Source of the DNA: Haliotis asinina
Lineage: Eukaryota; Mollusca; Gastropoda; Lepetellida; Haliotidae
NCBI RefSeq assembly: GCF_037392515.1
Contig: NC_090281.1
Location: forward strand, 47,034,645-47,098,644
Reading direction: 5' to 3'
DNA length: 64,000 bases
Both the position numbers and the translations under genes were made by a program. Below, piece by piece: positions 1-64,000 of this stretch; within the stretch, counting starts at the first letter, position 1, and every line of letters begins with the position of its first letter. Below the pieces are notes generated by a model. It did not search any database, was not told the origin of the DNA, and saw only the letters and a list, made by a program, of their open reading frames with translations.

Positions 1-794
1 CTTCACCTGGCCAGTTGGGATGGACATCTGGAGGTGGTGAAGTACATCGTGTCACAGAACAAGGTGGACATCGACAGTAGAGGGTGGATAAAGAGGACAC
101 CAGCGATGGAGGCAGCCAAAAACGGACATAAGGATGTGGTGGAGTTCCTCATAGAGCATGGGGCTGATTTGTCACTCGTATGTTATGGTGGTACCAACAT
201 CCTTCATTTTGCATGTGAGGGGGGGCATCTTGCAGTAGTGAAGTATATTGTCTCCCAGAACAAGGTGGGAATCAACAGTAGAGGATGGAAGAAGAAGACA
301 CCGGTGATGGAGGCAGCCAAAAACGGATATAAGAAAGTGATGGAGTTCCTCATAGAGCATGGGGCTGATTTGTCACTCGTATGTTATGGTGGTGTCAACA
401 TCCTTCATTTGGCATGTGAGGGGGGGCATCTTGAAGTGGTGAAGTATATTGTCTCCCAGAACAAGGTGGGAATCAACAGTAGAGGATGGAAGAAGAGGAC
501 ACCAGCGATGGAGGCAGCCAAAAACGGACATAAGAAAGTGGTGGAGTTTCTCGTAGAGCATGGGGCTGATTTGTCACTCGTATGTTATCATGATATCAAC
601 ATCCTTCATTTGGCATGTGAGGGGGGGGGGGGGGGGGGGGGGGGCATCTTGAAGTGGTGAAGTATATTGTATCCCAGAACAAGGTGGACATCAACAGCAG
701 ACAGTGGCAGGGGAAGACACCAGTGATGGAGGCGGCGAAAAATGGACATAAGAAAGTGGTAAAGTTTCTCGTTAGTAAAGGAGCAGATGTGTAA
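1..794 (+). pseudogene. Ankyrin-repeat gene, 3' end, frame broken by poly-G
   Basis: The frame is open from base 1, so the 5' part lies outside the window. It encodes ankyrin repeats with the usual 'TPAMEAAKNGHKDVVEFLIEHGAD' and 'ILHLACEGGHLEVVKYIV' type helices. Units come in pairs of two repeats with a 201-bp period, nearly identical to each other. At 621-644 a run of 24 G replaces the 7 G seen at the same place in the other units; the 17 extra bases shift the frame and cause a stop at 658-660. Homologous coding sequence continues in another frame to a TAA at 792-794, the natural end judged by the intact relative at 46692-48289. Ankyrin stacks bind other proteins; no partner can be named. 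Either a pseudogene or an unstable or mis-called G tract in a live gene. Confidence 0.8.
621..644 (+). repeat. (G)24 homopolymer inside ankyrin coding sequence
   Basis: Twenty-four consecutive G at a codon position where sister repeats carry seven (GAG GGG GGG). It shifts the frame by two bases. Confidence 0.95.
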
Positions 795-1199
795 CTAGTG
801 GCTTAAAGAGATGCCAACTTCCTTCATGACTTGTCGACAAGGAGATGTGGACATAAAGAATGTATTCTGTGGTAGGATATTGTGGATATCGAGGTCTGGA
901 ACAAAACTCTGCCGACAACAAAGTGACATACCAGGGACAAGGAGACGTCCTGACTCAATGTGCATACATTTAATAGACATTGAAGTGTTGAATACACCCC
1001 TAAGATAGGTTTGGGAGTATTTATTTGTTACAAATACATGCAGGTAGCTTCTCCATGTTGGTACAGACATTAAATATGATATTTTTTTCATTCCGGTTGA
1101 TGTGATAATCGATTCCTGACATGGTGTCAATTTGTTTGTCAGAAAAAGCTTAATGACTCCCGCTTACTGCCAATATAACACATGTATCTTACATTACAC
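795..1199 (+). other. 3' flank of ankyrin gene, duplicated downstream of second ankyrin gene
   Basis: The first ~130 bases after the stop resemble the sequence after the stop of the second ankyrin gene (from 48290): both share a stretch around 'attgtggatatcgaggtctgg' and 'cttccttcatgacttg'. The two loci therefore arose by a duplication that included non-coding flank. The flank looks like a decayed further ankyrin unit. Nothing else is recognisable up to 1199. Confidence 0.5.
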
Positions 1200-1462
1200 C
1201 CGTGAAGGTCCGGGGTACAATAGACCTTCAATCCATGCTTGCCATAAAAGCCGACTATGCTTGTCGTAAGAGGCGACTAACGGGATCGGGTGGTCAGTCT
1301 CGCTGACTTGGTTGACACATGTCATCAGTTCCCAAATGCATAGATCGATGCTCATGTTGTTGATCACTGGATTGTCTGGTCCAGACTCGATTATTTACAG
1401 ACCGCCGCCATATAGCTGGAATATTGCTGAGTGCGACGTAAAACTAAACTCACTCACTACAT
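1200..1462 (+). mobile_element. SINE, near full length
   Basis: A ~260-bp element: head around 'cttgtcgtaagaggcgacta', a middle part 'ctcatgttgttgatcactgg...gtctggtccagactcgattatttacaga', and a tail 'ccgccatatagctggaatattgctgagtgcgacgtaaaactaaactcactcac'. The same consensus recurs at 58600, 59272 and 61140 on the plus strand and 56386 and 63243 on the minus strand. It has no ORF. The tail resembles the LINE 3' ends in this window. Confidence 0.8.
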
Positions 1463-1789
1463 TACACTTTGTCTTAACAATACCAGGTGAAGTCCATTCA
1501 CCATTGTGAAGTTTAATGCTATATTTGTCAAGGATATACTGAACCTCCTTTTACAGTGCTTAAATGTTGATTGGATTCGTCCGGTAGGATGTTGTTTACT
1601 GACACAGCGTTCCCTACGTCTGCATCATGACACATGAAATGTGTTTGGCCAGATAATCTTGAAACAAATGGGTGAAGTCGTGAATGAATTATGCTAAATG
1701 TTCTTTCGCTTAGATGCCAAGTGACCCTTCTTCTTAATAATGCCAGATGGAATCTTTACACCATAACTCGGTTTTATGCTACCTTGACA
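1463..1789. other. No gene seen
   Basis: AT-rich sequence without convincing ORF or repeat structure. Confidence 0.5.
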
Positions 1790-2033
1790 CCAAGGGTAAG
1801 TAATATTTCAGAAAAGTTTAGCTTTTAGCTTGTACTATTTCAGAATGTGTGTCTTTGAGCTAATAAAAGAAAAGTGTGGCTGTGTGCTGGTACTTTTTTA
1901 GAATAGTGAAGCTTTAAGATGGTAATGCTTCAGAATAGCGTTGATTTGAGCTATGAACATTTTACAATAGTATGGACATTTAGTAGCTTTTTCAGAATAG
2001 TGTTGCTTTGAGCTAGTTATATTTCAGAATAGT
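1790..2033 (+). repeat. Degenerate ~40-bp minisatellite
   Basis: Irregular copies of a unit like 'tttcagaatagtgttgctttgagctagta' follow each other, diverged but recognisable (1808, 1840, 1900, 1930, 1990, 2023). Confidence 0.55.
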
Positions 2034-4135
2034 GAGTGAGTGGGTTAATATTTAACGTCACATCGGCAATGTTTCAGCCATATCGTGACGGGAACAAAAC
2101 ACTGAAATGAAATATATGTGTAATATAAAAACCTGTCGATAAAGGACAGTAAAACAGCTATAATATCACAATTTCAATTAAACCTAGCATGAAGAGTTAG
2201 AACTAATATATGTCAATATTTAGACAATACAATATAAAAAACAGGCTATAGATCGCCAACAACAGACGGTAGATCACCATACTAGGGACCATGGAGACTT
2301 ACAGAACCTTTGCTACCTGCATGGACCCTAGCTGTATTTACACCATCCCTTCAGCTCGTGGCGAGTGTACAAAATGCTAGCCAAGATTGAAAACAACAGG
2401 AATAATACGATGAAAAACCTGGTAGACATAAATTTACTAAGATTGTTTTTGGACTTACGTACCCTCTCAGGAAGACAATACTTTTACGATACTTCAACCC
2501 CCTTTGCGGTCACAGACACTAACAGTTCTAGTTACGAATCTAAACTACCAATTATTAAAATACATCGTTTTGCAGAAACATATTATTCAAAATTCAACCA
2601 AAAAATCACTTTCTTTAAAAAAAACCCCAATAATTAAATGAGAACTAACAGTGGTAAAAAGATCCTTTATTGTTTTAACTGTAAAATACATATCCCTGGT
2701 GATGAAGAATTCAACACAGTAAAGCAGAATATGCTTGACCGTAACTCTCTCATCACAAGGGATACAAAACAGAGAATCCTCACCTTTTAACGGGTATGCA
2801 TGCGTATATCTAGTGTGGCCAATTCGACATCGTCTTAAAATAACCTCTTCAAATCTGGACTGACAACCCAAGTAGGTATAACCAATGTACGGTTTTATTT
2901 CATGTAGTGTATTGATACGTACTTGGGTGTCCCACTTCTTCTGCATCAGATCAAGGATATACAATCTAATGGTTGCTTTATAATCAGTGTAAAGAATAAG
3001 AAGTGGTGTCAGACATTTGTGGAGTGCTACCCTGGCAGTAACATCGGCCATTGCGTTACCGGAAATGCCTACGTGGCCGGTAGCAAGATTATTACACAAT
3101 TCAATAATTTCAATTAAAAGTGGATATTTACAAGAAATATTTTTAATCGCCGGAAGACAAGAAAGAGAGTCGGATTAGATTATACACTGTTTATGTTTAG
3201 TATGTCTTTGAATATACTTAAGAGCAGTTAATATGGCGTTTCCTTCTGTGGTAAAATTAGAACTGTTATCAGGAATTCTAGAGGATACTGTTCTGGATCC
3301 AATGACAGTGGCACAAGCTACTGCACCACCATCCCTGGACCATCTGTAAATAAGGGTTTGTAATTGCTATATTTACTTTATAATTGATGATATTCTTGTT
3401 TATATTGTAAGTCATTAGTTTCTGATTTTTTAAATGCAGTTAATGTTAGGTCAACTTGTGGCCCAACCAACTGCCAAGGAGGAGAAGAAAGAAGACAGGA
3501 GGGATCTATGTTTTCCAGCTCAGTGCCGGCCGAAGGAAGAAAGGGTTCAATTCTATGTCCTAGAGGTGGAACAAGAGAAGACTTCTTGAGAAGAAGAAGA
3601 ATTCTCATAAAGCGGATTGAACACACAGATATTGGCAGCGTTAGATTTATTAGAATATAATTTAGTAATGTATTGTAAAGACAATATTATACGGCGTTGT
3701 GTAAGAGATGGTTCATCAGCCTCAACATAGAGACTGGCAACAGGTGAGGTTCTAAAGGATCCAAAACAAAGTCTTAGTCCTCGGTGGTGGACCGAATCTA
3801 ATAGTTTAAGGTTGCTTTTGCATGCTCAACCATATACAATGGCGCCATAATCAAGTTTAGATAGTACCAATGATCTGTATAAGTGAAGGAGGGTAGCTTG
3901 ATCCCCTCCCCACTTTGAATTTGAAACAACCTTTAACAAATCTAGTGCCTTCAGACATTTAGCTTTAAGGGATTTAATGTGTGGCAAGAAGGTTAAATGA
4001 GAATCGACAATTAAATCCAGGAACTTGGCCTCCTTTACAACTTTAATGGGAGTGCCATTTAAAGATAGTTCAGGGTCCTTATGCGGCCTATTTTTTCTAC
4101 AAAAATGTATGCCAGTAGTTTTCATTTTACAATGT
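2034..4135 (-). mobile_element. LINE (I/Nimb-like, EN-RT-RNase H), 5'-truncated and decayed
   Basis: On the minus strand this copy runs from mid-RT (4125, containing 'HPIK/TPIKVVKEAKFL' and 'GGDQATLLHLYRSLV') through a broken linker (3626-3378) to the RNase H C-terminus (3099-2587, 'HVGISGNAMADVTARVAL', 'EEVILRRCRIGHTRYTHAY'). Its 3' tail, at 2034-2090 when read on plus, is the family stem plus (GAGT)n, the reverse complement of the LINE/SINE tail. Several frameshifts and stops; inactive. It does not carry the single-base RNase H deletion shared by the copies at 34.3 and 40.8 kb. Confidence 0.85.
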
Positions 4136-4637
4136 CATTTGTCAACAGGATCAAGATTCGCATGCATAATGTTAAGTATGCCATTTGTCTTTTTATACTA
4201 TCTTCCACACTTACTTCAATCTTGGTGTTGGCATAAATATTTCAAAATTGGTTTTGGCATAAATATTTTGTTCTGCTGTCCTCTTTATCAAACTATTCTA
4301 TAACCTCTCAGCTTCTTGTCTCAATGTCTAGCCTCCTTTTTGTATGCTTTGGCACAATTTGCTTGTGATGTTTCTATTCTTCCATGCATAAAAATTTAGC
4401 TCATTTTCTCTTGTCACGGTTTCATTCAAATTTGAATTAACATGATTAAAGTCTATGTTTTACATGCATATGAATTGAAATGCTACTTTATTAAACATGT
4501 TTTAAAAAATTTGGAAAAAAATATTGTCAATATTTTTTTAGATATTTTGTTTTATTTAAAGATTTGCAAGAACCTGTAATGAATACTTAATCCATTACCA
4601 TGATTAAGGTATAATTTAATTCTTTAATATATTTCAG
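4136..4637. other. AT-rich stretch, no gene seen
   Basis: Low-complexity AT-rich sequence with a pyrimidine-rich end running into a possible splice acceptor at 4637/4638. Confidence 0.4.
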
Positions 4638-5520
4638 GCAAAAGAACAACACACAACACGAATGGAATTATAATCCAGGATTCAAGTAATGAAGAGACCG
4701 GCAGTGTGGAAAATACCACATCAGTGAATCGTGACATGAAACGGACAATTGATCCACCTTCTCTTGACATAGGGCCATTTTATGGACAGAAACGGAAAGG
4801 ACCAAAGCAGTTTCAAGGTGGCTATTTCACCAATATTTTTTTTAATTTAAAGAACACTCCTCAGACGCTCTTACTTGTCATGATGAAAATAGTGTTTTAC
4901 CCCTGTGTTGTATGTAATATTCTCCTGTCACACCAGATTAATGTGATGATAATTATAAAATTGTCTTTACAATTCCAGGAAAGAACTGAGATTTGTCTCG
5001 AAAAGTTAATGTTCAGGAGGAACCCAGGTTGATTGATTGTGTGTATATAACATCAAAACATTAAAATTTATGTGATCTCTAAGATCAACTTATGACGTGA
5101 AATTATGTATTCATCATAGCTCATGTCATACATTAATATTGAATATGTGATCATTTTCTTTTCAGGATGATGCACTACTTCCTGGTTGGACAAGCTGCAA
5201 TCAGATACTTTCAAATGACATTCATAATCTGAGTGCCATTGGTTACCTTCCTGTCATTGATGCAAGTCCTACGGAGAAATCCACAGTCAATGCCATTCTA
5301 GAGAAGAGTTTTATAATATCCAAACAGTTGAACCTCCCTGCCATTGTCCTGGTGATGGATCAAACAATTTATGCTAAGGTCCAAGAAATTCGGTGGTATG
5401 GTCGGCCAGAGTTTCGAGATCAACCTGTTTTGCGTTTGGGTGAATTCCACACAGCAATGGCTTTTCTTGGAGTTATTGGCAAAAGATGTGGAGATGCTGC
5501 CTTGAGGGATCACAAGAAAA
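4638..5520 (+). pseudogene. Fragment of a multi-exon gene, possibly transposon-derived
   Basis: Three exon-like blocks: 4638-4817 after 'atatatttcag', 4979-5027 after 'acaattccag', and 5166 to about 5520 after 'cttttcag'. The last block is the clearest: from GAT at 5166 it reads 'GYLPVIDASPTEKSTVNAIL', then 'LPAIVLVMDQTIYAKVQEIRW' and 'LGEFHTAMAFLGVIGKRCGDA'. That pattern occurs in a widespread family of repetitive, uncharacterised invertebrate proteins (from memory, unverified). The phases of the three blocks do not fit together (reading across gives stops), and similarity fades after about 5510, so I regard it as a relic rather than an intact gene. Confidence 0.4.
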
Positions 5521-7144
5521 AAAATGTTGATTTACAAAAATTTACAACGATTGTAAAGGTGATGTTTACAAGGCTTGTAAATGTTTGGAAATTTAGGAAG
5601 GATTTTACCGCTACTTCTTTCAATTTTACCATTTCTCAAGAATCCCCATGACTCTTTAAACTTACTAATTTATTATTTCTTTTGTTCTGTTAGAGTTCTT
5701 ACTGTTGATATGCATAATGGATCTTGCATGTGACATATTTATTCATAAAAACTGAAGGAATAAGCCATATTTTGTGTAGTCCATTTGTGCTTTATATCAA
5801 TGCAACTGCGTCTGGTGCGTGAAAACATGAAAGTTAAATACCAAGTACTTGTGCCTGTTAAAACAGATGTCTTGCCTTTGTTCGAGATCATCATCTCAAG
5901 CTCATTCCGATCATTTTACCACTCTCTATGCATTCTCTAAATAACACCTGTCACTGGACCTTTTATGTTGGTGCTCATTAACGGTGTTATGCAATTGGCG
6001 TATTCACGAAATCTTATAAACATGTCAATAGATAATTGGTTGTGATGTCAGTACGTGTGGATTGGAGCAAGTAGTCAAATGAATTAATACAAATCATTGT
6101 GTAACAAGATTTATATAATCATTTACAAGAATTATGTTACAGAATATTTAAATGGTGCGTGCCGGTCTATCATTTGTTTATGTTCGGCGTACATAAATTT
6201 TTAATCTATTATTCATACATAAAACATAACTTACATAAATGTACAATCTGCTTTGCATTTGGTGACTTTCGTGAATATAAGAAATTCTTAAAGTGCTACA
6301 CAATCATACATCATCAGTGTCAACAGTGATAGTTCACTTCATACACAACTGACCCAACAAGATGGGGAAATAATTTTCCATACTCTGTTATGGTCTTCCT
6401 TTCTGCTTGAAGATGTTTTTTTGTCTTAAGTCTATGGTACTTCGGTGAGCATCCACAATTTTACCATCAAGACACCAAAAATAATTATCTTACCAATAAC
6501 ATTCTCGTAAATGCTCTATATTGATACAATTAGTTTGTATGTGTGGAATGCACTTTACAAAGGTAAATAAACCAAAGTTCTAATACAAGATTATCATATG
6601 ACAAACCACGAGGTTAATTCTTCAATCATATATAGTATCAAATCTAAAAGAAGCAGTGACGAAGAGGTAGGCAGATCTTAAGATGGACAGATTATTAAGA
6701 TCAGATAATTCACTATTTCCATATAAGATTGTCTTCAAGCTTTACCCATGTTTGTTATTCAAATATATATACATACGTGACAACACATGCTGCATTTAAA
6801 TTTTGTATTGTATGTTGTATGGTACCGGTGTCGATATAAACTGTAAAGCTGTTCACAATCCCATGTTACTTTTTACCAATAAAAAAACAAACACAATAAT
6901 TAAGCACGAAAATGAGATGTGTAAATCATTCCCTCTGCTGGTGATGGCTGTGTGGGATTAATTAAACGACCAAACCCAGTTGAGCATGCCTTATAATTCT
7001 CTTACTCTTAAAATAAACAACTTCAGTCCAAAGAGGATACCACTAGTGGGATTATTTGGCCGATTTGAGTTAGTGTTTTGATAACGCTTAGTCTTGATGA
7101 ATAATAGTCTATTTCAACAACATGGACAATTGGTAAAATTCATA
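5521..7144. other. AT-rich stretch, no gene seen
   Basis: About 1.6 kb of AT-rich DNA. I see no credible coding region, clear tandem repeat or recognisable transposon. Confidence 0.45.
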
Positions 7145-7588
7145 TTAAAGTGACATACCTTTATTTACACGTTTCACAAACCGTTGTGTACACGTGCACT
7201 GTCCATTGTATTTCTTGGTTGGAGAAGTTACAGAGAGGAAGAGTAACTCAAAGTAATTTGATGACCTTTTGAGATCTAAATACATATATGAACACCCGTT
7301 TGGAAAATGCAGTTGATCATTGAACACCAACATACGGACATTTTTGCTGTCGTGAATTTGAGACTTTACATCTACAAAGCCGTTCAGAATGTCTGTCAGC
7401 GATATTTCTTCAGAGGGCACATTCAGCTCAGGTGAGTATATTGCAGATGACGCAAGTATATTATTTGTAAAATCAGTAAGGCAATCCTGATGACGCCATG
7501 TGTTCCTTCAGCAGCATGGTTGTTGAGAAATCTTACACTCAAGACTACCATATCATTTAGCAGGGAGCTCAATATATAGAGTCTTGAC

Positions 7589-8374
7589 TTGAACACCAGT
7601 ATTGATACAGCCATGAACAATCAAAGTTTAGGCTCTGATACTAGCGAGGGCGACACAAATAACTTCATCAAACAGCTACTTGTTGCACTAAAAAGTAACG
7701 ATATTCTGTCTCTCATCGGTGAAGCGGTCAGTGAGGCCATCAAACCTACCTTCAGACAAGAGATATCCCAGTTGATTGAGAAGAACAATCAGCTGGAAAA
7801 CGACATAGCTGAACTAAAACCCACAGTGAATGAGAAAGATGAAATCATAAATGAACTGTCAGATAAACTAGACAGAAGTGAACAATACTCAAGGCGAAAC
7901 AATGTTAGAATCACTGGCATACCAGAAACTGAAGGGGAAAATACTGACAAGTTGATCCTTGACCTGGCGAGATCAATGGGAGTAAACCTGTCCCCGGGGG
8001 ATATAGACGTCAGCCATAGGTTACCACGGTACCCACCCTCACCCCAAACACAACCGAGGCCTATCATTGTGATGTTTGTAAGCAATGCCTCAAAGAGATC
8101 ACTTATGTCTCAGAGATCCAAACTAAAACAAGTGTCCAAGGGCACTAGAGTATTTATTAACGAGGATCTCACCAGGATAAGGGCCAAGCTAGCTAAGGAA
8201 GCCAGGAAACTTGTCAAAGAGAAGAGGGTGGAATCATCATGGGTCTCAGGAGGAGTTATTCTCATTAAAATGAAGGATGGTAGACTGAAGAAAGTCTCTA
8301 CAAACTCCCATCTCCAAGAAGTGTGTGAGGAGACGAGACTAAAGATGGTGATCAGTCTCAGTCAAAATCAGTAA
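7589..8374 (+). CDS. LINE ORF1 protein (L1-ORF1p/Transposase_22-like), isolated
   Basis: A 261-residue basic protein without an RT partner nearby. Residues ~20-110 are acidic to coiled coil ('LIEKNNQLENDIAELKPTVNEKDEIINELSDKL'-type heptads). They are followed by 'RSEQYSRRNNVRITGIPE' and an RRM-like stretch to ~175 ('PRPIIVMFVSNASKRSLMSQ'). The last ~80 residues hold 'VFINEDLTRIRAKLAKEARKLVKEKR' and 'GGVILIKMKDGRLKKV', like the C-terminal domain of LINE ORF1 proteins. Such proteins coat LINE RNA as trimers. The first ATG at 7589 is plausible and a second Met follows at residue 9. The frame is fully open. It is probably a 3'-truncated or orphan copy of a different LINE family from the CCHC-gag family nearby. 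Confidence 0.65.
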   Translation: MNTSIDTAMNNQSLGSDTSEGDTNNFIKQLLVALKSNDILSLIGEAVSEAIKPTFRQEISQLIEKNNQLENDIAELKPTVNEKDEIINELSDKLDRSEQYSRRNNVRITGIPETEGENTDKLILDLARSMGVNLSPGDIDVSHRLPRYPPSPQTQPRPIIVMFVSNASKRSLMSQRSKLKQVSKGTRVFINEDLTRIRAKLAKEARKLVKEKRVESSWVSGGVILIKMKDGRLKKVSTNSHLQEVCEETRLKMVISLSQNQ

Positions 8375-9989
8375 ATCAGCACATGAACCAACTTCTCTCT
8401 TCATACTGTGTAGTATTATAATCTTTATGCAGAGTAAATTTCATGATGGATTCGTTGATAGAAAGTGCCAGCACGTCCAATGAATAGTGCCACAACAACG
8501 TTAACATTACAGGGATAGTGACGAATTTCTGATGTATGTCATTTTACCATTGTCTGCCTGTATATTTAAAATTATGGTGTAGTATTCAAACATCAACACT
8601 CTGTATTGGCACTGACTGTTGACTGCAGATTACCCTTTAGCTGAACTAAATAACATATTTCTGCTAATATAGCAGCACACAACATGGATTGTTGAAGGGT
8701 GTAGCATGTGAACATAACGTCGATGCTGGTGAATAATGCCTAAATATAAACTGAGATCTATAAGCACACTGCACCTACACAAGTGACTTTATCACGGTCA
8801 ATGTGATCCGAGAAATGACATTGCAACACTGCTTATAGTGCTAACCAGTTACTTGCTAATAATATTTTATGTTGGCAAGTGAATTGTCAAGCCACGTTTA
8901 TTTTTTCATAAACATTTATCTACGTTTTTTTTTGATAATTATTGAACAAATACACGATTCAGTAGTTTAATGAAATAACTGTTTATCTTGTGGATTTTGA
9001 GCTGGTGTCTCATCTTACGTTCCGGGGTTTTCGTAAAAGTTTTCAAGAATATTTTGAGTCGAAACGACTTAAGCTAATTTGATTACAAGACACTATTTCA
9101 GTACAACGTTTTGATGTTCATTGTTACTTTTGATCAGTATCAGACGTATTTGTTCCCATTCATTTCATCAATGTTTAATCTTACTCTGCTTAAAGTTTAA
9201 CTTGAAACTGACAACTCGAATATTTGTAACGACTAACAAACTCCATACAAAGTACTCCAACTACTTAAAATATTAGTATAGTATTGCGTAAACACTTACC
9301 TGACAATATAACGCTCTTTTTCCACCGCCAAAGGTATCCTAATTGCAGCACAGGTAAACTTGTGAAATTCACACCAGTAGCTACAGACGCTCGTGTATGC
9401 ACGCGCTGCACGCGCTGCACGCGCTGCACGCGCCATATGTGATCAAATCAGGTGATGAGCTTTTGCTTCCCAGCAACTGTCTACCTACCTGTGATACTTC
9501 TGTCATCGTTTCAAACATCTGATACTTTATAGTTGCATATTGATCGTTTTGAATGTATTTTGGTAAGTAATCACTCCATAATGTGTTGTTGTTTATGAAT
9601 ACCCAAAGTTTTCTTGGTATTTTTCTTTTACCACACATGACTAGGTTATTGTTTGTTTTGTTTTTTAGTTTGTTGTCTCACTTTATCCTGTGGGTTAAAG
9701 CTGAAACAAGAAATGAACATTATGATTCCATAATTGTGAATTTTTGGATTTACCAAATGACTGGTCTATATATGGATGTCCTTTCGTTGACACTCACTGC
9801 CTCTGCCACATGTATATATTATGTGATTATTGATGACGGTTGATATAAACCAGTACAGGCAGGCAGTGGGCAGATTTGCTGTTAAGCTTCACTCTTCATC
9901 ATTGCACAAACTATTAATCTTTATTCATATGTCAAAAGTACGGTGTTTATATACACCCTCGATATCTATTATTATAATCTTACTGCTGC
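8375..9989. other. AT-rich stretch, no gene seen
   Basis: Mostly AT-rich DNA. A short GC-rich microsatellite of 9-bp units (CACGCGCTG, about four copies) lies at 9399-9434. The open frames at 9381-9638 (minus) and 9583-9843 (plus) have no recognisable content. Confidence 0.45.
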
Positions 9990-9994
9990 TCCCA

Positions 9995-11764
9995 CAGGGC
10001 AGTATCCTGTCTGTTACTCTTTTTAGCATTAAGATAAACAGTCTGTCACAAGTTTTAAATAATAATACTGATGGTTCTCTTTTTGTTGATGATTTTAATA
10101 TGTCATGTCGTGGCAAACATATGCAGACCATCGAGAGGCAATTACAACTGTGCCTCAATAAAATCCACAGATGGTGCTTAGAAAATGGCTTTAAGTTTTC
10201 TATGACAAAGACCAATTGTATACATTTCTGCCGTAAAACAAGTTGCCACAAAGCACCAAATCTTTATTTGAATAAACATCCTATTAAAGTTGTGGATGAA
10301 GCCAAGTTTCTTGGTCTTATTTTTGACAGACGTCTCACTTTCAAACCTCACATTAAGCAACTGAAACTTAAGTGCTTGAAGGCATTAGATATCATTAAAG
10401 TTGTTTCTAACACTAAATGGGGTGGCGACCAAGCCACACTCCTCAATCTCTACCGTTCCTTAGTCCGTTCCAAGCTGGACTATGGTTCTATCGTTTATGG
10501 TGGGGCCACTAAGGCCACTTTAAAGCTACTGGACCCTGTCCACCACCAGGGTCTCAGACTCTGCATGGGGGCGTTTCGCACATCTCCTGTAGAATCTCTG
10601 TATGTGGAAGCTGATGAGCTTCCACTGTCTCTAAGACGCATTAAACTATCTTTGCAGTATATAACCAAATTAAAATCAAACCCTTCTAATCCTGCTTTTA
10701 ACTGTGTTTTTAACCCAAAGTATTCTCACCGTTATGATAAAAAACCTAATGCTGTTCCACCCCTCGGCATCAGAATTAGAGAGCACATATCTGATGCTGA
10801 CATTGATCTAAATCTTATTGCCGAATCCCGTCTTATATCTACATCACCATGGTGTCTCGTTGAACCAGAGGTTGATGTATCACTTTCCAAGTTTAAAAAA
10901 TCAGAAACAAATGAATTGGTCTATCAGCAGGAATTTACTATCCTACAAGATAAGTATACTTCCTACTACCCTATTTTTACAGATGGATCCAAGGATGGTG
11001 GTAAGGTTGCTTCTGCTGCCGTCTTTGGATCTGAAGCATTGTCTTTTCGGCTTCCAGACAATGCTTCTATATTTACAGCTGAGGCAAATGCTTTGTTAAC
11101 AGCTCTACAGTATATGGAACACAGCAATCTGCGTAAATTTGTTGTCTTCTCAGATTCATTGTCCTGCCTTCAAGCACTTAAGAATCGCTCTCCTTCTCAT
11201 CCACTCATTATTAATATTCTGGAATCATACCAGTCGTTATGCATGAACTCGTACATCATCGTCTTTTGCTGGCTGCCCAGCCACATGGGCATTAGAGGCA
11301 ATTCCCAGGCTGATGCAGAGGCCAAGGCAGCCTTGGACAAGGAAATCTCTCCTTTTAGTATCTCGTATAGAGATTTTAGGCCCTGTATCCGTTCATATGT
11401 ACGCCAACTCTTTCAGGCGCTGTGGGATACACAGATCAATAATAAATTATTTCAAATTAAGCCAGCCATTGGATATACTCATCTAAGTTGCGTTACTCGA
11501 TTTGATGAGGTTATCCTTAGACGTTGCCGTATAGGCCATTCTCGGTACACGCACGAGTTCCTTTTGAAGGGTGAAGACGCCCCTTTCTGTATTCCTTGCC
11601 AGGAGCAAATAACAGTCAAGCATATACTACTTGACTGTGTGGATTTTGCTCCTGCAAGGAGTACATTTTATTCGTCTAATAGTTTAAAAGATCTTTTTAA
11701 CAATGTGAGTTATCACCTAATTTTAGGTTACCTGAAAGAAATAAATCTGTTAAATAAGTTATAA
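9995..11764 (+). CDS. LINE ORF2 C-terminal half: RT palm/thumb + RNase H
   Basis: The longest undamaged RT/RNase H frame in the window; it is open back to 9830, but codons before 9995 are unrelated. RT motif C reads 'FVDDFNMS' (Asp-Asp at the active site); thumb motifs include 'VVDEAKFLGLIFDRRLTFKPH' and 'SKLDYGSIVYGGA'. RNase H follows: 'IFTDGSKDGG', 'IFTAEANALLTAL', 'VVFSDSLSCLQAL' and 'WLPSHMGIRGNSQADAEAKAAL' supply the catalytic Asp-Glu-Asp-Asp set. The C-terminus carries a CCHC-like 'CIPCQEQITVKHILLDC' motif. It lacks endonuclease, fingers and RT motif A, so it cannot be active alone. The preserved frame suggests a young insertion. Confidence 0.85.
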   Translation, partial: QGSILSVTLFSIKINSLSQVLNNNTDGSLFVDDFNMSCRGKHMQTIERQLQLCLNKIHRWCLENGFKFSMTKTNCIHFCRKTSCHKAPNLYLNKHPIKVVDEAKFLGLIFDRRLTFKPHIKQLKLKCLKALDIIKVVSNTKWGGDQATLLNLYRSLVRSKLDYGSIVYGGATKATLKLLDPVHHQGLRLCMGAFRTSPVESLYVEADELPLSLRRIKLSLQYITKLKSNPSNPAFNCVFNPKYSHRYDKKPNAVPPLGIRIREHISDADIDLNLIAESRLISTSPWCLVEPEVDVSLSKFKKSETNELVYQQEFTILQDKYTSYYPIFTDGSKDGGKVASAAVFGSEALSFRLPDNASIFTAEANALLTALQYMEHSNLRKFVVFSDSLSCLQALKNRSPSHPLIINILESYQSLCMNSYIIVFCWLPSHMGIRGNSQADAEAKAALDKEISPFSISYRDFRPCIRSYVRQLFQALWDTQINNKLFQIKPAIGYTHLSCVTRFDEVILRRCRIGHSRYTHEFLLKGEDAPFCIPCQEQITVKHILLDCVDFAPARSTFYSSNSLKDLFNNVSYHLILGYLKEINLLNKL

Positions 11765-11839
11765 TTTGTCTTTTGACATACAGCATGCTTTTACTCCTAT
11801 CATTTCATTGGTCTTCCAGGTAATCAAAACGCTATTTCT

Positions 11840-12050
11840 TATCTGTAGTGGTTAGTTTTTTACAACAGTTGTGATATTGACTAACGTTTTACTGCCCTTT
11901 GTTGGTAGATTATTGTTTTGCTTTTTAATATTATGATACTGACTTACATTTTGCGGCCTTTCATTGGCAGATTATTGTATTGCCTTTTAATATTGTGATA
12001 CTGAGTAACTTTTTACTGCCCTTTGTTGGCAGAATATTGTCTGGATTCTC
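11840..12050 (+). repeat. ~65-bp triplication in LINE copy A 3' UTR
   Basis: Three units containing 'tttactgccctttgttggcagattattgt...ttaatattgtgatactgactaac' succeed each other before the 3' stem. The other LINE copies have one or two versions of the same 'ttactgtccttcgttgacagg' motif. Confidence 0.65.
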
Positions 12051-12459
12051 AATGTTCACGTCGCTATATGGCTGAAAGATTGCCGCCTGCGACGTTAAAC
12101 CACACATCCATCAATCAATCAATCAAAGATGGAGACCACTTATTAACTAATACATCTGATATTGCTAATAAACTTGGTGAAACACTGGCACAACATTCTT
12201 CTTCCACAAATTATGTACCTGAGTTCCAAAGATATCAACATCAGCAAGAAGAGAAATCTATAAATTTCACTTCAGATAACGGGGAAGATTATAACGAGGT
12301 ATTTTCAATTCATGAACTCCATACTGCTCTTGACCAGGCCCGTCATTTCCGTCATCGTGGCGAGATGCTATAGTAGTCCCAATACCTAAACCTGGACGTG
12401 ACCATACCGATCCTTCAAATTTTCGCCCAATTTCTCTCACAAGCTGCGTTTGCAAAACC

Positions 12460-13695
12460 ATGGAACGCATGATAAACAATAGACTAGTTTGGTACTTAGA
12501 AACCAATAACCTCATAACAGATATTCAGTGTGGCTTTCTTAAAAACAGAAGTACCATTGATCACTTGGTGCGTTTGGAGTCTTTTGTCAAAAACGCTATA
12601 ATTAATAAACAACATGCAGTGTCTATCTTTTTTGATTTAGAAAAAGCGTATGACACTACATGGAAATACGGCATTTTAAAAGATGTACATGCCTTTGGAT
12701 TGCGAGGCCGATTGCCTCTATTTATATCCAACTTTTTAAATGACAGGCAATTTCAAGTCCGGGTGGGTTCTACCCTGTCTGATCATTATAATCAGGATCA
12801 GGGTGTTCCACAAGGGAGTATTTTGTCTGTTACTTTATTTAGCGTTAAAATCAACAGTTTATCCAAAGTTTTAAATGATTCGATTGACGGATCACTTTTT
12901 GTGGATGATTTTAATATCTCTTGTCGTGGTAAAAATATGCATACTATTGAGAGGCAACTGCAGCTGTGTTTAAACAAAATTAATAAATGGTGTCTTGAGA
13001 ACGGTTTCAGATTTTCTAAATCAAAAACTAATTGTATACATTTCTGTAGACGATATAAACCACATAAAGACCCTGAACTATTTCTAAATGGCACTGCTAT
13101 TAAAGTTGTAAAAGAGGCCAAGTTCTTGGGATTCATTTTTGACTCGCATTTAACGTTTCTTCCCCATATCAAATTCCTTAAAGCTAAATGCCTGAAGGCA
13201 CTTGACCTTTTGAAAGTCATTTCTAATTGTAAGTGGGGAGGGGACCAAGCTACCCTCCTACAACTTTATCGACCATTGATCCGTTCGAAACTTGATTACG
13301 GTTCCATCGTATACGGTGGAGCTTGCACAAGCAACCTTAAACTTCTTGATTCTGTACACCACCAAGGTTTAAGACTTTGTCTTGGGTCTTTCCGAACTTC
13401 ACCTATTGACAGTCTTTACGTTGAAGCCGACGAACCATCTCTTGCACAACGTCGTATAAAATTATCCTTACAATACATTACTAAATTATACTCTAATGAT
13501 TCTAATCCTGCATACAACTGTGTGTTCAACCCACTTTATGAAGATTTGTATGACAAAAAGTCTTCTCTTGTTCCACCCCTCGGGCACAGAATTAAACCCT
13601 TTCTTTCTTCGGCCGGCATTGAGCTGGAAAATATAGCTCCCTCCTTTCTTCTCCTCCTTGGCAATTGGTTAGGCCACAAGTCGACCTCACATTAA
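12460..13695 (+). pseudogene. LINE copy B ORF2 fragment: RT
   Basis: RT motif A 'FFDLEKAYDTTWKYG', motif B 'QDQGVPQGSILSVTLFS' and motif C 'FVDDFNIS' are all present, then the thumb ('VVKEAKFLGFIFDSHLTFLPH'). The fingers are upstream in another frame (12379-12470, 'IPKPGRDHTDPSNF'). The frame ends at 13695 after a small deletion near 13650, and RNase H continues in the next frame. Confidence 0.8.
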
Positions 13696-14579
13696 CTTCT
13701 TTTAAAAAATCAGAAACTAATGAATTACAATATAAACAAGAATATAATCAATTAAAAACTAAATATAGCAATTACAAACCCTTATTTACAGATGGATCCA
13801 AGGACGGTGGCGCAGTGGCTTGTGCCACTGTCATTGGATCCAGAACAATATCTTCTAGAATTCCAGATAACAGTTCTATTTTTACCGGTGAGGCTAACGC
13901 CATATTAACAGCTCTTAAATATATTCAAAGACGCCATAAACATAAACAATATATAATCTATTCCGACTCTCTTTCTTGCCTTCAGGCGATTAAAAATCTT
14001 TCTTATAAACATCCACTTTTAATTGAAATTATTGAATTGTATAATGATCTTGCTACTGGCCAATACGACATCGTCTTTTGTTGGTTACCCAGCCACGTAG
14101 GCATTTCAGGGAATACACTGGCTGATCTTGCTGCCAAGGCGGCACTCAACAAATCTGTGACTCCACTTCTTATTCCATATTCAGATTATAAACCTACAAT
14201 TAGATCTTATATCCGTGATTTAATGCAGAAGAAGTGGGACACTCAAGTAGGTATCAATAAATTACATGAGATAAAACCGTATATTGGTTACACCTACTTG
14301 GGTTGTCAGTCCAGATTTGAGGAGGTCATTATGCGACGATGTCGCATTGGCCATACGCGGTATACACATGAGTACTTGTTAAAAGGTGAGGATCCTCCGT
14401 TTTGTATCCCTTGTGATGAAAGAATCACAGTCAAGCATGTTTTGCTTGACTGTGTTGAATATTCCATCACAAGGGATAACTACTTTACATCACGAAGTAT
14501 GAAGGATCTTTTTAGTAATGTTAGTTGTCATTTAATCATTGCGTTTTTAAAAGAATTAGATCTGTTTCAGAACTTGTAA
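13665..14579 (+). pseudogene. LINE copy B ORF2 fragment: RNase H and C-terminal zinc motif
   Basis: Reads 'LFTDGSKDGGAVACATVIGS', 'IFTGEANAILTALKYIQ', 'IIYSDSLSCLQAI' and 'WLPSHVGISGNTLADLAAKAAL', the RNase H catalytic set. It ends in 'CIPCDERITVKHVLLDC'. At the place where copies D and E have lost one base (around 14026), this copy keeps the full codon series, so it represents the ancestral frame. Confidence 0.8.
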
Positions 14580-15128
14580 ATAGATAACCATTTTATGATT
14601 GGAAGTTGAATCAGCAGATAACATTGTTAATGGCTGTATCCTCGAAGGGGGTTGAAGTACCGTAAAATTATTGTCCTCCTGAGAGGGTACGTAAGTCCCA
14701 AAACATTTGGAATCAGATTTAATCTTCCACATTTTTTAACTGTAGTATATGTGTCATCGTAATTTTTGGCTAATCTTGCATACAGTCGCCAGCAGCTGAG
14801 GGATGGTGTAAACCCAGCTAGGGACCATGCAGGTAGCAGAGGTACTGTAAGTCCCCATGGCCCCTTGTATGGTGATCTACCCTCTGTTGTTGGCGATCTA
14901 CGGTCTGTTTTTATATTGTACTGTCCCAATAATGATACTATTATTTTTTAAGTTTCCACACTAGTTTTAATAATAACTGTGATAATCTAGTGGTTTTACT
15001 GTCCTTCGTCGACAGGTTCTTCATAATATGCATATATATTCTTTTTGTCACGTATGTTCTCGTCACGATATGGCTGCAATATTGCCGATGTGACGTTAAA
15101 TATTAACTCACTCACTCACTCATTTTTA

Positions 15129-15350
15129 TATTGTACTGTCCTGTATAGATGCATTGTTTTAGGTCTATTCACTAGTTTTAGATTCTACTCTGTGATATTC
15201 TAGTTAGTTTTACTGTCCTTCGTTGACAGGGTTTTACAATATATGTGCTATTAATGTATTTGTAGTATTATAATTTCTGGTTCTCGTCACGATATGGCTG
15301 TAATATTGCCGATGTGACGTTAAATCTTAACTCACTCACTCACTCACATA
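15129..15350 (+). mobile_element. Second LINE 3' tail (solo 3' end)
   Basis: A second copy of the last ~220 bp of the LINE 3' UTR, 'tactgtcctgtatagatgcattg' to 'cacgatatggctgtaatattgccgatgtgacgttaaatcttaactcactcactcactcac'. Either a very short 5'-truncated insertion into the tail of copy B or a tail duplication. Confidence 0.7.
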
Positions 15351-16504
15351 TTATTATCACCGAGTGCAGAGTTACACTGTCAACATTATTTCCAAGACGC
15401 GAATTTTCTAAATCATTTAAATACATTGCAAATAGTGTGGGGAATAAAGTTTCTCCGTGTCTTACATCATTATTGTCAAACAATATAATGATAGCGTTGG
15501 TCTGCTAACACTGTGAAATGCCTTACAAAATCTATGAAGGCCCAAAATAGTTTACGGTTACTGTTTTGGAGCCTATCCGAAATAGTCGAAAACCCTTCAT
15601 AAAATTAGCTTGCTTTATCTAGCAGTACCTTCGTGTTGTCAACGGATTTTGTTCGTTGATAATAGACGCAAACACTTACTGATGCTGCTTAAGAGTGTAA
15701 AAGGACGGCATTCTGATGGATCATCTTGGTCACATTTATGTTTTTAATGTTGGTTGTGTAATACCCGCCTGCCACTTATCAGGAAACACACCTGAGTGTA
15801 GGACAAGTTTATAAAGCTACAAAGTGGAGACAAATCTACATTTTGAAGAAGTAATATATTCCTAAAACACATCATCAGAGCAACAGGCTTTGTCAAGATA
15901 TTGTTACGGCTGTCTATTGCATTTGATATATCTTCTTGTGTGATGGGTACCGGGTGTCTTGAGTTTTTTCGTTGATGTCGTCGACAGTGTCCTCATGTAC
16001 AGCCTCGTCAAGGCCGTCGTTAATCTCTTTGAAATAAGCATAAAGCTTGCCCAGCGTAATTTGTTTGTCTTTTGTTTTCATACAAAAAGGAATTTATGAC
16101 TTCCCAAAATTCTTTTGGCCTTTTTAATTTTTGTTTATGAAACTTTTCATTTGATTTTGTTTGGTAAAATTTAAACTGTTTTTTCTGAAATCTTTTGTCG
16201 TATTTAACATTCTTGTTCTATTGGCAAGATTTCTGTGCTGGTTATGATTTTTCCTTGGCAACAGAAAAATATGCATCTTGTGCGTGGTAAGAGTGCTTCG
16301 TATCTCTAACCATAACGCGTCTTTAGAGTCATTGTCCAGAATGTCGACGTGTGAAGAGCGCCTTTCTTTAACATAAACTGCTAGACCTCCGGTTTTACAA
16401 TGGTTCTTTTGCACTTTTCCATTATTCATGCACGCATTATATCCAGGAATATCTGTCTTATCATGATCATGGGCCTTGTTTTCCCGTAATCCAAGTCATA
16501 TTGT
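15351..16504 (-). mobile_element. Second LINE family, decayed EN and RT parts
   Basis: On the minus strand, 16429-16124 reads 'GGLAVYVKERRSSHVDILDND...ALWLEIR', an AP-like endonuclease core. Lower down (about 15640-15380) scraps of RT are visible: a 'FWAFIDFVR' type motif A region and, after a frame change, 'DVRHGETLFPTLFAMYLNDLE', the motif B pattern of RTE/CR1-like RTs. The sequences are not related to the I/Nimb-like copies nearby. Many stops; dead. The 131-bp array next to it derives from its endonuclease start. Confidence 0.6.
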
Positions 16505-17683
16505 CAGATACAGTTTATAACATCCGATGTATTACGTTCTAAGACCACGTACATTTAAGGATAAGTAGGAGAAAGCTTCCTTTGTTTCCTTTTTGTTTCT
16601 TACTTCTACAGGCGACGGTTGCATTGCAAGCTTGTGAGATACAGTTTATAAAATCCGATGTATTACGTTCTAAGACCACGTACATTTAAGGATAAGTAGG
16701 AGAAAGCTTCCTTTGTTTCCTTTTTGTTTCTTACTTCTACAGGCGACGGTTGCATTGCAAGCTTGTGAGATACAGTTTATAAAATCCGATGTATTACGTT
16801 CTAAGACCACGTACATTTAAGGATAAGTAGGAGAAAGCTTCCTTTGTTTCCTTTTTGTTTCTTACTTCTACAGGCGACGGTTGCATTGCAAGCTTGTGAG
16901 ATACAGTTTATAAAATCCGATGTATTACGTTCTAAGACCACGTACATTTAAGGATAAGTAGGAGAAAGCTTCCTTTGTTTCCTTTTTGTTTCTTACTTCT
17001 ACAGGCGACGGTTGCATTGCAAGCTTGTGAGATACAGTTTATAAAATCCGATGTATTACGTTCTAAGACCACGTACATTTAAGGATAAGTAGGAGAAAGC
17101 TTCCTTTGTTTCCTTTTTGTTTCTTACTTCTACAGGCGACGGTTGCATTGCAAGCTTGTGAGATACAGTTTATAAAATCCGATGTATTACGTTCTAAGAC
17201 CACGTACATTTAAGGATAAGTAGGAGAAAGCTTCCTTTGTTTCCTTTTTGTTTCTTACTTCTACAGGCGACGGTTGCATTGCAAGCTTGTGAGATACAGT
17301 TTATAAAATCCGATGTATTACGTTCTAAGACCACGTACATTTAAGGATAAGTAGGAGAAAGCTTCCTTTGTTTCCTTTTTGTTTCTTACTTCTACAGGCG
17401 ACGGTTGCATTGCAAGCTTGTGAGATACAGTTTATAAAATCCGATGTATTACGTTCTAAGACCACGTACATTTAAGGATAAGTAGGAGAAAGCTTCCTTT
17501 GTTTCCTTTTTGTTTCTTACTTCTACAGGCGACGGTTGCATTGCAAGCTTGTGAGATACAGTTTATAAAATCCGATGTATTACGTTCTAAGACCACGTAC
17601 ATTTAAGGATAAGTAGGAGAAAGCTTCCTTTGTTTCCTTTTTGTTTCTTACTTCTACAGGCGACGGTTGCATTGCAAGCTTGG
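16505..17683 (+). repeat. Tandem array, 9 x 131 bp
   Basis: Nine head-to-tail units of exactly 131 bp, starting at 16505, 16636, 16767, 16898, 17029, 17160, 17291, 17422 and 17553. Units 2-9 look identical by eye; the first differs at least at two bases (c for g and c for a near its start). The unit contains on the minus strand 'LNVRGLRT'-like codons, the start of a LINE endonuclease, contiguous with the LINE remnant before it. No ORF crosses the units. Confidence 0.95.
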
Positions 17684-18114
17684 GATATTTTTGACACCTC
17701 TAGTCCATATGAGACATGTTGTTTGTTGGTGTTTGTTGGTGTAGCAGGCTGCTTTCTGTGTGTAGTTGACTCGCAGTGAGGTTGTGAATGTTAATGACTT
17801 GCATGAGGCCATTGGGATTTCGTGCGACGGTGATAGGCTGAGGTCAGAGAGAAGTGTTTCTCATTGGCTGGGATGTGATGTTGAGTGTTTTGACTAGGTA
17901 ATTGGATTTCCCTGCCTTGCATCAAGTCGGAAAGCTGTTCGTGTATTTGATCAAGGTTTTGTGCATTTTCCCCTATGTAACCTACAAAAGACGATATCTT
18001 ACTGACCAGTATCATGAACATTGCATATAATACTTGTAATTATAAGTGGATGTTTAGAAGACATGTTTCAGAAACCCGAAGACATGAGAGAGAATCTCAG
18101 AATAATTGTTTCGA
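17684..18114. other. LINE-associated sequence, uncertain
   Basis: Flank of the 131-bp array. A 76-codon open frame on the minus strand (18021-17791) with a hydrophilic, Gln-rich stretch could be a piece of the ORF1 of the decayed LINE; nothing firm. Confidence 0.25.
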
Positions 18115-18262
18115 TTTAATCTGCTTGTATATACATCTTAGAGCTGTTAATGTGGCATTAGCCTTTGCTGTAAAGGTTGGGCTGCCATCGAGTAATCTTG
18201 AAGATACTGCACTAGCAAGTGTGCCACCATCATTTGAAATCCATCCTCGAAGATAGATTCGC
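18115..18262 (-). pseudogene. RNase H fragment of an I-like LINE
   Basis: Read on the minus strand, 18256-18120 gives a degenerate 'GWISNDGGTLASAVSSRLLDGSPTFTA' followed by 'ANATLTAL', matching the RNase H start of the LINEs here ('DGSKDGGAVACATVIGSRTISSRLPDNSSIFTAEANAILTAL'). The match stops at both ends. Confidence 0.6.
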
Positions 18263-18985
18263 AAGTATCATAAGTGTTTCCTGATTTATTCTACTGTTGT
18301 TTTGTTTGTGTTAGATCCACCTCTTAGAAATATCCATGATGAAGATGAGAAAAGCTGAGTCGGGGCTATTTTGTCGACATCCATTTTAGAAACTGTTATA
18401 TCAGATTTCATTGGTATTTGATTTGTAAACAGAACACTGATTTAGTATAAAGTATTGATGATGTTTGGGATTAGATTTTTTCAATTGTAGAGGGGCATGT
18501 GAGAATGAAATTGGGATATTTTTATGTACATTGTTATATATATGTATGTACATTCGTGAAAACATAGCGAAGATAACAGAAGGATAAACAGATTTTGGTA
18601 GTACTTTTTGGGACTTTCTAAACATCTCAATATCTGTGAAAAATTAATGTTGAAAAAATACCCGCCTTTCTTATAACGCTTTAACTATAAAATGGTATTG
18701 TATAGATGAAAATTTACAAAACTGATAAAATGCATATGATGAAGCCAAGGAGAAAAACAGATGATAAGAGGAAATTGAAGGAAATGTGACAATTTATTCC
18801 ATTCCTTTGGAAATGTTTTATCTGTATGGATATATATTACTTTTTTCCCACGTGCACTAGCATTGGCTGTGGTATGTTTGCAAAATGGAATATCCCCTAC
18901 GCTCGTGAAATTGAATGTGCACGTGCATACCGCGACAACTCTACCACTGAAACGGAGCATTGCTCGCTATATGAACCAAATCACC
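18263..18985. other. AT-rich stretch, no gene seen
   Basis: No recognisable coding or repeat content. Confidence 0.4.
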
Positions 18986-19085
18986 AAGACCCCACATTGT
19001 TCCACATTTTGGATGCAATGGCCTGCACTCTGTCCGGATTTAAGTTCAGTAGGACACCTTTGGACGATATTCAAACACGACTGAA
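18986..19085 (+). pseudogene. Tc1/mariner transposase scrap
   Basis: In the frame open from 18863 the last residues read 'MQWPALCPDLSSVGHLWTIFKHD', a decayed version of the DDE/D transposase block WPALSPDLNPIEHLWD. Only this block is left. Relic. Confidence 0.5.
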
Positions 19086-19104
19086 TGACCTCAGTCACAT
19101 ATAA

Positions 19105-19520
19105 ACTAATAGAAAATAGAAAATAGAAACTTGGATCGATGTGTAAATTTCGTATATCTCTTCATGATTACGGGATTAACCAACAACGAGAAAAGAAAGT
19201 CAGTGATAAATCCGGCACAGAATCTGTTTGTTTGCACTGTGAGATGAATGCTGTTGAAAACCAATAACTGTAAATAAAAAAAAAATATTGCAAGGCTAGA
19301 TTCACATTGTAACAAATATTCAGTACATCTGTTGTATATGTATTACGTCTAACATCTATGTAGCTGTTAAAAATATTTAACTGAAGATCTTCTTAATACA
19401 ATTTTGGCCATGTGACTCTGCCTGTATACCTTACAATACAATTGTACTGTGGGCCATGTGGCCTAAAATAACGAATAAACTGATGATGTTGACATGTACA
19501 CTATACTCAGAGTAGGGTTA
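19105..19520. other. No gene seen
   Basis: AT-rich DNA up to the insertion site of the large element. Confidence 0.4.
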
Positions 19521-19525
19521 TGAGG
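19521..19525. repeat. Left target-site duplication TGAGG
   Basis: TGAGG directly precedes the left TIR and recurs directly after the right TIR (32759-32763). Five bases match; a sixth does not on either side. Polintons usually give 6 bp. Confidence 0.7.
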
Positions 19526-19653
19526 AGTAGTATATACAATGGGGGTTTTAAAACACTTTCAAGAAAAGTCTCTACAAAGCCTTATTTACTAAATAAGGCT
19601 TTGGTTGGGTCCTTAGCTCTTGCTACTATTACCCCTACTACTTAACGTGTGTT
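19526..19653 (+). repeat. Left terminal inverted repeat, 128 bp
   Basis: Begins AGTAGTATATACAATGGGGG and is identical over all 128 bases to the reverse complement of 32631-32758. Contains a perfect hairpin (19575-19603) and the last 16 bases of the integrase gene. Confidence 0.95.
19575..19603. other. Hairpin in left TIR
   Basis: Perfect inverted repeat with 14-base arms (CAAAGCCTTATTTA / TAAATAAGGCTTTG) around a single C. Present in the right TIR at 32681-32709. Possible integrase or terminal-protein recognition site; inference. Confidence 0.7.
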
Positions 19654-20582
19654 ACGATTAATAATTCTTCTCTTACAAACCCCCTACCCGGCCCATCCCT
19701 CAAGTAGTACAAGTTAGGTTCGTCGGCTTTTATATCCACTTTATCTATGTTGTAAGTTTTGACTGACCATATAGGATCGGTGGCCCGCTTACGGCTATCA
19801 CCCTCGTGTTCCCCCGGCTGGTATAGATACCTCACTAGGGCCCTATCTGGTATCTGTTTCTCCTTCCCACGCAATGGAGCGGCCGACTCTGCAACTATTG
19901 ATTTTAGTTTGATAGCGTCTGCCGGTTTCTTACCGGTGAGACGGGTGACTTCATGGTTGATTGCCGACACCACCTTGGGTAACCTCGTGACCCATTCAGT
20001 CGATCGTTTTCCAGGGGTGGCCATCTCCCTAGCATACTGATGGCCGAACAAGCGCTCAGCCAAAGTCCTATTAAATCTCTCAACTATGGCTTGGCTGCGA
20101 TGGGCTCCGGCCGTGCCATGCCTGACCTTTGTATCGTGTTTGGCTAGCAGTTGTGACACGGCACCCATGAACTCCCGTCCGGGGTCAACTTGCAGCTCTG
20201 TTGGCCACGTCAGCGGGCTGCGTTTGTATATGCGTTCGAATCCTCTGGCTACCTGGGCCGAATCTTTCGTGGTCAAGGGTTCGGCTTCCTTGTAACGACT
20301 GGCTACGTCCACTACGGTTAAGGCATACTTGTACCTCTTGTCGTGGGGTAGGAACAGTAGGTCTGCCTGGTGAACGCTATTAGGTATGTTAATACCGAAC
20401 CTCCTTCTAGGCACGTAGCGTGGTGCCGGCAAATAGATCTGCCACAGGGCTTGTTTTTCAAGCCACGCTTTGGCTTCCTCCGGGGGTACTCGCGCTATTT
20501 TAGCTAGCTTATCTACTGCGCTAGCTCCTTTCCAGTACCCACGCGGGCTGTAGTAAATAGCCTCAAATTTTTTCATGTCCAT
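19638..20582 (-). CDS. Retroviral-type integrase (rve, D,D-35-E)
   Basis: 314 residues. An N-terminal helical part without a clear HHCC finger (residues 1-65) precedes the RNase H-fold core. D74 lies in 'HQADLLFLP', D133 in 'LQVDPGREF' and E168 in 'AIVERFNRTL', giving D-x58-D-x34-E. A small beta-rich C-terminal domain (about 270-310, 'KVDIKADEPNLYYLRDGPGRGFVREELL') resembles the chromo/SH3-like tail of Polinton integrases. It is expected to insert the linear genome through its TIRs. The start overlaps the end of polB by 20 bases in another frame (ATG at 20582; a second Met two codons on), so it is probably co-transcribed with or read through from polB. The TAG stop at 19638 lies inside the TIR. 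All catalytic residues are intact. Confidence 0.93.
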   Translation of the reverse strand: MDMKKFEAIYYSPRGYWKGASAVDKLAKIARVPPEEAKAWLEKQALWQIYLPAPRYVPRRRFGINIPNSVHQADLLFLPHDKRYKYALTVVDVASRYKEAEPLTTKDSAQVARGFERIYKRSPLTWPTELQVDPGREFMGAVSQLLAKHDTKVRHGTAGAHRSQAIVERFNRTLAERLFGHQYAREMATPGKRSTEWVTRLPKVVSAINHEVTRLTGKKPADAIKLKSIVAESAAPLRGKEKQIPDRALVRYLYQPGEHEGDSRKRATDPIWSVKTYNIDKVDIKADEPNLYYLRDGPGRGFVREELLIVTHVK

Positions 20583-23500
20583 ACGCGTATGTGTTTATCC
20601 CATCAATAGCTATCCAACGTTTCGTGTCCATAGGCGACAGGGACGTCTTGTTTATAGTCAGTCCGTATATCTTATGTCCATCACTTCTAAGTGTGTTCAT
20701 TTTATGCCTAAAGGTACGGGTCTTGAACAGGGCTTCCTTGAATCTGGCGTGTTTGATGTGTTGTTTCACCACATACTTCTTAACCCCCTTAGCCTTCCGG
20801 ATCTCACTATTGTCGGCTTTCAGTATGGAGTACATCTTAGGTCTCAAACCTATGTACTCGGCTATGGGCGTGCCAGCACACTCGTCCTTCATCTTACCTA
20901 GGACCTTTTTATTTACCGTACTGTGTATGGTATGGGTCTTAGGGTAGTCGCTGGTGTCGTATAAATCGAGGTGTTTTTTCATGTCCTCGTACACGTCCTC
21001 GGTTTGAATCTCCATCAGCAGGGAATCCGTGTCAGTGTACAGCACTTCACACCTGTCGCCGTACTGTTTCTTGAGCTCGTTGTAGTAAAAGTCGTACATC
21101 AGGTGTTTGGATAAATCGAGGATGCTCATCCCCACGTAAACAGGCCGGTTGAATTTTATGTGGCTTTTCTTCATGTGTAGGGCAACCAGGTTGTCTGTGA
21201 ATATCTTACTACGGTTGAATGCCGGACTGGCTATCAATCTCCTGAGCTTGTCTTCCTCACTCGACCGAACCAGCTTCACGGTCACGCGTTTCCTCAGGTT
21301 CTCCATAGTCTTACCAAACACCGAGTTGTTCATGAGCTTGTAGAGATTTTTCTCAAAATCACTGGTGGCTTTTTTTCGTAGGTCTGTGTTCATTCTGATG
21401 TAGGGCTCCATCCATGGGCTCTGGTCGAACATGAGCACCCTGTGTATTTTGGTCAGCCTCATACCCAACGACAGGTACAGCTGTAGGTTGCGATAGTGAA
21501 CGATGTACTTGGTCTTATTCATTAAGTTAGGCACGAGTTTTTCAACGTCTGTCACACGCCCACCTAACAAGTTATGTTGGTACTCAGACATCCAGTCTGG
21601 GTTAACCCTCATACGTTCGGGGGCCAGGGGGTAGCTGTTGTGCGATGTGTGTAATTCCTTGGTATACTCTAAGTCAACCTCGAGGATATAACCTTTGTTC
21701 GAATCTGGTGCAACCCCCATAACATCAACGTGGGGTACCCATTCGAATCCCCCTGTAGGTAGATACTGGCTCATGGCCCAGCCGTACAGGTTGTTTGCAT
21801 CGAGGTAGAGAATGTGATTGGTTGGCTTGTTAGGATCGTAACCTTTCACGTATTGATTATTTGCTTTCGCGTATCGTTTGGATGCCATGGAAATCCCACC
21901 TCGCAAGCCTTTCTCAATGAATAGGTGCATGTCGTAATCTGTGAGCAATTCCAAATTAACTCCGGTCTTTTTAAGCAAGGCGTCCCACGACAGACCTGGG
22001 CTGGTGTAATACCATGCGGGGTCGAGTTTATACTGCTTGAAACACGTCCGCCTAAACGTCTCAAACACGTCGGCTAACAGCAGTACATCTGTCCTCAAGT
22101 ACAGGTCGTGATAATCACCCAGGTTCTTACAACCCAGTTTATTCCATACGTTAGTCGCGTGCGAGTAATCATCTCGTGAGACGGACGCCTCATTCAGCTT
22201 GCTATAAAAGCAGTCAATAGGGGGTAGTCTGGTCTCGGTGAACTTGACCCAACTATCCATGTACTCATAGGGGTACACACCCTTCCTCATAAGCAGGGGT
22301 CTAGTCTCAGCGTCTGTGTATCGATCGGTGATAGGGAAGGTATTGTTGGCCTTGACCAGACTGTCGAGTGACAACAGGAGGAACTGAAACGAGTCAATGA
22401 ACCTAAGTCCGTTTAAGCTGAAGGAGATGTATCTCTCCATGTTGTTGGGGATGCACGTTATATTACCATCGATTTTCGCGATGGCCTGCATGATCAAGTG
22501 TGAGTCGTACCCTCTCAAGTTGTGAAAGACAACGGGGATGTTTATTGTCTTAGGGTTGATTTTAAGCTTGAGGTTGCACGCGCTGTGAGCGGCGCCTCTA
22601 TACTTACCAGTTATGTGGCAGTGATCTCTCACCGAATCACCGTTAAGTGGTGAGTCACACACGTGACAGTTAGTGCTACTAGCGTGAGCTAGCCTGTTGA
22701 CTCGGGTCATACGCATGGGAGCGATTCTATACAATACATTCCTAATAATTTTTTCTTCCTCCTGCAAACATTTTAGAAACCTTTCAGCCGCGTCAGGGCC
22801 CCTATACACTACCGGAGCTTTCGTTTCCCCGTCACAACGGACGACAATGTATCCAAACCCACAGGCTTTATGCTCTTGTATGGGGGAATCCCCCACCACC
22901 AAGGCTTCGAAGTCGGCGTATATGATATAAGGCACAGACATTTGGTTCTTGTGGTTACCGAATTTTAGGATATTATCACCTTCCTTAGGCATGTCGACTC
23001 GTATGGCCGTCTGCCCCACACCTTGGCAATCATCCCGGTGGGATTCTAATAAATCAGCTCGTGTGAAGCCATGTAGGCATCGTTCACAGAAGTGGGTCTT
23101 TTCTCTGTGTGCCGATTGGTCATACAACAGCCTGCTAAAGTGTTTTATCCATGTGTAGTGATACTTGTCACCTCGCTGGATCATGAATATATTGATAACT
23201 TGGCGATCCTTCACTTCGCTGACCCTGTGTACTATTGTTGTGTTACCTTCGTGCCCAAAGACATTTATAGCCAGATTATTCTGTTTTTCTACTTTAGTGA
23301 TCTGGGATATGGGGGTGGGTTCATCTATACCATCCCAGTTGAGCCCATCATCCTGAGGATAATTAGAAGGCCTGTTCGGATTAGTGTCAGCTGGAAATAA
23401 GGCTGACCTGATAGCTAACCTCAGGCAATCGTTTCCTCTATTCTTAACGTTTACTATGGCATGTTTGTTCCTATAGTAGGGGGGCAAGGCTAGGTATGAC

Positions 23501-24243
23501 CCGCCTCTGAATGGCACGTAGTTAGCTATGTCTAGATAGACATTATCGATTTTATCTACAGCCCACCCGGACCCCAAGTGTGTGTAGCGTTCTAGGTATT
23601 CTCGTATCTGCTGAAAACTGGTATCGATTGATGCGTCAATGGTCTCTGTATGTGTGACGACCTCTTGTTTACCTCGGAAGTAAGGCTGAACATATTCAGT
23701 GGTACTCCCAACCTGCTTATCGAGCGACATTTTCACTGTGATCTGAAACTTGATACTTCCTAAGTTATTTAGTTCCTGGTTGACCTTATCAGCTATCAGA
23801 GGCTTGATATCTGTAATGTCTATGTTTCTATCAACGTGCATGCGCCAACCTCTCAAATAGTTGCCTACAGCGCGCTCAGTGCGCACGAACTGTAGGTCAG
23901 TAGCTCTATTCTGTCGTAATAATTCTACAAGCTGTGGTTTTCTCATACGGGAATACCCAGCTAAACCCAAATCGCGTGCCTCGGCTTTCAGTTGTTTTAC
24001 TGTAGGCACCACCACTGGGGTATGTGATAACAATGCGACTAACCCGGCTCTCCCCAGGTTTGAATAACCCGTGTATCCAAGCTGTTTTGCTTGAGCTTTT
24101 AATTGTTTTACCGTAGGAGGGGCTTCTAAACCTAGTAATCTCAACAATGCTGACTTCCGCATTCTAGAATACCCGATCACACCTCTCTGTTTTGCGACCC
24201 GCTTAAGGTCGCGCACAGTAGTCATAGTGTTTACACCTAACAT
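20563..24243 (-). CDS. Protein-primed-type family B DNA polymerase with SAP-like repeats and zinc/HNH module
   Basis: About 1226 residues, ATG at 24243 (the frame is open a little further). Residues ~5-115 hold three similar ~35-residue repeats ('VKQLKAQAKQLGYTGYSNLGRAGLVALL'-type), like SAP/Rho-N DNA- or RNA-binding repeats. A C2H2-like finger follows ('FCERCLHGFTRADLLESHRDDC', ~388), then Exo I 'YADFEALV' (~440), a Cys-x2-Cys...H...CH...C module like recombination endonuclease VII/HNH (~525-556, 'CHVCDSPLNGDSVRDHCHITGKYRG'), Exo II 'FHNLRGYDSH' (~570) and Exo III 'YLRTDVLLLADVFE' (~715). Polymerase motifs: A 'LYLDANNLYGWAMSQ' (~810), B 'NNSVFGKTMEN' (~970), C 'YTDTDSLLME' (~1067). This is the DNA_pol_B_2 layout used by protein-primed linear genomes. 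The frame is intact throughout. Unlike the structural genes it has no TATATA box before the start. Confidence 0.93.
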   Translation of the reverse strand: MLGVNTMTTVRDLKRVAKQRGVIGYSRMRKSALLRLLGLEAPPTVKQLKAQAKQLGYTGYSNLGRAGLVALLSHTPVVVPTVKQLKAEARDLGLAGYSRMRKPQLVELLRQNRATDLQFVRTERAVGNYLRGWRMHVDRNIDITDIKPLIADKVNQELNNLGSIKFQITVKMSLDKQVGSTTEYVQPYFRGKQEVVTHTETIDASIDTSFQQIREYLERYTHLGSGWAVDKIDNVYLDIANYVPFRGGSYLALPPYYRNKHAIVNVKNRGNDCLRLAIRSALFPADTNPNRPSNYPQDDGLNWDGIDEPTPISQITKVEKQNNLAINVFGHEGNTTIVHRVSEVKDRQVINIFMIQRGDKYHYTWIKHFSRLLYDQSAHREKTHFCERCLHGFTRADLLESHRDDCQGVGQTAIRVDMPKEGDNILKFGNHKNQMSVPYIIYADFEALVVGDSPIQEHKACGFGYIVVRCDGETKAPVVYRGPDAAERFLKCLQEEEKIIRNVLYRIAPMRMTRVNRLAHASSTNCHVCDSPLNGDSVRDHCHITGKYRGAAHSACNLKLKINPKTINIPVVFHNLRGYDSHLIMQAIAKIDGNITCIPNNMERYISFSLNGLRFIDSFQFLLLSLDSLVKANNTFPITDRYTDAETRPLLMRKGVYPYEYMDSWVKFTETRLPPIDCFYSKLNEASVSRDDYSHATNVWNKLGCKNLGDYHDLYLRTDVLLLADVFETFRRTCFKQYKLDPAWYYTSPGLSWDALLKKTGVNLELLTDYDMHLFIEKGLRGGISMASKRYAKANNQYVKGYDPNKPTNHILYLDANNLYGWAMSQYLPTGGFEWVPHVDVMGVAPDSNKGYILEVDLEYTKELHTSHNSYPLAPERMRVNPDWMSEYQHNLLGGRVTDVEKLVPNLMNKTKYIVHYRNLQLYLSLGMRLTKIHRVLMFDQSPWMEPYIRMNTDLRKKATSDFEKNLYKLMNNSVFGKTMENLRKRVTVKLVRSSEEDKLRRLIASPAFNRSKIFTDNLVALHMKKSHIKFNRPVYVGMSILDLSKHLMYDFYYNELKKQYGDRCEVLYTDTDSLLMEIQTEDVYEDMKKHLDLYDTSDYPKTHTIHSTVNKKVLGKMKDECAGTPIAEYIGLRPKMYSILKADNSEIRKAKGVKKYVVKQHIKHARFKEALFKTRTFRHKMNTLRSDGHKIYGLTINKTSLSPMDTKRWIAIDGINTYAYGHEKI

Positions 24244-24294
24244 AACCAATGTCTAATTGGGTCACAGTAAAGGGAGGTAACCCTTGATAAACAT

Positions 24295-24558
24295 TTATTT
24301 GGAGTCTATCTTGAGCAGTCGCCTACGTTCTTTTATGTAGTCCTTTTTATTCTCGTAGATGAGTTGATGTCTGACTACGTTCGCTCCGTGAGCTTTACAT
24401 AGACAGTAGTGTCCTTTAACCCCGATACCACACACAGAACACGTGTAGTTAGGACTTCCCATATGGAAACAACAGAACCCCTGATTCCTGCATTTCCTAC
24501 CACAGGCCTCGGTCTTCCCCATAAGTATGTATTCGCATCGGTATGGAGCGGGTCTCAT
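24295..24558 (-). CDS. Small Cys-rich zinc-binding protein
   Basis: 87 residues with Cys/His groups suggesting two zinc sites: 'CEYILMGKTEACGRKCRNQGFCCFH' and 'CSVCGIGVKGHYCLCKAHG'. The C-terminal 30 residues are basic and helical ('KKDYIKERRRLLKI'). The ATG at 24558 follows 'tatataagtaaac' on the minus strand, the promoter-like box seen before most genes of the element. Lies 51 bp before polB on the same strand. Function unknown; a regulatory nucleic-acid-binding role is a guess from its composition. Confidence 0.65.
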   Translation of the reverse strand: MRPAPYRCEYILMGKTEACGRKCRNQGFCCFHMGSPNYTCSVCGIGVKGHYCLCKAHGANVVRHQLIYENKKDYIKERRRLLKIDSK

Positions 24559-24576
24559 GTTTACTTATATAGGTAT

Positions 24577-25002
24577 TTAATTTAATTGCTTCGCAACCAA
24601 CGCAGTAGCTGCTATGCCCAACACTATGAAGCCCAGTTCACGATTCATTTGTCCCTTGGATGGTGTGTAGTACTGAGCGAGTGTGGGTTTATTGAGCGGT
24701 TCCAATCGTTTACCAGTTAGTAGGTAGTATTCTTTCATTGCTTCATCGACATCGTTGAATGTTTGAACGGCATGGTTTTCACGCTGGAGTTGTTCGTTAA
24801 TAAAATCGATCCTCTGGAGGCGTTTTTTAGCGTACTCGGCCTGTGCCTTTTGTAAGTTCTCAGTAGCGAGATCGTGCCGCTTCCTTCCTTCCTGTATTTC
24901 AGCCGCGTGATCATCTCGTAGTTTCGAGAAGAGGAAATTACTCCCGGAAAATGCCAGGGCATTCACTAACGCCCCACCGACCATCATAGCTATCGTGGCC
25001 AT
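24577..25002 (-). CDS. Membrane protein with central coiled coil, 141 aa
   Basis: Starts at ATG 25002. Residues 1-25 form a small-residue-rich hydrophobic segment ('MATIAMMVGGALVNALAFSGSNFLF'), residues ~28-90 a charged coiled coil ('DDHAAEIQEGRKRHDLATENLQKAQAEYAKKRLQ'), and the last ~20 residues a second hydrophobic helix ('LGFIVLGIAATALVAK'). Separated by 18 bp from the next gene downstream and 7 bp from the one upstream. AT-rich 'aaataaatatagg' precedes the ATG. This layout suits a virion inner-membrane or minor capsid-associated protein; inference only. Confidence 0.6.
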   Translation of the reverse strand: MATIAMMVGGALVNALAFSGSNFLFSKLRDDHAAEIQEGRKRHDLATENLQKAQAEYAKKRLQRIDFINEQLQRENHAVQTFNDVDEAMKEYYLLTGKRLEPLNKPTLAQYYTPSKGQMNRELGFIVLGIAATALVAKQLN

Positions 25003-25009
25003 CCTATAT

Positions 25010-25237
25010 TTATTTCATTATATTATCAGGTATTATCCCTTGTTTTACTAGGATGTCTTTTGTGGCCATCGCCATACCAAGGTTCATTATGAGCATACCC
25101 ATATCCTGCAGGTTGAAATCTAGCTTGATAGTTGGTTGTTTAAGCACCATTTTAGTCAACCGAGCGTACCCTACTGCTAGACTGGCGACCACTGTGGCGT
25201 GGTATGCGTCGTTGACGAACGTTTTCCCCTCAGACAT
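25010..25237 (-). CDS. Small hydrophobic protein, 75 aa
   Basis: Contains a hydrophobic stretch at residues ~12-32 ('YHATVVASLAVGYARLTKMVL') and another at ~47-62 ('MGMLIMNLGMAMATKDILV'). The ATG at 25237 follows a clear 'tttttatatatacata' box. Its end is 7 bp before the next gene. Likely a small membrane or virion-associated protein; no family recognised. Confidence 0.6.
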   Translation of the reverse strand: MSEGKTFVNDAYHATVVASLAVGYARLTKMVLKQPTIKLDFNLQDMGMLIMNLGMAMATKDILVKQGIIPDNIMK

Positions 25238-25262
25238 TATGTATATATAAAAATATTTTAAA

Positions 25263-25607
25263 TTATAACATGATATGCGGGTCGACAGTGGGGGTTACCT
25301 CACTGTTGGGGGGTACCACCACGTTTCCCCCACGTCCCTCACGTGTATATAACCACGAGATAGCCAAGGCAGCAGTTACGCCTACAGCCAACAACAGTCG
25401 GGTTTGGTTGGTCACTGTAATAATTTTATGTTGGTTACACCACCGTTTTTTACCGGCAGCAACTCTCTTAGGATTCTTCTGTCTGGTTACTGTTGGGGTC
25501 ACTTCCCCCACTGGTTCCCTGGTCTCCTGTGAAGGGGTCACTTCCCTCACTGTTGGGGGTGTGGGGGGTACCCCCACTGGGGTTTCCTCCTCCTCCCTGG
25601 CATCCAT
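25263..25607 (-). CDS. Pro/Thr-rich single-span membrane protein, 114 aa
   Basis: The N-terminal ~45 residues are Pro/Thr/Glu-rich ('PVGVPPTPPTVREVTPSQETREPVGE'), then a basic patch ('RQKNPKRVAAGKKRW') and one transmembrane helix ('LLLAVGVTAALAISWLY', ~72-88), with a short polar tail. It overlaps the end of the 198-aa gene by 140 bp in a different frame; both proteins are low-complexity in the overlap. Plausible because the overlap keeps both frames open and every other gap here is filled, but it could be a shadow in its first half. Confidence 0.5.
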   Translation of the reverse strand: MDAREEEETPVGVPPTPPTVREVTPSQETREPVGEVTPTVTRQKNPKRVAAGKKRWCNQHKIITVTNQTRLLLAVGVTAALAISWLYTREGRGGNVVVPPNSEVTPTVDPHIML

Positions 25608-26061
25608 CTATACTATTATTATTATTTTTTCTCTCAAATTGACAATGCTTTGCCGTGATAATCGCCGCCGTCACTGAAGCCAACAACATACCATATTTGT
25701 GGTACAGCCCGCAGCTGATAGAACTCACGGCGTGTTCGATAAAAGGGTCTTTCTCGAGGTCCTCCCACAGGTAAAGTCGGCGCTCTGGTGGAATGGGAAG
25801 GAAGTATGATACAATACCGGTGTATATCTGGGTCATAGCCGATCCTATTGTCTTTGTCATTTCTGCTCCGAGCCGGGACTCGTATCTAGCGTACAGCTTA
25901 TCGATTTCTTCGACTGACATTTTGTGAATTTTATCCGGAGTGTAGTCTCCAAAGTAATGTTTGGCTTTGCCGCCAACAGCCAACGCCACCAGTTTCTCTC
26001 GCTTATCATCAGTGGGGGAACCCTCCACCAACAATTGTTCGAGCAATTCCTCACACTCCAT
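25468..26061 (-). CDS. Conserved element protein with Gly/Ser-rich tail, 198 aa
   Basis: The ATG at 26061 is chosen because a 'tatattataag' box lies directly before it and acidic 'MECEELLEQLLVEGSP' looks like a natural N-terminus; the frame is open to 26169. The body includes 'KAKHYFGDYTPDKIHKMSVEEIDKLYARYESRLGAEM', 'SYFLPIPPERRLYLWEDLEKDPFIEHAVSS' and a hydrophobic helix 'LYHKYGMLLASVTAAIITAKH'. The last 50 residues are a Gly/Ser/Thr/Pro tail. From memory such proteins accompany the capsid and polymerase genes of similar invertebrate elements; I cannot verify this. Function unknown. Confidence 0.65.
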   Translation of the reverse strand: MECEELLEQLLVEGSPTDDKREKLVALAVGGKAKHYFGDYTPDKIHKMSVEEIDKLYARYESRLGAEMTKTIGSAMTQIYTGIVSYFLPIPPERRLYLWEDLEKDPFIEHAVSSISCGLYHKYGMLLASVTAAIITAKHCQFERKNNNNSIDGCQGGGGNPSGGTPHTPNSEGSDPFTGDQGTSGGSDPNSNQTEES

Positions 26062-26177
26062 CTTATAATATAACAAGTAAGATTTAGTTTTAACTATATA
26101 ATACCCGATGCAGAAAAAACACAGAGAAATGAAGGTTAAGTTGCACACGACAAACACTTCAAATATCATAGCTATAC

Positions 26178-26239
26178 TTAGCTTTAGCTTAGCTTTGCTT
26201 AGCTTTGCTTAGCTTTGCTTAGCTTTGCTTAGCTTTAGC
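26178..26239. repeat. Decanucleotide minisatellite at the capsid gene end
   Basis: About six copies of a 10-bp unit (TTAGCTTTGC and variants) lie between the capsid gene and the 198-aa gene. The last Cys codon and stop of the capsid frame are inside its first unit. Confidence 0.9.
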
Positions 26240-27182
26240 ACACCCTATATGCTACTGGTTGGTCGGTCTTGAGCACGAGCTTAGCGTGTTTAGTTTCAGC
26301 GAGCTTGAAAAACTTCTCGCTGTCCCTCCGGAATGGCTCGTAATCCTCCACGGGGACGACCAGGATACCTTTCATCGATCGCGCCGGCACGTTCAGGTTG
26401 ATATTCCACACAGTGTCGCTCTTATCTCGCACGACTGATCTATGCCTCAGTACGCGATCGTACAGGATAGCCATCTTCCCAGAGTACTGGCTTCGAACCT
26501 GCCTGGCCAGCTCCGGGCTAGTGACCATGTTGAACTCCAGAGAGATGTTGTCTATGGCATAACTGGCCTCATCACCATTCGGCGTACGCACTACTTTGCT
26601 ATAGTCGTTAAACGTGAGCTCGTATTCGAGCCTATCACCCAGCGCGGCCTGGTAAAACGGCGCGTGTCCCATGAGCAACTCGAAGTCGAGCGGCACGCAG
26701 AATCGATTCCCGTATGCTCGAGCGATGGCCTTTTCACCGTCCGATAGCTTGTCTAGCTGGTCTGTCGTGAAGGCATACCCTATGCGCGACCGGGTTGATT
26801 TGCTGATGCCCTGATACACATCATTGACTCGTTCTCCCTCGCTTTTCCAGAGATCCCCGTAGCAGTGAAACACGTCGCTGTCGTCGATGCTCAGCACCTC
26901 GTTACCGCTGATCTTGACGGTCGTTTTCTTGATGATAGCTCGACCCACGTTCCGCACTAGCTCGCGTTTGTCGTTGTCGGAGGTCAACGTGATATTGAAC
27001 GCCAGTCGAACAGTGCCTGGTACAATAAGGTCATTCTCACCAAGGTTTGGAAATCTAACCAGCAGAGTTTGATTCTGGTCTATCTTGCTGGGATTGTTGG
27101 TGATGGTCACCGACTGGCGCACGGCTCTGGCGCCTAGTGGCTCTCTCAATCTTCTGAAAGGATCTAATTTTCTACCGTACAT
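26235..27182 (-). CDS. Candidate major capsid protein (double jelly-roll type), possibly 3'-truncated
   Basis: 315 residues, beta-rich and with no transmembrane helix. Typical stretches are 'LLVRFPNLGENDLIVPGTVRLAFNITL' (~40-67), 'NRFCVPLDFELLMGHAPFYQ' (~158-178), 'LGDRLEYELTFNDYSKVV' (~180-198), 'YAIDNISLEFNMVTSPELA' and 'NINLNVPARSMKGILVVPVEDYEPF'. The 'PLDFELLM...P...' pattern, beta-strand rhythm and genome position suggest the structural protein that forms capsomers; this is family-level inference without profile evidence. ATG at 27182 with a 'catttatataaca' box, divergent from the 27215 gene 32 bp away. At 315 residues it is short for a double jelly-roll (commonly over 400), and its stop lies in a minisatellite, so the C-terminal end may be lost. 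Confidence 0.55.
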   Translation of the reverse strand: MYGRKLDPFRRLREPLGARAVRQSVTITNNPSKIDQNQTLLVRFPNLGENDLIVPGTVRLAFNITLTSDNDKRELVRNVGRAIIKKTTVKISGNEVLSIDDSDVFHCYGDLWKSEGERVNDVYQGISKSTRSRIGYAFTTDQLDKLSDGEKAIARAYGNRFCVPLDFELLMGHAPFYQAALGDRLEYELTFNDYSKVVRTPNGDEASYAIDNISLEFNMVTSPELARQVRSQYSGKMAILYDRVLRHRSVVRDKSDTVWNINLNVPARSMKGILVVPVEDYEPFRRDSEKFFKLAETKHAKLVLKTDQPVAYRVC

Positions 27183-27214
27183 TGTTATATAAATGAAATA
27201 TATTTTTAATACTA
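27183..27214. promoter_or_regulatory. Divergent promoter between capsid and 27215 gene
   Basis: 32 bp of A/T containing 'ttatataa' (leftward gene) and 'aaatatattttt' (rightward gene), each within 25 bases of its ATG. There is no room for anything else. Confidence 0.6.
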
Positions 27215-27754
27215 ATGGCTGAAGACATACCTATGGATGATATGTGGGACGATAGTGCCCAGGCATTCAATGATGACCAGGAGACCTCATTCTCGCTAGA
27301 TGACAAACTCATTAATAACGCCGTCGACGGTTATTATGACGCAGTTGAAAATAGAGACAACATCAAGCCGTGGGGGCGAGACTATACCAAGTTTTTTGTT
27401 GATACGGATGGCACGCTGCGTTTGAAGGCTCACCCGGATATCGATCTCATGCATCAAAACAAGAGAGAACCGCTTGCCTTATCAACATTGAAAGGTAAAT
27501 ATAAAATTAAGTTTGTCCAAAAGGAACTAGGTTTCAGAGATTACGGTGGCGCGCGACCTAAGCTTCCTCCGAAGTTAGTTCAAAGTCTGGAAGGCATCAG
27601 GGACGCCCCATCGGATCAAAACATGACTTATGATATTAAAAAAGTGTTGACCAACTACGGGAACAAGCCCTTCCCGGGTCTCGAAATTACCCGAAATTCA
27701 TACACATCGCCTATGAAAAGAAAAAACTCGGTGAAACTGAGGACGAGTCTATGA
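27215..27754 (+). CDS. N-terminal part of a split structural-type protein
   Basis: 179 codons. Very acidic start ('MAEDIPMDDMWDDSAQAFNDDQE'), then 'NIKPWGRDYTKFFVDTDGTLRLKAHPDIDLMHQNKREPLALSTL' and 'LGFRDYGGARPKLPPKLVQSLEG'. The last ~20 codons look out of frame. In the +2 frame, which is that of the following ORF, a charged helical stretch is readable from about 27690 into the next gene. The two ORFs therefore appear to be one gene broken by a small indel near 27660-27690, or joined by frameshifting. The element's second rightward promoter-like box precedes the ATG. Confidence 0.6.
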   Translation: MAEDIPMDDMWDDSAQAFNDDQETSFSLDDKLINNAVDGYYDAVENRDNIKPWGRDYTKFFVDTDGTLRLKAHPDIDLMHQNKREPLALSTLKGKYKIKFVQKELGFRDYGGARPKLPPKLVQSLEGIRDAPSDQNMTYDIKKVLTNYGNKPFPGLEITRNSYTSPMKRKNSVKLRTSL

Positions 27755-28281
27755 AAGCCACCATCGAGGAACGAATACGTAATTTGGAAGATGAAAGGCA
27801 GACCTGGTTGGAGACAGCGTCCGGCTACAAAGAAAAGCTTAGATCCCAGGTCAGCCGTGTGCGGGAAACCATCAATCAAGTCCTCCACCGAGACACCACG
27901 TTAGCAGACAGGATTCGGATTTTGTTCCGGGAGCAAGGGATCACCATCGCCAGCATTCTGACTGCATTGGGTTTCATCATATCAACCTTGGTGGTGTCAC
28001 TGACAGGGGGTACTGTGGGGCCTGCCGGCGGCGGAGTTCCCCCCACACCTGCCGGCGGCGGCGGTGGTGTTAAAGACTGGATAAAAAAACTCGGGGAACG
28101 CCTAGCTAAACTGGCTGGTAAAGCCACCGAAGCCCTTCCCGGTATCCTGGGTAGCATCGTCTCGTGGTTGTTGGGCGCTCTGGCTAAAACTGCCACGTGG
28201 TTCAGTCAAAACCTGTGGGCAGCCATCGTCGCCGTGGCGGGTCTGGTGTACGTAGCGGCTAAGAAATTTTTAACCAAATAA
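27751..28281 (+). CDS. C-terminal part of the split protein: coiled coil and membrane/amphipathic helices
   Basis: 176 codons from ATG 27751, overlapping the previous stop by four bases, but probably the continuation of the 27215 gene. A coiled coil ('EERIRNLEDERQTWLETASGYKEKLRSQVSRVRET') leads into 'LADRIRILFREQGITIASILTALGFIISTLVV' (hydrophobic helix ~65-90), a Gly/Pro linker, 'VKDWIKKLGERLAKLAGKATEALPGILGSIVSWLLGALAKTATWF' and a last helix 'LWAAIVAVAGLVYVAAK'. I recall similar proteins in other invertebrates' repetitive elements (unverified). Architecture suggests membrane-active virion protein; inference. Confidence 0.65.
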   Translation: MKATIEERIRNLEDERQTWLETASGYKEKLRSQVSRVRETINQVLHRDTTLADRIRILFREQGITIASILTALGFIISTLVVSLTGGTVGPAGGGVPPTPAGGGGGVKDWIKKLGERLAKLAGKATEALPGILGSIVSWLLGALAKTATWFSQNLWAAIVAVAGLVYVAAKKFLTK

Positions 28282-28468
28282 GCCCCAAAGCTACCCCACC
28301 AACCACCAGGGCCGTTTTATTATCGATGTGATTGGAGGCCTGAATATGGGTGTGTGTGGGGGGTACCTCCACATGAACTTTAGACTCCGGGGGTGGCGCC
28401 ACTATACCCGTTTCACGTGGTGGAATGTGTGGGATATAGGGGGCGTTAATATCGGGGTTGATACCCAA
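28259..28468 (-). CDS. Small Pro-rich single-span membrane protein, start unclear
   Basis: 69 codons with a Pro-rich N-part ('APYIPHIPPRETGIVAPPPESKVHVEVPPTHTH') and a C-terminal transmembrane helix ('ALVVGGVALGLIWLKI'), the same layout as the 114-aa protein at 25263. No ATG exists in frame before a stop at about 28534; the frame is open upstream into the palindrome at 28504, so the true start may have been lost when the palindrome formed. Overlaps the convergent gene's end by 23 bp. Confidence 0.45.
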   Translation of the reverse strand: MGINPDINAPYIPHIPPRETGIVAPPPESKVHVEVPPTHTHIQASNHIDNKTALVVGGVALGLIWLKIS

Positions 28469-28502
28469 CTTTTGATCCGCCGTGGCTATGACTATTTTGT
28501 TG

Positions 28503-29651
28503 TTAAAGATGACAAGAATTGTTATGGATGATCAACTTCTTTATTGCAGGGTAGCGACGTTTCAGTATAGATTCGAATCTATACCGAAACGTCGCTACCC
28601 TGCAATAAAGAAGTTGATCATCCATAAAAATTCTTGTCATCTTTATCTCAGCAACTTCTAGAATGCCTCTCAAACAGTTTATTTTGTTGTTATAACCCAC
28701 CACTTTTTTTACTCTCAGTTGCATATCACTCGGAGCCATGTACAGCCCCACGCCGAACACGTAATTGACTTTCGATCTGGCGTATTCTAACACGTTTTGG
28801 TAACGGTCGATGGCCCGCGGGAGATCAACTGGAGAATTGATAGCATCCTCAACGTTGGCAACGAACTGTTTCTGAGCGTCATAAGCAGTTCCCTTACCGA
28901 TGATGTTGGAACGCGTCATCGACTGCGCACCCAACAGCGCCCACACGTACGTTTGAATCGAGTCGTTCAACCTGACTACCCCGGCATGAGTGAATCCTTT
29001 CGACGTGTCCAGCATGAACATTTTCCACCCGTCTGTGGTTGACTGCTCCACTTTCTGGACTGTGAAAGCAACCCCACCTTTAAAGTTCATACGATCATCC
29101 CTCCATTCATTACTCGACAAAGCAAAGTCCTGGCGTAGTATATCTCGTTTCAGTAAATCATCACTGACTTCTTTCACTGGTCGCCCCCCATCATAAGGAA
29201 TACCCAACCCGTGGTTCGGGCCCTGCAAACGCCAATCCGTCTTCGGGTTTATTTCGAATTCATTGCAAATACGTTCGTAGGCCCGTCTATTGTACGGGTT
29301 GTTTGTTGCGTCCCACGCTTTGTCCTGTGGGAGGGGGGCGCTGATCTCTTTAAGGATACGTCTGACCTGGTAGTACACGTGGAACTTGAACACAGACTGA
29401 CTCAGCGGTCCACGCTGAGTGTCGGTCAATGTCACACCACACCCCGTTGTAGCGCACCACACGGCAAAGTTGAATTGATTCTGCCAGAACTGCATAGGGT
29501 TGTTGAACCAAGCGTGGACTGCCTTGACGTTAGTCACCGAAAGCTTATACTTATCGAACACATCTAAAAGCTGGGCATTGAAATACAACCCAGGAGCAAC
29601 CACGATCTTCATGGGGGAGAAATCTACGTCCAGTTTAGGGTAAAACAACAT
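28503..29651 (-). CDS. Conserved element protein, 382 aa, unknown role
   Basis: ATG at 29651 chosen because 'cattatataatagttttaaa' lies immediately before it; the frame is open a further 26 codons upstream but would overlap the divergent gene. Soluble, aromatic-rich protein: 'AVHAWFNNPMQFWQNQFNFAVWCATTGCGV', 'NNPYNRRAYERICNEFEINPKTDWRLQGPNHGLGIPYDGG', 'FTHAGVVRLNDSIQTYVWALLGAQ', 'AINSPVDLPRAIDRYQNVLEYARSKVNYVFGVGLYMAPSD'. No motif of an ATPase or protease is present. A structural or assembly role is possible from its place opposite the jelly-roll gene. Its last ~47 codons are inside a 142-bp palindrome, so the C-terminus is probably altered in this copy. Confidence 0.65.
   Translation of the reverse strand: MLFYPKLDVDFSPMKIVVAPGLYFNAQLLDVFDKYKLSVTNVKAVHAWFNNPMQFWQNQFNFAVWCATTGCGVTLTDTQRGPLSQSVFKFHVYYQVRRILKEISAPLPQDKAWDATNNPYNRRAYERICNEFEINPKTDWRLQGPNHGLGIPYDGGRPVKEVSDDLLKRDILRQDFALSSNEWRDDRMNFKGGVAFTVQKVEQSTTDGWKMFMLDTSKGFTHAGVVRLNDSIQTYVWALLGAQSMTRSNIIGKGTAYDAQKQFVANVEDAINSPVDLPRAIDRYQNVLEYARSKVNYVFGVGLYMAPSDMQLRVKKVVGYNNKINCLRGILEVAEIKMTRIFMDDQLLYCRVATFRYRFESILKRRYPAIKKLIIHNNSCHL
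28504..28645. repeat. 142-bp palindrome (71-bp arms, no spacer)
   Basis: Arms 28504-28574 and 28575-28645 are reverse complements with two mismatches (28521/28628 and 28564/28585). The centre is TTCGAA. It sits at the junction between the rightward 27215-28281 unit and the leftward 382-aa gene. Could be a fold-back duplication, an origin/resolution structure, a terminator for convergent genes or an assembly artefact. Confidence 0.9.
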
Positions 29652-29688
29652 TTTAAAACTATTATATAATGAGCATATATACTCTAAC
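29652..29688. promoter_or_regulatory. Divergent promoter between 382-aa gene and jelly-roll gene
   Basis: 37 bp containing 'attatataat' close to the leftward ATG and 'catatatactctaac' just before the rightward ATG. Confidence 0.6.
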
Positions 29689-30342
29689 ATGTACATAACA
29701 CTTCCAGGAATAACGAGCGGTGAGGCCATTCAGCTGACGCACGCGATCGATAACACGTCAGGCCAACTCGAAGTCGCACTCTGCGATATCACCTACCTAC
29801 CGCAATGGACTAACATCAACGCCAGCAACAATAAGCTGTTCGTCAGTGGGGCTCGCAGTCAGATAACTGACGGCTACTACAGCGTGTGCTCTCTAAACGA
29901 CGAGGTCTTCAAACCCCTGGGAGCCGAACTCAAGATGAACGACTCAAACGGCACAGTGGTGTTAATCAACAACGGAAGAACCTCCTTGAGGCTCGGCCGA
30001 CCATTAGCGAGGATACTCGGTATGTCTCCTGACGAGATAAAACCAACAACAACCGTCACAGGTACGAAGTTACCCGGCCTAGTACCGTACCGAGAGCTGT
30101 ACATTCATCTCGGTCAGGTGAGCACAACGTACAACATTCAAGGAGGTCACCCTTCCACTATACTGAGAGCAGTGCCGGTGAAAACTGAGAAATACAACGA
30201 CGGTAGAACCGAGTCGTTTTCACCACGGCAGTATAAGAGATTAACCCAGGGCAACATACCTGAGCTGATAATATCGGTGTTAGATATAAATCATAATCCT
30301 GTAAATATAGGATACCTCAGCTTAACGCTTCATGTAAAATGA
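29689..30342 (+). CDS. Candidate small jelly-roll (penton-like/minor capsid) protein
   Basis: 217 residues, beta-rich, no membrane helix. It begins 'MYITLPGITSGEAIQLTHAID', has 'LEVALCDITYLPQWTNI' (~27-43) and ends 'ELIISVLDINHNPVNIGYLSLTLHVK', a terminal strand pattern seen in small capsid proteins of Polinton-like elements (my recollection, unverified). ATG 29689 follows a TATATA-type box. Its stop overlaps the next ATG (ATGA at 30339-30342), indicating an operon-like readthrough or a compact mRNA. If correct, it would fill the vertices of the capsid. Confidence 0.5.
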   Translation: MYITLPGITSGEAIQLTHAIDNTSGQLEVALCDITYLPQWTNINASNNKLFVSGARSQITDGYYSVCSLNDEVFKPLGAELKMNDSNGTVVLINNGRTSLRLGRPLARILGMSPDEIKPTTTVTGTKLPGLVPYRELYIHLGQVSTTYNIQGGHPSTILRAVPVKTEKYNDGRTESFSPRQYKRLTQGNIPELIISVLDINHNPVNIGYLSLTLHVK

Positions 30343-31010
30343 CCAGCGCACAAGGGCCCGGAGTGAAAAAATGCGTCAATATCGGGATCTCCGACCTCGG
30401 AGACACGCGCGGTTTCGACGCTCCCGGAGTAGATGGTAAATCGTACGCCTTGCAACTGAAAAACAACATTTACAAACGCGTTGAAGTCCCCTCCGGTGGA
30501 ACCCTAAGTGATATAGTAGATACCACAAGAGCAACAGTCAACACTAAGTACGCCCTTGTCAACACCGGTGATAACTGGATAATATACCCATCGTTCGGGG
30601 GTAAACTGTTCGACTTAGATGATGTTGAGAGCACTACCGTCACCCGAAACAAGCCATATATACTCGTCTTCACCGAAGATGACAAGTGGGTGTTGTTACC
30701 CGATAACGACTGGTTTCTCAATATTAGGCTCGGCTCCCCCTACGTGTTTACTGATAACAAAGACAACCACCTAAACAAAGTCGTGAACAATGGAACCCTG
30801 CTCGTGGCTTATGTCCCAACTCAGAGACGTAGCGTAGTCGTCAGCCCACTCAACACTATGGCAGCCCACATGCTATCGAGTAAACTGACCATACAAAACG
30901 TGACATTGCAGTTGGTGTCTGAATTCGAAGGCGTGGTCAAGATACTAGAGTCTACCGGCAAACTCAACACTGATCATCAAAGTCTACCTAGGGGAACCAT
31001 CGGGGAATGA
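30339..31010 (+). CDS. Fibre/lectin-like protein 1, frame broken near its 3' third
   Basis: 223 codons. It opens with 'CVNIGISDLGDTRGFDAPGVDGKSYALQLKNNIYKRVEVP', a motif repeated in the gene at 31256 ('LGDTEGFDQPGEEDELYILHFKDNVYRRVPLP'), followed by a second region shared with that gene (from 'WFLNIRLGSPYVFTDNKDNHLNKVVNNG'). Its continuation, in the next frame, ends like the second protein. I therefore read it as the first of two tandem paralogues with a small indel between about 30950 and 30985. The shared C-terminal pattern recalls LamG/ConA-like beta-sandwiches, suggesting a surface attachment or fibre protein; inference. Confidence 0.6.
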   Translation: MTSAQGPGVKKCVNIGISDLGDTRGFDAPGVDGKSYALQLKNNIYKRVEVPSGGTLSDIVDTTRATVNTKYALVNTGDNWIIYPSFGGKLFDLDDVESTTVTRNKPYILVFTEDDKWVLLPDNDWFLNIRLGSPYVFTDNKDNHLNKVVNNGTLLVAYVPTQRRSVVVSPLNTMAAHMLSSKLTIQNVTLQLVSEFEGVVKILESTGKLNTDHQSLPRGTIGE

Positions 31011-31245
31011 TGTCGAGATCGTGAAGGGGATCAAACTCGGGTGGGTGAAACGACACCAGTATCAAGTTTGCAACGTTTACGTGCGGGTGGGTGTTGGAGC
31101 CGACACCAGTCTGGTGGGGGTCAACGTGATCGTGGAAAACAAGATATCACTAACCAAGATCTTCCTGTCTGACAACATACACTTCATGGGTATGAAGTTC
31201 ACCCCTGAATTATTATCAAAAAACCAGTTGGAAATTATATCGTAA
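31011..31245 (+). pseudogene. Out-of-frame 3' part of fibre/lectin-like protein 1
   Basis: The frame, open from about 30954, matches the C-terminal third of the 31256 paralogue by pattern and ends '...FTPELLSKNQLEIIS' against '...FINRLLTETQLKYLS'. There is no ATG in frame before 31189, so it is not a separate gene. Confidence 0.55.
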
Positions 31246-31255
31246 TAGTATAATA

Positions 31256-31942
31256 ATGACCAGTCATCCCAACACTACGCTTAACGACCTAGGAGATACG
31301 GAGGGATTCGATCAGCCTGGTGAGGAAGATGAATTATACATCCTGCACTTCAAAGACAACGTGTACAGACGGGTGCCGTTACCAGATTTAAAAGAGCCCA
31401 AATGGCTGATCAACTTAACATTCACCTCACCTTATATCACAATAGACGCAGATACAGGGGGATATATCTCTAAGATTAGGAATAACGGTATCTGGCCCGG
31501 GGATTTCACTCCGGAGAGTGAATTACACATGATAACTATTGGTATCGAAAAAAATAGGTTAAAGTCTGTACCAAAAAATAAATTAACATTTAGCAATAAT
31601 CCTTATAGTATATATCTTGATAGAATATTAGTCCCTTTCACACTCATCATAGAAGTCTTCTTTTATTTAGACAATGAAAACACCTCAAGAGTACACCAAA
31701 TTTTACCCGGGGTGTCAATACACTGGTTTGACGAACACCGAGACCAATATTGTCGTATTGTTATACAACAGGATACCCCCGCGGGTCCTATAAACCGCTT
31801 AATAAGCCTCAGTGGGGTTTTTATTACAACAGGAAATTCTATTAGACTCTCACCTATTACCCTGACTAATAGTCTAGATCTTGTAGACTTCAAATTCATT
31901 AATAGACTATTAACTGAAACCCAATTAAAATATCTTTCATAA
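31256..31942 (+). CDS. Fibre/lectin-like protein 2 (paralogue of 30339 gene)
   Basis: 228 residues, intact. Shares with its neighbour the N-terminal 'LGDTEGFDQPGEEDELYILHFKDNVYRR' module, a central 'FTSPYITIDADTGGYISKIRNNG' stretch and a beta-rich C-terminal half ending 'DFKFINRLLTETQLKYLS', which resembles the closing strand/helix of LamG/ConA-like domains. It lacks the ~60-residue insert of the first copy. The ATG follows 'atagtataata'. No signal peptide or membrane helix, as expected for a virion fibre. Base composition is more A/T-rich than in the first copy. Confidence 0.65.
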   Translation: MTSHPNTTLNDLGDTEGFDQPGEEDELYILHFKDNVYRRVPLPDLKEPKWLINLTFTSPYITIDADTGGYISKIRNNGIWPGDFTPESELHMITIGIEKNRLKSVPKNKLTFSNNPYSIYLDRILVPFTLIIEVFFYLDNENTSRVHQILPGVSIHWFDEHRDQYCRIVIQQDTPAGPINRLISLSGVFITTGNSIRLSPITLTNSLDLVDFKFINRLLTETQLKYLS

Positions 31943-31955
31943 TATATATTATAGG

Positions 31956-32573
31956 ATGGGCCTGTACCCAGGCGTAGATGAAGTAGCGAAGACGCTGGAA
32001 ACCGTAGATGGGTTCCGCTTGAGGCAGTTATGTGACGTGAAACGCCAACTAGAACAAGACCGTGACACGCGGAAAGCACTATATAAAAAGTACCATAGAG
32101 CTTTCAATATCTTGGACGGGGCTGACACTACCCTTATGACAACCAGCATGGGACTAGGGGCGGCAGGTGTTGGATTGTTAGCTACCATCGTGGCTACACC
32201 TATAGTGCTAGGTATTGAAATAACAGCTGGGGTGGCAGGGTTGGCAGGCTTGGCACTTAAGTTGATATCACGCAGACTGCATCGTAAGGCATTGAAACAC
32301 GACGAGATCAGGATTCTGGCCGAAGCAAAGCTCAACACAGTAAGTGGGCGTATTTCCACGGCACTCTCTGATAGTAAGATCTCAGAAGAGGAGTTTCGTT
32401 CAATCCTCTCTGAACTCACAAAATATAACGGAATGAAACAAGATATTCGGTCCAAGTCTCGTAAGTCTGCTATCAGCGAGGACGAGAAAAAAAAGTACAT
32501 AGAACAGGGGATACAAAAAGCCCAGCAAGCCTTTATTACAAACACCAAAGAGATCATAGGCGGTTCACGTTAA
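31956..32573 (+). CDS. Membrane-associated helical protein, 205 aa
   Basis: The ATG at 31990-type positions further in are possible, but 31956 follows the box 'aatatatattatagg' directly. N-terminal coiled coil ('LRQLCDVKRQLEQDRDTRKALYKKYHRAFNIL'), a glycine-rich hydrophobic hairpin (~62-98, 'MGLGAAGVGLLATIVATPIVLGIEITAGVAGLAGLAL'), then a long charged helical region ('KHDEIRILAEAKLNTVSGRISTALSDSKISEEEFRSILSEL'). I recall this family as repeated in other invertebrate genomes, consistent with mobile spread; unverified. Last gene before the right TIR, 57 bp away. Role unknown, perhaps membrane penetration or a virion inner membrane. Confidence 0.65.
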   Translation: MGLYPGVDEVAKTLETVDGFRLRQLCDVKRQLEQDRDTRKALYKKYHRAFNILDGADTTLMTTSMGLGAAGVGLLATIVATPIVLGIEITAGVAGLAGLALKLISRRLHRKALKHDEIRILAEAKLNTVSGRISTALSDSKISEEEFRSILSELTKYNGMKQDIRSKSRKSAISEDEKKKYIEQGIQKAQQAFITNTKEIIGGSR

Positions 32574-32630
32574 ACTGTTTCATCGATATAAACGTGTATT
32601 GATCGTACCGTACGGCACAGTGTTACCTCC

Positions 32631-32758
32631 AACACACGTTAAGTAGTAGGGGTAATAGTAGCAAGAGCTAAGGACCCAACCAAAGCCTTATTTAGTAAAT
32701 AAGGCTTTGTAGAGACTTTTCTTGAAAGTGTTTTAAAACCCCCATTGTATATACTACT
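32631..32758 (-). repeat. Right terminal inverted repeat, 128 bp
   Basis: Exact reverse complement of 19526-19653, including the 14-base-arm hairpin at 32681-32709. Ends ...ATATACTACT followed by TGAGG. Confidence 0.95.
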
Positions 32759-32763
32759 TGAGG
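32759..32763. repeat. Right target-site duplication TGAGG
   Basis: Matches 19521-19525. The adjacent sixth bases differ (a on the left outer side, t on the right). Confidence 0.7.
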
Positions 32764-32863
32764 TGTCATGGGAACAGCGGTTTAGATTCCACGATCACAT
32801 TACCTGCAGTGATTTGTAAAGCCTGACCTATAGCATCTGATTGTCGTCTACAACATCGCGACG

Positions 32864-33145
32864 ATGATGTGTTCAAACAGCAGTCTGCAGATTGCTTTAT
32901 CAGCATGTGTTTATGTCATGGGTTCACTTTTCATATGCGTGACGACGGAGTCAAAGGAATGCGGCCTTCAGATGACAGAGAAACTGAAGGGCAGATCTGC
33001 CGTTTTAAGAAACATTGACAAGATGCTATGCCAGTTTGGCTGTGTCGAGGACTGCTTTGTTTTTGCCTCATGTCGTCGGTTACGTGGTGAGACTGAGAAG
33101 ACGACAGAATCCAGTGCACGGAATGGTCGCCGAATTGTATGTAAT
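32864..33145 (+). CDS. Ankyrin gene exon 1: hydrophobic leader and Cys-containing segment
   Basis: 94 codons from ATG 32864 to a GTAAGT donor at 33146 (an alternative GTATGT donor at 33137 keeps the same phase). Residues ~8-28 are strongly hydrophobic ('LQIALSACVYVMGSLFICVTT'), resembling a signal peptide or anchor, followed by 'ECGLQ' and a Cys/basic segment ('CQFGCVEDCFVFASCRRLRGE'). Phase 0 at the end fits exon 2. The virus-like element ends 105 bp before this ATG, so it sits in the 5' UTR or promoter. No closer function can be given. Confidence 0.6.
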
Positions 33146-33229
33146 GTAAGTGTCATATGAATGAGTATGGATGCATGTATAGGTGTTTGTAGATGTTTCA
33201 GAAAGCATATGTGTGTAGATGTGTATCGG

Positions 33230-33475
33230 TTAGTGTCGATGTGTGTCAGCAATGTGGAGATGTGTATTAGTTCGTCTCGGTGTGTGTCAGCAATGTGGAG
33301 ATGTGTATCAGTTAGCGTTGGGGTGCGTCAGCAATGTGGAGATGTGTATCAGTTAGTGTCGGTGTGTGTCAGCAATGTGGAGATGTCTATCAGTTAAGTG
33401 TCGGTGTGTGTCAGCAATGTGGAGATGTCTATCAGTTAGTATCGGCGTGTGTCAGCAATGTGGAGATGTTTGTGT
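33230..33475 (+). repeat. 41-bp minisatellite, ~6 copies
   Basis: Unit 'gtgtgtgtcagcaatgtggagatgtgtatcagttagtgtcg', with 'cagcaatgtggagatg' at 33247, 33288, 33329, 33370, 33412 and 33453. One unit has 42 bp. It lies in intron 1 of the ankyrin gene. Confidence 0.9.
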
Positions 33476-34029
33476 GTGTCAGTGTATATAGGTATAACAG
33501 TCTGTATCAATGTGTCTTGATGTTTTTTAGCTGTGTGTTTGTGTGTATGCGTGTGTCAGTGTATATAGCCGTGTCAGTCTGTATCAATGTGTCTTGACGT
33601 TTGTAGTTGTGTGTTTGTGTGTATACATGTGTGATAGTGTATATAGGTGTGCCAGTTTGCATGAGTGTGTCAGTGTGTGTATCTGTGTGTTTGGGTGTAG
33701 ATTTGTGTCAGTGTGTAAAGACATGCGTGAAAGAGTGTTAATGTCTGTCAGTGTGTTTTGGCGTGTTTATACATGTTTTTATTCCCTTTACTTGGTTACA
33801 GTTCAACAAGATATAAGTTACAAATTGCATAATAAAAGGCAGACAGTAAAATGTATATCGTATAAATTTAGCAATTTAAATGCTACCTAGTATTACGGAG
33901 AATGTGAAAGACTAAAATCGAAATTACAGGACTACATCATTTGACTGCAAAAGGTTTCATATTGTCGTTTTTCTTATGGATAATTTTCTCAATCTCATAG
34001 AGCTCCTTTAATTATGTTCTGTAGATTTG
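33476..34029. repeat. GT-rich simple sequence then plain intron
   Basis: 33476-33770 is irregular (GTGT/GTCA)-rich DNA; the rest is AT-rich intron without features. Confidence 0.5.
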
Positions 34030-34330
34030 TCATTGTGAAAATTTGTGTACTTTCATATCCATTGTCAATGATATCATTTGGTACAGTGAATGGTTACCAC
34101 TGCAACAAAATAGGTTATCATGGATTGACCTTTCATGCGTTTTACCAAGGACTTGAATTACGAAATTGTTAAGATCTCTCAGGAGCATTTTGATGACAGG
34201 ACAATCAAGATTTCCATGATAAATATCCTCACTCACTGAACCACATAATTTACATAGATCATTATATATCAAATCCATCTGAGTAGTTCTCGTTTACTGT
34301 GCATGACTCTGTTCAGCGTGTCTTTAGTGG
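34030..34330 (-). pseudogene. C-terminal RT scrap of another LINE
   Basis: Minus strand reads 'RVMHSKRELLR' (about 34310) and then 'LCKLCGSVSEDIYHGNLDCPVIKMLLRDLNNFV' (34262-34160), the zinc-like C-x2-C-x(8-9)-H-x4-C ending typical of LINE RT proteins. Isolated and broken. Confidence 0.4.
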
Positions 34331-34961
34331 AGCGTCTATATTGTGAATCCCGTGTGGACCCGGGACAGAATGTGTCCACAGCACCCCATTGCTTGTCGTA
34401 AGAGGCGACTAAATTGGGCAACCTGTTTGCCGTGGGTTGCGTCCCGTGTCGGTGGAGGACGGGATCCTGGTGGTTGAGGGCAGTAGGGGACTGAACCATT
34501 TTGCTCCTATTGCTCAACACACCACTTCGGCCCTTACTTCACCTAGACGGGTGGTAGAATCGGCCCGATTCTATCAATCGGCTGGTCACGCCATGCCCCG
34601 TGCATAGAAAGTATTTTCGCACATTTGATTTATTGGGCATTGGTCTTTTTGACGTCTAGTGTGTAATACCTTTTTGCTATATCTACTTGCCTAGAGTCCT
34701 ATGCCAGAAGGCGGTGGCTCATGGGCCAATCTGGTGATGTCGACCTCTGTGTTCTATATGTCTCCAATTTCTTGCTAATAGCCGAACCAGCCTAGCATTT
34801 GAATTGGTAGACAAATGTAGCTACTCATGTCGTATTTACTGGAGTATACCACTCCTGTATCCTTAGTGTTTGCAGGCTGGAGTTCCACTGCAGTACAACA
34901 CTGTCCTCGTTGACACTCGGTGGCGGGTGGGGAGCGGGAGTGCTGAATCTATTATCATCAC

Positions 34962-36212
34962 CATGTCAATCACCCTTTCTGGTTCCACGAGAAACGACAA
35001 AAAAGACGTTTAGAGGCTGATCATCTTTCTTGTAATGAAGATGTTTCAGGTCCAACACACCAAGAACCTTGGCCAAGATTCATAGTTATTGAATCTACCA
35101 ATGGTGAACCACTCAAGATCAATCCATTTCTAGTATCAAAGACAATACAATCTATTTGTGGAGAGGTTAAGAACGTTTCACGTCTCAGAGGAGGTACACT
35201 TCTTGTTGAGTGTGCGCGACGACAGCAATCCATAAATTTATTGCAACAACATCAATTTGCCAACGTCAATGTTGCTGTCTCAGCTCATAGAACTCTGAAC
35301 TCAAGTAGAGGCATTGTTAGGGATAGAGCCCATTGTCTGGCGGACATGTCCGAGGATGAAATAGTGGCTGAACTTAAGGATCAGAATGTAACTTCCGTCA
35401 AACGCTTTCCTGTTAAGAAGCAGGATGGTAGCATTGTACCTGGCCACACTTACATGTTTACCTTTTCATCGTGCACTCTGCCAAAGTCAATCAAAGCCGG
35501 CTATTTCAATATCGGAGTGGAGGTGTATATCCCCACTCCACTCCGCTGCTATTCCTGTCAGAAGTTTGGACACGGGTCTAAGTCCTGTCGAAACACTCCT
35601 CGTTGTCATCGTTGTAGTGAACATCATCAGGACTCTGACTGCAGCAATGATATTAAATGTGCCAATTGTGGAAGCAGTCATCTTTCCTCTTCTAAATGTT
35701 GTCCTGAATGGCAAATGCAATCTAAGATACTTAAATTAAAGTATGAAACAAATATTTCCTTCATGGAGGCTAAAAACAAAGTCCTTAGCCAGAATCAACA
35801 TAATCCCTCTCCCACTGTGACATACTCTGCTGCAGTCTCACGACGACCAGAAACAATCTCTACTTCGTGTCAAACGGATTTGACCTGGATGGCTTCTGAG
35901 AAACCTGTTCATGTGAATAGTACTTCTGGCAGTCAGGGCTTTTTTACAACGTCTGCCTCTCAGACTATTAGTCATGTATCAGGTGAAGTTGTTCAAACAG
36001 CTATAGATGTTGAAACGTCAAAAGGTGAAATGTCAAAATCGCAAAGAAAGCGTCTAAATCGTAGATCAAAGAAATCTCCTGCTGATACTCCTGTAGAGGT
36101 TCACAATTTGTTTGAGCCTTTGGAGATGGATGATACGCCATCTTCACAAAACCGAAATAACGGTACACCCTCCTCTCGTACACGTGAGAGGTCTCCAATA
36201 GAACCGCCATGA
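34962..36212 (+). CDS. LINE copy D ORF1: gag-like RNA-binding protein with CCHC knuckles
   Basis: The frame is open from about 34962 without an early ATG in frame; the first in-frame Met is at 35241, well inside conserved sequence ('WPRFIVIESTNGEPLKINPF' is matched in copy E), so the original start near 34963 is probably out of frame by an indel. A RRM-like N-part precedes zinc knuckles: 'CYSCQKFGHGSKSC', 'CHRCSEHHQDSDC' and 'CANCGSSHLSSSKC' (about residues 110-155 counted from 35241). A Ser/Thr-rich linker and basic 'KSQRKRLNRRSKK' end the protein. It would package LINE RNA. The stop overlaps the ORF2 ATG (ATGA, 36209-36212). Confidence 0.8.
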   Translation, partial: HVNHPFWFHEKRQKRRLEADHLSCNEDVSGPTHQEPWPRFIVIESTNGEPLKINPFLVSKTIQSICGEVKNVSRLRGGTLLVECARRQQSINLLQQHQFANVNVAVSAHRTLNSSRGIVRDRAHCLADMSEDEIVAELKDQNVTSVKRFPVKKQDGSIVPGHTYMFTFSSCTLPKSIKAGYFNIGVEVYIPTPLRCYSCQKFGHGSKSCRNTPRCHRCSEHHQDSDCSNDIKCANCGSSHLSSSKCCPEWQMQSKILKLKYETNISFMEAKNKVLSQNQHNPSPTVTYSAAVSRRPETISTSCQTDLTWMASEKPVHVNSTSGSQGFFTTSASQTISHVSGEVVQTAIDVETSKGEMSKSQRKRLNRRSKKSPADTPVEVHNLFEPLEMDDTPSSQNRNNGTPSSRTRERSPIEPP

Positions 36213-39200
36213 GTAACGCTACAAATGTAGTACAGTGGAATTGCAGAGGGCTTAGGAATAATTTTCACGAAGTCCAATTATTAGCTCAAGATTTAAACCC
36301 ATCAGCATTTAGTCTACAGGAAACATTTCTTAAACGTGATGATAAGTTTGAAATGCGTCAGTACAACTCGTATCATTGTTTTTCACCTCCGGGGGATAAA
36401 GCAACCGGGGGTGCTTCCATTTTGGTGAGACAGGGTATCATTCACAGCCCTGTTCCTCTTACAACTAAACTTCAGGCTGTTGCTGTCCGACTAACCTTAC
36501 ACGTCACGATCACACTCTGTTCGTTGTACATACCACCATCCTCGACTCTTCAGCTATCAGAACTTCAGGATTTATATTCCCAATTGCCTGGACCCTGTGT
36601 TATAACGGGAGATCTCAACGGTCATAATCCTCTGTGGGGAAGCAACGATACGAACAATAAAGGTAAAATTCTTGAAGATTTTGTTTCTAATAATGACTTG
36701 TGCATATTTAACGACGGTTCGAACACATATCTACATCCAGCAACGGGTACATATTCAGTACTAGATTTGTCAATCACAGATCCAACCATACTTAATGAAT
36801 TTTCATGGTCAGTCCACGGTGACCTGTGTGGTAGTGACCATTTTCCGACAGTAATCACTGCTATAAATCCAACTGATGATCTGTCGACGTCAAGATGGAA
36901 TTTTTCTAAAGCTAATTGGCCTTTATTTCAGACTAGTTGTACTAAAAACTTAAAACCAGAATTTTTCATGGACGCTCATGATGCAATCCAGTCATTTTCG
37001 GAGACACTGAAACAAATTGCTGATGATACTATTCCTAAGTCCTCTGTAAATCCACACATTCGTAAGCCATGGTTTGATAACGAATGTAAACAGGCCAGGA
37101 AAAGTAGGAAGAAAGCAGAAGACTATTTTCGCCGACACCCTACTGTTCACAATTTAGATAAAGTTAAAATTTTAAATGCCAAGGCTCGACGCACATTTAA
37201 GCAGAATAAACGTCAGTCTTGGAGAAAATATGTTTCCAAGATCAATTCACGCACACCTATTTCAAAGGTGTGGAATATGATACAAAGAATAAAGGGCAAA
37301 GGTTCCAAATCTACCGTTCAACATTTAAAGGATGGTGATAATTTATTAACGGATAAGGCTGACATTGCCAATAAGCTTGGTGAAACTCTCGCCAGGCACT
37401 CATCTTCATCCAATTATGTCCCTGAATTTCAAAAGCACCAGAAACAACAGGAGAAGAAAACAATCAATTTTAACTCGGACAATGGTGAAGATTATAATGA
37501 ATTATTTTCACTGCATGAGCTCTATACCGCCCTTGAACAGGCTCATGATACAGCTACAGGGGCTGATGGTATCCATTATCAGCTCCTGAAGCATTTGCCC
37601 AAAACATGTTTGGAAACGCTGCTTAATATATTTGATAATATCTGGACTACAGGCAATTTTCCAACTTCCTGGCGTAATGCCATTGTAGTCCCAATACCAA
37701 AGCCTGGTCGAGATCATACTGATCCATCTAATTATAGACCAATCTCCTTAACGAGTTGTGTATGTAAAACCATGGAGCGAATGGTAAATAATAGATTAAC
37801 GTGGTATCTTGAAACCAACAACCTGATTACAAATATTCAATGTGGTTTCAGGAAAAATCGCAGTACCATTGATCATTTGGTACGTTTAGAATCCTTTGTG
37901 AAAAATGCTATAGTAAATAAACAACATGCTGTATCAATTTTCTTTGATCTCGAGAAAGCTTCTGATACCACGTGGAAGCATGGCATTTTAAAGGATTTAC
38001 ATGATTTTGGTTTGAGAGGTCGTTTACCTCTTTTTATATCACAGTTTTTACAAGACAGGCAATTTCAAGTCCGAGTGGGTTCTACCCTGTCTGATCATTA
38101 CAATCAGGATCAGGGTGTCCCTCAAGGCAGTATTTTGTCTGTCACATTATTTATTATTAAGATCAACAGTCTATCAAAGGTTTTAAATGATTCAATTGAT
38201 GGATCATTATTCGTGGATGATTTTAATATCTCTTGTCGTGGTAAAAATATGCGCACCATTGAACGGCAATTACAGTTGTGTTTAAATAAAATAAATAACT
38301 GGTGTCTTGAAAACGGATTTAATTTTTCTAAATCCAAAACTAATTGTATACACTTCTGTAGAAAATATAAACCTCATAAGGACCCAGAGCTAACCTTAAA
38401 TGGCTCTCCCATCAAGGTGGTAAAGGAGGCCAAGTTCTTGGGCTTAATTTTTGATTCCCATTTAACATTTCTGCCACATATTAAATCTCTTAAAGCTAAA
38501 TGCCTCAAGGCGCTCGATTTGTTAAAAGTTGTATCCAATTCAAAGTGGGGAGGGGATCAGACTACTCTCCTTCACTTATATAGATCACTTGTCCGCTCTA
38601 AACTTGACTATGGCTCAATTGTATATGGTGGAGCCTGCAAAAGTAACCTTAAACTTTTAGATTCAGTGCGTCATCAAGGTCTAAGACTTTGTCTTGGCTC
38701 CTTTCGAACGTCACCCATTGAGAGCCTCTTCGTCGAGGCTGATGAGCCATCCCTTGACCAACGCCGTATAAAATTAGCCTTACAGTACGTGACAAAACTA
38801 CATTCCAATCAGTCAAACCCTGCCTATAACTGCATCTTTAATCCCCTTTTTGAGGAACGGTACAACAGAAAAACTTCTCTTGTTCCGCCTTTAGGCCACA
38901 GAATTAAATCGTTTATTTCTGCTGCCGGCATTGAGCTGGAAAATATAGCACCTTCCCGTCTTCTTTCTTCTCCTCCTTGGCAGTTAGTTAGGCCACAAGT
39001 CGACCTAACACTAGCCACATTTAAAAAATCAGAAACTAATGAATTACAATATAAACAAGAATTTAATCAATTGAAGCATAGATATAGCAATTATAAATCC
39101 TTATTTACAGATGGGTCCAAGGATGGTGGCGCAGTGGCTTGTGCCACTGTCATTGGATCCAGAACAATATCTTCTAGATTACCAGATAATAGTTCTATTT

Positions 39201-39418
39201 TTACAGCAGAAGCAAACGCCATATTATCGGCTCTCAAATATATTCAAAGACACACTAAACATAAACAATATATAATTTATTCAGATTCTCTTTCTTGCCT
39301 TCAGGCTATTAAAAACCTATCTTGTAAACATCCACTTTTAATTGATATATTGAATTGTATAATAATCTTGCTACTGGCCAATGCGACATCGTCTTTTGTT
39401 GGTTACCCAGTCACGTAG
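36209..39418 (+). CDS. LINE copy D ORF2: AP endonuclease + RT + RNase H (frameshifted)
   Basis: 1069 codons. APE-type endonuclease first: 'VVQWNCRGLRNNFHEVQ', 'FSLQETFL', 'VITGDLNGHNPLWGS', 'VLDLSITDP', 'GSDHFPTVI'. RT follows: fingers 'IVVPIPKPGRDHTDPSNYRPISLTS' (~490), motif A 'FFDLEKASDTTW' (the usual Tyr of AYDT is Ser here), motif B 'QGVPQGSILSVTLF', motif C 'FVDDFNIS' (~670), then the thumb. RNase H starts 'LFTDGSKDGGAVACATVIGS' and 'IFTAEANAILSAL...YIIYSDSLSCLQAI'. A one-base deletion near 39352 throws it out of frame; the remaining RNase H continues at 39419-39897. EN and RT look intact, but RNase H and the C-terminal zinc motif are cut off. Confidence 0.9.
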   Translation: MSNATNVVQWNCRGLRNNFHEVQLLAQDLNPSAFSLQETFLKRDDKFEMRQYNSYHCFSPPGDKATGGASILVRQGIIHSPVPLTTKLQAVAVRLTLHVTITLCSLYIPPSSTLQLSELQDLYSQLPGPCVITGDLNGHNPLWGSNDTNNKGKILEDFVSNNDLCIFNDGSNTYLHPATGTYSVLDLSITDPTILNEFSWSVHGDLCGSDHFPTVITAINPTDDLSTSRWNFSKANWPLFQTSCTKNLKPEFFMDAHDAIQSFSETLKQIADDTIPKSSVNPHIRKPWFDNECKQARKSRKKAEDYFRRHPTVHNLDKVKILNAKARRTFKQNKRQSWRKYVSKINSRTPISKVWNMIQRIKGKGSKSTVQHLKDGDNLLTDKADIANKLGETLARHSSSSNYVPEFQKHQKQQEKKTINFNSDNGEDYNELFSLHELYTALEQAHDTATGADGIHYQLLKHLPKTCLETLLNIFDNIWTTGNFPTSWRNAIVVPIPKPGRDHTDPSNYRPISLTSCVCKTMERMVNNRLTWYLETNNLITNIQCGFRKNRSTIDHLVRLESFVKNAIVNKQHAVSIFFDLEKASDTTWKHGILKDLHDFGLRGRLPLFISQFLQDRQFQVRVGSTLSDHYNQDQGVPQGSILSVTLFIIKINSLSKVLNDSIDGSLFVDDFNISCRGKNMRTIERQLQLCLNKINNWCLENGFNFSKSKTNCIHFCRKYKPHKDPELTLNGSPIKVVKEAKFLGLIFDSHLTFLPHIKSLKAKCLKALDLLKVVSNSKWGGDQTTLLHLYRSLVRSKLDYGSIVYGGACKSNLKLLDSVRHQGLRLCLGSFRTSPIESLFVEADEPSLDQRRIKLALQYVTKLHSNQSNPAYNCIFNPLFEERYNRKTSLVPPLGHRIKSFISAAGIELENIAPSRLLSSPPWQLVRPQVDLTLATFKKSETNELQYKQEFNQLKHRYSNYKSLFTDGSKDGGAVACATVIGSRTISSRLPDNSSIFTAEANAILSALKYIQRHTKHKQYIIYSDSLSCLQAIKNLSCKHPLLIDILNCIIILLLANATSSFVGYPVT

Positions 39419-39897
39419 GCATTTCTGGTAACGCAATGGCCGATCTTGCTGCTAAGGCAGCACTCAACAAATCTGTGACACCACTTCTTATTCCCTAAAC
39501 TGATTACAAAGCTACCATTAGATCTTATACCCGTGATCTGATGCAGAAGAAGTGGGACACCCAAGTGGGTGTAAATAAATTACATGGAATTAAACCATAT
39601 ATTGGGTATACCCACTTGGGTTGTCAGTCCAGATTTGAAGAGGTCATTTTGCGGCGATGTCGTATTGGCCATACACGATATACTCATGAATACCTTGTGA
39701 AAGGTGAGGATCCTCCGTTCTGCATCCCTTGTGATGAAAGAATCACAGTCAAGCATATCCTGCTTGACTGTGTAGAGTATTCCATCACAAGGGATCAGTA
39801 TTTTAATTCACGAACTATGATTGATCTTTTTACTCATACCAGCTCTCATTTAATTATTGCCTTCTTAAAAGAATTAGATTTGTTATCAGAATTGTAA
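39419..39897 (+). pseudogene. LINE copy D ORF2 3' end: RNase H tail and zinc motif
   Basis: In the shifted frame, 'SGNAMADLAAKAALNKSVTPLLIP' is interrupted by TAA at 39496-39498 (copy E has TAC), then 'MQKKWDTQVGVNKLHGIKPYIGYTHLGCQSRFEEVILRRCRIGHTRYTHEYLVKGEDPPFCIPCDERITVKHILLDC' type sequence runs to the stop at 39897. Confidence 0.85.
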
Positions 39898-40440
39898 ATA
39901 GATAAATATTTTATTATTGGTAGTCTAGATTAATAACTGAGATTGTGAGTGGCTGTGCCCTCGAGGGGGGTTGAAGTATTGTAAAATTATTGTCCTCCTG
40001 AGAGGGTACGTAAGTCCAAAACATTCTATGTAAATTTAGTACGACCAAACTTTTAATCGTAGTATATTTGTTGTTTTTAATAATGGCTAACTTTCAGTAT
40101 AATCGCCAACGGCTGAGGGGATGGTGTAAATCCATCTGGGGTCCATGCAGGTAGCAGAAGTACTGTAAGTCCCCATGGTCCCTAGTATGGTGATCTACCT
40201 TCAGTTGTTGGCGATCTACAGCCCCTATTTTATGTTGTATTGTCCGAATAGTGGTAATTGTTTTAACTCTCCACACTAGTTTTAATTGTAAATGTGATGC
40301 TCTAGTGGTTTTACTGTCCTTTGACGACAGGATTTTATAATGTATACATATTTCATTTCAGTATCAAAATGTTCTCGTCACGATATGGCTGAAATATTGC
40401 CAATGTGACGTTAAGTATTAACTCACTCACTCACTCACTA

Positions 40441-40717
40441 TATTGTGAAAATGTGGTTTTCAACTTCACCAAATCAGTTAGTTCCCCAGTCAGTTTGAGG
40501 CAAACATTCGGAATGTTATATTCAGATATCAAAGTCATCATAAAATATCCTTGAACCTTTACCAGATTTAATCAAGTCGTCCCAAGCGGAACATATAGAT
40601 AGCGTGGGTATGTCAAAGATGTTTTGTTCGTAGAATTTCACTCCACTGTTTCGGTATACTAAGGAGGACCCGATTAAGACCAAGTACAGTACCCACAAAG
40701 CTTTTAAGTTCAGCAAA
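40441..40717. other. No gene seen
   Basis: Intron sequence between the LINE tail and the next insertion. Confidence 0.4.
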
Positions 40718-40768
40718 TGAGTGAGTGAGTTTAGTTTTACGCCGCCTTTAGCAATATTCCGGCACCCG
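40718..40768 (-). mobile_element. SINE tail fragment
   Basis: 'gagtgagtgagtttagttttacgccgcctttagcaatattcc' is the reverse complement of the SINE 3' end. It abuts the 5' UTR of LINE copy E. Confidence 0.65.
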
Positions 40769-41223
40769 TGGCGAGCCACCTCCTCGTGGTAGGTGCTGGG
40801 TAACGCTAAGAGCTCGCCGACACCCCCGTAGTGGACCCGGGGGAATATTTGGTCCACCAGCCCGTTTGCCGTGGGTTGCGGCCCTGTGTCGGTGGAGGAG
40901 GGGATCCTGGTGGTTGAGGGCAATGGGAGCAGGACCAGTGTTCCTATTGCTCAACACACCACTTCGGCCCTGACTTCACCTGGACGGGTGGTTGAATGGG
41001 CCCGGTTCAACCAATCGGCTGGTCATGCCTGTGCGTGGATTTTATGTCATTGCACAGAATTTGATTTGGAATTGTTTACATCTTAGTCTTGGGTCCCTTT
41101 TTTCATAGAATATTATTTGACTTGATTTTTGATGACATTAACTTTGCCTAGAGTCTTATGCCCAGAAGGCGGTGGCTCATGGGCCAATCTGGTGCAACTG
41201 TTAATATTTTTAATGTTTCTGCT

Positions 41224-41507
41224 GGCCCCGATTTCTCGAAACAAACTTAAGTCTGAGTTTTGACTTAAGTTCAAGTTTTTGCTCAAATTTGAGAAAATGC
41301 AGGACTATGCATTTTCCAGAAAGAAAGTAAATTGGTATCCAGCTCAAACATAGAAGACAATCTGAATTTGGTGGACAGATTTCTTTAGTTGTTTGGACTT
41401 TTTTAGTCTAAAATATGCAGCTGAGATAAAAATTCAGCTGTTTCAAATTGTCAAACTCAGTTTAAGATTTGAGTTAAAACTTAAGTTTGTTTCGAGAAAT
41501 CGGGCCC
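41224..41507. mobile_element. MITE, 284 bp, in LINE copy E 5' UTR
   Basis: Terminal inverted repeats of ~29 bp: 'ggccccgatttctcgaaacaaacttaagt' at 41224 against the reverse complement of 'acttaagtttgtttcgagaaatcgggccc' ending at 41507 (one mismatch). Inner parts also partly complementary. No ORF. The LINE 5' UTR resumes at 41511. Confidence 0.85.
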
Positions 41508-41828
41508 TGGAGTATATCATCCGAGTATCCTTGGTGCTGTAAGCTGGAGGTCCGCTTGCTTTAGCATTGTCCTTGTGATACTCCGTGGTGGGTGGGGAGT
41601 TCGGATGACGAACCAATATACCAATAATCATGGATTACCAAACCCCAAACAAAAACACCAAACGTCAACTGGACAAATGATGATCAACATCCACCCTCTA
41701 TACAAATTGATCACTGGCCACGTTTTTTGATTATTGAGACCCTTGACAAGACTCCTTTGAAATGAAATCCCTTTGCAATTTCAAAAGGTATCTCTGGCAT
41801 TGCAGGTGAGGTAAAAGATATCAAACGC

Positions 41829-42482
41829 TTGCGATCAGGTTCACTGCTGATTGAATGCAGCAGAAAACAACAAGCTACCAACCTGTTATCAACTGATATG
41901 TTTGTCGGAGTCCCGGTATTCGTTTCTGCCCACAGAACACTGAATACAAGCAAAGGCATACTTCGAGACCGTGAGCGTCTTCTAGCAGACATGACTGAGC
42001 TTGCTATTATGTCCGAGATGAAAGATCAAGGAGTATCTTTCGCCAAACGTTTCACAACACGGAAAAATAATGAAACTGTCCAAACCAACACATATCTGTT
42101 TTCATTTTCAGCTCCAACACCTCCAAAGTCAATCAAAGCAGGTTACTGCAATCTGAATGTTGACTTATATATTCCAAATCCTCTGCGCTGTTTTAAGTGT
42201 CAAAAGTACGGACATGGTGTCAATACTTGCACATTGTCTGTTACATGTGCTCACCGTGCTGAGAATACACATGTAACCGAGGATTGTGACAGTATTCACA
42301 AAAAATGTGCAAACTGTTCAGGAAATCATTCATCCTTTTCGAAAGAATGTCCCATTTGGAAACGGCAAATGGAAATTAACAAAATCAAATTTTCCAGGAA
42401 CGTCAGTTTTGCTGAAGCAAGAAAGATTGTACAATCTACTGAGCACACTGAAACTTACGCCTCTGTCACAAAAAACATCTGA
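41829..42482 (+). CDS. LINE copy E ORF1: gag-like with CCHC-type knuckles, shortened
   Basis: 217 codons from Met at 41829; related sequence is open upstream in part ('WPRFLIIETLDKTPLK' near 41718-41765, followed by a stop). Knuckles: 'CFKCQKYGHGVNTC', a degraded 'CAHRAENTHVTEDC' (Cys to Arg/Ala change at the second Cys) and 'CANCSGNHSSFSKEC'. Ends at a stop at 42480; homologous Ser/Thr-rich sequence continues in another frame to 42740 and again from 42833, so it is frameshifted relative to copy D. Confidence 0.75.
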   Translation: MRSGSLLIECSRKQQATNLLSTDMFVGVPVFVSAHRTLNTSKGILRDRERLLADMTELAIMSEMKDQGVSFAKRFTTRKNNETVQTNTYLFSFSAPTPPKSIKAGYCNLNVDLYIPNPLRCFKCQKYGHGVNTCTLSVTCAHRAENTHVTEDCDSIHKKCANCSGNHSSFSKECPIWKRQMEINKIKFSRNVSFAEARKIVQSTEHTETYASVTKNI

Positions 42483-42832
42483 AACCTTATCAAAAGGAAC
42501 AACTACACCTGTGCTAACTTCGTCAAGCTCATGTCAGACTGACCTCACATGGGTAAATTCAGATATTCCTCAGTCTGTCTCTCCTGATCTTCCACAGTCT
42601 ATCTCAGAACACTACTCAGATAGATACAGCTCAGTCTACACAAAAGACCGTATCTCCTTCATCAAAGTCTTCTTCCGATCACAAATCATCATCATCATCA
42701 TCACCATCTCAGTCACACTCAAAGTCTCAATCGACAGCTGATAGTCAGCAAACTGTTAAAAGTAAACCGAAGCCTAAGCATGATGCTTCAAAACAACAAA
42801 GTGCTCCTAAAGGGTCACAACACAAAATTCAA

Positions 42833-43372
42833 TTGTTTAATAAATATGGGTCTCTTGAAGACATGGACGTATCTGAAAACGTCCATTCTAGGGCACATAG
42901 CTTGTCGCCCTCCAAAAGAGTGCTGGGTAGATCCCCAATAAATCCCCTAAAAGATTATTCCAATAACATTGCACAGTGGAACTGCAGAGGATTGAGGACT
43001 AATTTACATGAATTACAGCTATTAGTCCAAGTTTTTACACCTTCAGTGTTATGTCTCCAAGAGACATATTTAAAACAAACAGATACATTTGACCTTCGTC
43101 ATTTTAATGCATATGATTGTTTTTCACCTCCGGGTGATAGGGCCACTGGTGGATCATCCATTCTAGTCAGACAAAACGTTATTCAAAGCCCTGTTTCACT
43201 TAATACTAATATGCAGGCTGTTGCCGTGAGAATTACTTTACATGTAGCGTTTACACTATGCTCACTCTATATTTCGCCATCTTCGACGTTTGCCCAAACT
43301 GATCTTCAGGCTCTATATGACCAACTCCCGAAGCCCTGCTACTGTCATTGGATCCAGAACAATATCTTGTAG
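42833..43372 (+). pseudogene. LINE copy E: ORF1 tail fused to start of endonuclease
   Basis: Reads the end of ORF1 ('LFNKYGSLEDMDVSENVHSRAHSLSPSKR') directly into 'NNIAQWNCRGLRTNLHELQLLVQVFTPSVLCLQETYL' and 'GGSSILVRQNVIQSPVSL', the endonuclease start, without the ORF1 stop/ORF2 ATG of copy D. At 43345 it crosses the deletion junction into RNase H sequence in a wrong frame and stops at 43372. Confidence 0.8.
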
Positions 43373-44066
43373 ATTACCAGACAATAGTTCTATTTTTTCA
43401 GCAGAAGCTAACGCCATATTAACAGCTCTTAAATATATTCAAAGACACTCTAAACGTAAACAGTATATAATATATTCTGACTCTCTTTCTTGCCCTCAGG
43501 CTATTAAAAATATTTCTTGTAAACATCCACTTTTAATTGATATATTGAATTGTATAATAATCTTGCTACTGGCCAATGCGACATCGTCTTTTGTTGGTTA
43601 CCCAGTCACGTAGGCATTTCTGGTAACGCAATGGCCGATCTTGCTGCTAAGGCAGCACTCAACAAATCTGTGACACCACTTCTTATTCCCTACACTGATT
43701 ACAAAGCTACCATTAGATCTTATACCCGTGATCTGATGCAGAAGAAGTGGGACACCCAAGGAGGTATCAATAAATTACATGGAATTAAACCGTATATTGG
43801 TTACACCTATTTGGGTTGTCAGTCCAGATTTGAGGAGGTCATCATGCGACGATGTCGTATTGGCCACACAAGATATACCCATAGTACCTGTTAAAAGGCG
43901 AGGATCCTCCATTTTGTCTCCCTTGTGATGAGAGAGTCACAGTCAAGCATATCACAAGGGATAAATATTTCAATGAGAAAACTGTTAAGGATCATTTTAC
44001 AAACGTTAATTCTCATTTAATTATTGGTTTTTTAAAAGAAACTGATTTTTTATTGAATTTTGGATA
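43346..44066 (+). pseudogene. LINE copy E: RNase H remnants
   Basis: From 'ATVIGSRTISCRLPDNSSIFSAEANAILTALKYIQ' (frame of 43290-43613) to 'YSDSLSCPQAI', then the same one-base loss as in copy D shifts the frame; 43550-43894 carries 'WLPSHVGISGNAMADLAAKAALNKSVTPLLIPYTDYKATIRSY' and 'EEVIMRRCRIGHTRYTH'. Further indels follow to about 44066; the zinc motif is partly deleted. Confidence 0.8.
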
Positions 44067-44599
44067 ATATCTTCTATAAATAGATGTATTTTAGTTATTG
44101 GTAATTTAGATTTGTGACTTGGATTGTTAGTGGCTGTACCCTTAAAGGGGGTTGAAGTATTGTAAATTTATTGTCCTCCTGAGAGGGTACGTAAGTGCAG
44201 AAACATTCATAGTAAATTCTAAATTTCCAGGTTTTTAATCGTAGAATAAGTGTTGTTTTATTGTATGGCTAGATTTCCCAAATTGCTGACGGCTGGGGGG
44301 GATGATGTAAATCCAGCTAGGGTCCATGCAGGTAGCAAAGGTACAGTAAGTCCCCATGGTCCCTAGTATGGTGATCTACCTTCAGTTGTTATGAATCTAT
44401 AGCCCACTTTTTTATTGTATTGTCCTCTATAGCTAAATTGTTTTAGGCATAGCTACTAGTTTGACATTCTTTTCTGTGATGTTCTAGTTGTATTACTGTC
44501 TTTCGTCGACTGGTTTTTATAATACTCATATTACCCATTTTAATGTTATGTTCCCGTCACGATATGACTGAAATATTGCCGATGTGACGTTAAATATTA

Positions 44600-44716
44600 A
44601 CTCACTCACTTTAGCAATATTCCAGCAATATCACGACGGGGGACACCAGAAAATGGGCTTCACAAATTGTGTCCATGTGGGGAACGCTTTAACCACAAGG
44701 CTACCCCACCGCCCTT
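44600..44716 (-). mobile_element. tRNA-derived SINE, shortened
   Basis: On the minus strand: a tRNA-like head 'ggtggggtagccttgtggttaaagcgtt' (A-box-like), then 'ccccacatggacacaatttgtgaagcccattttctggtgtcccccgtcgtgatattgctggaatattgctaaa' tail. The B-box part appears deleted. It abuts the LINE copy E tail. Confidence 0.7.
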
Positions 44717-45100
44717 GTTCAGCAAATGTCATAAAATCGTGGTCTTATCTTTAACATATTATCTTTAATGTAAACTACTCCACATTTGATCCATTTATGA
44801 GTGATGAAGCTTGGCTGGTTACACTGGCGATTCAGCCATAGTGGTTGCATGAGTATTTCCTAAATATCGTTATTGTTCTCTAACGCATTATGCCAGGCAT
44901 CTAGAGCCTTTCCAAAGTGGACTGGTGTGTTTACATATGTGTTGCAGTGTAAATGAGAACCACTGTGTTTATATTTGTGTCAGTGTCTGTGTTGATGTGT
45001 AGATATGTGTCAGTATGTATATATGTGTGTAGACATGTGCAGATATATATATATTTATGTGTGTGTGTGTGTATTTATACGTGTATATATATAAGTATAT
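44717..45100. other. Intron sequence running into GT-rich DNA
   Basis: No gene; 44950-45100 is GT-rich. Confidence 0.4.
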
Positions 45101-45119
45101 GGATGTATGTATATATATA

Positions 45120-45206
<87 letters not shown>

Positions 45207-45285
45207 GTGTGTGTGTGTACATACATACATACATACATACATACATACATACATACAGACAGACAGACAGACAGACAGACTGAGT
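45101..45285 (+). repeat. Compound microsatellite (TA)n, (TACA)n, (GACA)n
   Basis: (TA)n mainly at 45127-45206, (TACA)n at about 45218-45256 and (GACA)n at about 45257-45281. Open frames here in several phases are products of the repeat. Confidence 0.95.
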
Positions 45286-45948
45286 AGATGTTTCTGCGTG
45301 TGTTGACGTCTTTGTGTTTGTGAATGTGTCAGTGTGTCGGTGTGTGTCACTGTGTGTTGATGTTTGGAGTTGTGTGTCATTGTGTAAATGTGAGCTAAAG
45401 TGAGGTCATGTGTGTCAATGCGTAGATTCGTCGGTGCTTGTTGGTGTGTGTAGGTGTGTGTGCAGGTTATTAAGATGTATAGAATTGTGTGTGTGAAATT
45501 CCTGTTTAAAATTCCCTGAAGAAATAATCGAGGGCCAATCTTTTCCTTGTGTCAAACATCTTTATACATACATTGTACTATCAGCCACAATAGGACGTAT
45601 TCTACACTACCTGTATTTATTCATTTGATATTTGTGAAATTTGAAATACATATGAAATTTCTGTTGCGAGTATATTGAATCTTAACAAGCATATACACAG
45701 CGAAAGAAATATCAAACGTGTCAGTACCATAAGGGTTTACAAGAAATGAATTCTCCGATAGTAATCTTACACCAACTATGTATTACGTAGGGAGGCATAC
45801 AAAAGGATATTTTTTGTCTGTAAACGTCCAGTCAACAAAATCGACATGCGAGCATCAAGCCCATGTTACGTCTTAAAAACGAATTGAAAAACATCGACCA
45901 AGACGCTATATATCGATGGAAGACAGGTACCTTTATCTCGTTCGGCAG
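45286..45948. other. Intron 1 end, no gene seen
   Basis: GT-rich to 45490, then unique AT-rich intron up to the acceptor 'tctcgttcggcag' at 45948. Confidence 0.4.
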
Positions 45949-46033
45949 GTCAACAGAGGAAACTGTGGATCCAGGGAATGCAATGAGACGTCTCTGTATG
46001 TGGAAGACAGATGTAAAATGGGATGCCTGAAAG
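45949..46033 (+). CDS. Ankyrin gene exon 2: Cys-rich
   Basis: 85 bp between acceptor 'ttcggcag' and donor 'gtaggt'. Enters in phase 0 and leaves one base over, both fitting exons 1 and 3. Encodes 'VNRGNCGSRECNETSLYVED' then 'RCKMGCLK': four Cys in 28 residues, like a small disulphide module, with one N-x-T sequon. Confidence 0.6.
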
Positions 46034-46129
46034 GTAGGTGTTTTAGCAGAAACGTGTACCGTGTTCCCCCCGGTGTGTGGAGGAAGGGTGTGAAGTGGCG
46101 TGTTTGAAAGGTAATGAGTTAAGACTGAT

Positions 46130-46575
46130 ATTGCTGAGAAGGGGATGTGTATAGACTGATAGTTTTGAGAAGGGAATGAGTATAGACTGATAGTTTGTAG
46201 AAGGGAATGGGTGTAGACTGATAGTTTTGAGAAGGGAATGGGTGTAGACTGATAGTGTTAAGAATGGGAAAAGAATAGACTGTTAGTGTTAAGAAGGGAA
46301 TGAGTATAGACTGTTACTGTAGAAAAGGGAATTAGTATATACTGGTAGTCTTGAGAATGAAATTGGTACAGACTGTTATTCCATAGAGAAGGTATAAGTA
46401 TAGAATGTTAGTGTAGAGAAGGGGATGAATACATATTGTTAACGTATAGAAATGAAAGGGTATTGACTGACAATGCACAGAAGGACATGAGTATAAACAG
46501 TGTTGCGAATGGAGTGAGTATAGATTCTTAGCGTAATGAGAAAGGAGTGTTTATAGACTGTTTGTGTTTAGAATG
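46130..46575 (+). repeat. ~38-bp degenerate minisatellite in intron 2
   Basis: About eleven diverged copies of a unit like 'agactgatagttttgagaagggaatgagtat'. Confidence 0.75.
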
Positions 46576-46691
46576 AGAGAGACTGCTTTTTTTATAAAGT
46601 TTAACGCCAGTATTAGATGTCCTAAGATGTCACAATTGCACGTTCCTATCCGCTATCGAAAATGTGTATAGAGATAAACACTGTGTTACAG

Positions 46692-48289
46692 CACCACCAC
46701 TGTGTGATCTCTACAACGCCTCAGAGTTCGGGGACTTCTCGAGGGTAAACACCATCTTGTCTCAGGGACGGATAAACACTGACTGTCAAGACTGGATTGG
46801 TAGAACCGCCGTGATGTGCGCGGCTCTTAAAGGACATCTAGAAGTGGTTCAGTTACTTGTGACTAAAGGAGCCAACGTGAATCTGATCGATAAATTCGCT
46901 AACAACATCCTTCACTTAGCATGTCTGGGAGGGGATGTGGATGTGGTGAAGTACATCCTCTCACAGGACATGGCCTACATCGATGGTAGAGCACAGCGCG
47001 GACGAACACCTATGATGCTGGCAGCAGAGAACGGACATAAAGAAGTCGTAGAATTACTTGTCGGCGAAGGAGCTGACATGTCACTTGTGGATAAACAACG
47101 TGACAACATACTTCACTGTGCCTGTAGGGGAGGGGATCTGGAGGTGATGAAGGATATCGTACTACAGAAGAAGGTGAACATCAACAGTAGAGGATGGAAG
47201 AAGAAGACACCAGTGATGTTTACATCAGGAAAGGGAAAAAGGAATGTGGTGGAACATGGGGCTGATTTGTCGCGCGTGTATATGAGTAGTTGCAACACTC
47301 TTCAGTCGGCATGTAAGGGAGGGCATCTGGAAGTGGTGACGTATATCGTCTCCCAGAACAAGGTGGACATCAACAGTCGAGGATGGAAGCAGAAGACACC
47401 AGTGATGGTAGCAGCAGAAATGGGGAAAAAGGACGTGGTGGAGTTTCTCGTGGAACATGGGGCTGATTTGTTACTCGTAAAGGACGGTGGGAGCAACATC
47501 CTTCACTTGGCATGTAAGGGCGGGTATGTTGAGGTGGTGAAATATATCGTCTCCCAGAACAAGGTGGACATCAACAGTGCAGGATGGAAGCAGAGGACAC
47601 CAGTGATTGTAGCAGCAGAAATGGGGGAAAAGGACGTGGTGGAGTTTCTCGTGGAACATGGGGCTGATTTGTTACTCGTAAAGGACGGTGGTAGCAACAT
47701 CCTTCACTTGGCATGTAAGGGAGGGCATCTGGAGGTGGTGAAATATATCGTCTCCCAGAACAAGGTGGACATCAACAGTAGAGGATGGTTGAGGAAGACA
47801 CCAGTGATGGTAGCAGCAGAAATGGGGGAAAAGAAAGTGGTGGAGTTTCTCGTGGAGCATGGAGGTGATCTGTCACTCGTACATGACGGTGGAAACAATA
47901 TCCTTCACTTGGCATGTAAGGGAGGCCACCTGGTCGTGGTGAAGTATATTGTCTCCCAGAACAAGGTGGACATCAACAGTCGAGGATGGAAGCGGAAGAC
48001 ACCAATGATGGTAGCAGCAGAAATGGGGAAAAAGGACGTGGTGGAGTTTCTCGTGGAACATGGGGCTGATTTGTTACTCGTAAATGACAGTGATAGCAAC
48101 ATCCTTCATTTGGCATGTAAGGGAGGGCATCTTGAGGTGGTGAAGTATATTGTCTCCCAGAACAAGGTGGACATCAACAGTAGAGGATGGAGGAAGAACA
48201 CACCAGTGATGTTGGCAGCGAAAAAGGGACATAAGAAAGTGGTGGAGTTTCTCGTCAGAAAAGGGGCCGATTTGAAAGTAGTGGTTTAA
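46692..48289 (+). CDS. Ankyrin gene exon 3: ankyrin-repeat array and stop
   Basis: Acceptor 'gtgttacag' at 46691; the phase (two bases, then CCA) fits the one base left by exon 2, so the three exons give a protein of about 654 residues. The frame also opens at Met 46664, an alternative start. About sixteen ankyrin repeats: three diverged ones first ('NASEFGDFSRVNTILSQGRINTD', 'GRTAVMCAALKGHLEVVQLLVTKGANVN'), then pairs with a 201-bp period ('VDINSRGWKQKTPVMVAAEMGKKDVVEFLVEHGADLLLV', 'SNILHLACKGGHLEVVKYIVSQNK') that are almost identical, a sign of recent duplication or gene conversion. One repeat near 47240 is shortened by several residues. Ends 'VRKGADLKVVV'. No other domain. Ankyrins behind a hydrophobic leader are unusual. 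Confidence 0.8.
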
Positions 48290-48707
48290 AGAGTTGACAG
48301 CCTCCTTCATGGCTTGTTTAGTAGGAAACGTGGAAATGGTGAATATATTCTGTGATAGGGCATTGTGGATATCGAGGCCTGGAAGAAAACTGTGCAACCT
48401 ACAAACTGACATATCAAGGGCATGAAGACGGATATGCTCACATGCTATAGACATTGAACTGTCGAATATAATTGAGAGTACTTACGATCTGCGTAGGAGG
48501 CCGTTTAGCTCTTTTTATACCAGTTTTTAATGGACATACGATTTCCAGTTCGGTGCCACCCGGTGTGATAATTATACAGGATCAGTGTTTACAAAACAAT
48601 AGTTTACTCTGCATTACTCTGTATTTGTACTCCGTCTATAAACCTATGACCAATGTTTTCTATTGTTCTTGCAGTTGCTTCGCATTATGGAATAACCTCG
48701 GTAGAGG
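48290..48707 (+). other. 3' flank of ankyrin gene 2
   Basis: The first ~130 bp resemble 795-930 after the first ankyrin gene. The rest shows nothing recognisable. Confidence 0.45.
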
Positions 48708-48792
48708 TTTTACGATTGCAAGAGGTTTTACAATGAACATTGTAAAATCTCATACGAGGTACTAAGTTTTACAATGGTCGTTGTAAAACCTC
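48708..48792. repeat. Short palindromic MITE-like element (GAGGTTTTAC family)
   Basis: 'gaggttttacgattgcaagaggttttacaatg' faces '...ttttacaatggtcgttgtaaaacctc' in inverted orientation. Related GAGGTTTTAC/GTAAAACCTC sequences occur at 58030-58110 and 58372-58453. Confidence 0.55.
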
Positions 48793-49148
48793 ACACCCTG
48801 AGAATTTTTCACAAAGCAAAATGTTTGTTTTGGTTGTGTCAAAACTGTCATTAAATAAATCTCTGCAGGCAATTCTGATGCAGTCAACTTCTCAGGTTTT
48901 TTTGTGTAGGTGGTGGTGGAGCTGATTGGGGGTGGGGGGATTGGGGGAGGGAGGGAATCAGCAGAAATTCTGGGATTATTTGCAACTATGTCGGAAACAA
49001 AGGCCTTCTGGGCGTCAGTGCCTCTTTTGCAGGTTCGCACAGCATTGCTCCTATGACCTGAAGAAAAGATATTTGTCATTTGTGTAAAGTAACACAAAAC
49101 TGACGATTTATTCCTGCAAAACAAATCGTACTTATTACTTGCCACAGG
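48793..49148. other. No gene seen
   Basis: Contains a short poly-purine stretch (48920-48960, 'ggtggtggagctgattgggggtgggggg'). No supported gene. Confidence 0.35.
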
Positions 49149-49400
49149 GGCTTATATTGCTGAAAATAAAACATCCTGGGTCGAACAAGCCTACAATGAT
49201 ATTCATATGCACAGAGCTTGTATTGCTGAGAATAAAACATCCTGGGTCCAACAAGCCTACAATGATATTCATATGCACAGGGCTTGTATTGCTTAAAATG
49301 AAACATCCTGAGTTGAGCAAGCCTACATTCATATGCAGAGGGGCTTGTATTGCTGAGAATAAAACATCCTGGGTCCAACAAGCCTACACTGATATCCGTA
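49149..49400 (+). repeat. ~66-bp minisatellite, 4 copies
   Basis: Unit 'cttgtattgctgagaataaaacatcctgggtccaacaagcctacaatgatattcatatgcacaggg', starting near 49151, 49217, 49283 and 49344; the third copy is 61 bp. Confidence 0.9.
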
Positions 49401-50739
49401 TGTATATATGGAGCAGTAAACTTCGATTTCCCGTGTGCATGTCCTTTCGTTCCCAATATGTGAAACCAAGGTCGGGAATGAATAAACATTTAAACCAATA
49501 ACTTGTAATGATTAGAATCAAATGGAAATATCATCCTGAAGAACTCTTCGGTTATTTATCGTGATACTGAATATTTACTATGGAATTGTCAGTCACATTG
49601 TTTATGGACAGGGTGTATATATCGGTCAATCGGTACCTTTACAATAAATTTTGTTCTCCTCAGAAGTAAATCTGGATGAAATTCTGCTCCAGGCTTTCGA
49701 CTGATCTGTTGATTTACTATGACAGTGCTGGAATGTTGCTAAAAGCGGTGTAAGACCATACTCACTCGCTACTAATCCATGGTGAAACATGTTGTATTAA
49801 CTCGCCACATCTGGTTTTCAATTAATAGCAAGACGATGGGCCAACCCCATGAATTACCCTCTGCAGCTGGGTTCATTTGATGTAGGATAGACATCTGTTT
49901 TCATATATTGATATTAACGCACATAATACTTCCATTTGTAAGATGTAACTTCACACAAGTGTTTGATTTGGTTGAGTACAGGAGAGGTGAATCTCTCTCA
50001 CTATCAATACTTGGAAAATTGCACAGTTGGCTCGTTCATCTTTTTCTTGCCTATACATACTACCCATCAAGAGTTTAGACTCACTAGTGTAAATGTGTCT
50101 ACTTCAGTCAACTGTTCTAAACTAAATTTTGCAAAAGAGTTTACACTGTTTAAAGGTAATGTTTACACATGAACTGATGTATTGCAGTTTGTAATTTTAA
50201 AAAGATTATTATCTTCAGTTCAATAAATGATGAAACAGTGACAATTGGCGAATTCTTAACAATACTTTACCCCCCGAAACGCCTTCACATGCACGACATC
50301 TGCACATGCTTTTCAGCGATTTGATGAATGATCACTGTGCAGTTCATCTGCATAAGGCTACAACTTTATGTAACTAAATTCAGTGAACAACAGAAGCGGA
50401 TTTTACACATTGTAAATTCGGCTCAAGCAGAGAAAAGACTTCAACAGCTGGCTTGCACACCAGATAGATTGGTGGGCAGAAGACAAAGTAAGTCAGTCTC
50501 TCTCTCACACACAAATTATCGTGGCATCCGTCCATCCACACACACACGAATTATCCTCTGCAGCTGGTACACGCACGCACCTTGCTTCAGTGACGCCAAT
50601 TTCATTTGAGTATGTTCACTGGTATGTTTCGCCGTTTTCCTGAAAAGCGCACAGCGTAAAACCACCGTTAACGTGAGACAGTAATTGACTTCGGCACAAA
50701 ATTGGGAAACAATCGGCATGGTTAAGAATGGAAGCTCAT
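49401..50739. other. No gene seen; one SINE tail scrap
   Basis: A decayed SINE tail is at 49715-49775 ('tgctggaatgttgctaaaagcggtgtaag...ctcactcg'). Otherwise AT-rich DNA with no supported gene. Confidence 0.4.
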
Positions 50740-51240
50740 TACAACAGGTTGCCATAACATTTCACAAGTCTGGAAGTGTGATGTCCAGGCTTTGCAACCT
50801 GTTAAGACTGGGATGTCAATAGAGACCTGGTTGATCTCGGAAATAGGGATAACCTTACGCCTTACTCCTTACGCATTAACCCCGATAATCAAACTGGCAT
50901 CCCATTTGCGCATAAAACAGGAACGATGCTTGAGTTCCAACCAAACATGCCTGTCCTTATATGGCCTAGGTGTGTCGGACATCTAGGCTCCAAACATTCA
51001 GGGTGTTGCCATGACCGGCCAAGTGGCCAGATCCTAGTCCCTTCCAACATTTCTTGGCCATAATGTTCGTGAACGACACGTGCAGCCTAACAACCAGGAT
51101 GAACTTTCCCTGTCTCTACTAGAAGAATGGCATAGAATCTCCATTGGCATCTTTCTTCACCTCATACAGACCATGCCAAGAACTAGTCCCCAAACATGGG
51201 GTACACACTGTATATTGAAAACCATCGCTAGAGACAAACA
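50740..51240 (+). pseudogene. Tc1/mariner transposase relic
   Basis: Translation in changing frames gives an N-part 'AITFHKSGSVMSRLCNLL' (50757-50805) and, from 51040, 'SWP...NVRERHVQPNNQDELSLSLLEEWHRISIGIFLHLIQTMPRTSP' ending 'WGTHCI', which follows the order of the C-terminal part of mariner-like transposases (LG..VR.R, EEW..IP, LI.SMPRR, GGHTRY). Frameshifts and stops; TIRs not found. Confidence 0.65.
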
Positions 51241-51405
51241 GTATTATGTTACAATGGCAAAACATTCATGTCTTCCATTATTTTTTTCCATAAGTATATA
51301 TGGATGCTATACAACAGCACTGAGGCCTTAGAATTTCACAAAACATCATTTCTTTAATTTCTGATTATTTATCATATATTGACACAGATCTGCCATTAAA
51401 TTCTA

Positions 51406-53292
51406 CTAGTTGGAATTGTGAGACTGTCCATTGGATATCGTAATGGTCAGAGCTTGTGGTGCAATGATGCTCAGAAGTTCTCTGGGAAATGAAGACATGT
51501 CCACTGATATTGTTGGCTCAATTGTTGACTCACCGCTGTTATTTCGGCTTCGTGTGATGTTATCAGGTAAAGGTGATACAAGGTCAAACTCACCATGTCT
51601 GTTTATGACAAATGACCGTAACATTTCATCTAGTTCACTTGATGGTGTCTGGAGACCACTTCTTACATTCTCAGTGTTTGTGCTGGGGACAGACTGAACT
51701 ACTAACGCACAATTCAATCCCTGTGGATTTTGGCCTGTTTGACCATGATTTGAGTCATGGCATTGACCTACATTTTGCAGATGATTGAATTCACTTAATC
51801 CATGGTTCTCAAGTTCATTGAAGTTGATCTTGGTGGAATCTTCTGTTACAACACTTGGTGCTGATACAACTGGCTTCTGTTCTTGACTGTGTTGACGAAC
51901 TTCACTTAAATTATGAAAGGGCACTGGCCCAATGGCACTTTCAACACTGGAATTAACTGTACTGCACTGGGTGACAATGTCAGACTGGGAGGCAGCATTA
52001 CATACACTAGATGAATCAGAAGTTTTATGTTTGTTTCTTTGTAATGACTGAGTGGAGCTGCATTGCTCCTTCCCAGGAGGCAAACGAGTCAGAGATTCAG
52101 CAGGTTTTGATCGTTGTGAAGGAGACGTCAGTGTCTCCTTCCCCAGTAGTTGATTCTGTTGGGATGAAACTACACTGTTTTCCTTGGTTTCTGGAGTTTG
52201 AGTTGGTACTTTGTTGACCTGCTGCACAGAAGCCTCTGTATGTCGCTGAGACTGGACATACATTTGCTGGAGCTGCTCAAGACTTATAGGGCTCCCAACA
52301 GGGAGCCGAGCAGGAACACAGATGTTCTGGATGCCTCTCTGTTGCAACTGTTCAGGATTCAAAGGGGCCACAGTTACAAACTGAGGTAGCTGGGGCCTGC
52401 TTGTGTCATGAGGGTAAAATGGAACCTGCTGGTTCTGTGGTTGTTGTGCTCTTGCTGGCCCTGACTGCAGTAATGGAATTCTTAGACCCTGCAGATTGGG
52501 ATGAATGTTCTGTAACTGAATAGGCTGAGCCACAACCTGAGATAGTTGTTGTGGATGAAGATTAATTACTTGATGGATCTGGTTGCCAATTTTAACCATA
52601 TTTGATTGGTCAGTAGTTTGAGCTATTTCATCTTTGGTGAAATGTCTCAATACATTCGGTTCTGATATGTGAATCGTCTGGCCAGTCATTTCAGTGGATT
52701 GATTTGTATTTGTTAGGTGTGACTTGGGCTTCTGTTCAGACACTTGCTGTGTTGATGTGTTTTGAACTTCAGCTTGGGTTGTGGATGTCACAGTATTAGA
52801 CTTGCTGGAACTTGCCTGCAGCACATACTGAGGTTGAGCTAGTTTTATCTGAATATTCGGTGCCTGTAGATGCAATACATTTGACTGACGATTACCAAGA
52901 ACTGGAACCTGAAATTGAGGATGACCACTGGTGTTGGTGTACTGCTGCTGGTTCTGTGTGGGCACCTGTTGTCCAGCATTCAGCTGTTGCCCCAAGCGAC
53001 CAACTGTCATCAGGTGAGACAACACAGAACTCTTCTGTGTGTTTGTCGCAATAGGACAGGTTGAGCTTGTTGTCAGGACTGTAGTGTGAGTTTCCAGCTG
53101 GCTGTTCTGAGTGTTTTGAGTGTTTTGGATGCTCTGGGTGTTCAGGGTGTTTGCGGTATTCTGGGAGTTTGGGGTATTCTGACATTGTGTTGTGGGGAGC
53201 TGGTTCAAAACTGCACTGGCCTGGAACTGTGGACTGTTGGCAGAGGCTGCTTGGAACTGACCCAGCTGTGATAACATCCCTGTGGCCAGACT
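51406..53292 (-). CDS. Gln-rich nuclear-type protein, last exon
   Basis: Acceptor 'gttttctccag' (AG at 53294-53293), phase 0, stop at 51406. 628 residues of low-complexity Gln/Ser/Asn/Thr-rich sequence ('QNTPNSQNTANTLNTQSIQNTQ', 'VINLHPQQLSQVVAQPIQLQ') and no folded domain until a conserved-looking end 'SSELDEMLRSFVINRHGEFDLVSPLPDNI' and 'VDMSSFPRELLSIIAPQALTI'. Such sequence is typical of transcription co-regulators, with short linear motifs at the C-terminus. The previous ten exons on this strand join in phase. Gene not recognised. Confidence 0.8.
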   Translation of the reverse strand, partial: SLATGMLSQLGQFQAASANSPQFQASAVLNQLPTTQCQNTPNSQNTANTLNTQSIQNTQNTQNSQLETHTTVLTTSSTCPIATNTQKSSVLSHLMTVGRLGQQLNAGQQVPTQNQQQYTNTSGHPQFQVPVLGNRQSNVLHLQAPNIQIKLAQPQYVLQASSSKSNTVTSTTQAEVQNTSTQQVSEQKPKSHLTNTNQSTEMTGQTIHISEPNVLRHFTKDEIAQTTDQSNMVKIGNQIHQVINLHPQQLSQVVAQPIQLQNIHPNLQGLRIPLLQSGPARAQQPQNQQVPFYPHDTSRPQLPQFVTVAPLNPEQLQQRGIQNICVPARLPVGSPISLEQLQQMYVQSQRHTEASVQQVNKVPTQTPETKENSVVSSQQNQLLGKETLTSPSQRSKPAESLTRLPPGKEQCSSTQSLQRNKHKTSDSSSVCNAASQSDIVTQCSTVNSSVESAIGPVPFHNLSEVRQHSQEQKPVVSAPSVVTEDSTKINFNELENHGLSEFNHLQNVGQCHDSNHGQTGQNPQGLNCALVVQSVPSTNTENVRSGLQTPSSELDEMLRSFVINRHGEFDLVSPLPDNITRSRNNSGESTIEPTISVDMSSFPRELLSIIAPQALTITISNGQSHNSN

Positions 53293-53394
53293 CTGGAGAA
53301 AACAATAACACAACATGTTTCACACTTTTTAAATAAAAAACAAGAGTCATCAGAAAATGACATATCTCCCCGGCCCCTACATATTTGAAAGGAC

Positions 53395-53945
53395 AAATCA
53401 TCTGACAGTTACTTAATGCCTCTTTAGAAACAAAGCCCATCTGTCCATTTTGAGACGAAGTCCAAATTGTTTCCATGGAAACAGGAAACATAAATATGCC
53501 AAAAGTTTATAAATAGCAACAGGCATGACTTTGTAGTCTGCCTCAAATATCTGCCACGTTTTGCAGAAAAATATTGAACAGTTTTTGAGTTCTGCTCCGG
53601 AAATGAAGCCAATCCCTCCATTTTGAGACTAACTCCGAAACATTTCCACAGAAACCAAGAAAATAAGAAATCACAAAACCCTGTACATAGCAAAAGGCAC
53701 CACTTTAGGTTCTCATTGATATATGTACCAAATTTTGCAGAAAAAGTTCTGCTCCAGCAATGAAGCCCACCCCACCATCAGACTAAGACCAAAATGTCCT
53801 ATGGAAAAACAAAAAAAAAAAAAAATGCCAAAAATCTGTAAATAGCAAAAGGCACTACCATAGGTTCAGTTTATTATATTTATCAAATTTGGTGTAAGAA
53901 TATTGAATGGTTTTGAGTTATGCTCCAGACACAAAATGATTACTG
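53395..53945 (-). repeat. ~165-bp diverged tandem repeat, ~3.5 copies
   Basis: Repeated motif series 'gttctgctcc.gaaatgaagcc.a.ccctccattttgagac', 'ccatggaaac', 'aaatctgtaaatagcaaaaggca', 'ttttgcagaaaaatattgaac' in intron sequence. A poly-A stretch lies at 53810-53825. Confidence 0.65.
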
Positions 53946-54104
53946 ACGTATGGGCGAGGCATCAACTGTATCCCCCCTGCATTACATACTGGGGGGGATA
54001 AAAATGAACAGCTCACCTTACAGTTAACATAAAATAGCTGGTCTATTAGGCACTGGAACATGAGTATTCAGTGAGAAACTAGCATTTTCAGATGTTCAGT
54101 AATT

Positions 54105-54410
54105 TGTGGGGTGTTGAGGTTTTGCTGAAAAGCATGGGGCATGGGGTTTTAGGTAGTACTCTGAGGCACTTTGGGATTTTAGGTAGTATTGCAAAACAGG
54201 TGTTGGGATTTTAGTTAGTATTCAATAATTTATTGGGATTGTGGTGAGTATGCTATGGAGCACAGGAATTTTAGTTACTATTCTGTGGGACTTTAGGAGT
54301 TTAGTTAACATTCTCTAGGGTGAGTAAGTACTCTGTATTTTAGTGTGTATCCTGCTGAGGGCATTGGGATTTTAGGTTGTATTCTGTGGGGTGTTGGGAA
54401 ATTAATTCTA
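54105..54410 (+). repeat. ~40-bp degenerate minisatellite
   Basis: Variants of 'gggattttaggtagtattctgtgg' repeat about seven times up to the exon edge. Confidence 0.65.
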
Positions 54411-54416
54411 CATTAC

Positions 54417-54536
54417 CTCTGGTCTGGCAATTTGCTGCATGAGTGTCTGCTGCATCATCTGTGTCTCGATCAGCTTCTGCTCTAACATCTTCAGCAGCTG
54501 GGCCTGTTGCTGCATAAACTGCTGCTGAACTTCATT
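54417..54536 (-). CDS. Gln-rich gene, exon: coiled coil
   Basis: 120 bp, phase 0 at both ends, acceptor 'tctgactgcag', donor 'gtaatg'. Encodes 'NEVQQQFMQQQAQLLKMLEQ' and 'KLIETQMMQQTLMQQIARPE', a Gln-rich coiled coil suited to oligomerisation. Confidence 0.85.
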
Positions 54537-54645
54537 CTGCAGTCAGAACACAGGTCTATACAACCATCATCTCAATCTAACAGTCCTGGTGCCTCAGTAT
54601 CAACCTGCTTGAATATTTGTATTATTAAAGACACTGTTTACTCAC

Positions 54646-54764
54646 ATTCACTGACTGTGTCTGTGGCACAGGAGAGGTGACAGTGCTGCCCCCCGAGATG
54701 GTCTGACTTGACTCAGAAGGGCATGTGGGAGACCCAAGCATACTGGACGTACCAACACTGTCAT
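54646..54764 (-). CDS. Gln-rich gene, exon: Ser/Thr-rich linker
   Basis: 119 bp, acceptor 'gtgatttcag', donor 'gtgagt'. Needs one base from the previous exon, which it gets from 55306-55494. Encodes 'DSVGTSSMLGSPTCPSESSQ' and 'TISGGSTVTSPVPQTQSVN', probably disordered. Confidence 0.8.
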
Positions 54765-55305
54765 CTGAAATCACAAGTTTTAGCACTTACAGTGTTTCAC
54801 AGCATCAGTATAGTGAAAGTGATATTTATGTAATATCATCCAGTTAATACAGCGTTATGACCCCGTATTGCAATTAAATATTCTGATATTTCGACAATGT
54901 GGCACAGCAATGTATTGAATGATATTACTATCAGTGAAACAGGTGCTTGGTCGTGAGTCTGACTTGAAATAAATTTTACTACATGAATGTTTAACTGACT
55001 TATGACTAAAATCAGATCATATGAAGATAAGTACACACAACAGACAATGTGTATAAAGTGTTGCAATGAAGTGAAGTGTATAGTGAATGTTACACTCGCT
55101 TATACCACACAAGCTGGAGGCCTGAAATTCTCACAGGATGGCCTGCTACCAGGACCCATTTGCACAAAACGATAGCAGCGCTATGACTATCTTAAGTCTG
55201 TATTGGAGAATGGGAGTTAATATCACTGTAGTGTTTAGATCGCTTTGTGAAAGTGCTCCAAGGATCAAGTCCACACATGATGGGGCCAGGAACATTGCCT
55301 CTTAC

Positions 55306-55494
55306 TGGGAGTTTGACTCAGTGAGTCACTGGAGATTCGCCGTGGGTTTTCCATCCAGTATTTCCTAAGCCCATGCTGGGGTGGTTCCCTCTCTCCTCCT
55401 GTCTGCTTCATCTGCTCATTGACCTTCCCTATGGTGCTGGCACTACAACCGGTCACCCATGTGATGAACTTGTAGCAGTTGGACCTCACACCAC
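55306..55494 (-). CDS. Gln-rich gene, exon: helical DNA-binding-like segment
   Basis: 189 bp, acceptor 'tatattcag', donor 'gtaaga'. Takes up one base from exon 57385-57454 and passes on one. Encodes 'GVRSNCYKFITWVTGCSASTIGKVNEQMKQTGGEREPPQHGLRKYW', which looks like a small helix-turn-helix fold ('ASTIGKVNEQMKQTGG'), then a Ser-rich stretch. Family not recognised. Confidence 0.75.
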
Positions 55495-55534
55495 CTGAAT
55501 ATACACAATTCGAGGGGGCAGTGTGTAAAATAAG

Positions 55535-55830
55535 TGGGGGTCGATGGTAGTCAAAAGGGGGTCAAAGGGGTCAGTCTGTCGGGGGTCAGTGAGGATTCAG
55601 TGGAGGTCAGTGAGGGTTCAGGGAGGGTCAGTGGTGGTCAGAAGTGGGTCAGATGGGTCAGTTAGTGGTGAGGGTGTGGGGGTCGATGTAGGTCAAAGGG
55701 GGATCAGTGGGAGGTCAATGAGGGTCTAAGGTTGGGTCAATAGTGATTGGAGGGAGTCAGTGAGGGGTCAGTAATGGGTCAATGGGGGTCAGAGGTGGTC
55801 AGCAAGTGTTAGAGTGTGTGTGTATGTTAA
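55535..55830 (+). repeat. GGTCAGTG-type purine-rich minisatellite
   Basis: Irregular 10-20-bp units ('gggtcagtgagg', 'gtggtcagaagtgggtcag') over ~290 bp in an intron. Confidence 0.8.
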
Positions 55831-56289
55831 ATACCCTGTTTTTTGATATCACCCATAGTCATTTTACAACAAGCAATAGTGCTGATATTGACCTATAAAA
55901 ATCAGGCACATCATAAATTTTGCAATTAATCACACATTAAGAAATCACCATTCTCTGCATTATTTGGTGTTTGTCTTAAAATGCAAACATCTGTTTGTTC
56001 ATAAGGCATGAGAACACATAACTTCATGTCTTCAGCAATATAACTGTGATTGGTATGGAATGTGACATACAAGAATGGGGATCTCAAAAACGAGTAAATC
56101 CAAGAAATCTGCAAATCTTTGGAAAATCCTCAAGCCCAGTTTACAATCAAATCACCACTGATAATTCTGAAATCTGGACCACATTCATAAGATCCTTTTG
56201 AATGTTTTGGAAACTATGCAAACACAAATTCAGAAGTGAACTTTCATCTGTAATGGATATTGTTTACAAAACCACAAGCAACCACAGTC
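55831..56289. other. Intron, nothing seen
   Basis: AT-rich intron without features. Confidence 0.4.
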
Positions 56290-56385
56290 ATGAGCTGTCT
56301 ATTACATGAGATGGGGTATTCAAGTGGTTAAAGCGTTCACTCTCGTCAACCCAAAGACCTGGCTTTGATTCCTCATATAGAATAG
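56290..56385 (+). mobile_element. tRNA-like head of a SINE
   Basis: 'gatggggtattcaagtggttaaagcgttcactctcgtcaacccaaagacctggctttgattcctc' resembles a tRNA-derived promoter, with A-box-like 'agtggttaaagcg' and B-box-like 'ggctttgattcc'. The body is missing; an inverted SINE follows. Confidence 0.6.
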
Positions 56386-56605
56386 TGAGTGAGTGAGTAA
56401 ATGAGTGAGTATGTGAGTGAGTAAATGAGTGAGTGAGTGAGTGAGTTTAGTTGTATGAAGCACGCAGCAATATATATATATATATATATATATATTTCAG
56501 CTATATGGTGGCAGTCTGTAAATAATCAAGTCTGGAGCAGACCATCCAGTGATCAACAGCATGAGCATCGATCTGCGCAATGGGGAACTGATGATGTGTG
56601 AACCA
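56386..56605 (-). mobile_element. SINE, minus strand, with AT microsatellite
   Basis: The (GAGT)n at 56390-56450 is the reverse of the SINE tail; 'ttcagctatatggtggcagtctgtaaataatcaagtctggagcagaccatccagtgatcaacagcatgagcatcgat' is the reverse complement of the SINE middle. A (TA)n run at 56470-56497 replaces part of the tail. Confidence 0.75.
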
Positions 56606-56639
56606 CATCAGGTAGCCCGTAGTTGCCTCTTCCAACAAG

Positions 56640-56818
56640 CACAGTCACCTTTTATGGCAAGCATGGGTTTATCAAGGCCTATTCTACCCGCTACCATCAT
56701 GGGTCCCCACACTGACACAATGTCTAAAGCCCATTTTCTGGTGTCCCCCATCATGATATTGCTGGAATATTGCCAAAAGCAGCGTAAAGAGCCAATGAAC
56801 TCACTCACTCGTGATGTA
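56640..56818 (+). mobile_element. SINE fragment, plus strand
   Basis: 'gtccccacactgacacaatgtctaaagcccattttctggtgtcccccatcatgatattgctggaatattgccaaaagcagcgtaaa...aactcactcactc' is the tRNA-SINE tail; compare 44600-44716. Confidence 0.7.
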
Positions 56819-57384
56819 GATATCTCACACGGCTGCACTATGCATTCCTGAATTCATCACACAGTGTTGTATCAAATGACAAATGTCACCAATACAAAGT
56901 GTCTAGATGTATAGTCCATTTGGCAAATTTTAATGACAGTTTGTCAAATAACTTTTAAATTTTAAGGAAAAATACCTTCTGTCCTATGTGAGACTTGGCT
57001 ACGATGAAAAACATCGACCAAATAACAACATGCAGAGAGTCTTAGTCTATCTGAGAACTTACATCACAAATGCATTCACATAATATCTTTGAATGAATGT
57101 AGGCTTAAGTCTTTGAATGTCATTTAGAAGTGAAAATACATAGGAAGTGAAAATACATAACGTTGTGTTCTCTCATAAAGAAGTTGATATCCATAAAAAT
57201 CTTCATTCGAATGTAGGCTTCCTTACAAAAAAACACATAACAACGTCAGTACAAACTGGCCACCAGTACAAGCAGTTATCTACTGCTCTTGCAGAGGGAA
57301 GTAACTGCTTGATACATTGGATCTAGGTTTTCATGGCATTGCAGCACTTCACTGGAATGGTGTGCTACAGCACAAAAGTCTCAC
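56819..57384. other. Intron, nothing seen
   Basis: No features apart from a short duplicated 'gaagtgaaaatacata' at 57128-57160. Confidence 0.4.
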
Positions 57385-57454
57385 CAGAGGGTGTTAACAT
57401 TTCTGCAAGAACTCTCCTAGCCTCTTGTTGACCTGATGCTGCTCGCTCTCTCCA
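57385..57454 (-). CDS. Gln-rich gene, 70-bp exon
   Basis: Acceptor 'gcctgctgttacag', donor 'gtgaga'. Its length (1 mod 3) is exactly what is needed between the phase-0 end of 58477-58581 and the start of 55306-55494. Encodes 'WRERAASGQQEARRVLAEML' and 'TPS', helical. Confidence 0.7.
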
Positions 57455-58371
57455 CTGTAACAGCAGGCGATGGTGGGTCAAGGCCATCTACCAACATGCA
57501 AGTGTACACTTTCAGAAAGTGTCTTCACACACAGAGGCCTTCAGCACAACTTATTGGTCATGTCAAAGAGATTATCAGTTTCTCTCAAATTTTGCCGAGG
57601 CAGTTTCTCAATGAAAGGACAAACTGTAGGTACAATAGAGGAGGGGGGCATCAAGTTGCCAAAATGTTTGCCAAACCAAAATTTGTGTTTTCTTAAATTG
57701 TGGGACAAGTATGATCAAATAATAGAGAGCAAAAGACTAATTTGGGTCATAGTGCCTGAAAGCAAAGGGTGTGACTGTAACAACTACCTCAAAGGAAGGC
57801 TTCCTACACATGGTATGACCCTATCAACCAACTCAAACCATGGCTTCTTACACAGGGTGTGACCCTAACTCAAAGCGTGGGACCCTTACAACCACCTCAG
57901 AGCAAGGCTTTCTACACCAGGTGTGACCCTAACAACCACTTCAAAGCAAGGGTTCCCTCACTCATATAAACCTGAAGTCTGCCTCTCACGATATATTAGG
58001 CCATATCTTGTTTTTCTCAAAACAAAAACCGCATTTGAGGTTTTTGTTTTGTTAGTACGGTTTTCCAAGGTTTTACTTTCATTAGTAAAACCTCTTCCCA
58101 GGTTTTACAGTTTGTAATTGTCTTTTCCTAACTCTATTTGAACACCAACATTCAAATGATAATGATTCAAACTTTCAGATTGGTAAGAAGACACTCTACC
58201 ACACGGCCACTGGTCCCATGGAAGAAATGGGGTTGAATTATCTATTTATAGTTACTGTCATTAAATTGACTTTTCTTACACTTCTGTTATTGTTATGTAG
58301 TTCCATTAAATGATCATCTGCATTGTAATTATCCATCATTGACAGTATATATGTTTCAGTAAACACTTCTC
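57455..58371. other. Intron with repeated short motifs
   Basis: 57770-57970 has three or four loose copies of a ~45-bp unit 'gtgaccctaacaaccacctcaaagcaaggcttcctacaca'. 58030-58110 holds GAGGTTTTAC-type inverted sequence. Confidence 0.45.
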
Positions 58372-58453
58372 CTCGGTTTTGGTATAAAATGTAAAACCAT
58401 CAAGTTCAGGAAATCCCTCCGGTTTTACATGTCTACCAAAACCTCGGAGGCAT
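58372..58453. repeat. Short palindromic MITE-like element
   Basis: 'cctcggttttggtataaaatgtaaaacc' faces 'ccggttttacatgtctaccaaaacctcggagg' in inverted orientation, ~28-bp arms with a few mismatches and a ~25-bp loop. Confidence 0.7.
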
Positions 58454-58476
58454 GTTTTCTTCTATACTTTACTCAC

Positions 58477-58581
58477 TCTGACACAGTTGTCCACACAACA
58501 CTTTTCTCTGTGCAGCTCCATGAGAGATATCAGCTGTCCTAACGCAGCCTTTCCCTTCACTCTCTGAGCTCGACATCCTCT
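58477..58581 (-). CDS. Gln-rich gene, exon: basic/Cys segment
   Basis: 105 bp, acceptor 'tgactttcag', donor 'gtgagt', phase 0 at both ends. Encodes 'RGCRAQRVKGKAALGQLISL' and 'MELHREKCCVDNCVR'. Three Cys near the end could bind zinc with another segment. Confidence 0.8.
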
Positions 58582-58599
58582 CTGAAAGTCAAGGCGACA

Positions 58600-58712
58600 C
58601 ATGATAGCAAGTGATCAGGTGGTCAGACTCGATGCTCATGTTGTTGATTGCTGGATATCTGGTCCAGACTTGATTATTTACAGACTGCTGCCATATAGCT
58701 GGAATAGTACCA
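58600..58712 (+). mobile_element. SINE fragment
   Basis: 'gatcaggtggtcagactcgatgctcatgttgttgattgctggatatctggtccagacttgattatttacagactgctgccatatagctggaata', matching the SINE middle and tail start. Confidence 0.8.
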
Positions 58713-58939
58713 ATTGTAGTGCCTGACCATCTGGGGCGGTTAGTTTTGTGACAAGACGGTCAGTTTTTAAAAGTTGCTTGTCCAATGGTCTTGGACAAAT
58801 TGGACTTTCAGTATCAAGACTTAAACTTAGACTGAAACAGATTTGAAAACATTTGCAGTTTCCCTCATCTTATTTACCATCTTATTATTCCAGAAAATTT
58901 TGGACTGGCAACTTTCAAATCGGTTTGGTAACAACACTG

Positions 58940-59255
58940 ATCATAATAAGGTCATTATAGAGACAGGTCTTAGGAAAGTATCATAATAAGGTCATTATAG
59001 AGTAGGTTTTGGGAATGTATCATAATAAGGTCATTTTAGAGTAGGTTTTGGGAATGTATCATAATAAGGTCATTATAGAGTAGGTCTTAGGAATGTATCA
59101 TGATGAAGTCATTATAGAGACAGGTGTTAGGAATGTATCGTGACAAGGTCATTATAGAGACAAGTGTTAGGGATGTATCGTGACAAGGTCATTATAGAGA
59201 CAAGTGTTAGGAATGTATCGTGACAAGGTCATTATAGAGACAGGTGTTAGGAATG
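58940..59255 (+). repeat. 39-40-bp minisatellite, 8 copies
   Basis: Unit 'aaggtcattatagagtaggttttgggaatgtatcataat', with 'gtcattatag' near 58951, 58991, 59030, 59069, 59108, 59148, 59188 and 59228. Confidence 0.9.
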
Positions 59256-59271
59256 ACAGACGACAGGTCAT

Positions 59272-59395
59272 CGTCTCCCAATTACATAGATCGATGCACA
59301 TGTTGTTGATCAGCAGATTGTCTGGTCCAGACTCAACTATTTATAGACCTGATATTGCTGAGTGTGTCGTGAACTAAACTCATTCACTCACTCAG
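59272..59395 (+). mobile_element. SINE fragment
   Basis: 'ctcccaattacatagatcgatgcacatgttgttgatcagcagattgtctggtccagactcaactatttatagacc', then the tail with an internal deletion and 'aactaaactcattcactcactc'. Confidence 0.8.
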
Positions 59396-59452
59396 TTGAT
59401 CAAAGCACAAGTAAAACCACAATTGCTTACTCCCAATAAATGACACCCATAC

Positions 59453-59624
59453 CTCCTCTGTCTTCAGCTTTTTATGTAGGAAGTTGTTGGAATAGCGCAG
59501 CACTTTCTGCGTAGCTCTCTCACACAGTGACATCGTCTTTCGAAGCACCTCTCTCTTCTCCAACACAAACATCTCATATGCTGCAGACTTCTTCTGGCCA
59601 TTACCTAGCCCAATATTCTTGGCT
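59453..59624 (-). CDS. Gln-rich gene, exon: helical segment
   Basis: 172 bp, acceptor 'gtctttctgtag', donor 'gtatgg'. Takes up two bases from the previous exon. Encodes 'AKNIGLGNGQKKSAAYEMFV', 'LEKREVLRKTMSLCERATQK' and 'VLRYSNNFLHKKLKTEE', basic and helical. Confidence 0.85.
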
Positions 59625-59939
59625 CTACAGAAAGACATCGAATGCACCTTATATTACCGAAGCCGGACCCTGTCTTACTCAGGATGGTATATAGGGCCTG
59701 CACATTACCGTTCAGTTGATGAGCATTCAGATTAGGTCCCCAGCAACCCAAGAAACACAAAGGACTTGACTAGAGAGTGATAGTAATGTCTGCTTTCACA
59801 CTTCAGTATATCAATTTTTCATTTTCCAGATGAATGAAGAATAATTCATGAACAACAACATATTAGAGTTCTTTCCATTTTTCAGTGATAGGCAGTTTCA
59901 AATTAAGGTTTTATTGTCTGAATATGCCCTGTGTTTCAC

Positions 59940-60066
59940 CTCTTGCCTTTCCTGCCAGACTCGCACAACTTCTCTGCATCATAGAACTTCAAGGCACTGA
60001 GTCGTTTGGCTTCCTTGTGTAGTTCTGCCAGGTCAAGTCCTCGCTTCCTCATGTCATCCTTGTTAC
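59940..60066 (-). CDS. Gln-rich gene, exon: charged helix
   Basis: 127 bp, acceptor 'catgtggtgtag', donor 'gtgaaa'. Encodes 'NKDDMRKRGLDLAELHKEAK' and 'RLSALKFYDAEKLCESGRKG'. Phases fit both neighbours. Confidence 0.8.
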
Positions 60067-60764
60067 CTACACCACATGTACCCAGTGAACAGAATCAGTA
60101 CAGGAATATTTAGGAGATAGGAGTCAAATGTTCATCACATAAAACACAGCAAAACATAGAACAAGCCTCCTTTCATACAAAAATCTGGGGTTATTTTCCC
60201 AGTACTTGTTAATCAGGTATTGGCCAGTACAGGTAGGCAGGTCATAAATGTTAAAAGCAACCCATGAGCATGTGTGTTGTAACTGGTGGTTAACAGATCT
60301 ATTTATTATAGGATATTTACACAGATCACATATCCATGCATCTAGTGCTTGCACAAGGCGCTGGTATTTAACACCTTGGTCATTTGATGTAAATCTCAAC
60401 GGCACATTGTACCATCAATCTGAACTCCCTTGGGAGATTACAAGCCGTGAGGTGTATCTAGTTATTGTCAGTATCTCATCTTTTCAAGGTACCCATTCAC
60501 AGTTGGGTGCACTGGAACTAATCACAGTGCTTTGTCCATGTTCACTGTATGTCGCTGGGTGCATGCACATATTCATGACGCCACCAACTGGTCATACACC
60601 AATGGATTCAAGAGTTCTTGTAAGCGCACAGGATTGTGTACTGTACATTAGGGGTTGTGACAACACTGAAAGAGTCTGCACAGAAAGTTGACTCCAAGGT
60701 TTTTACCACTTGCCCCTACTGCGATTCTTAAATCAATAAAATGAACTCCGGTTTACTATTCTAC

Positions 60765-61637
60765 CACCCTATTATATAACATGTAAAGGTGCATCAGAGA
60801 AATATGGCGACATGATCAAAAACTGGACAATTACACACTCATCAATTAATATATCGTATCTTGAAGGTCTCACAAGAATTAAAAGCTTTTGTCCATATTT
60901 CCAGTGTGTGTAGGAGGCATATATACAGGAAGCATTTGCCAAAGACCAAGTTGCTGTGCAAGCAGTATACAAAATTAAGTCGTCAGTGCTTGATTCAGTA
61001 ACTCTGGTGATCTAACTGGCTCACACATTACAATGAATGAATGGATTTTTATGTGATATTTTCACTCTTTTTGAAATAATTCTTACCAAGATGAAAAACA
61101 GACTGTGACATCTTGGATGGAAGATGTTTGAATTTCCTTTTCATTCTAGCATGTCGTAAGAGGTGACTAAAGGAATCAGGTGGTCAGGCTCCCTGAATTG
61201 GTTGACACATCATCAGTTCCCAGTTGCATAAAATGATGCTCATGCTGTTGATCACTGGACTGTCTGGTCCAGACTCAATTATATACAGATCGCCACCATA
61301 CAGCTGTAGTATTGTGGAGTGCAGTATAAAAGTAAACTTACTCGCTCATTCTGGCACATGCATTTTTAAAAAATGTTATTAACTAATTTGATTCCGCTGG
61401 CGATTTAACTTTTTATACCTCCAGAACAGCAACTCGGTCCTTGGCGATTATACAAAAAGCAACAAATGCATCCCCATTGAAAGCATATGTATATGCATCC
61501 TACACACATCGGAAATATGGACAAAGGTGTTACATACTTGTGAGACCTTTAAAATAGAATATATATATTGATGTGTGGGTAATTATTGAGTTTTCCATCA
61601 TTTCTGTGATGCACCTTTACATGATATAAAGTTGGTG
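60765..61637. mobile_element. Snap-back element with ~200-bp inverted repeats
   Basis: The sequence 60765-60965 ('catgtaaaggtgcatcagagaaat...gaaggtctcacaag...ttttgtccatatttccagtgtgtgtagga...agaccaagttgctg') is matched on the opposite strand by 61425-61637 ('cagcaactcggtccttgg...tcctacacacatcggaaatatggacaaag...cttgtgagaccttt...atttctgtgatgcacctttacatg'). The arms are diverged. The ~460-bp middle contains a SINE. No transposase. A foldback or MITE-like element, or two inverted copies. Confidence 0.75.
61140..61345 (+). mobile_element. SINE copy between the inverted repeats
   Basis: 'cattctagcatgtcgtaagaggtgactaaaggaatcaggtggtcaggctccctgaattggttgacacatcatcagttcc' to 'cgccaccatacagctgtagtattgtggagtgcagtataaaagtaaacttactcgctc'; good match to 1250-1462. 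Confidence 0.85.
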
Positions 61638-61870
61638 GGTTGGATAGTAAAGCAGGACTTAGTTCATCGATTCTGACCCACAGCAGGGGCCTGTGGCTTT
61701 ACACCCAACATCTCAAGCTCACTGGATCACTTAGCCTGGCACCTTAGCCAGCTCACCCACCATGCCTAAGAGTCAACAAAATCGCTCAAACGCTTAACCA
61801 ATTTCTGGAAGAGAAGCATCTCGTTCTTGACTTACGTGACTGAGCCCCTATTCTGTATTATTAATCTCAC

Positions 61871-61942
61871 CATCAGCGTCGATGTACACCTGAAGACACT
61901 TGCAGGGCACCATCTTGAAACTGGGGCAATACAGAACCTCAG
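61871..61942 (-). CDS. Gln-rich gene, 72-bp exon
   Basis: Acceptor 'tgtatttctcag', donor 'gtgaga'. Takes up one base and passes on one, matching both neighbours. Encodes 'EVLYCPSFKMVPCKCLQVYI' and 'DAD', with three Cys. Confidence 0.7.
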
Positions 61943-62663
61943 CTGAGAAATACAAGATGGAGATGGAGATCGGATGCGAAAAGGCCTGATTGTTAGAAAG
62001 GAGAATTTCTTCTTCATGTACAAAAACACAGACTATTGCCTGTCAAGGGACACATAAAGTTTGGTTTGTTCAGATACAAATGAATAATACTGAATGTTTA
62101 AATTCATTCTGAAATCAGTCTTGATTAACTTCATGTAATTTTAGCAGTGTCGAAGAATACCTGTCTCCATTCAGACAGTACAGCATCTGAGGACGATTAA
62201 CAACTGTGTAGCATGGAAAGTTACAAATAATCTATGGCACCACACAGTCAGACTTGACGTATAGCTCCTTAATAAGCAATAACTGTCATTCAAGTAGCTC
62301 CAGCAGTTTCTGTGTTTCTGTATCAAGCAGTGTGCAGAGGTCGCAAAGAGTATCGCAAGCACCATAATTCAAAACAAAATTATTTGAGACATCAAATTTA
62401 GATTGCCACCAGTTGTACAATAGGGTTAAATTTCAGTTCACCAGTTAAATTGTGTTTATTGAAACTTTGACCATACTGAGACAGTTGAAAAAAATCTGTT
62501 CCAATATACCCGCTCAAATCTGCTGCAAGACAGCAACTATGTGGTGGGCCAGTGTGAGATTTCTTTCCTCTTTCTTTGCAAAAAAGTTATTAATGTTTTG
62601 GCCACACAAGCTGCAATGTGTAACGTTGCTGACCATCATTCATTATAAAACATGGCCTTCTAC
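61943..62663. other. Intron, nothing seen
   Basis: No repeat or coding sequence recognised. Confidence 0.4.
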
Positions 62664-62795
62664 CTTCAGGCATTTGCAGTTCAGCTGCAAGGGTTGTTGC
62701 AAACAGTTTTGCTTCCTGCAGATATTTGTCTTTTTCTTCCTGTGAGGGCAAAGGTTTCAATTTCTTCGGTTTCTTAGGACGATCCAGTGCTAACC
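62664..62795 (-). CDS. Gln-rich gene, exon: Lys/Pro-rich and helical
   Basis: 132 bp, acceptor 'tttacattgtag', donor 'gtagaa'. Encodes 'LALDRPKKPKKLKPLPSQEE' and 'KDKYLQEAKLFATTLAAELQ', a basic nuclear-localisation-like patch followed by a helix. Confidence 0.8.
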
Positions 62796-63242
62796 CTACA
62801 ATGTAAATACAATGTCCTCTCATAATCTAAAGATAAAAATACAAACGAACATGGAGATCAAATATTTGATATCACATACCTCATGAAGATTTCTGAAGAT
62901 TTATTGAAGATTAAGTGTTAGTAGTAACCCACAGACAGTGTTGTCCCAGGCATCTGGTAGTTTGGCAACAAAAGGAGATAACAAACAAACTATCATAGTT
63001 TCAAGTTTGTTTATTGGTTTGTATTACAAGGGGGTATGCACACTAAATCAAACACTTACACTTACCACCTTTGAAACTATGATCACTTATTTAACAACTT
63101 TTTCTCTAAGTTGAATAAAATTCTAAGATTTAAATTTTCAATTGGCAAGGTAAAATTATGAGGATTTGCATTATTAATTTGACTTTATTTGATTTATGTT
63201 TTTGTTTAAGGTAGATTTTATTGGTACATTCTCACTGCAAAC

Positions 63243-63318
63243 AGACCACAGCTGCCTCCTACGACAAGAATAGTCACCGTTTGTGGCAAGCATGGGTTGT
63301 TGAAGATCTGTTTTAACA
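63243..63318 (-). mobile_element. SINE head fragment
   Basis: 'ctcctacgacaagaatagtcaccgtttgtggcaagcatgggttgttgaagatctg' is the reverse complement of the SINE head ('caacccatgcttgcc...cgactatgcttgtcgtaag'). Confidence 0.65.
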
Positions 63319-63375
63319 AAGAGCTTCATGGACATCAGTGATCTGAACATGACAGTTTGCAGAAAGTGTTCTCAC

Positions 63376-63534
63376 CACAAGCATTACAGAGCAGGAGAGT
63401 CTTCCCTGTGGTCGGATCCATGTGAATTCTGGGGCTCGGCATGTGCTTGCTGCGTTTCACTCGGGAGCCTCGCTTTGACATCAGGGGGTTACATACATAG
63501 GAGGTCTTGCACAGGTCACAAGAAAAAGGCGTTC
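63376..63534 (-). CDS. Gln-rich gene, first exon in window: zinc finger
   Basis: 159 bp, acceptor 'actttgtag', donor 'gtgaga'. Encodes 'TPFSCDLCKTSYVCNPLMSK', then a basic stretch 'RGSRVKRSKHMPSPRIHMDP' and 'TTGKTLLLCNACG'. The C-x2-C ... C-N-A-C arrangement resembles a GATA/treble-clef zinc finger with a long basic loop. The 5' part of the gene lies beyond the window. Transcription-related role inferred. Confidence 0.8.
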
Positions 63535-64000
63535 CTACAAAGTTACAGCATTTCATTATCACTACTACATCTGTATGTGGAGATAAAGAATGTCTTTGGT
63601 AGGGCAGAAATGATCACTTGATGATAATGTGACACATCAACCACAATACAGGACAATGCAACCACAATGCAAGTCCATGTTGGGGTACAGAAATTCAGCC
63701 GTTAGCAAGCGTCATCCTCAACAAGAAAGTTTAATTTCTTAGGCTTCCTTTACCACAGATAGGCCGATGATGTTGAACCTTCTGAGATTCATAGTTACAA
63801 CATCAGCACTGTGTCTGACACATGCATGTATAAAGTTTAAAGTCTAAATGACCCCATGTTTACTGAGGCCAAGGTGACAGCTGGAATGTGCTTCAGTGTT
63901 GTGTTTCTAATTGCAAGAAACATGTTTTGGAATTGTTTCCATACCAGGCTAAAAGGAGGAAGTTGCATACAGCAGGGTTTAGGATGATTGCTCTCAACCC
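63535..64000. other. Intron to window end, nothing seen
   Basis: No coding or repeat features recognised. Confidence 0.4.

Follow-up and report, generated by a model that had tools for sequence, protein, structure and literature searches.

The window, i.e. the whole stretch of 64,000 nucleotides of Haliotis asinina DNA that was analysed, contains at positions 19526-32758 a real virus-like mobile element bounded by terminal inverted repeats (TIRs), referred to below as the window copy. Its inverted arms of 128 nt each are 100 % complementary, and the perfect TIRs, the 5-bp flanking repeat and the tightly packed gene set described in the initial annotation were all recovered. That annotation had also regarded the element as complete, which does not hold: the window copy carries a deletion across the capsid and ATPase genes, and further open reading frames (ORFs) are broken or shortened. 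The features are as follows.

19521-19525, no strand: left target-site duplication, TGAGG, 5 bp, flanking direct repeat
19526-19653, plus strand: left TIR, 128 bp, beginning AGTAGTATATAC
19638-20582, minus strand: rve-type integrase, 314 aa, open (Pfam PF00665, E 7.9e-11)
20563-24243, minus strand: family B DNA polymerase (PolB), 1226 aa, open (polymerase motifs, homologs with PF03175)
24295-24558, minus strand: Cys/His-rich ORF, 87 aa, present in 3/4 other left halves
24577-25002, minus strand: ORF with hydrophobic ends, 141 aa, full length in 3/4 other left halves
25263-26169, minus strand: overlapping ORFs of 114 and 233 aa; copy L010 has a single 292-aa frame in their place
26235-27182, minus strand: capsid-ATPase fusion ORF, 315 aa, from comparison with other copies
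26304-26306, no strand: deletion junction, where the window copy lacks 911-928 bp that other copies have
27215-28281, plus strand: coiled-coil and hydrophobic protein, split into 179 and 176 aa; 380 aa in copy L016
28503-29729, minus strand: conserved protein, 386 aa in L016; C-terminal part with hydrophobic tail cut off here
28506-28679, no strand: 174-bp insertion, absent from 7/7 copies, interrupting the C-terminus of the 28503-29729 gene
29689-30342, plus strand: 217-aa ORF, presumed penton candidate
30339-31010, plus strand: 223-aa ORF, cut short here; 3/4 other right halves have the whole ORF of 301-303 aa
31256-31942, plus strand: 228-aa ORF
31956-32573, plus strand: 205-aa ORF with central hydrophobic segment, full length in 1/4 other right halves and shorter in 3
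32631-32758, minus strand: right TIR, 128 bp
32759-32763, no strand: right target-site duplication, TGAGG, 5 bp, flanking direct repeat

The element belongs to a large family. The target duplication is 5 bp in 7/7 copies tested (the window copy and 6/6 others). The best 40 of 1641 TIR candidates found genome-wide were scored and all 40 were 100 % identical, perfect pairs lying 11-14 kb apart. The capsid gene occurs in at least 126 copies in the same genome, 98-100 % identical, this number being that of the copies scored (window copy included), a minority of the 3859 first-look candidates.

The integrase carries catalytic residues D74, D133 and E168. The initial annotation of a D,D-35-E enzyme is therefore right as to the type, but the spacing is 34 residues and not 35. 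No chromodomain was matched by Pfam in the window copy at E up to 1. The family B polymerase assigned initially is borne out by its motifs (YADFE at 442, DTDS at 1071) and by its relatives, many of which have DNA_pol_B_2 (PF03175), the window ORF itself giving no match to this model. Its N-terminus contains Rho_N/SAP-like repeats, followed by an OTU-like region with C273 and H362 (conserved in 117/119 and 120/121 homologs, respectively) and an Endonuclease_7-like stretch at residues 512-559.

Gene set of the family and the protease question

Fuller copies encode an integrase, a Polinton-type PolB, an A32-type packaging ATPase and a 418-aa capsid protein of the giant-virus-like double-jelly-roll type, besides some nine other proteins. 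The ATPase, 210 aa in length, matches Pfam Pox_A32 (PF04665) above cut-off. For the capsid protein, the structural model (mean pLDDT 54.8) gave its best matches with double-jelly-roll proteins of giant viruses and poxviruses; these matches were mutually consistent but of low confidence, with Foldseek TM-scores against viral models of about 0.3-0.5 for the best rows. Searching the PDB by sequence gave no useful match for any of four proteins (capsid, ATPase, 217-aa and 386-aa), no relatives were confirmed in IMG/VR and GTDB genome scans, and none were found in phage records.

Regarding maturation, no adenovirus-like protease was detected with Pfam, PHROGs and NCBIfam in the ORFs of the window copy or in those scanned from fuller copies. 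Of the absence of both ATPase and protease noted initially, the protease half stands in part, as far as an adenovirus-like enzyme in the scanned ORFs is concerned, while the ATPase is missing through deletion in the window copy and present in all 40 other copies sampled. It is also qualified by PolB, which keeps the Cys/His pair of an OTU-like protease domain. According to PMC4028283, such an adenovirus-like protease is identifiable in 74 % of 72 Polintons.

A possible reading, though less likely than not, is that the family is a branch of Polinton-like animal viruses without an adenovirus-like maturation protease, combining a double-jelly-roll capsid of giant-virus/poxvirus type, an A32 motor and a 5-bp stagger, and recently amplified to more than 100 near-identical copies in one animal genome. 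If so, maturation would be either dispensable or carried out by an unrecognised enzyme, e.g. the 386-aa protein with conserved His and Cys residues. Rather unlikely, in our estimation, is a family whose maturation protease is too divergent to be detected, residing for instance in this 386-aa protein or in the OTU-like domain of PolB. The former, for which the L016 version has 691 homologs, keeps H98, H113 and C151 in 91/91 sequences and H400 in 90/90, but no peptidase family appears among the Pfam families listed for the 91 members (25 of 26). As for the latter, the conservation of the PolB pair would fit an OTU-like protease domain, and PMC11071308 describes Polinton polymerases as having OTU-like domains in which Cys and His are conserved; the role proposed there, however, is release of the terminal protein and not capsid maturation.

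Deletion across the capsid and ATPase genes

In the 315-aa ORF, the capsid protein (418 aa when whole) is kept for roughly its first 290 residues and then runs in frame into the C-terminus of the ATPase. The 125 other scored capsid copies align to it up to residues 293-298 only, and the deletion junction was seen in none of the 48 stretches examined. ATPase sequence lies directly downstream of the capsid gene in 40/40 other copies sampled in the same genome, with the Walker A motif kept in 37 of them, which answers in the negative the question raised initially of whether an ATPase is missing from all copies. Full-length relatives with an ATPase at the place deleted here, the observation named beforehand as speaking against an ATPase-less lineage, are thus present. 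The possibility that the capsid protein of the window copy is short by nature was rejected, since its tail is ATPase sequence and most of the 120 relatives listed are about 420-440 aa long.

Within the window copy, the six frames hold no G-x4-GK[S/T], in line with the initial observation that no frame has a Walker A motif, and no ATPase family was found among the ORFs scanned. One relaxed Walker-like match, APGVDGKS at 30420 inside the 223-aa ORF, is taken for a chance match. The packaging motor seems absent because its gene has been deleted from this copy, and of the two alternatives offered initially, a deletion derivative is supported as far as the ATPase is concerned.

We class the window copy as a Polinton-like element damaged by deletion and belonging to a variant that has recently been amplified. 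More precisely, one member of a high-copy family of Polinton-like endogenous viruses or transposons almost certainly lies in the window, inserted recently and with internal deletions. We regard as very improbable that it represents a non-autonomous derivative amplified in trans, as internally deleted DNA transposons are. Its ends, integrase frame and polymerase frame are intact, a shortened copy (L011) lacking about 1.45 kb including the polymerase N-terminus exists, and in one case a pair of perfect TIRs encloses about 11 kb, all of which would suit such a derivative. Nevertheless, the fused tail is reached by 0 of the 125 other scored capsid copies (a minority of the 3859 candidates) and the junction recurs in 0/48 stretches, so that the derivative bears no sign of having multiplied. 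The other initial alternative, a separate lineage of animal elements that encode a capsid and package DNA without an ATPase, agrees with the lack of motif and ATPase family in the window copy but is rejected as next to impossible together with its different packaging mode, given the ATPase in 40/40 sampled copies, none of them sharing the junction, and the ATPase stub left in the window copy.

This removes a false lead, as there is no animal element packaging DNA without a motor here, and underlines that no gene should be declared missing on the strength of a single integrated copy until its sister copies have been compared.

Proposed life cycle and relation to known elements

In the cycle that we envisage for the family, the polymerase would copy linear DNA starting at the inverted ends, probably by protein priming, the capsid protein and ATPase would, in their predicted roles, package this DNA into particles, and the integrase would insert the element with a 5-bp stagger. 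A single deletion, with a join showing at most one base of homology, removed the C-terminal part of the capsid protein along with almost all of the ATPase gene. As both are lost, the window copy should make neither capsid nor motor, and could at most be moved in trans. PolB is broken in 4/4 other left halves compared, so there is no sign of any copy being active now. In a pN/pS comparison restricted to open frames, single-copy changes amounted to 40.5 nonsynonymous vs 28.5 and shared changes to 14.5 vs 16.5; the nonsynonymous excess among the former indicates that single copies decay.

Like Polintons/Mavericks, the family carries both an rve integrase and a family B polymerase between TIRs that lie 11-14 kb apart, with an A32/FtsK-type packaging ATPase (all 40 sampled copies; a stub only in the window copy), an OTU-like Cys/His pair in the polymerase and a double-jelly-roll capsid predicted from a low-confidence model. 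It differs in its 5-bp target duplication, that of Polintons being 6 bp (PMC10045372), in having no detected adenovirus-like protease, and in a capsid protein of only 418 aa, for which the best structural matches of the model are proteins of giant viruses and poxviruses. With poxvirus A32 ATPases it shares the PF04665 match, whereas its own enzyme is 210 aa long and carried by an integrated element. Adintoviruses have a packaging ATPase, as does the family. They are further alike in their animal hosts, the OTU-like N-terminal domain of the polymerase (putative in the family) and the rve integrase, by which PMC11071296 defines them; no adenain-type protease was detected in the family ORFs scanned, and the Pfam scan of the window copy gave no match for the C-terminal chromodomain of an adintovirus integrase. 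Meldvirus Meld23486, compared by description only, combines a Polinton-type polymerase and an integrase with a poxvirus-like hexon (Buck et al. 2024, PMC11071296), i.e. a predicted D13-like capsid, a combination that the family may share. Apart from PMC11071296, no paper listed in the literature searches describes this element family as judged by title and abstract opening, which is not proof of absence.

The remaining interest lies in the family itself, a small, high-copy animal element joining a polymerase-integrase module to a giant-virus-like capsid and an A32 motor, with 5-bp target duplications and no detected maturation protease. It bears on the exchange of virion modules among Polintons, poxviruses and giant viruses.

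Other open reading frames

The 292-aa frame is also split in two frames in 3/4 other copies, and we therefore did not conclude that its split represents damage. The ORF pair 27215-27754/27751-28281 forms a single gene (374-380 aa) in 3/4 other copies and is split here by a deletion; where 7/7 copies have 90 bp, the window copy has about 11 bp (27692-27702). The 174-bp insertion is largely a palindrome of 71+71 bp (28504-28645) flanked by 13-bp direct repeats. The 217-aa ORF, without family or PDB match, we take as a candidate for the single-jelly-roll penton protein of Polintons from its N-terminal pattern only. The 228-aa ORF is distantly similar (24-25 %) to the preceding 223-aa ORF, which suggests a tandem pair of related proteins.

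Boundaries, gene content and target duplication

The element at 19526-32758 belongs to a high-copy, Polinton-like family that combines a putative giant-virus-like capsid with an A32 motor and duplicates 5 bp of its target; no adenovirus-like protease was detected in it. As described in the initial annotation, perfect inverted repeats of 128 bp bound the element, a 5-bp direct repeat (TGAGG) flanks it and an integrase is encoded; inverted repeats of this perfection around such genes would be far beyond chance. G+C content is 45-50% across 20001-31000 and mostly 32-44% outside the element. From the left, the following features were identified:

Leftmost gene, rve integrase (PF00665, E 7.9e-11), frame open
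Next gene, family B polymerase, 1226 aa, frame open over 1226 codons in the window copy
Between polymerase and capsid-related ORF, several small ORFs
26235-27182, capsid-related ORF, 315 aa
Right side of the element, further ORFs, none with a family match that passed a cut-off

Two overlapping ORFs occupy 25263-26169 in the window and in three of four other copies of the family in the same genome, and a single 292-aa frame is found in L010, a piece of another copy; the pair may represent either two genes or one gene with a frameshift.

Target duplications of 5 bp were found in the window copy and in 6/6 other copies, i.e. all the perfect-repeat pairs 10-15 kb apart in the terminal-repeat listing. 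The duplication differs in these seven copies from the 6 bp stated as characteristic of Polintons in PMC10045372. The 40 terminal repeats scored (best 40 of 1641 candidates) were identical across 128 bp. Because both ends are identical in seven copies, the repeats point to a probably recent insertion.

Loss of the packaging ATPase in the window copy

A search at E ≤ 0.001 gave 1389 homologs of the 315-aa ORF, and most of the 120 listed are about 420-440 aa long. The ORF tracks them to about residue 290, then diverges to sequence from the ATPase end. Its tail matches the ATPase terminus of a Mytilus gene model (P0032) in which capsid and ATPase are fused, and the capsid of another homolog, P0012, reads on into a Walker A motif. 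Among the same-genome copies, L005 has ATPase sequence, split over two frames, after a capsid ORF of 418 aa, and L010 contains an unbroken 210-aa ATPase (GQTGCGKT and LFILDDC; Pfam Pox_A32, E 1.5e-8) whose C-terminal residues are those closing the window ORF. Projection on five loci from four copies placed the loss of 911 to 928 bp at window position 26305, where the joint shows no more than one base of homology.

No G-x4-GK[S/T] occurs in any frame of the window element and the single relaxed Walker A-type match lies inside a 223-aa ORF, in agreement with the absence reported initially. This absence had been tentatively ascribed either to a lineage with a different packaging mode or to a deletion. 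Since the sampled same-genome copies carry the ATPase after the capsid, the former was rejected and the latter, as regards the ATPase, was borne out for the window copy.

Searching the 1.14-Gb assembly (159 contigs) revealed at least 126 capsid copies; all 126 scored, out of 3859 candidates, were 98-100% identical across residues 1-293 or more, and among them residues 299-315 were matched by the window copy only. The stretch downstream of the capsid was surveyed in 40 of the other 125 scored copies (table rows 2 to 45 minus four copies studied as longer pieces, i.e. the best-scoring rows and not a random sample). ATPase sequence spanned 200 or more of the 210 residues in 39 of them and 198 in the remaining one; Walker A was exact in 37, a single frame was open from Walker A to the C-terminus in 31, and the window's deletion junction was found in none of the 40. 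Four further copies (L002/L010 and L005/L009, each a pair of pieces, L011 and L012) retained the full ATPase length, with Walker A altered in L005/L009 and the frame broken in L012. Pooled pN/pS, calculated on open frames only, was 0.20 for the 31 such frames (465 pairs). Changes common to several copies (14.5 nonsynonymous vs 16.5 synonymous) and those in single copies (40.5 vs 28.5) fit a gene that would have been needed during family spread and would decay after insertion.

Protease

In line with the reported lack of a recognisable protease, no convincing peptidase match was obtained with Pfam, PHROGs and NCBIfam for the ORFs scanned from the window or fuller copies. The gene order of the window was matched by halves taken from different copies (four left, four right); no room for a protease gene was seen in these copies, which were read as halves rather than end to end. 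Within the halves, ATPase stretch aside, no unmatched part exceeded about 0.6 kb; L015 and L016 hold the largest of them, the variable N-terminal portion of the 386-aa gene. Protease absence alone is not unheard of among Polintons, since PMC4028283 gives a protease in 74% of 72 Polintons (ATPase in 83%). Polymerase residues C273 (conserved in 117/119) and H362 (120/121) would fit the OTU-like domain, a cysteine protease, that Polinton polymerases are described as carrying and that is proposed to release the terminal protein (PMC11071308). His and Cys residues are strictly conserved in the 386-aa family.

Decay of individual copies and surroundings

At 27692-27702 the window has about 11 bp vs 90 bp in 7/7 copies (L002-L008), within a gene that forms one frame of 374-380 aa in three of four right halves. 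Conversely, 174 bp at 28506-28679 are a window insertion absent from the same 7/7 copies, mostly a 71+71 palindrome between 13-bp direct repeats, which removes the C-terminus of the window's 386-aa-type protein (28503-29729, minus strand); a hydrophobic tail is present in 86/91 relatives of this protein. The palindrome (28504-28645) is near-perfect, 71+71 bp without spacer, and a 27-bp part of it is found again outside the element, at 57175-57200 and L009:287-312. The 386-aa-type gene is whole in only one of four right halves. The 223-aa ORF of the window is a shortened 301-303-aa frame, whole in three of four. The polymerase frame, open in the window, is broken in all four other left halves. 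The integrase frame of the window is open as well. Copies thus decay individually and the window copy is not special in being damaged.

L011 (G000:C2:44605200-44614200) is a shortened copy from which about 1.45 kb is gone, including the polymerase N-terminus and the 87-aa gene; it retains identical terminal repeats and an undamaged 5-bp duplication. L014 (G000:C8:39102000-39111000) is a rearranged copy end holding integrase and polymerase pieces, with a 599-aa ORF joining surface-protein and polymerase sequence; terminal inverted repeats close by suggest that copies adjoin each other or are nested here.

Retrotransposon ORFs (reverse transcriptase, RNase H) lie on either side of the element, at 9827-14579 and 36188-39418, the latter with an additional endonuclease. 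Nine tandem 131-bp units with 99% matches span 16501-17682. Tandem units of 201 bp make up most of the coding sequence of a long ankyrin-repeat ORF (46598-48289, 563 aa); the window start (25-827) holds a similar array, also of 201-bp units.
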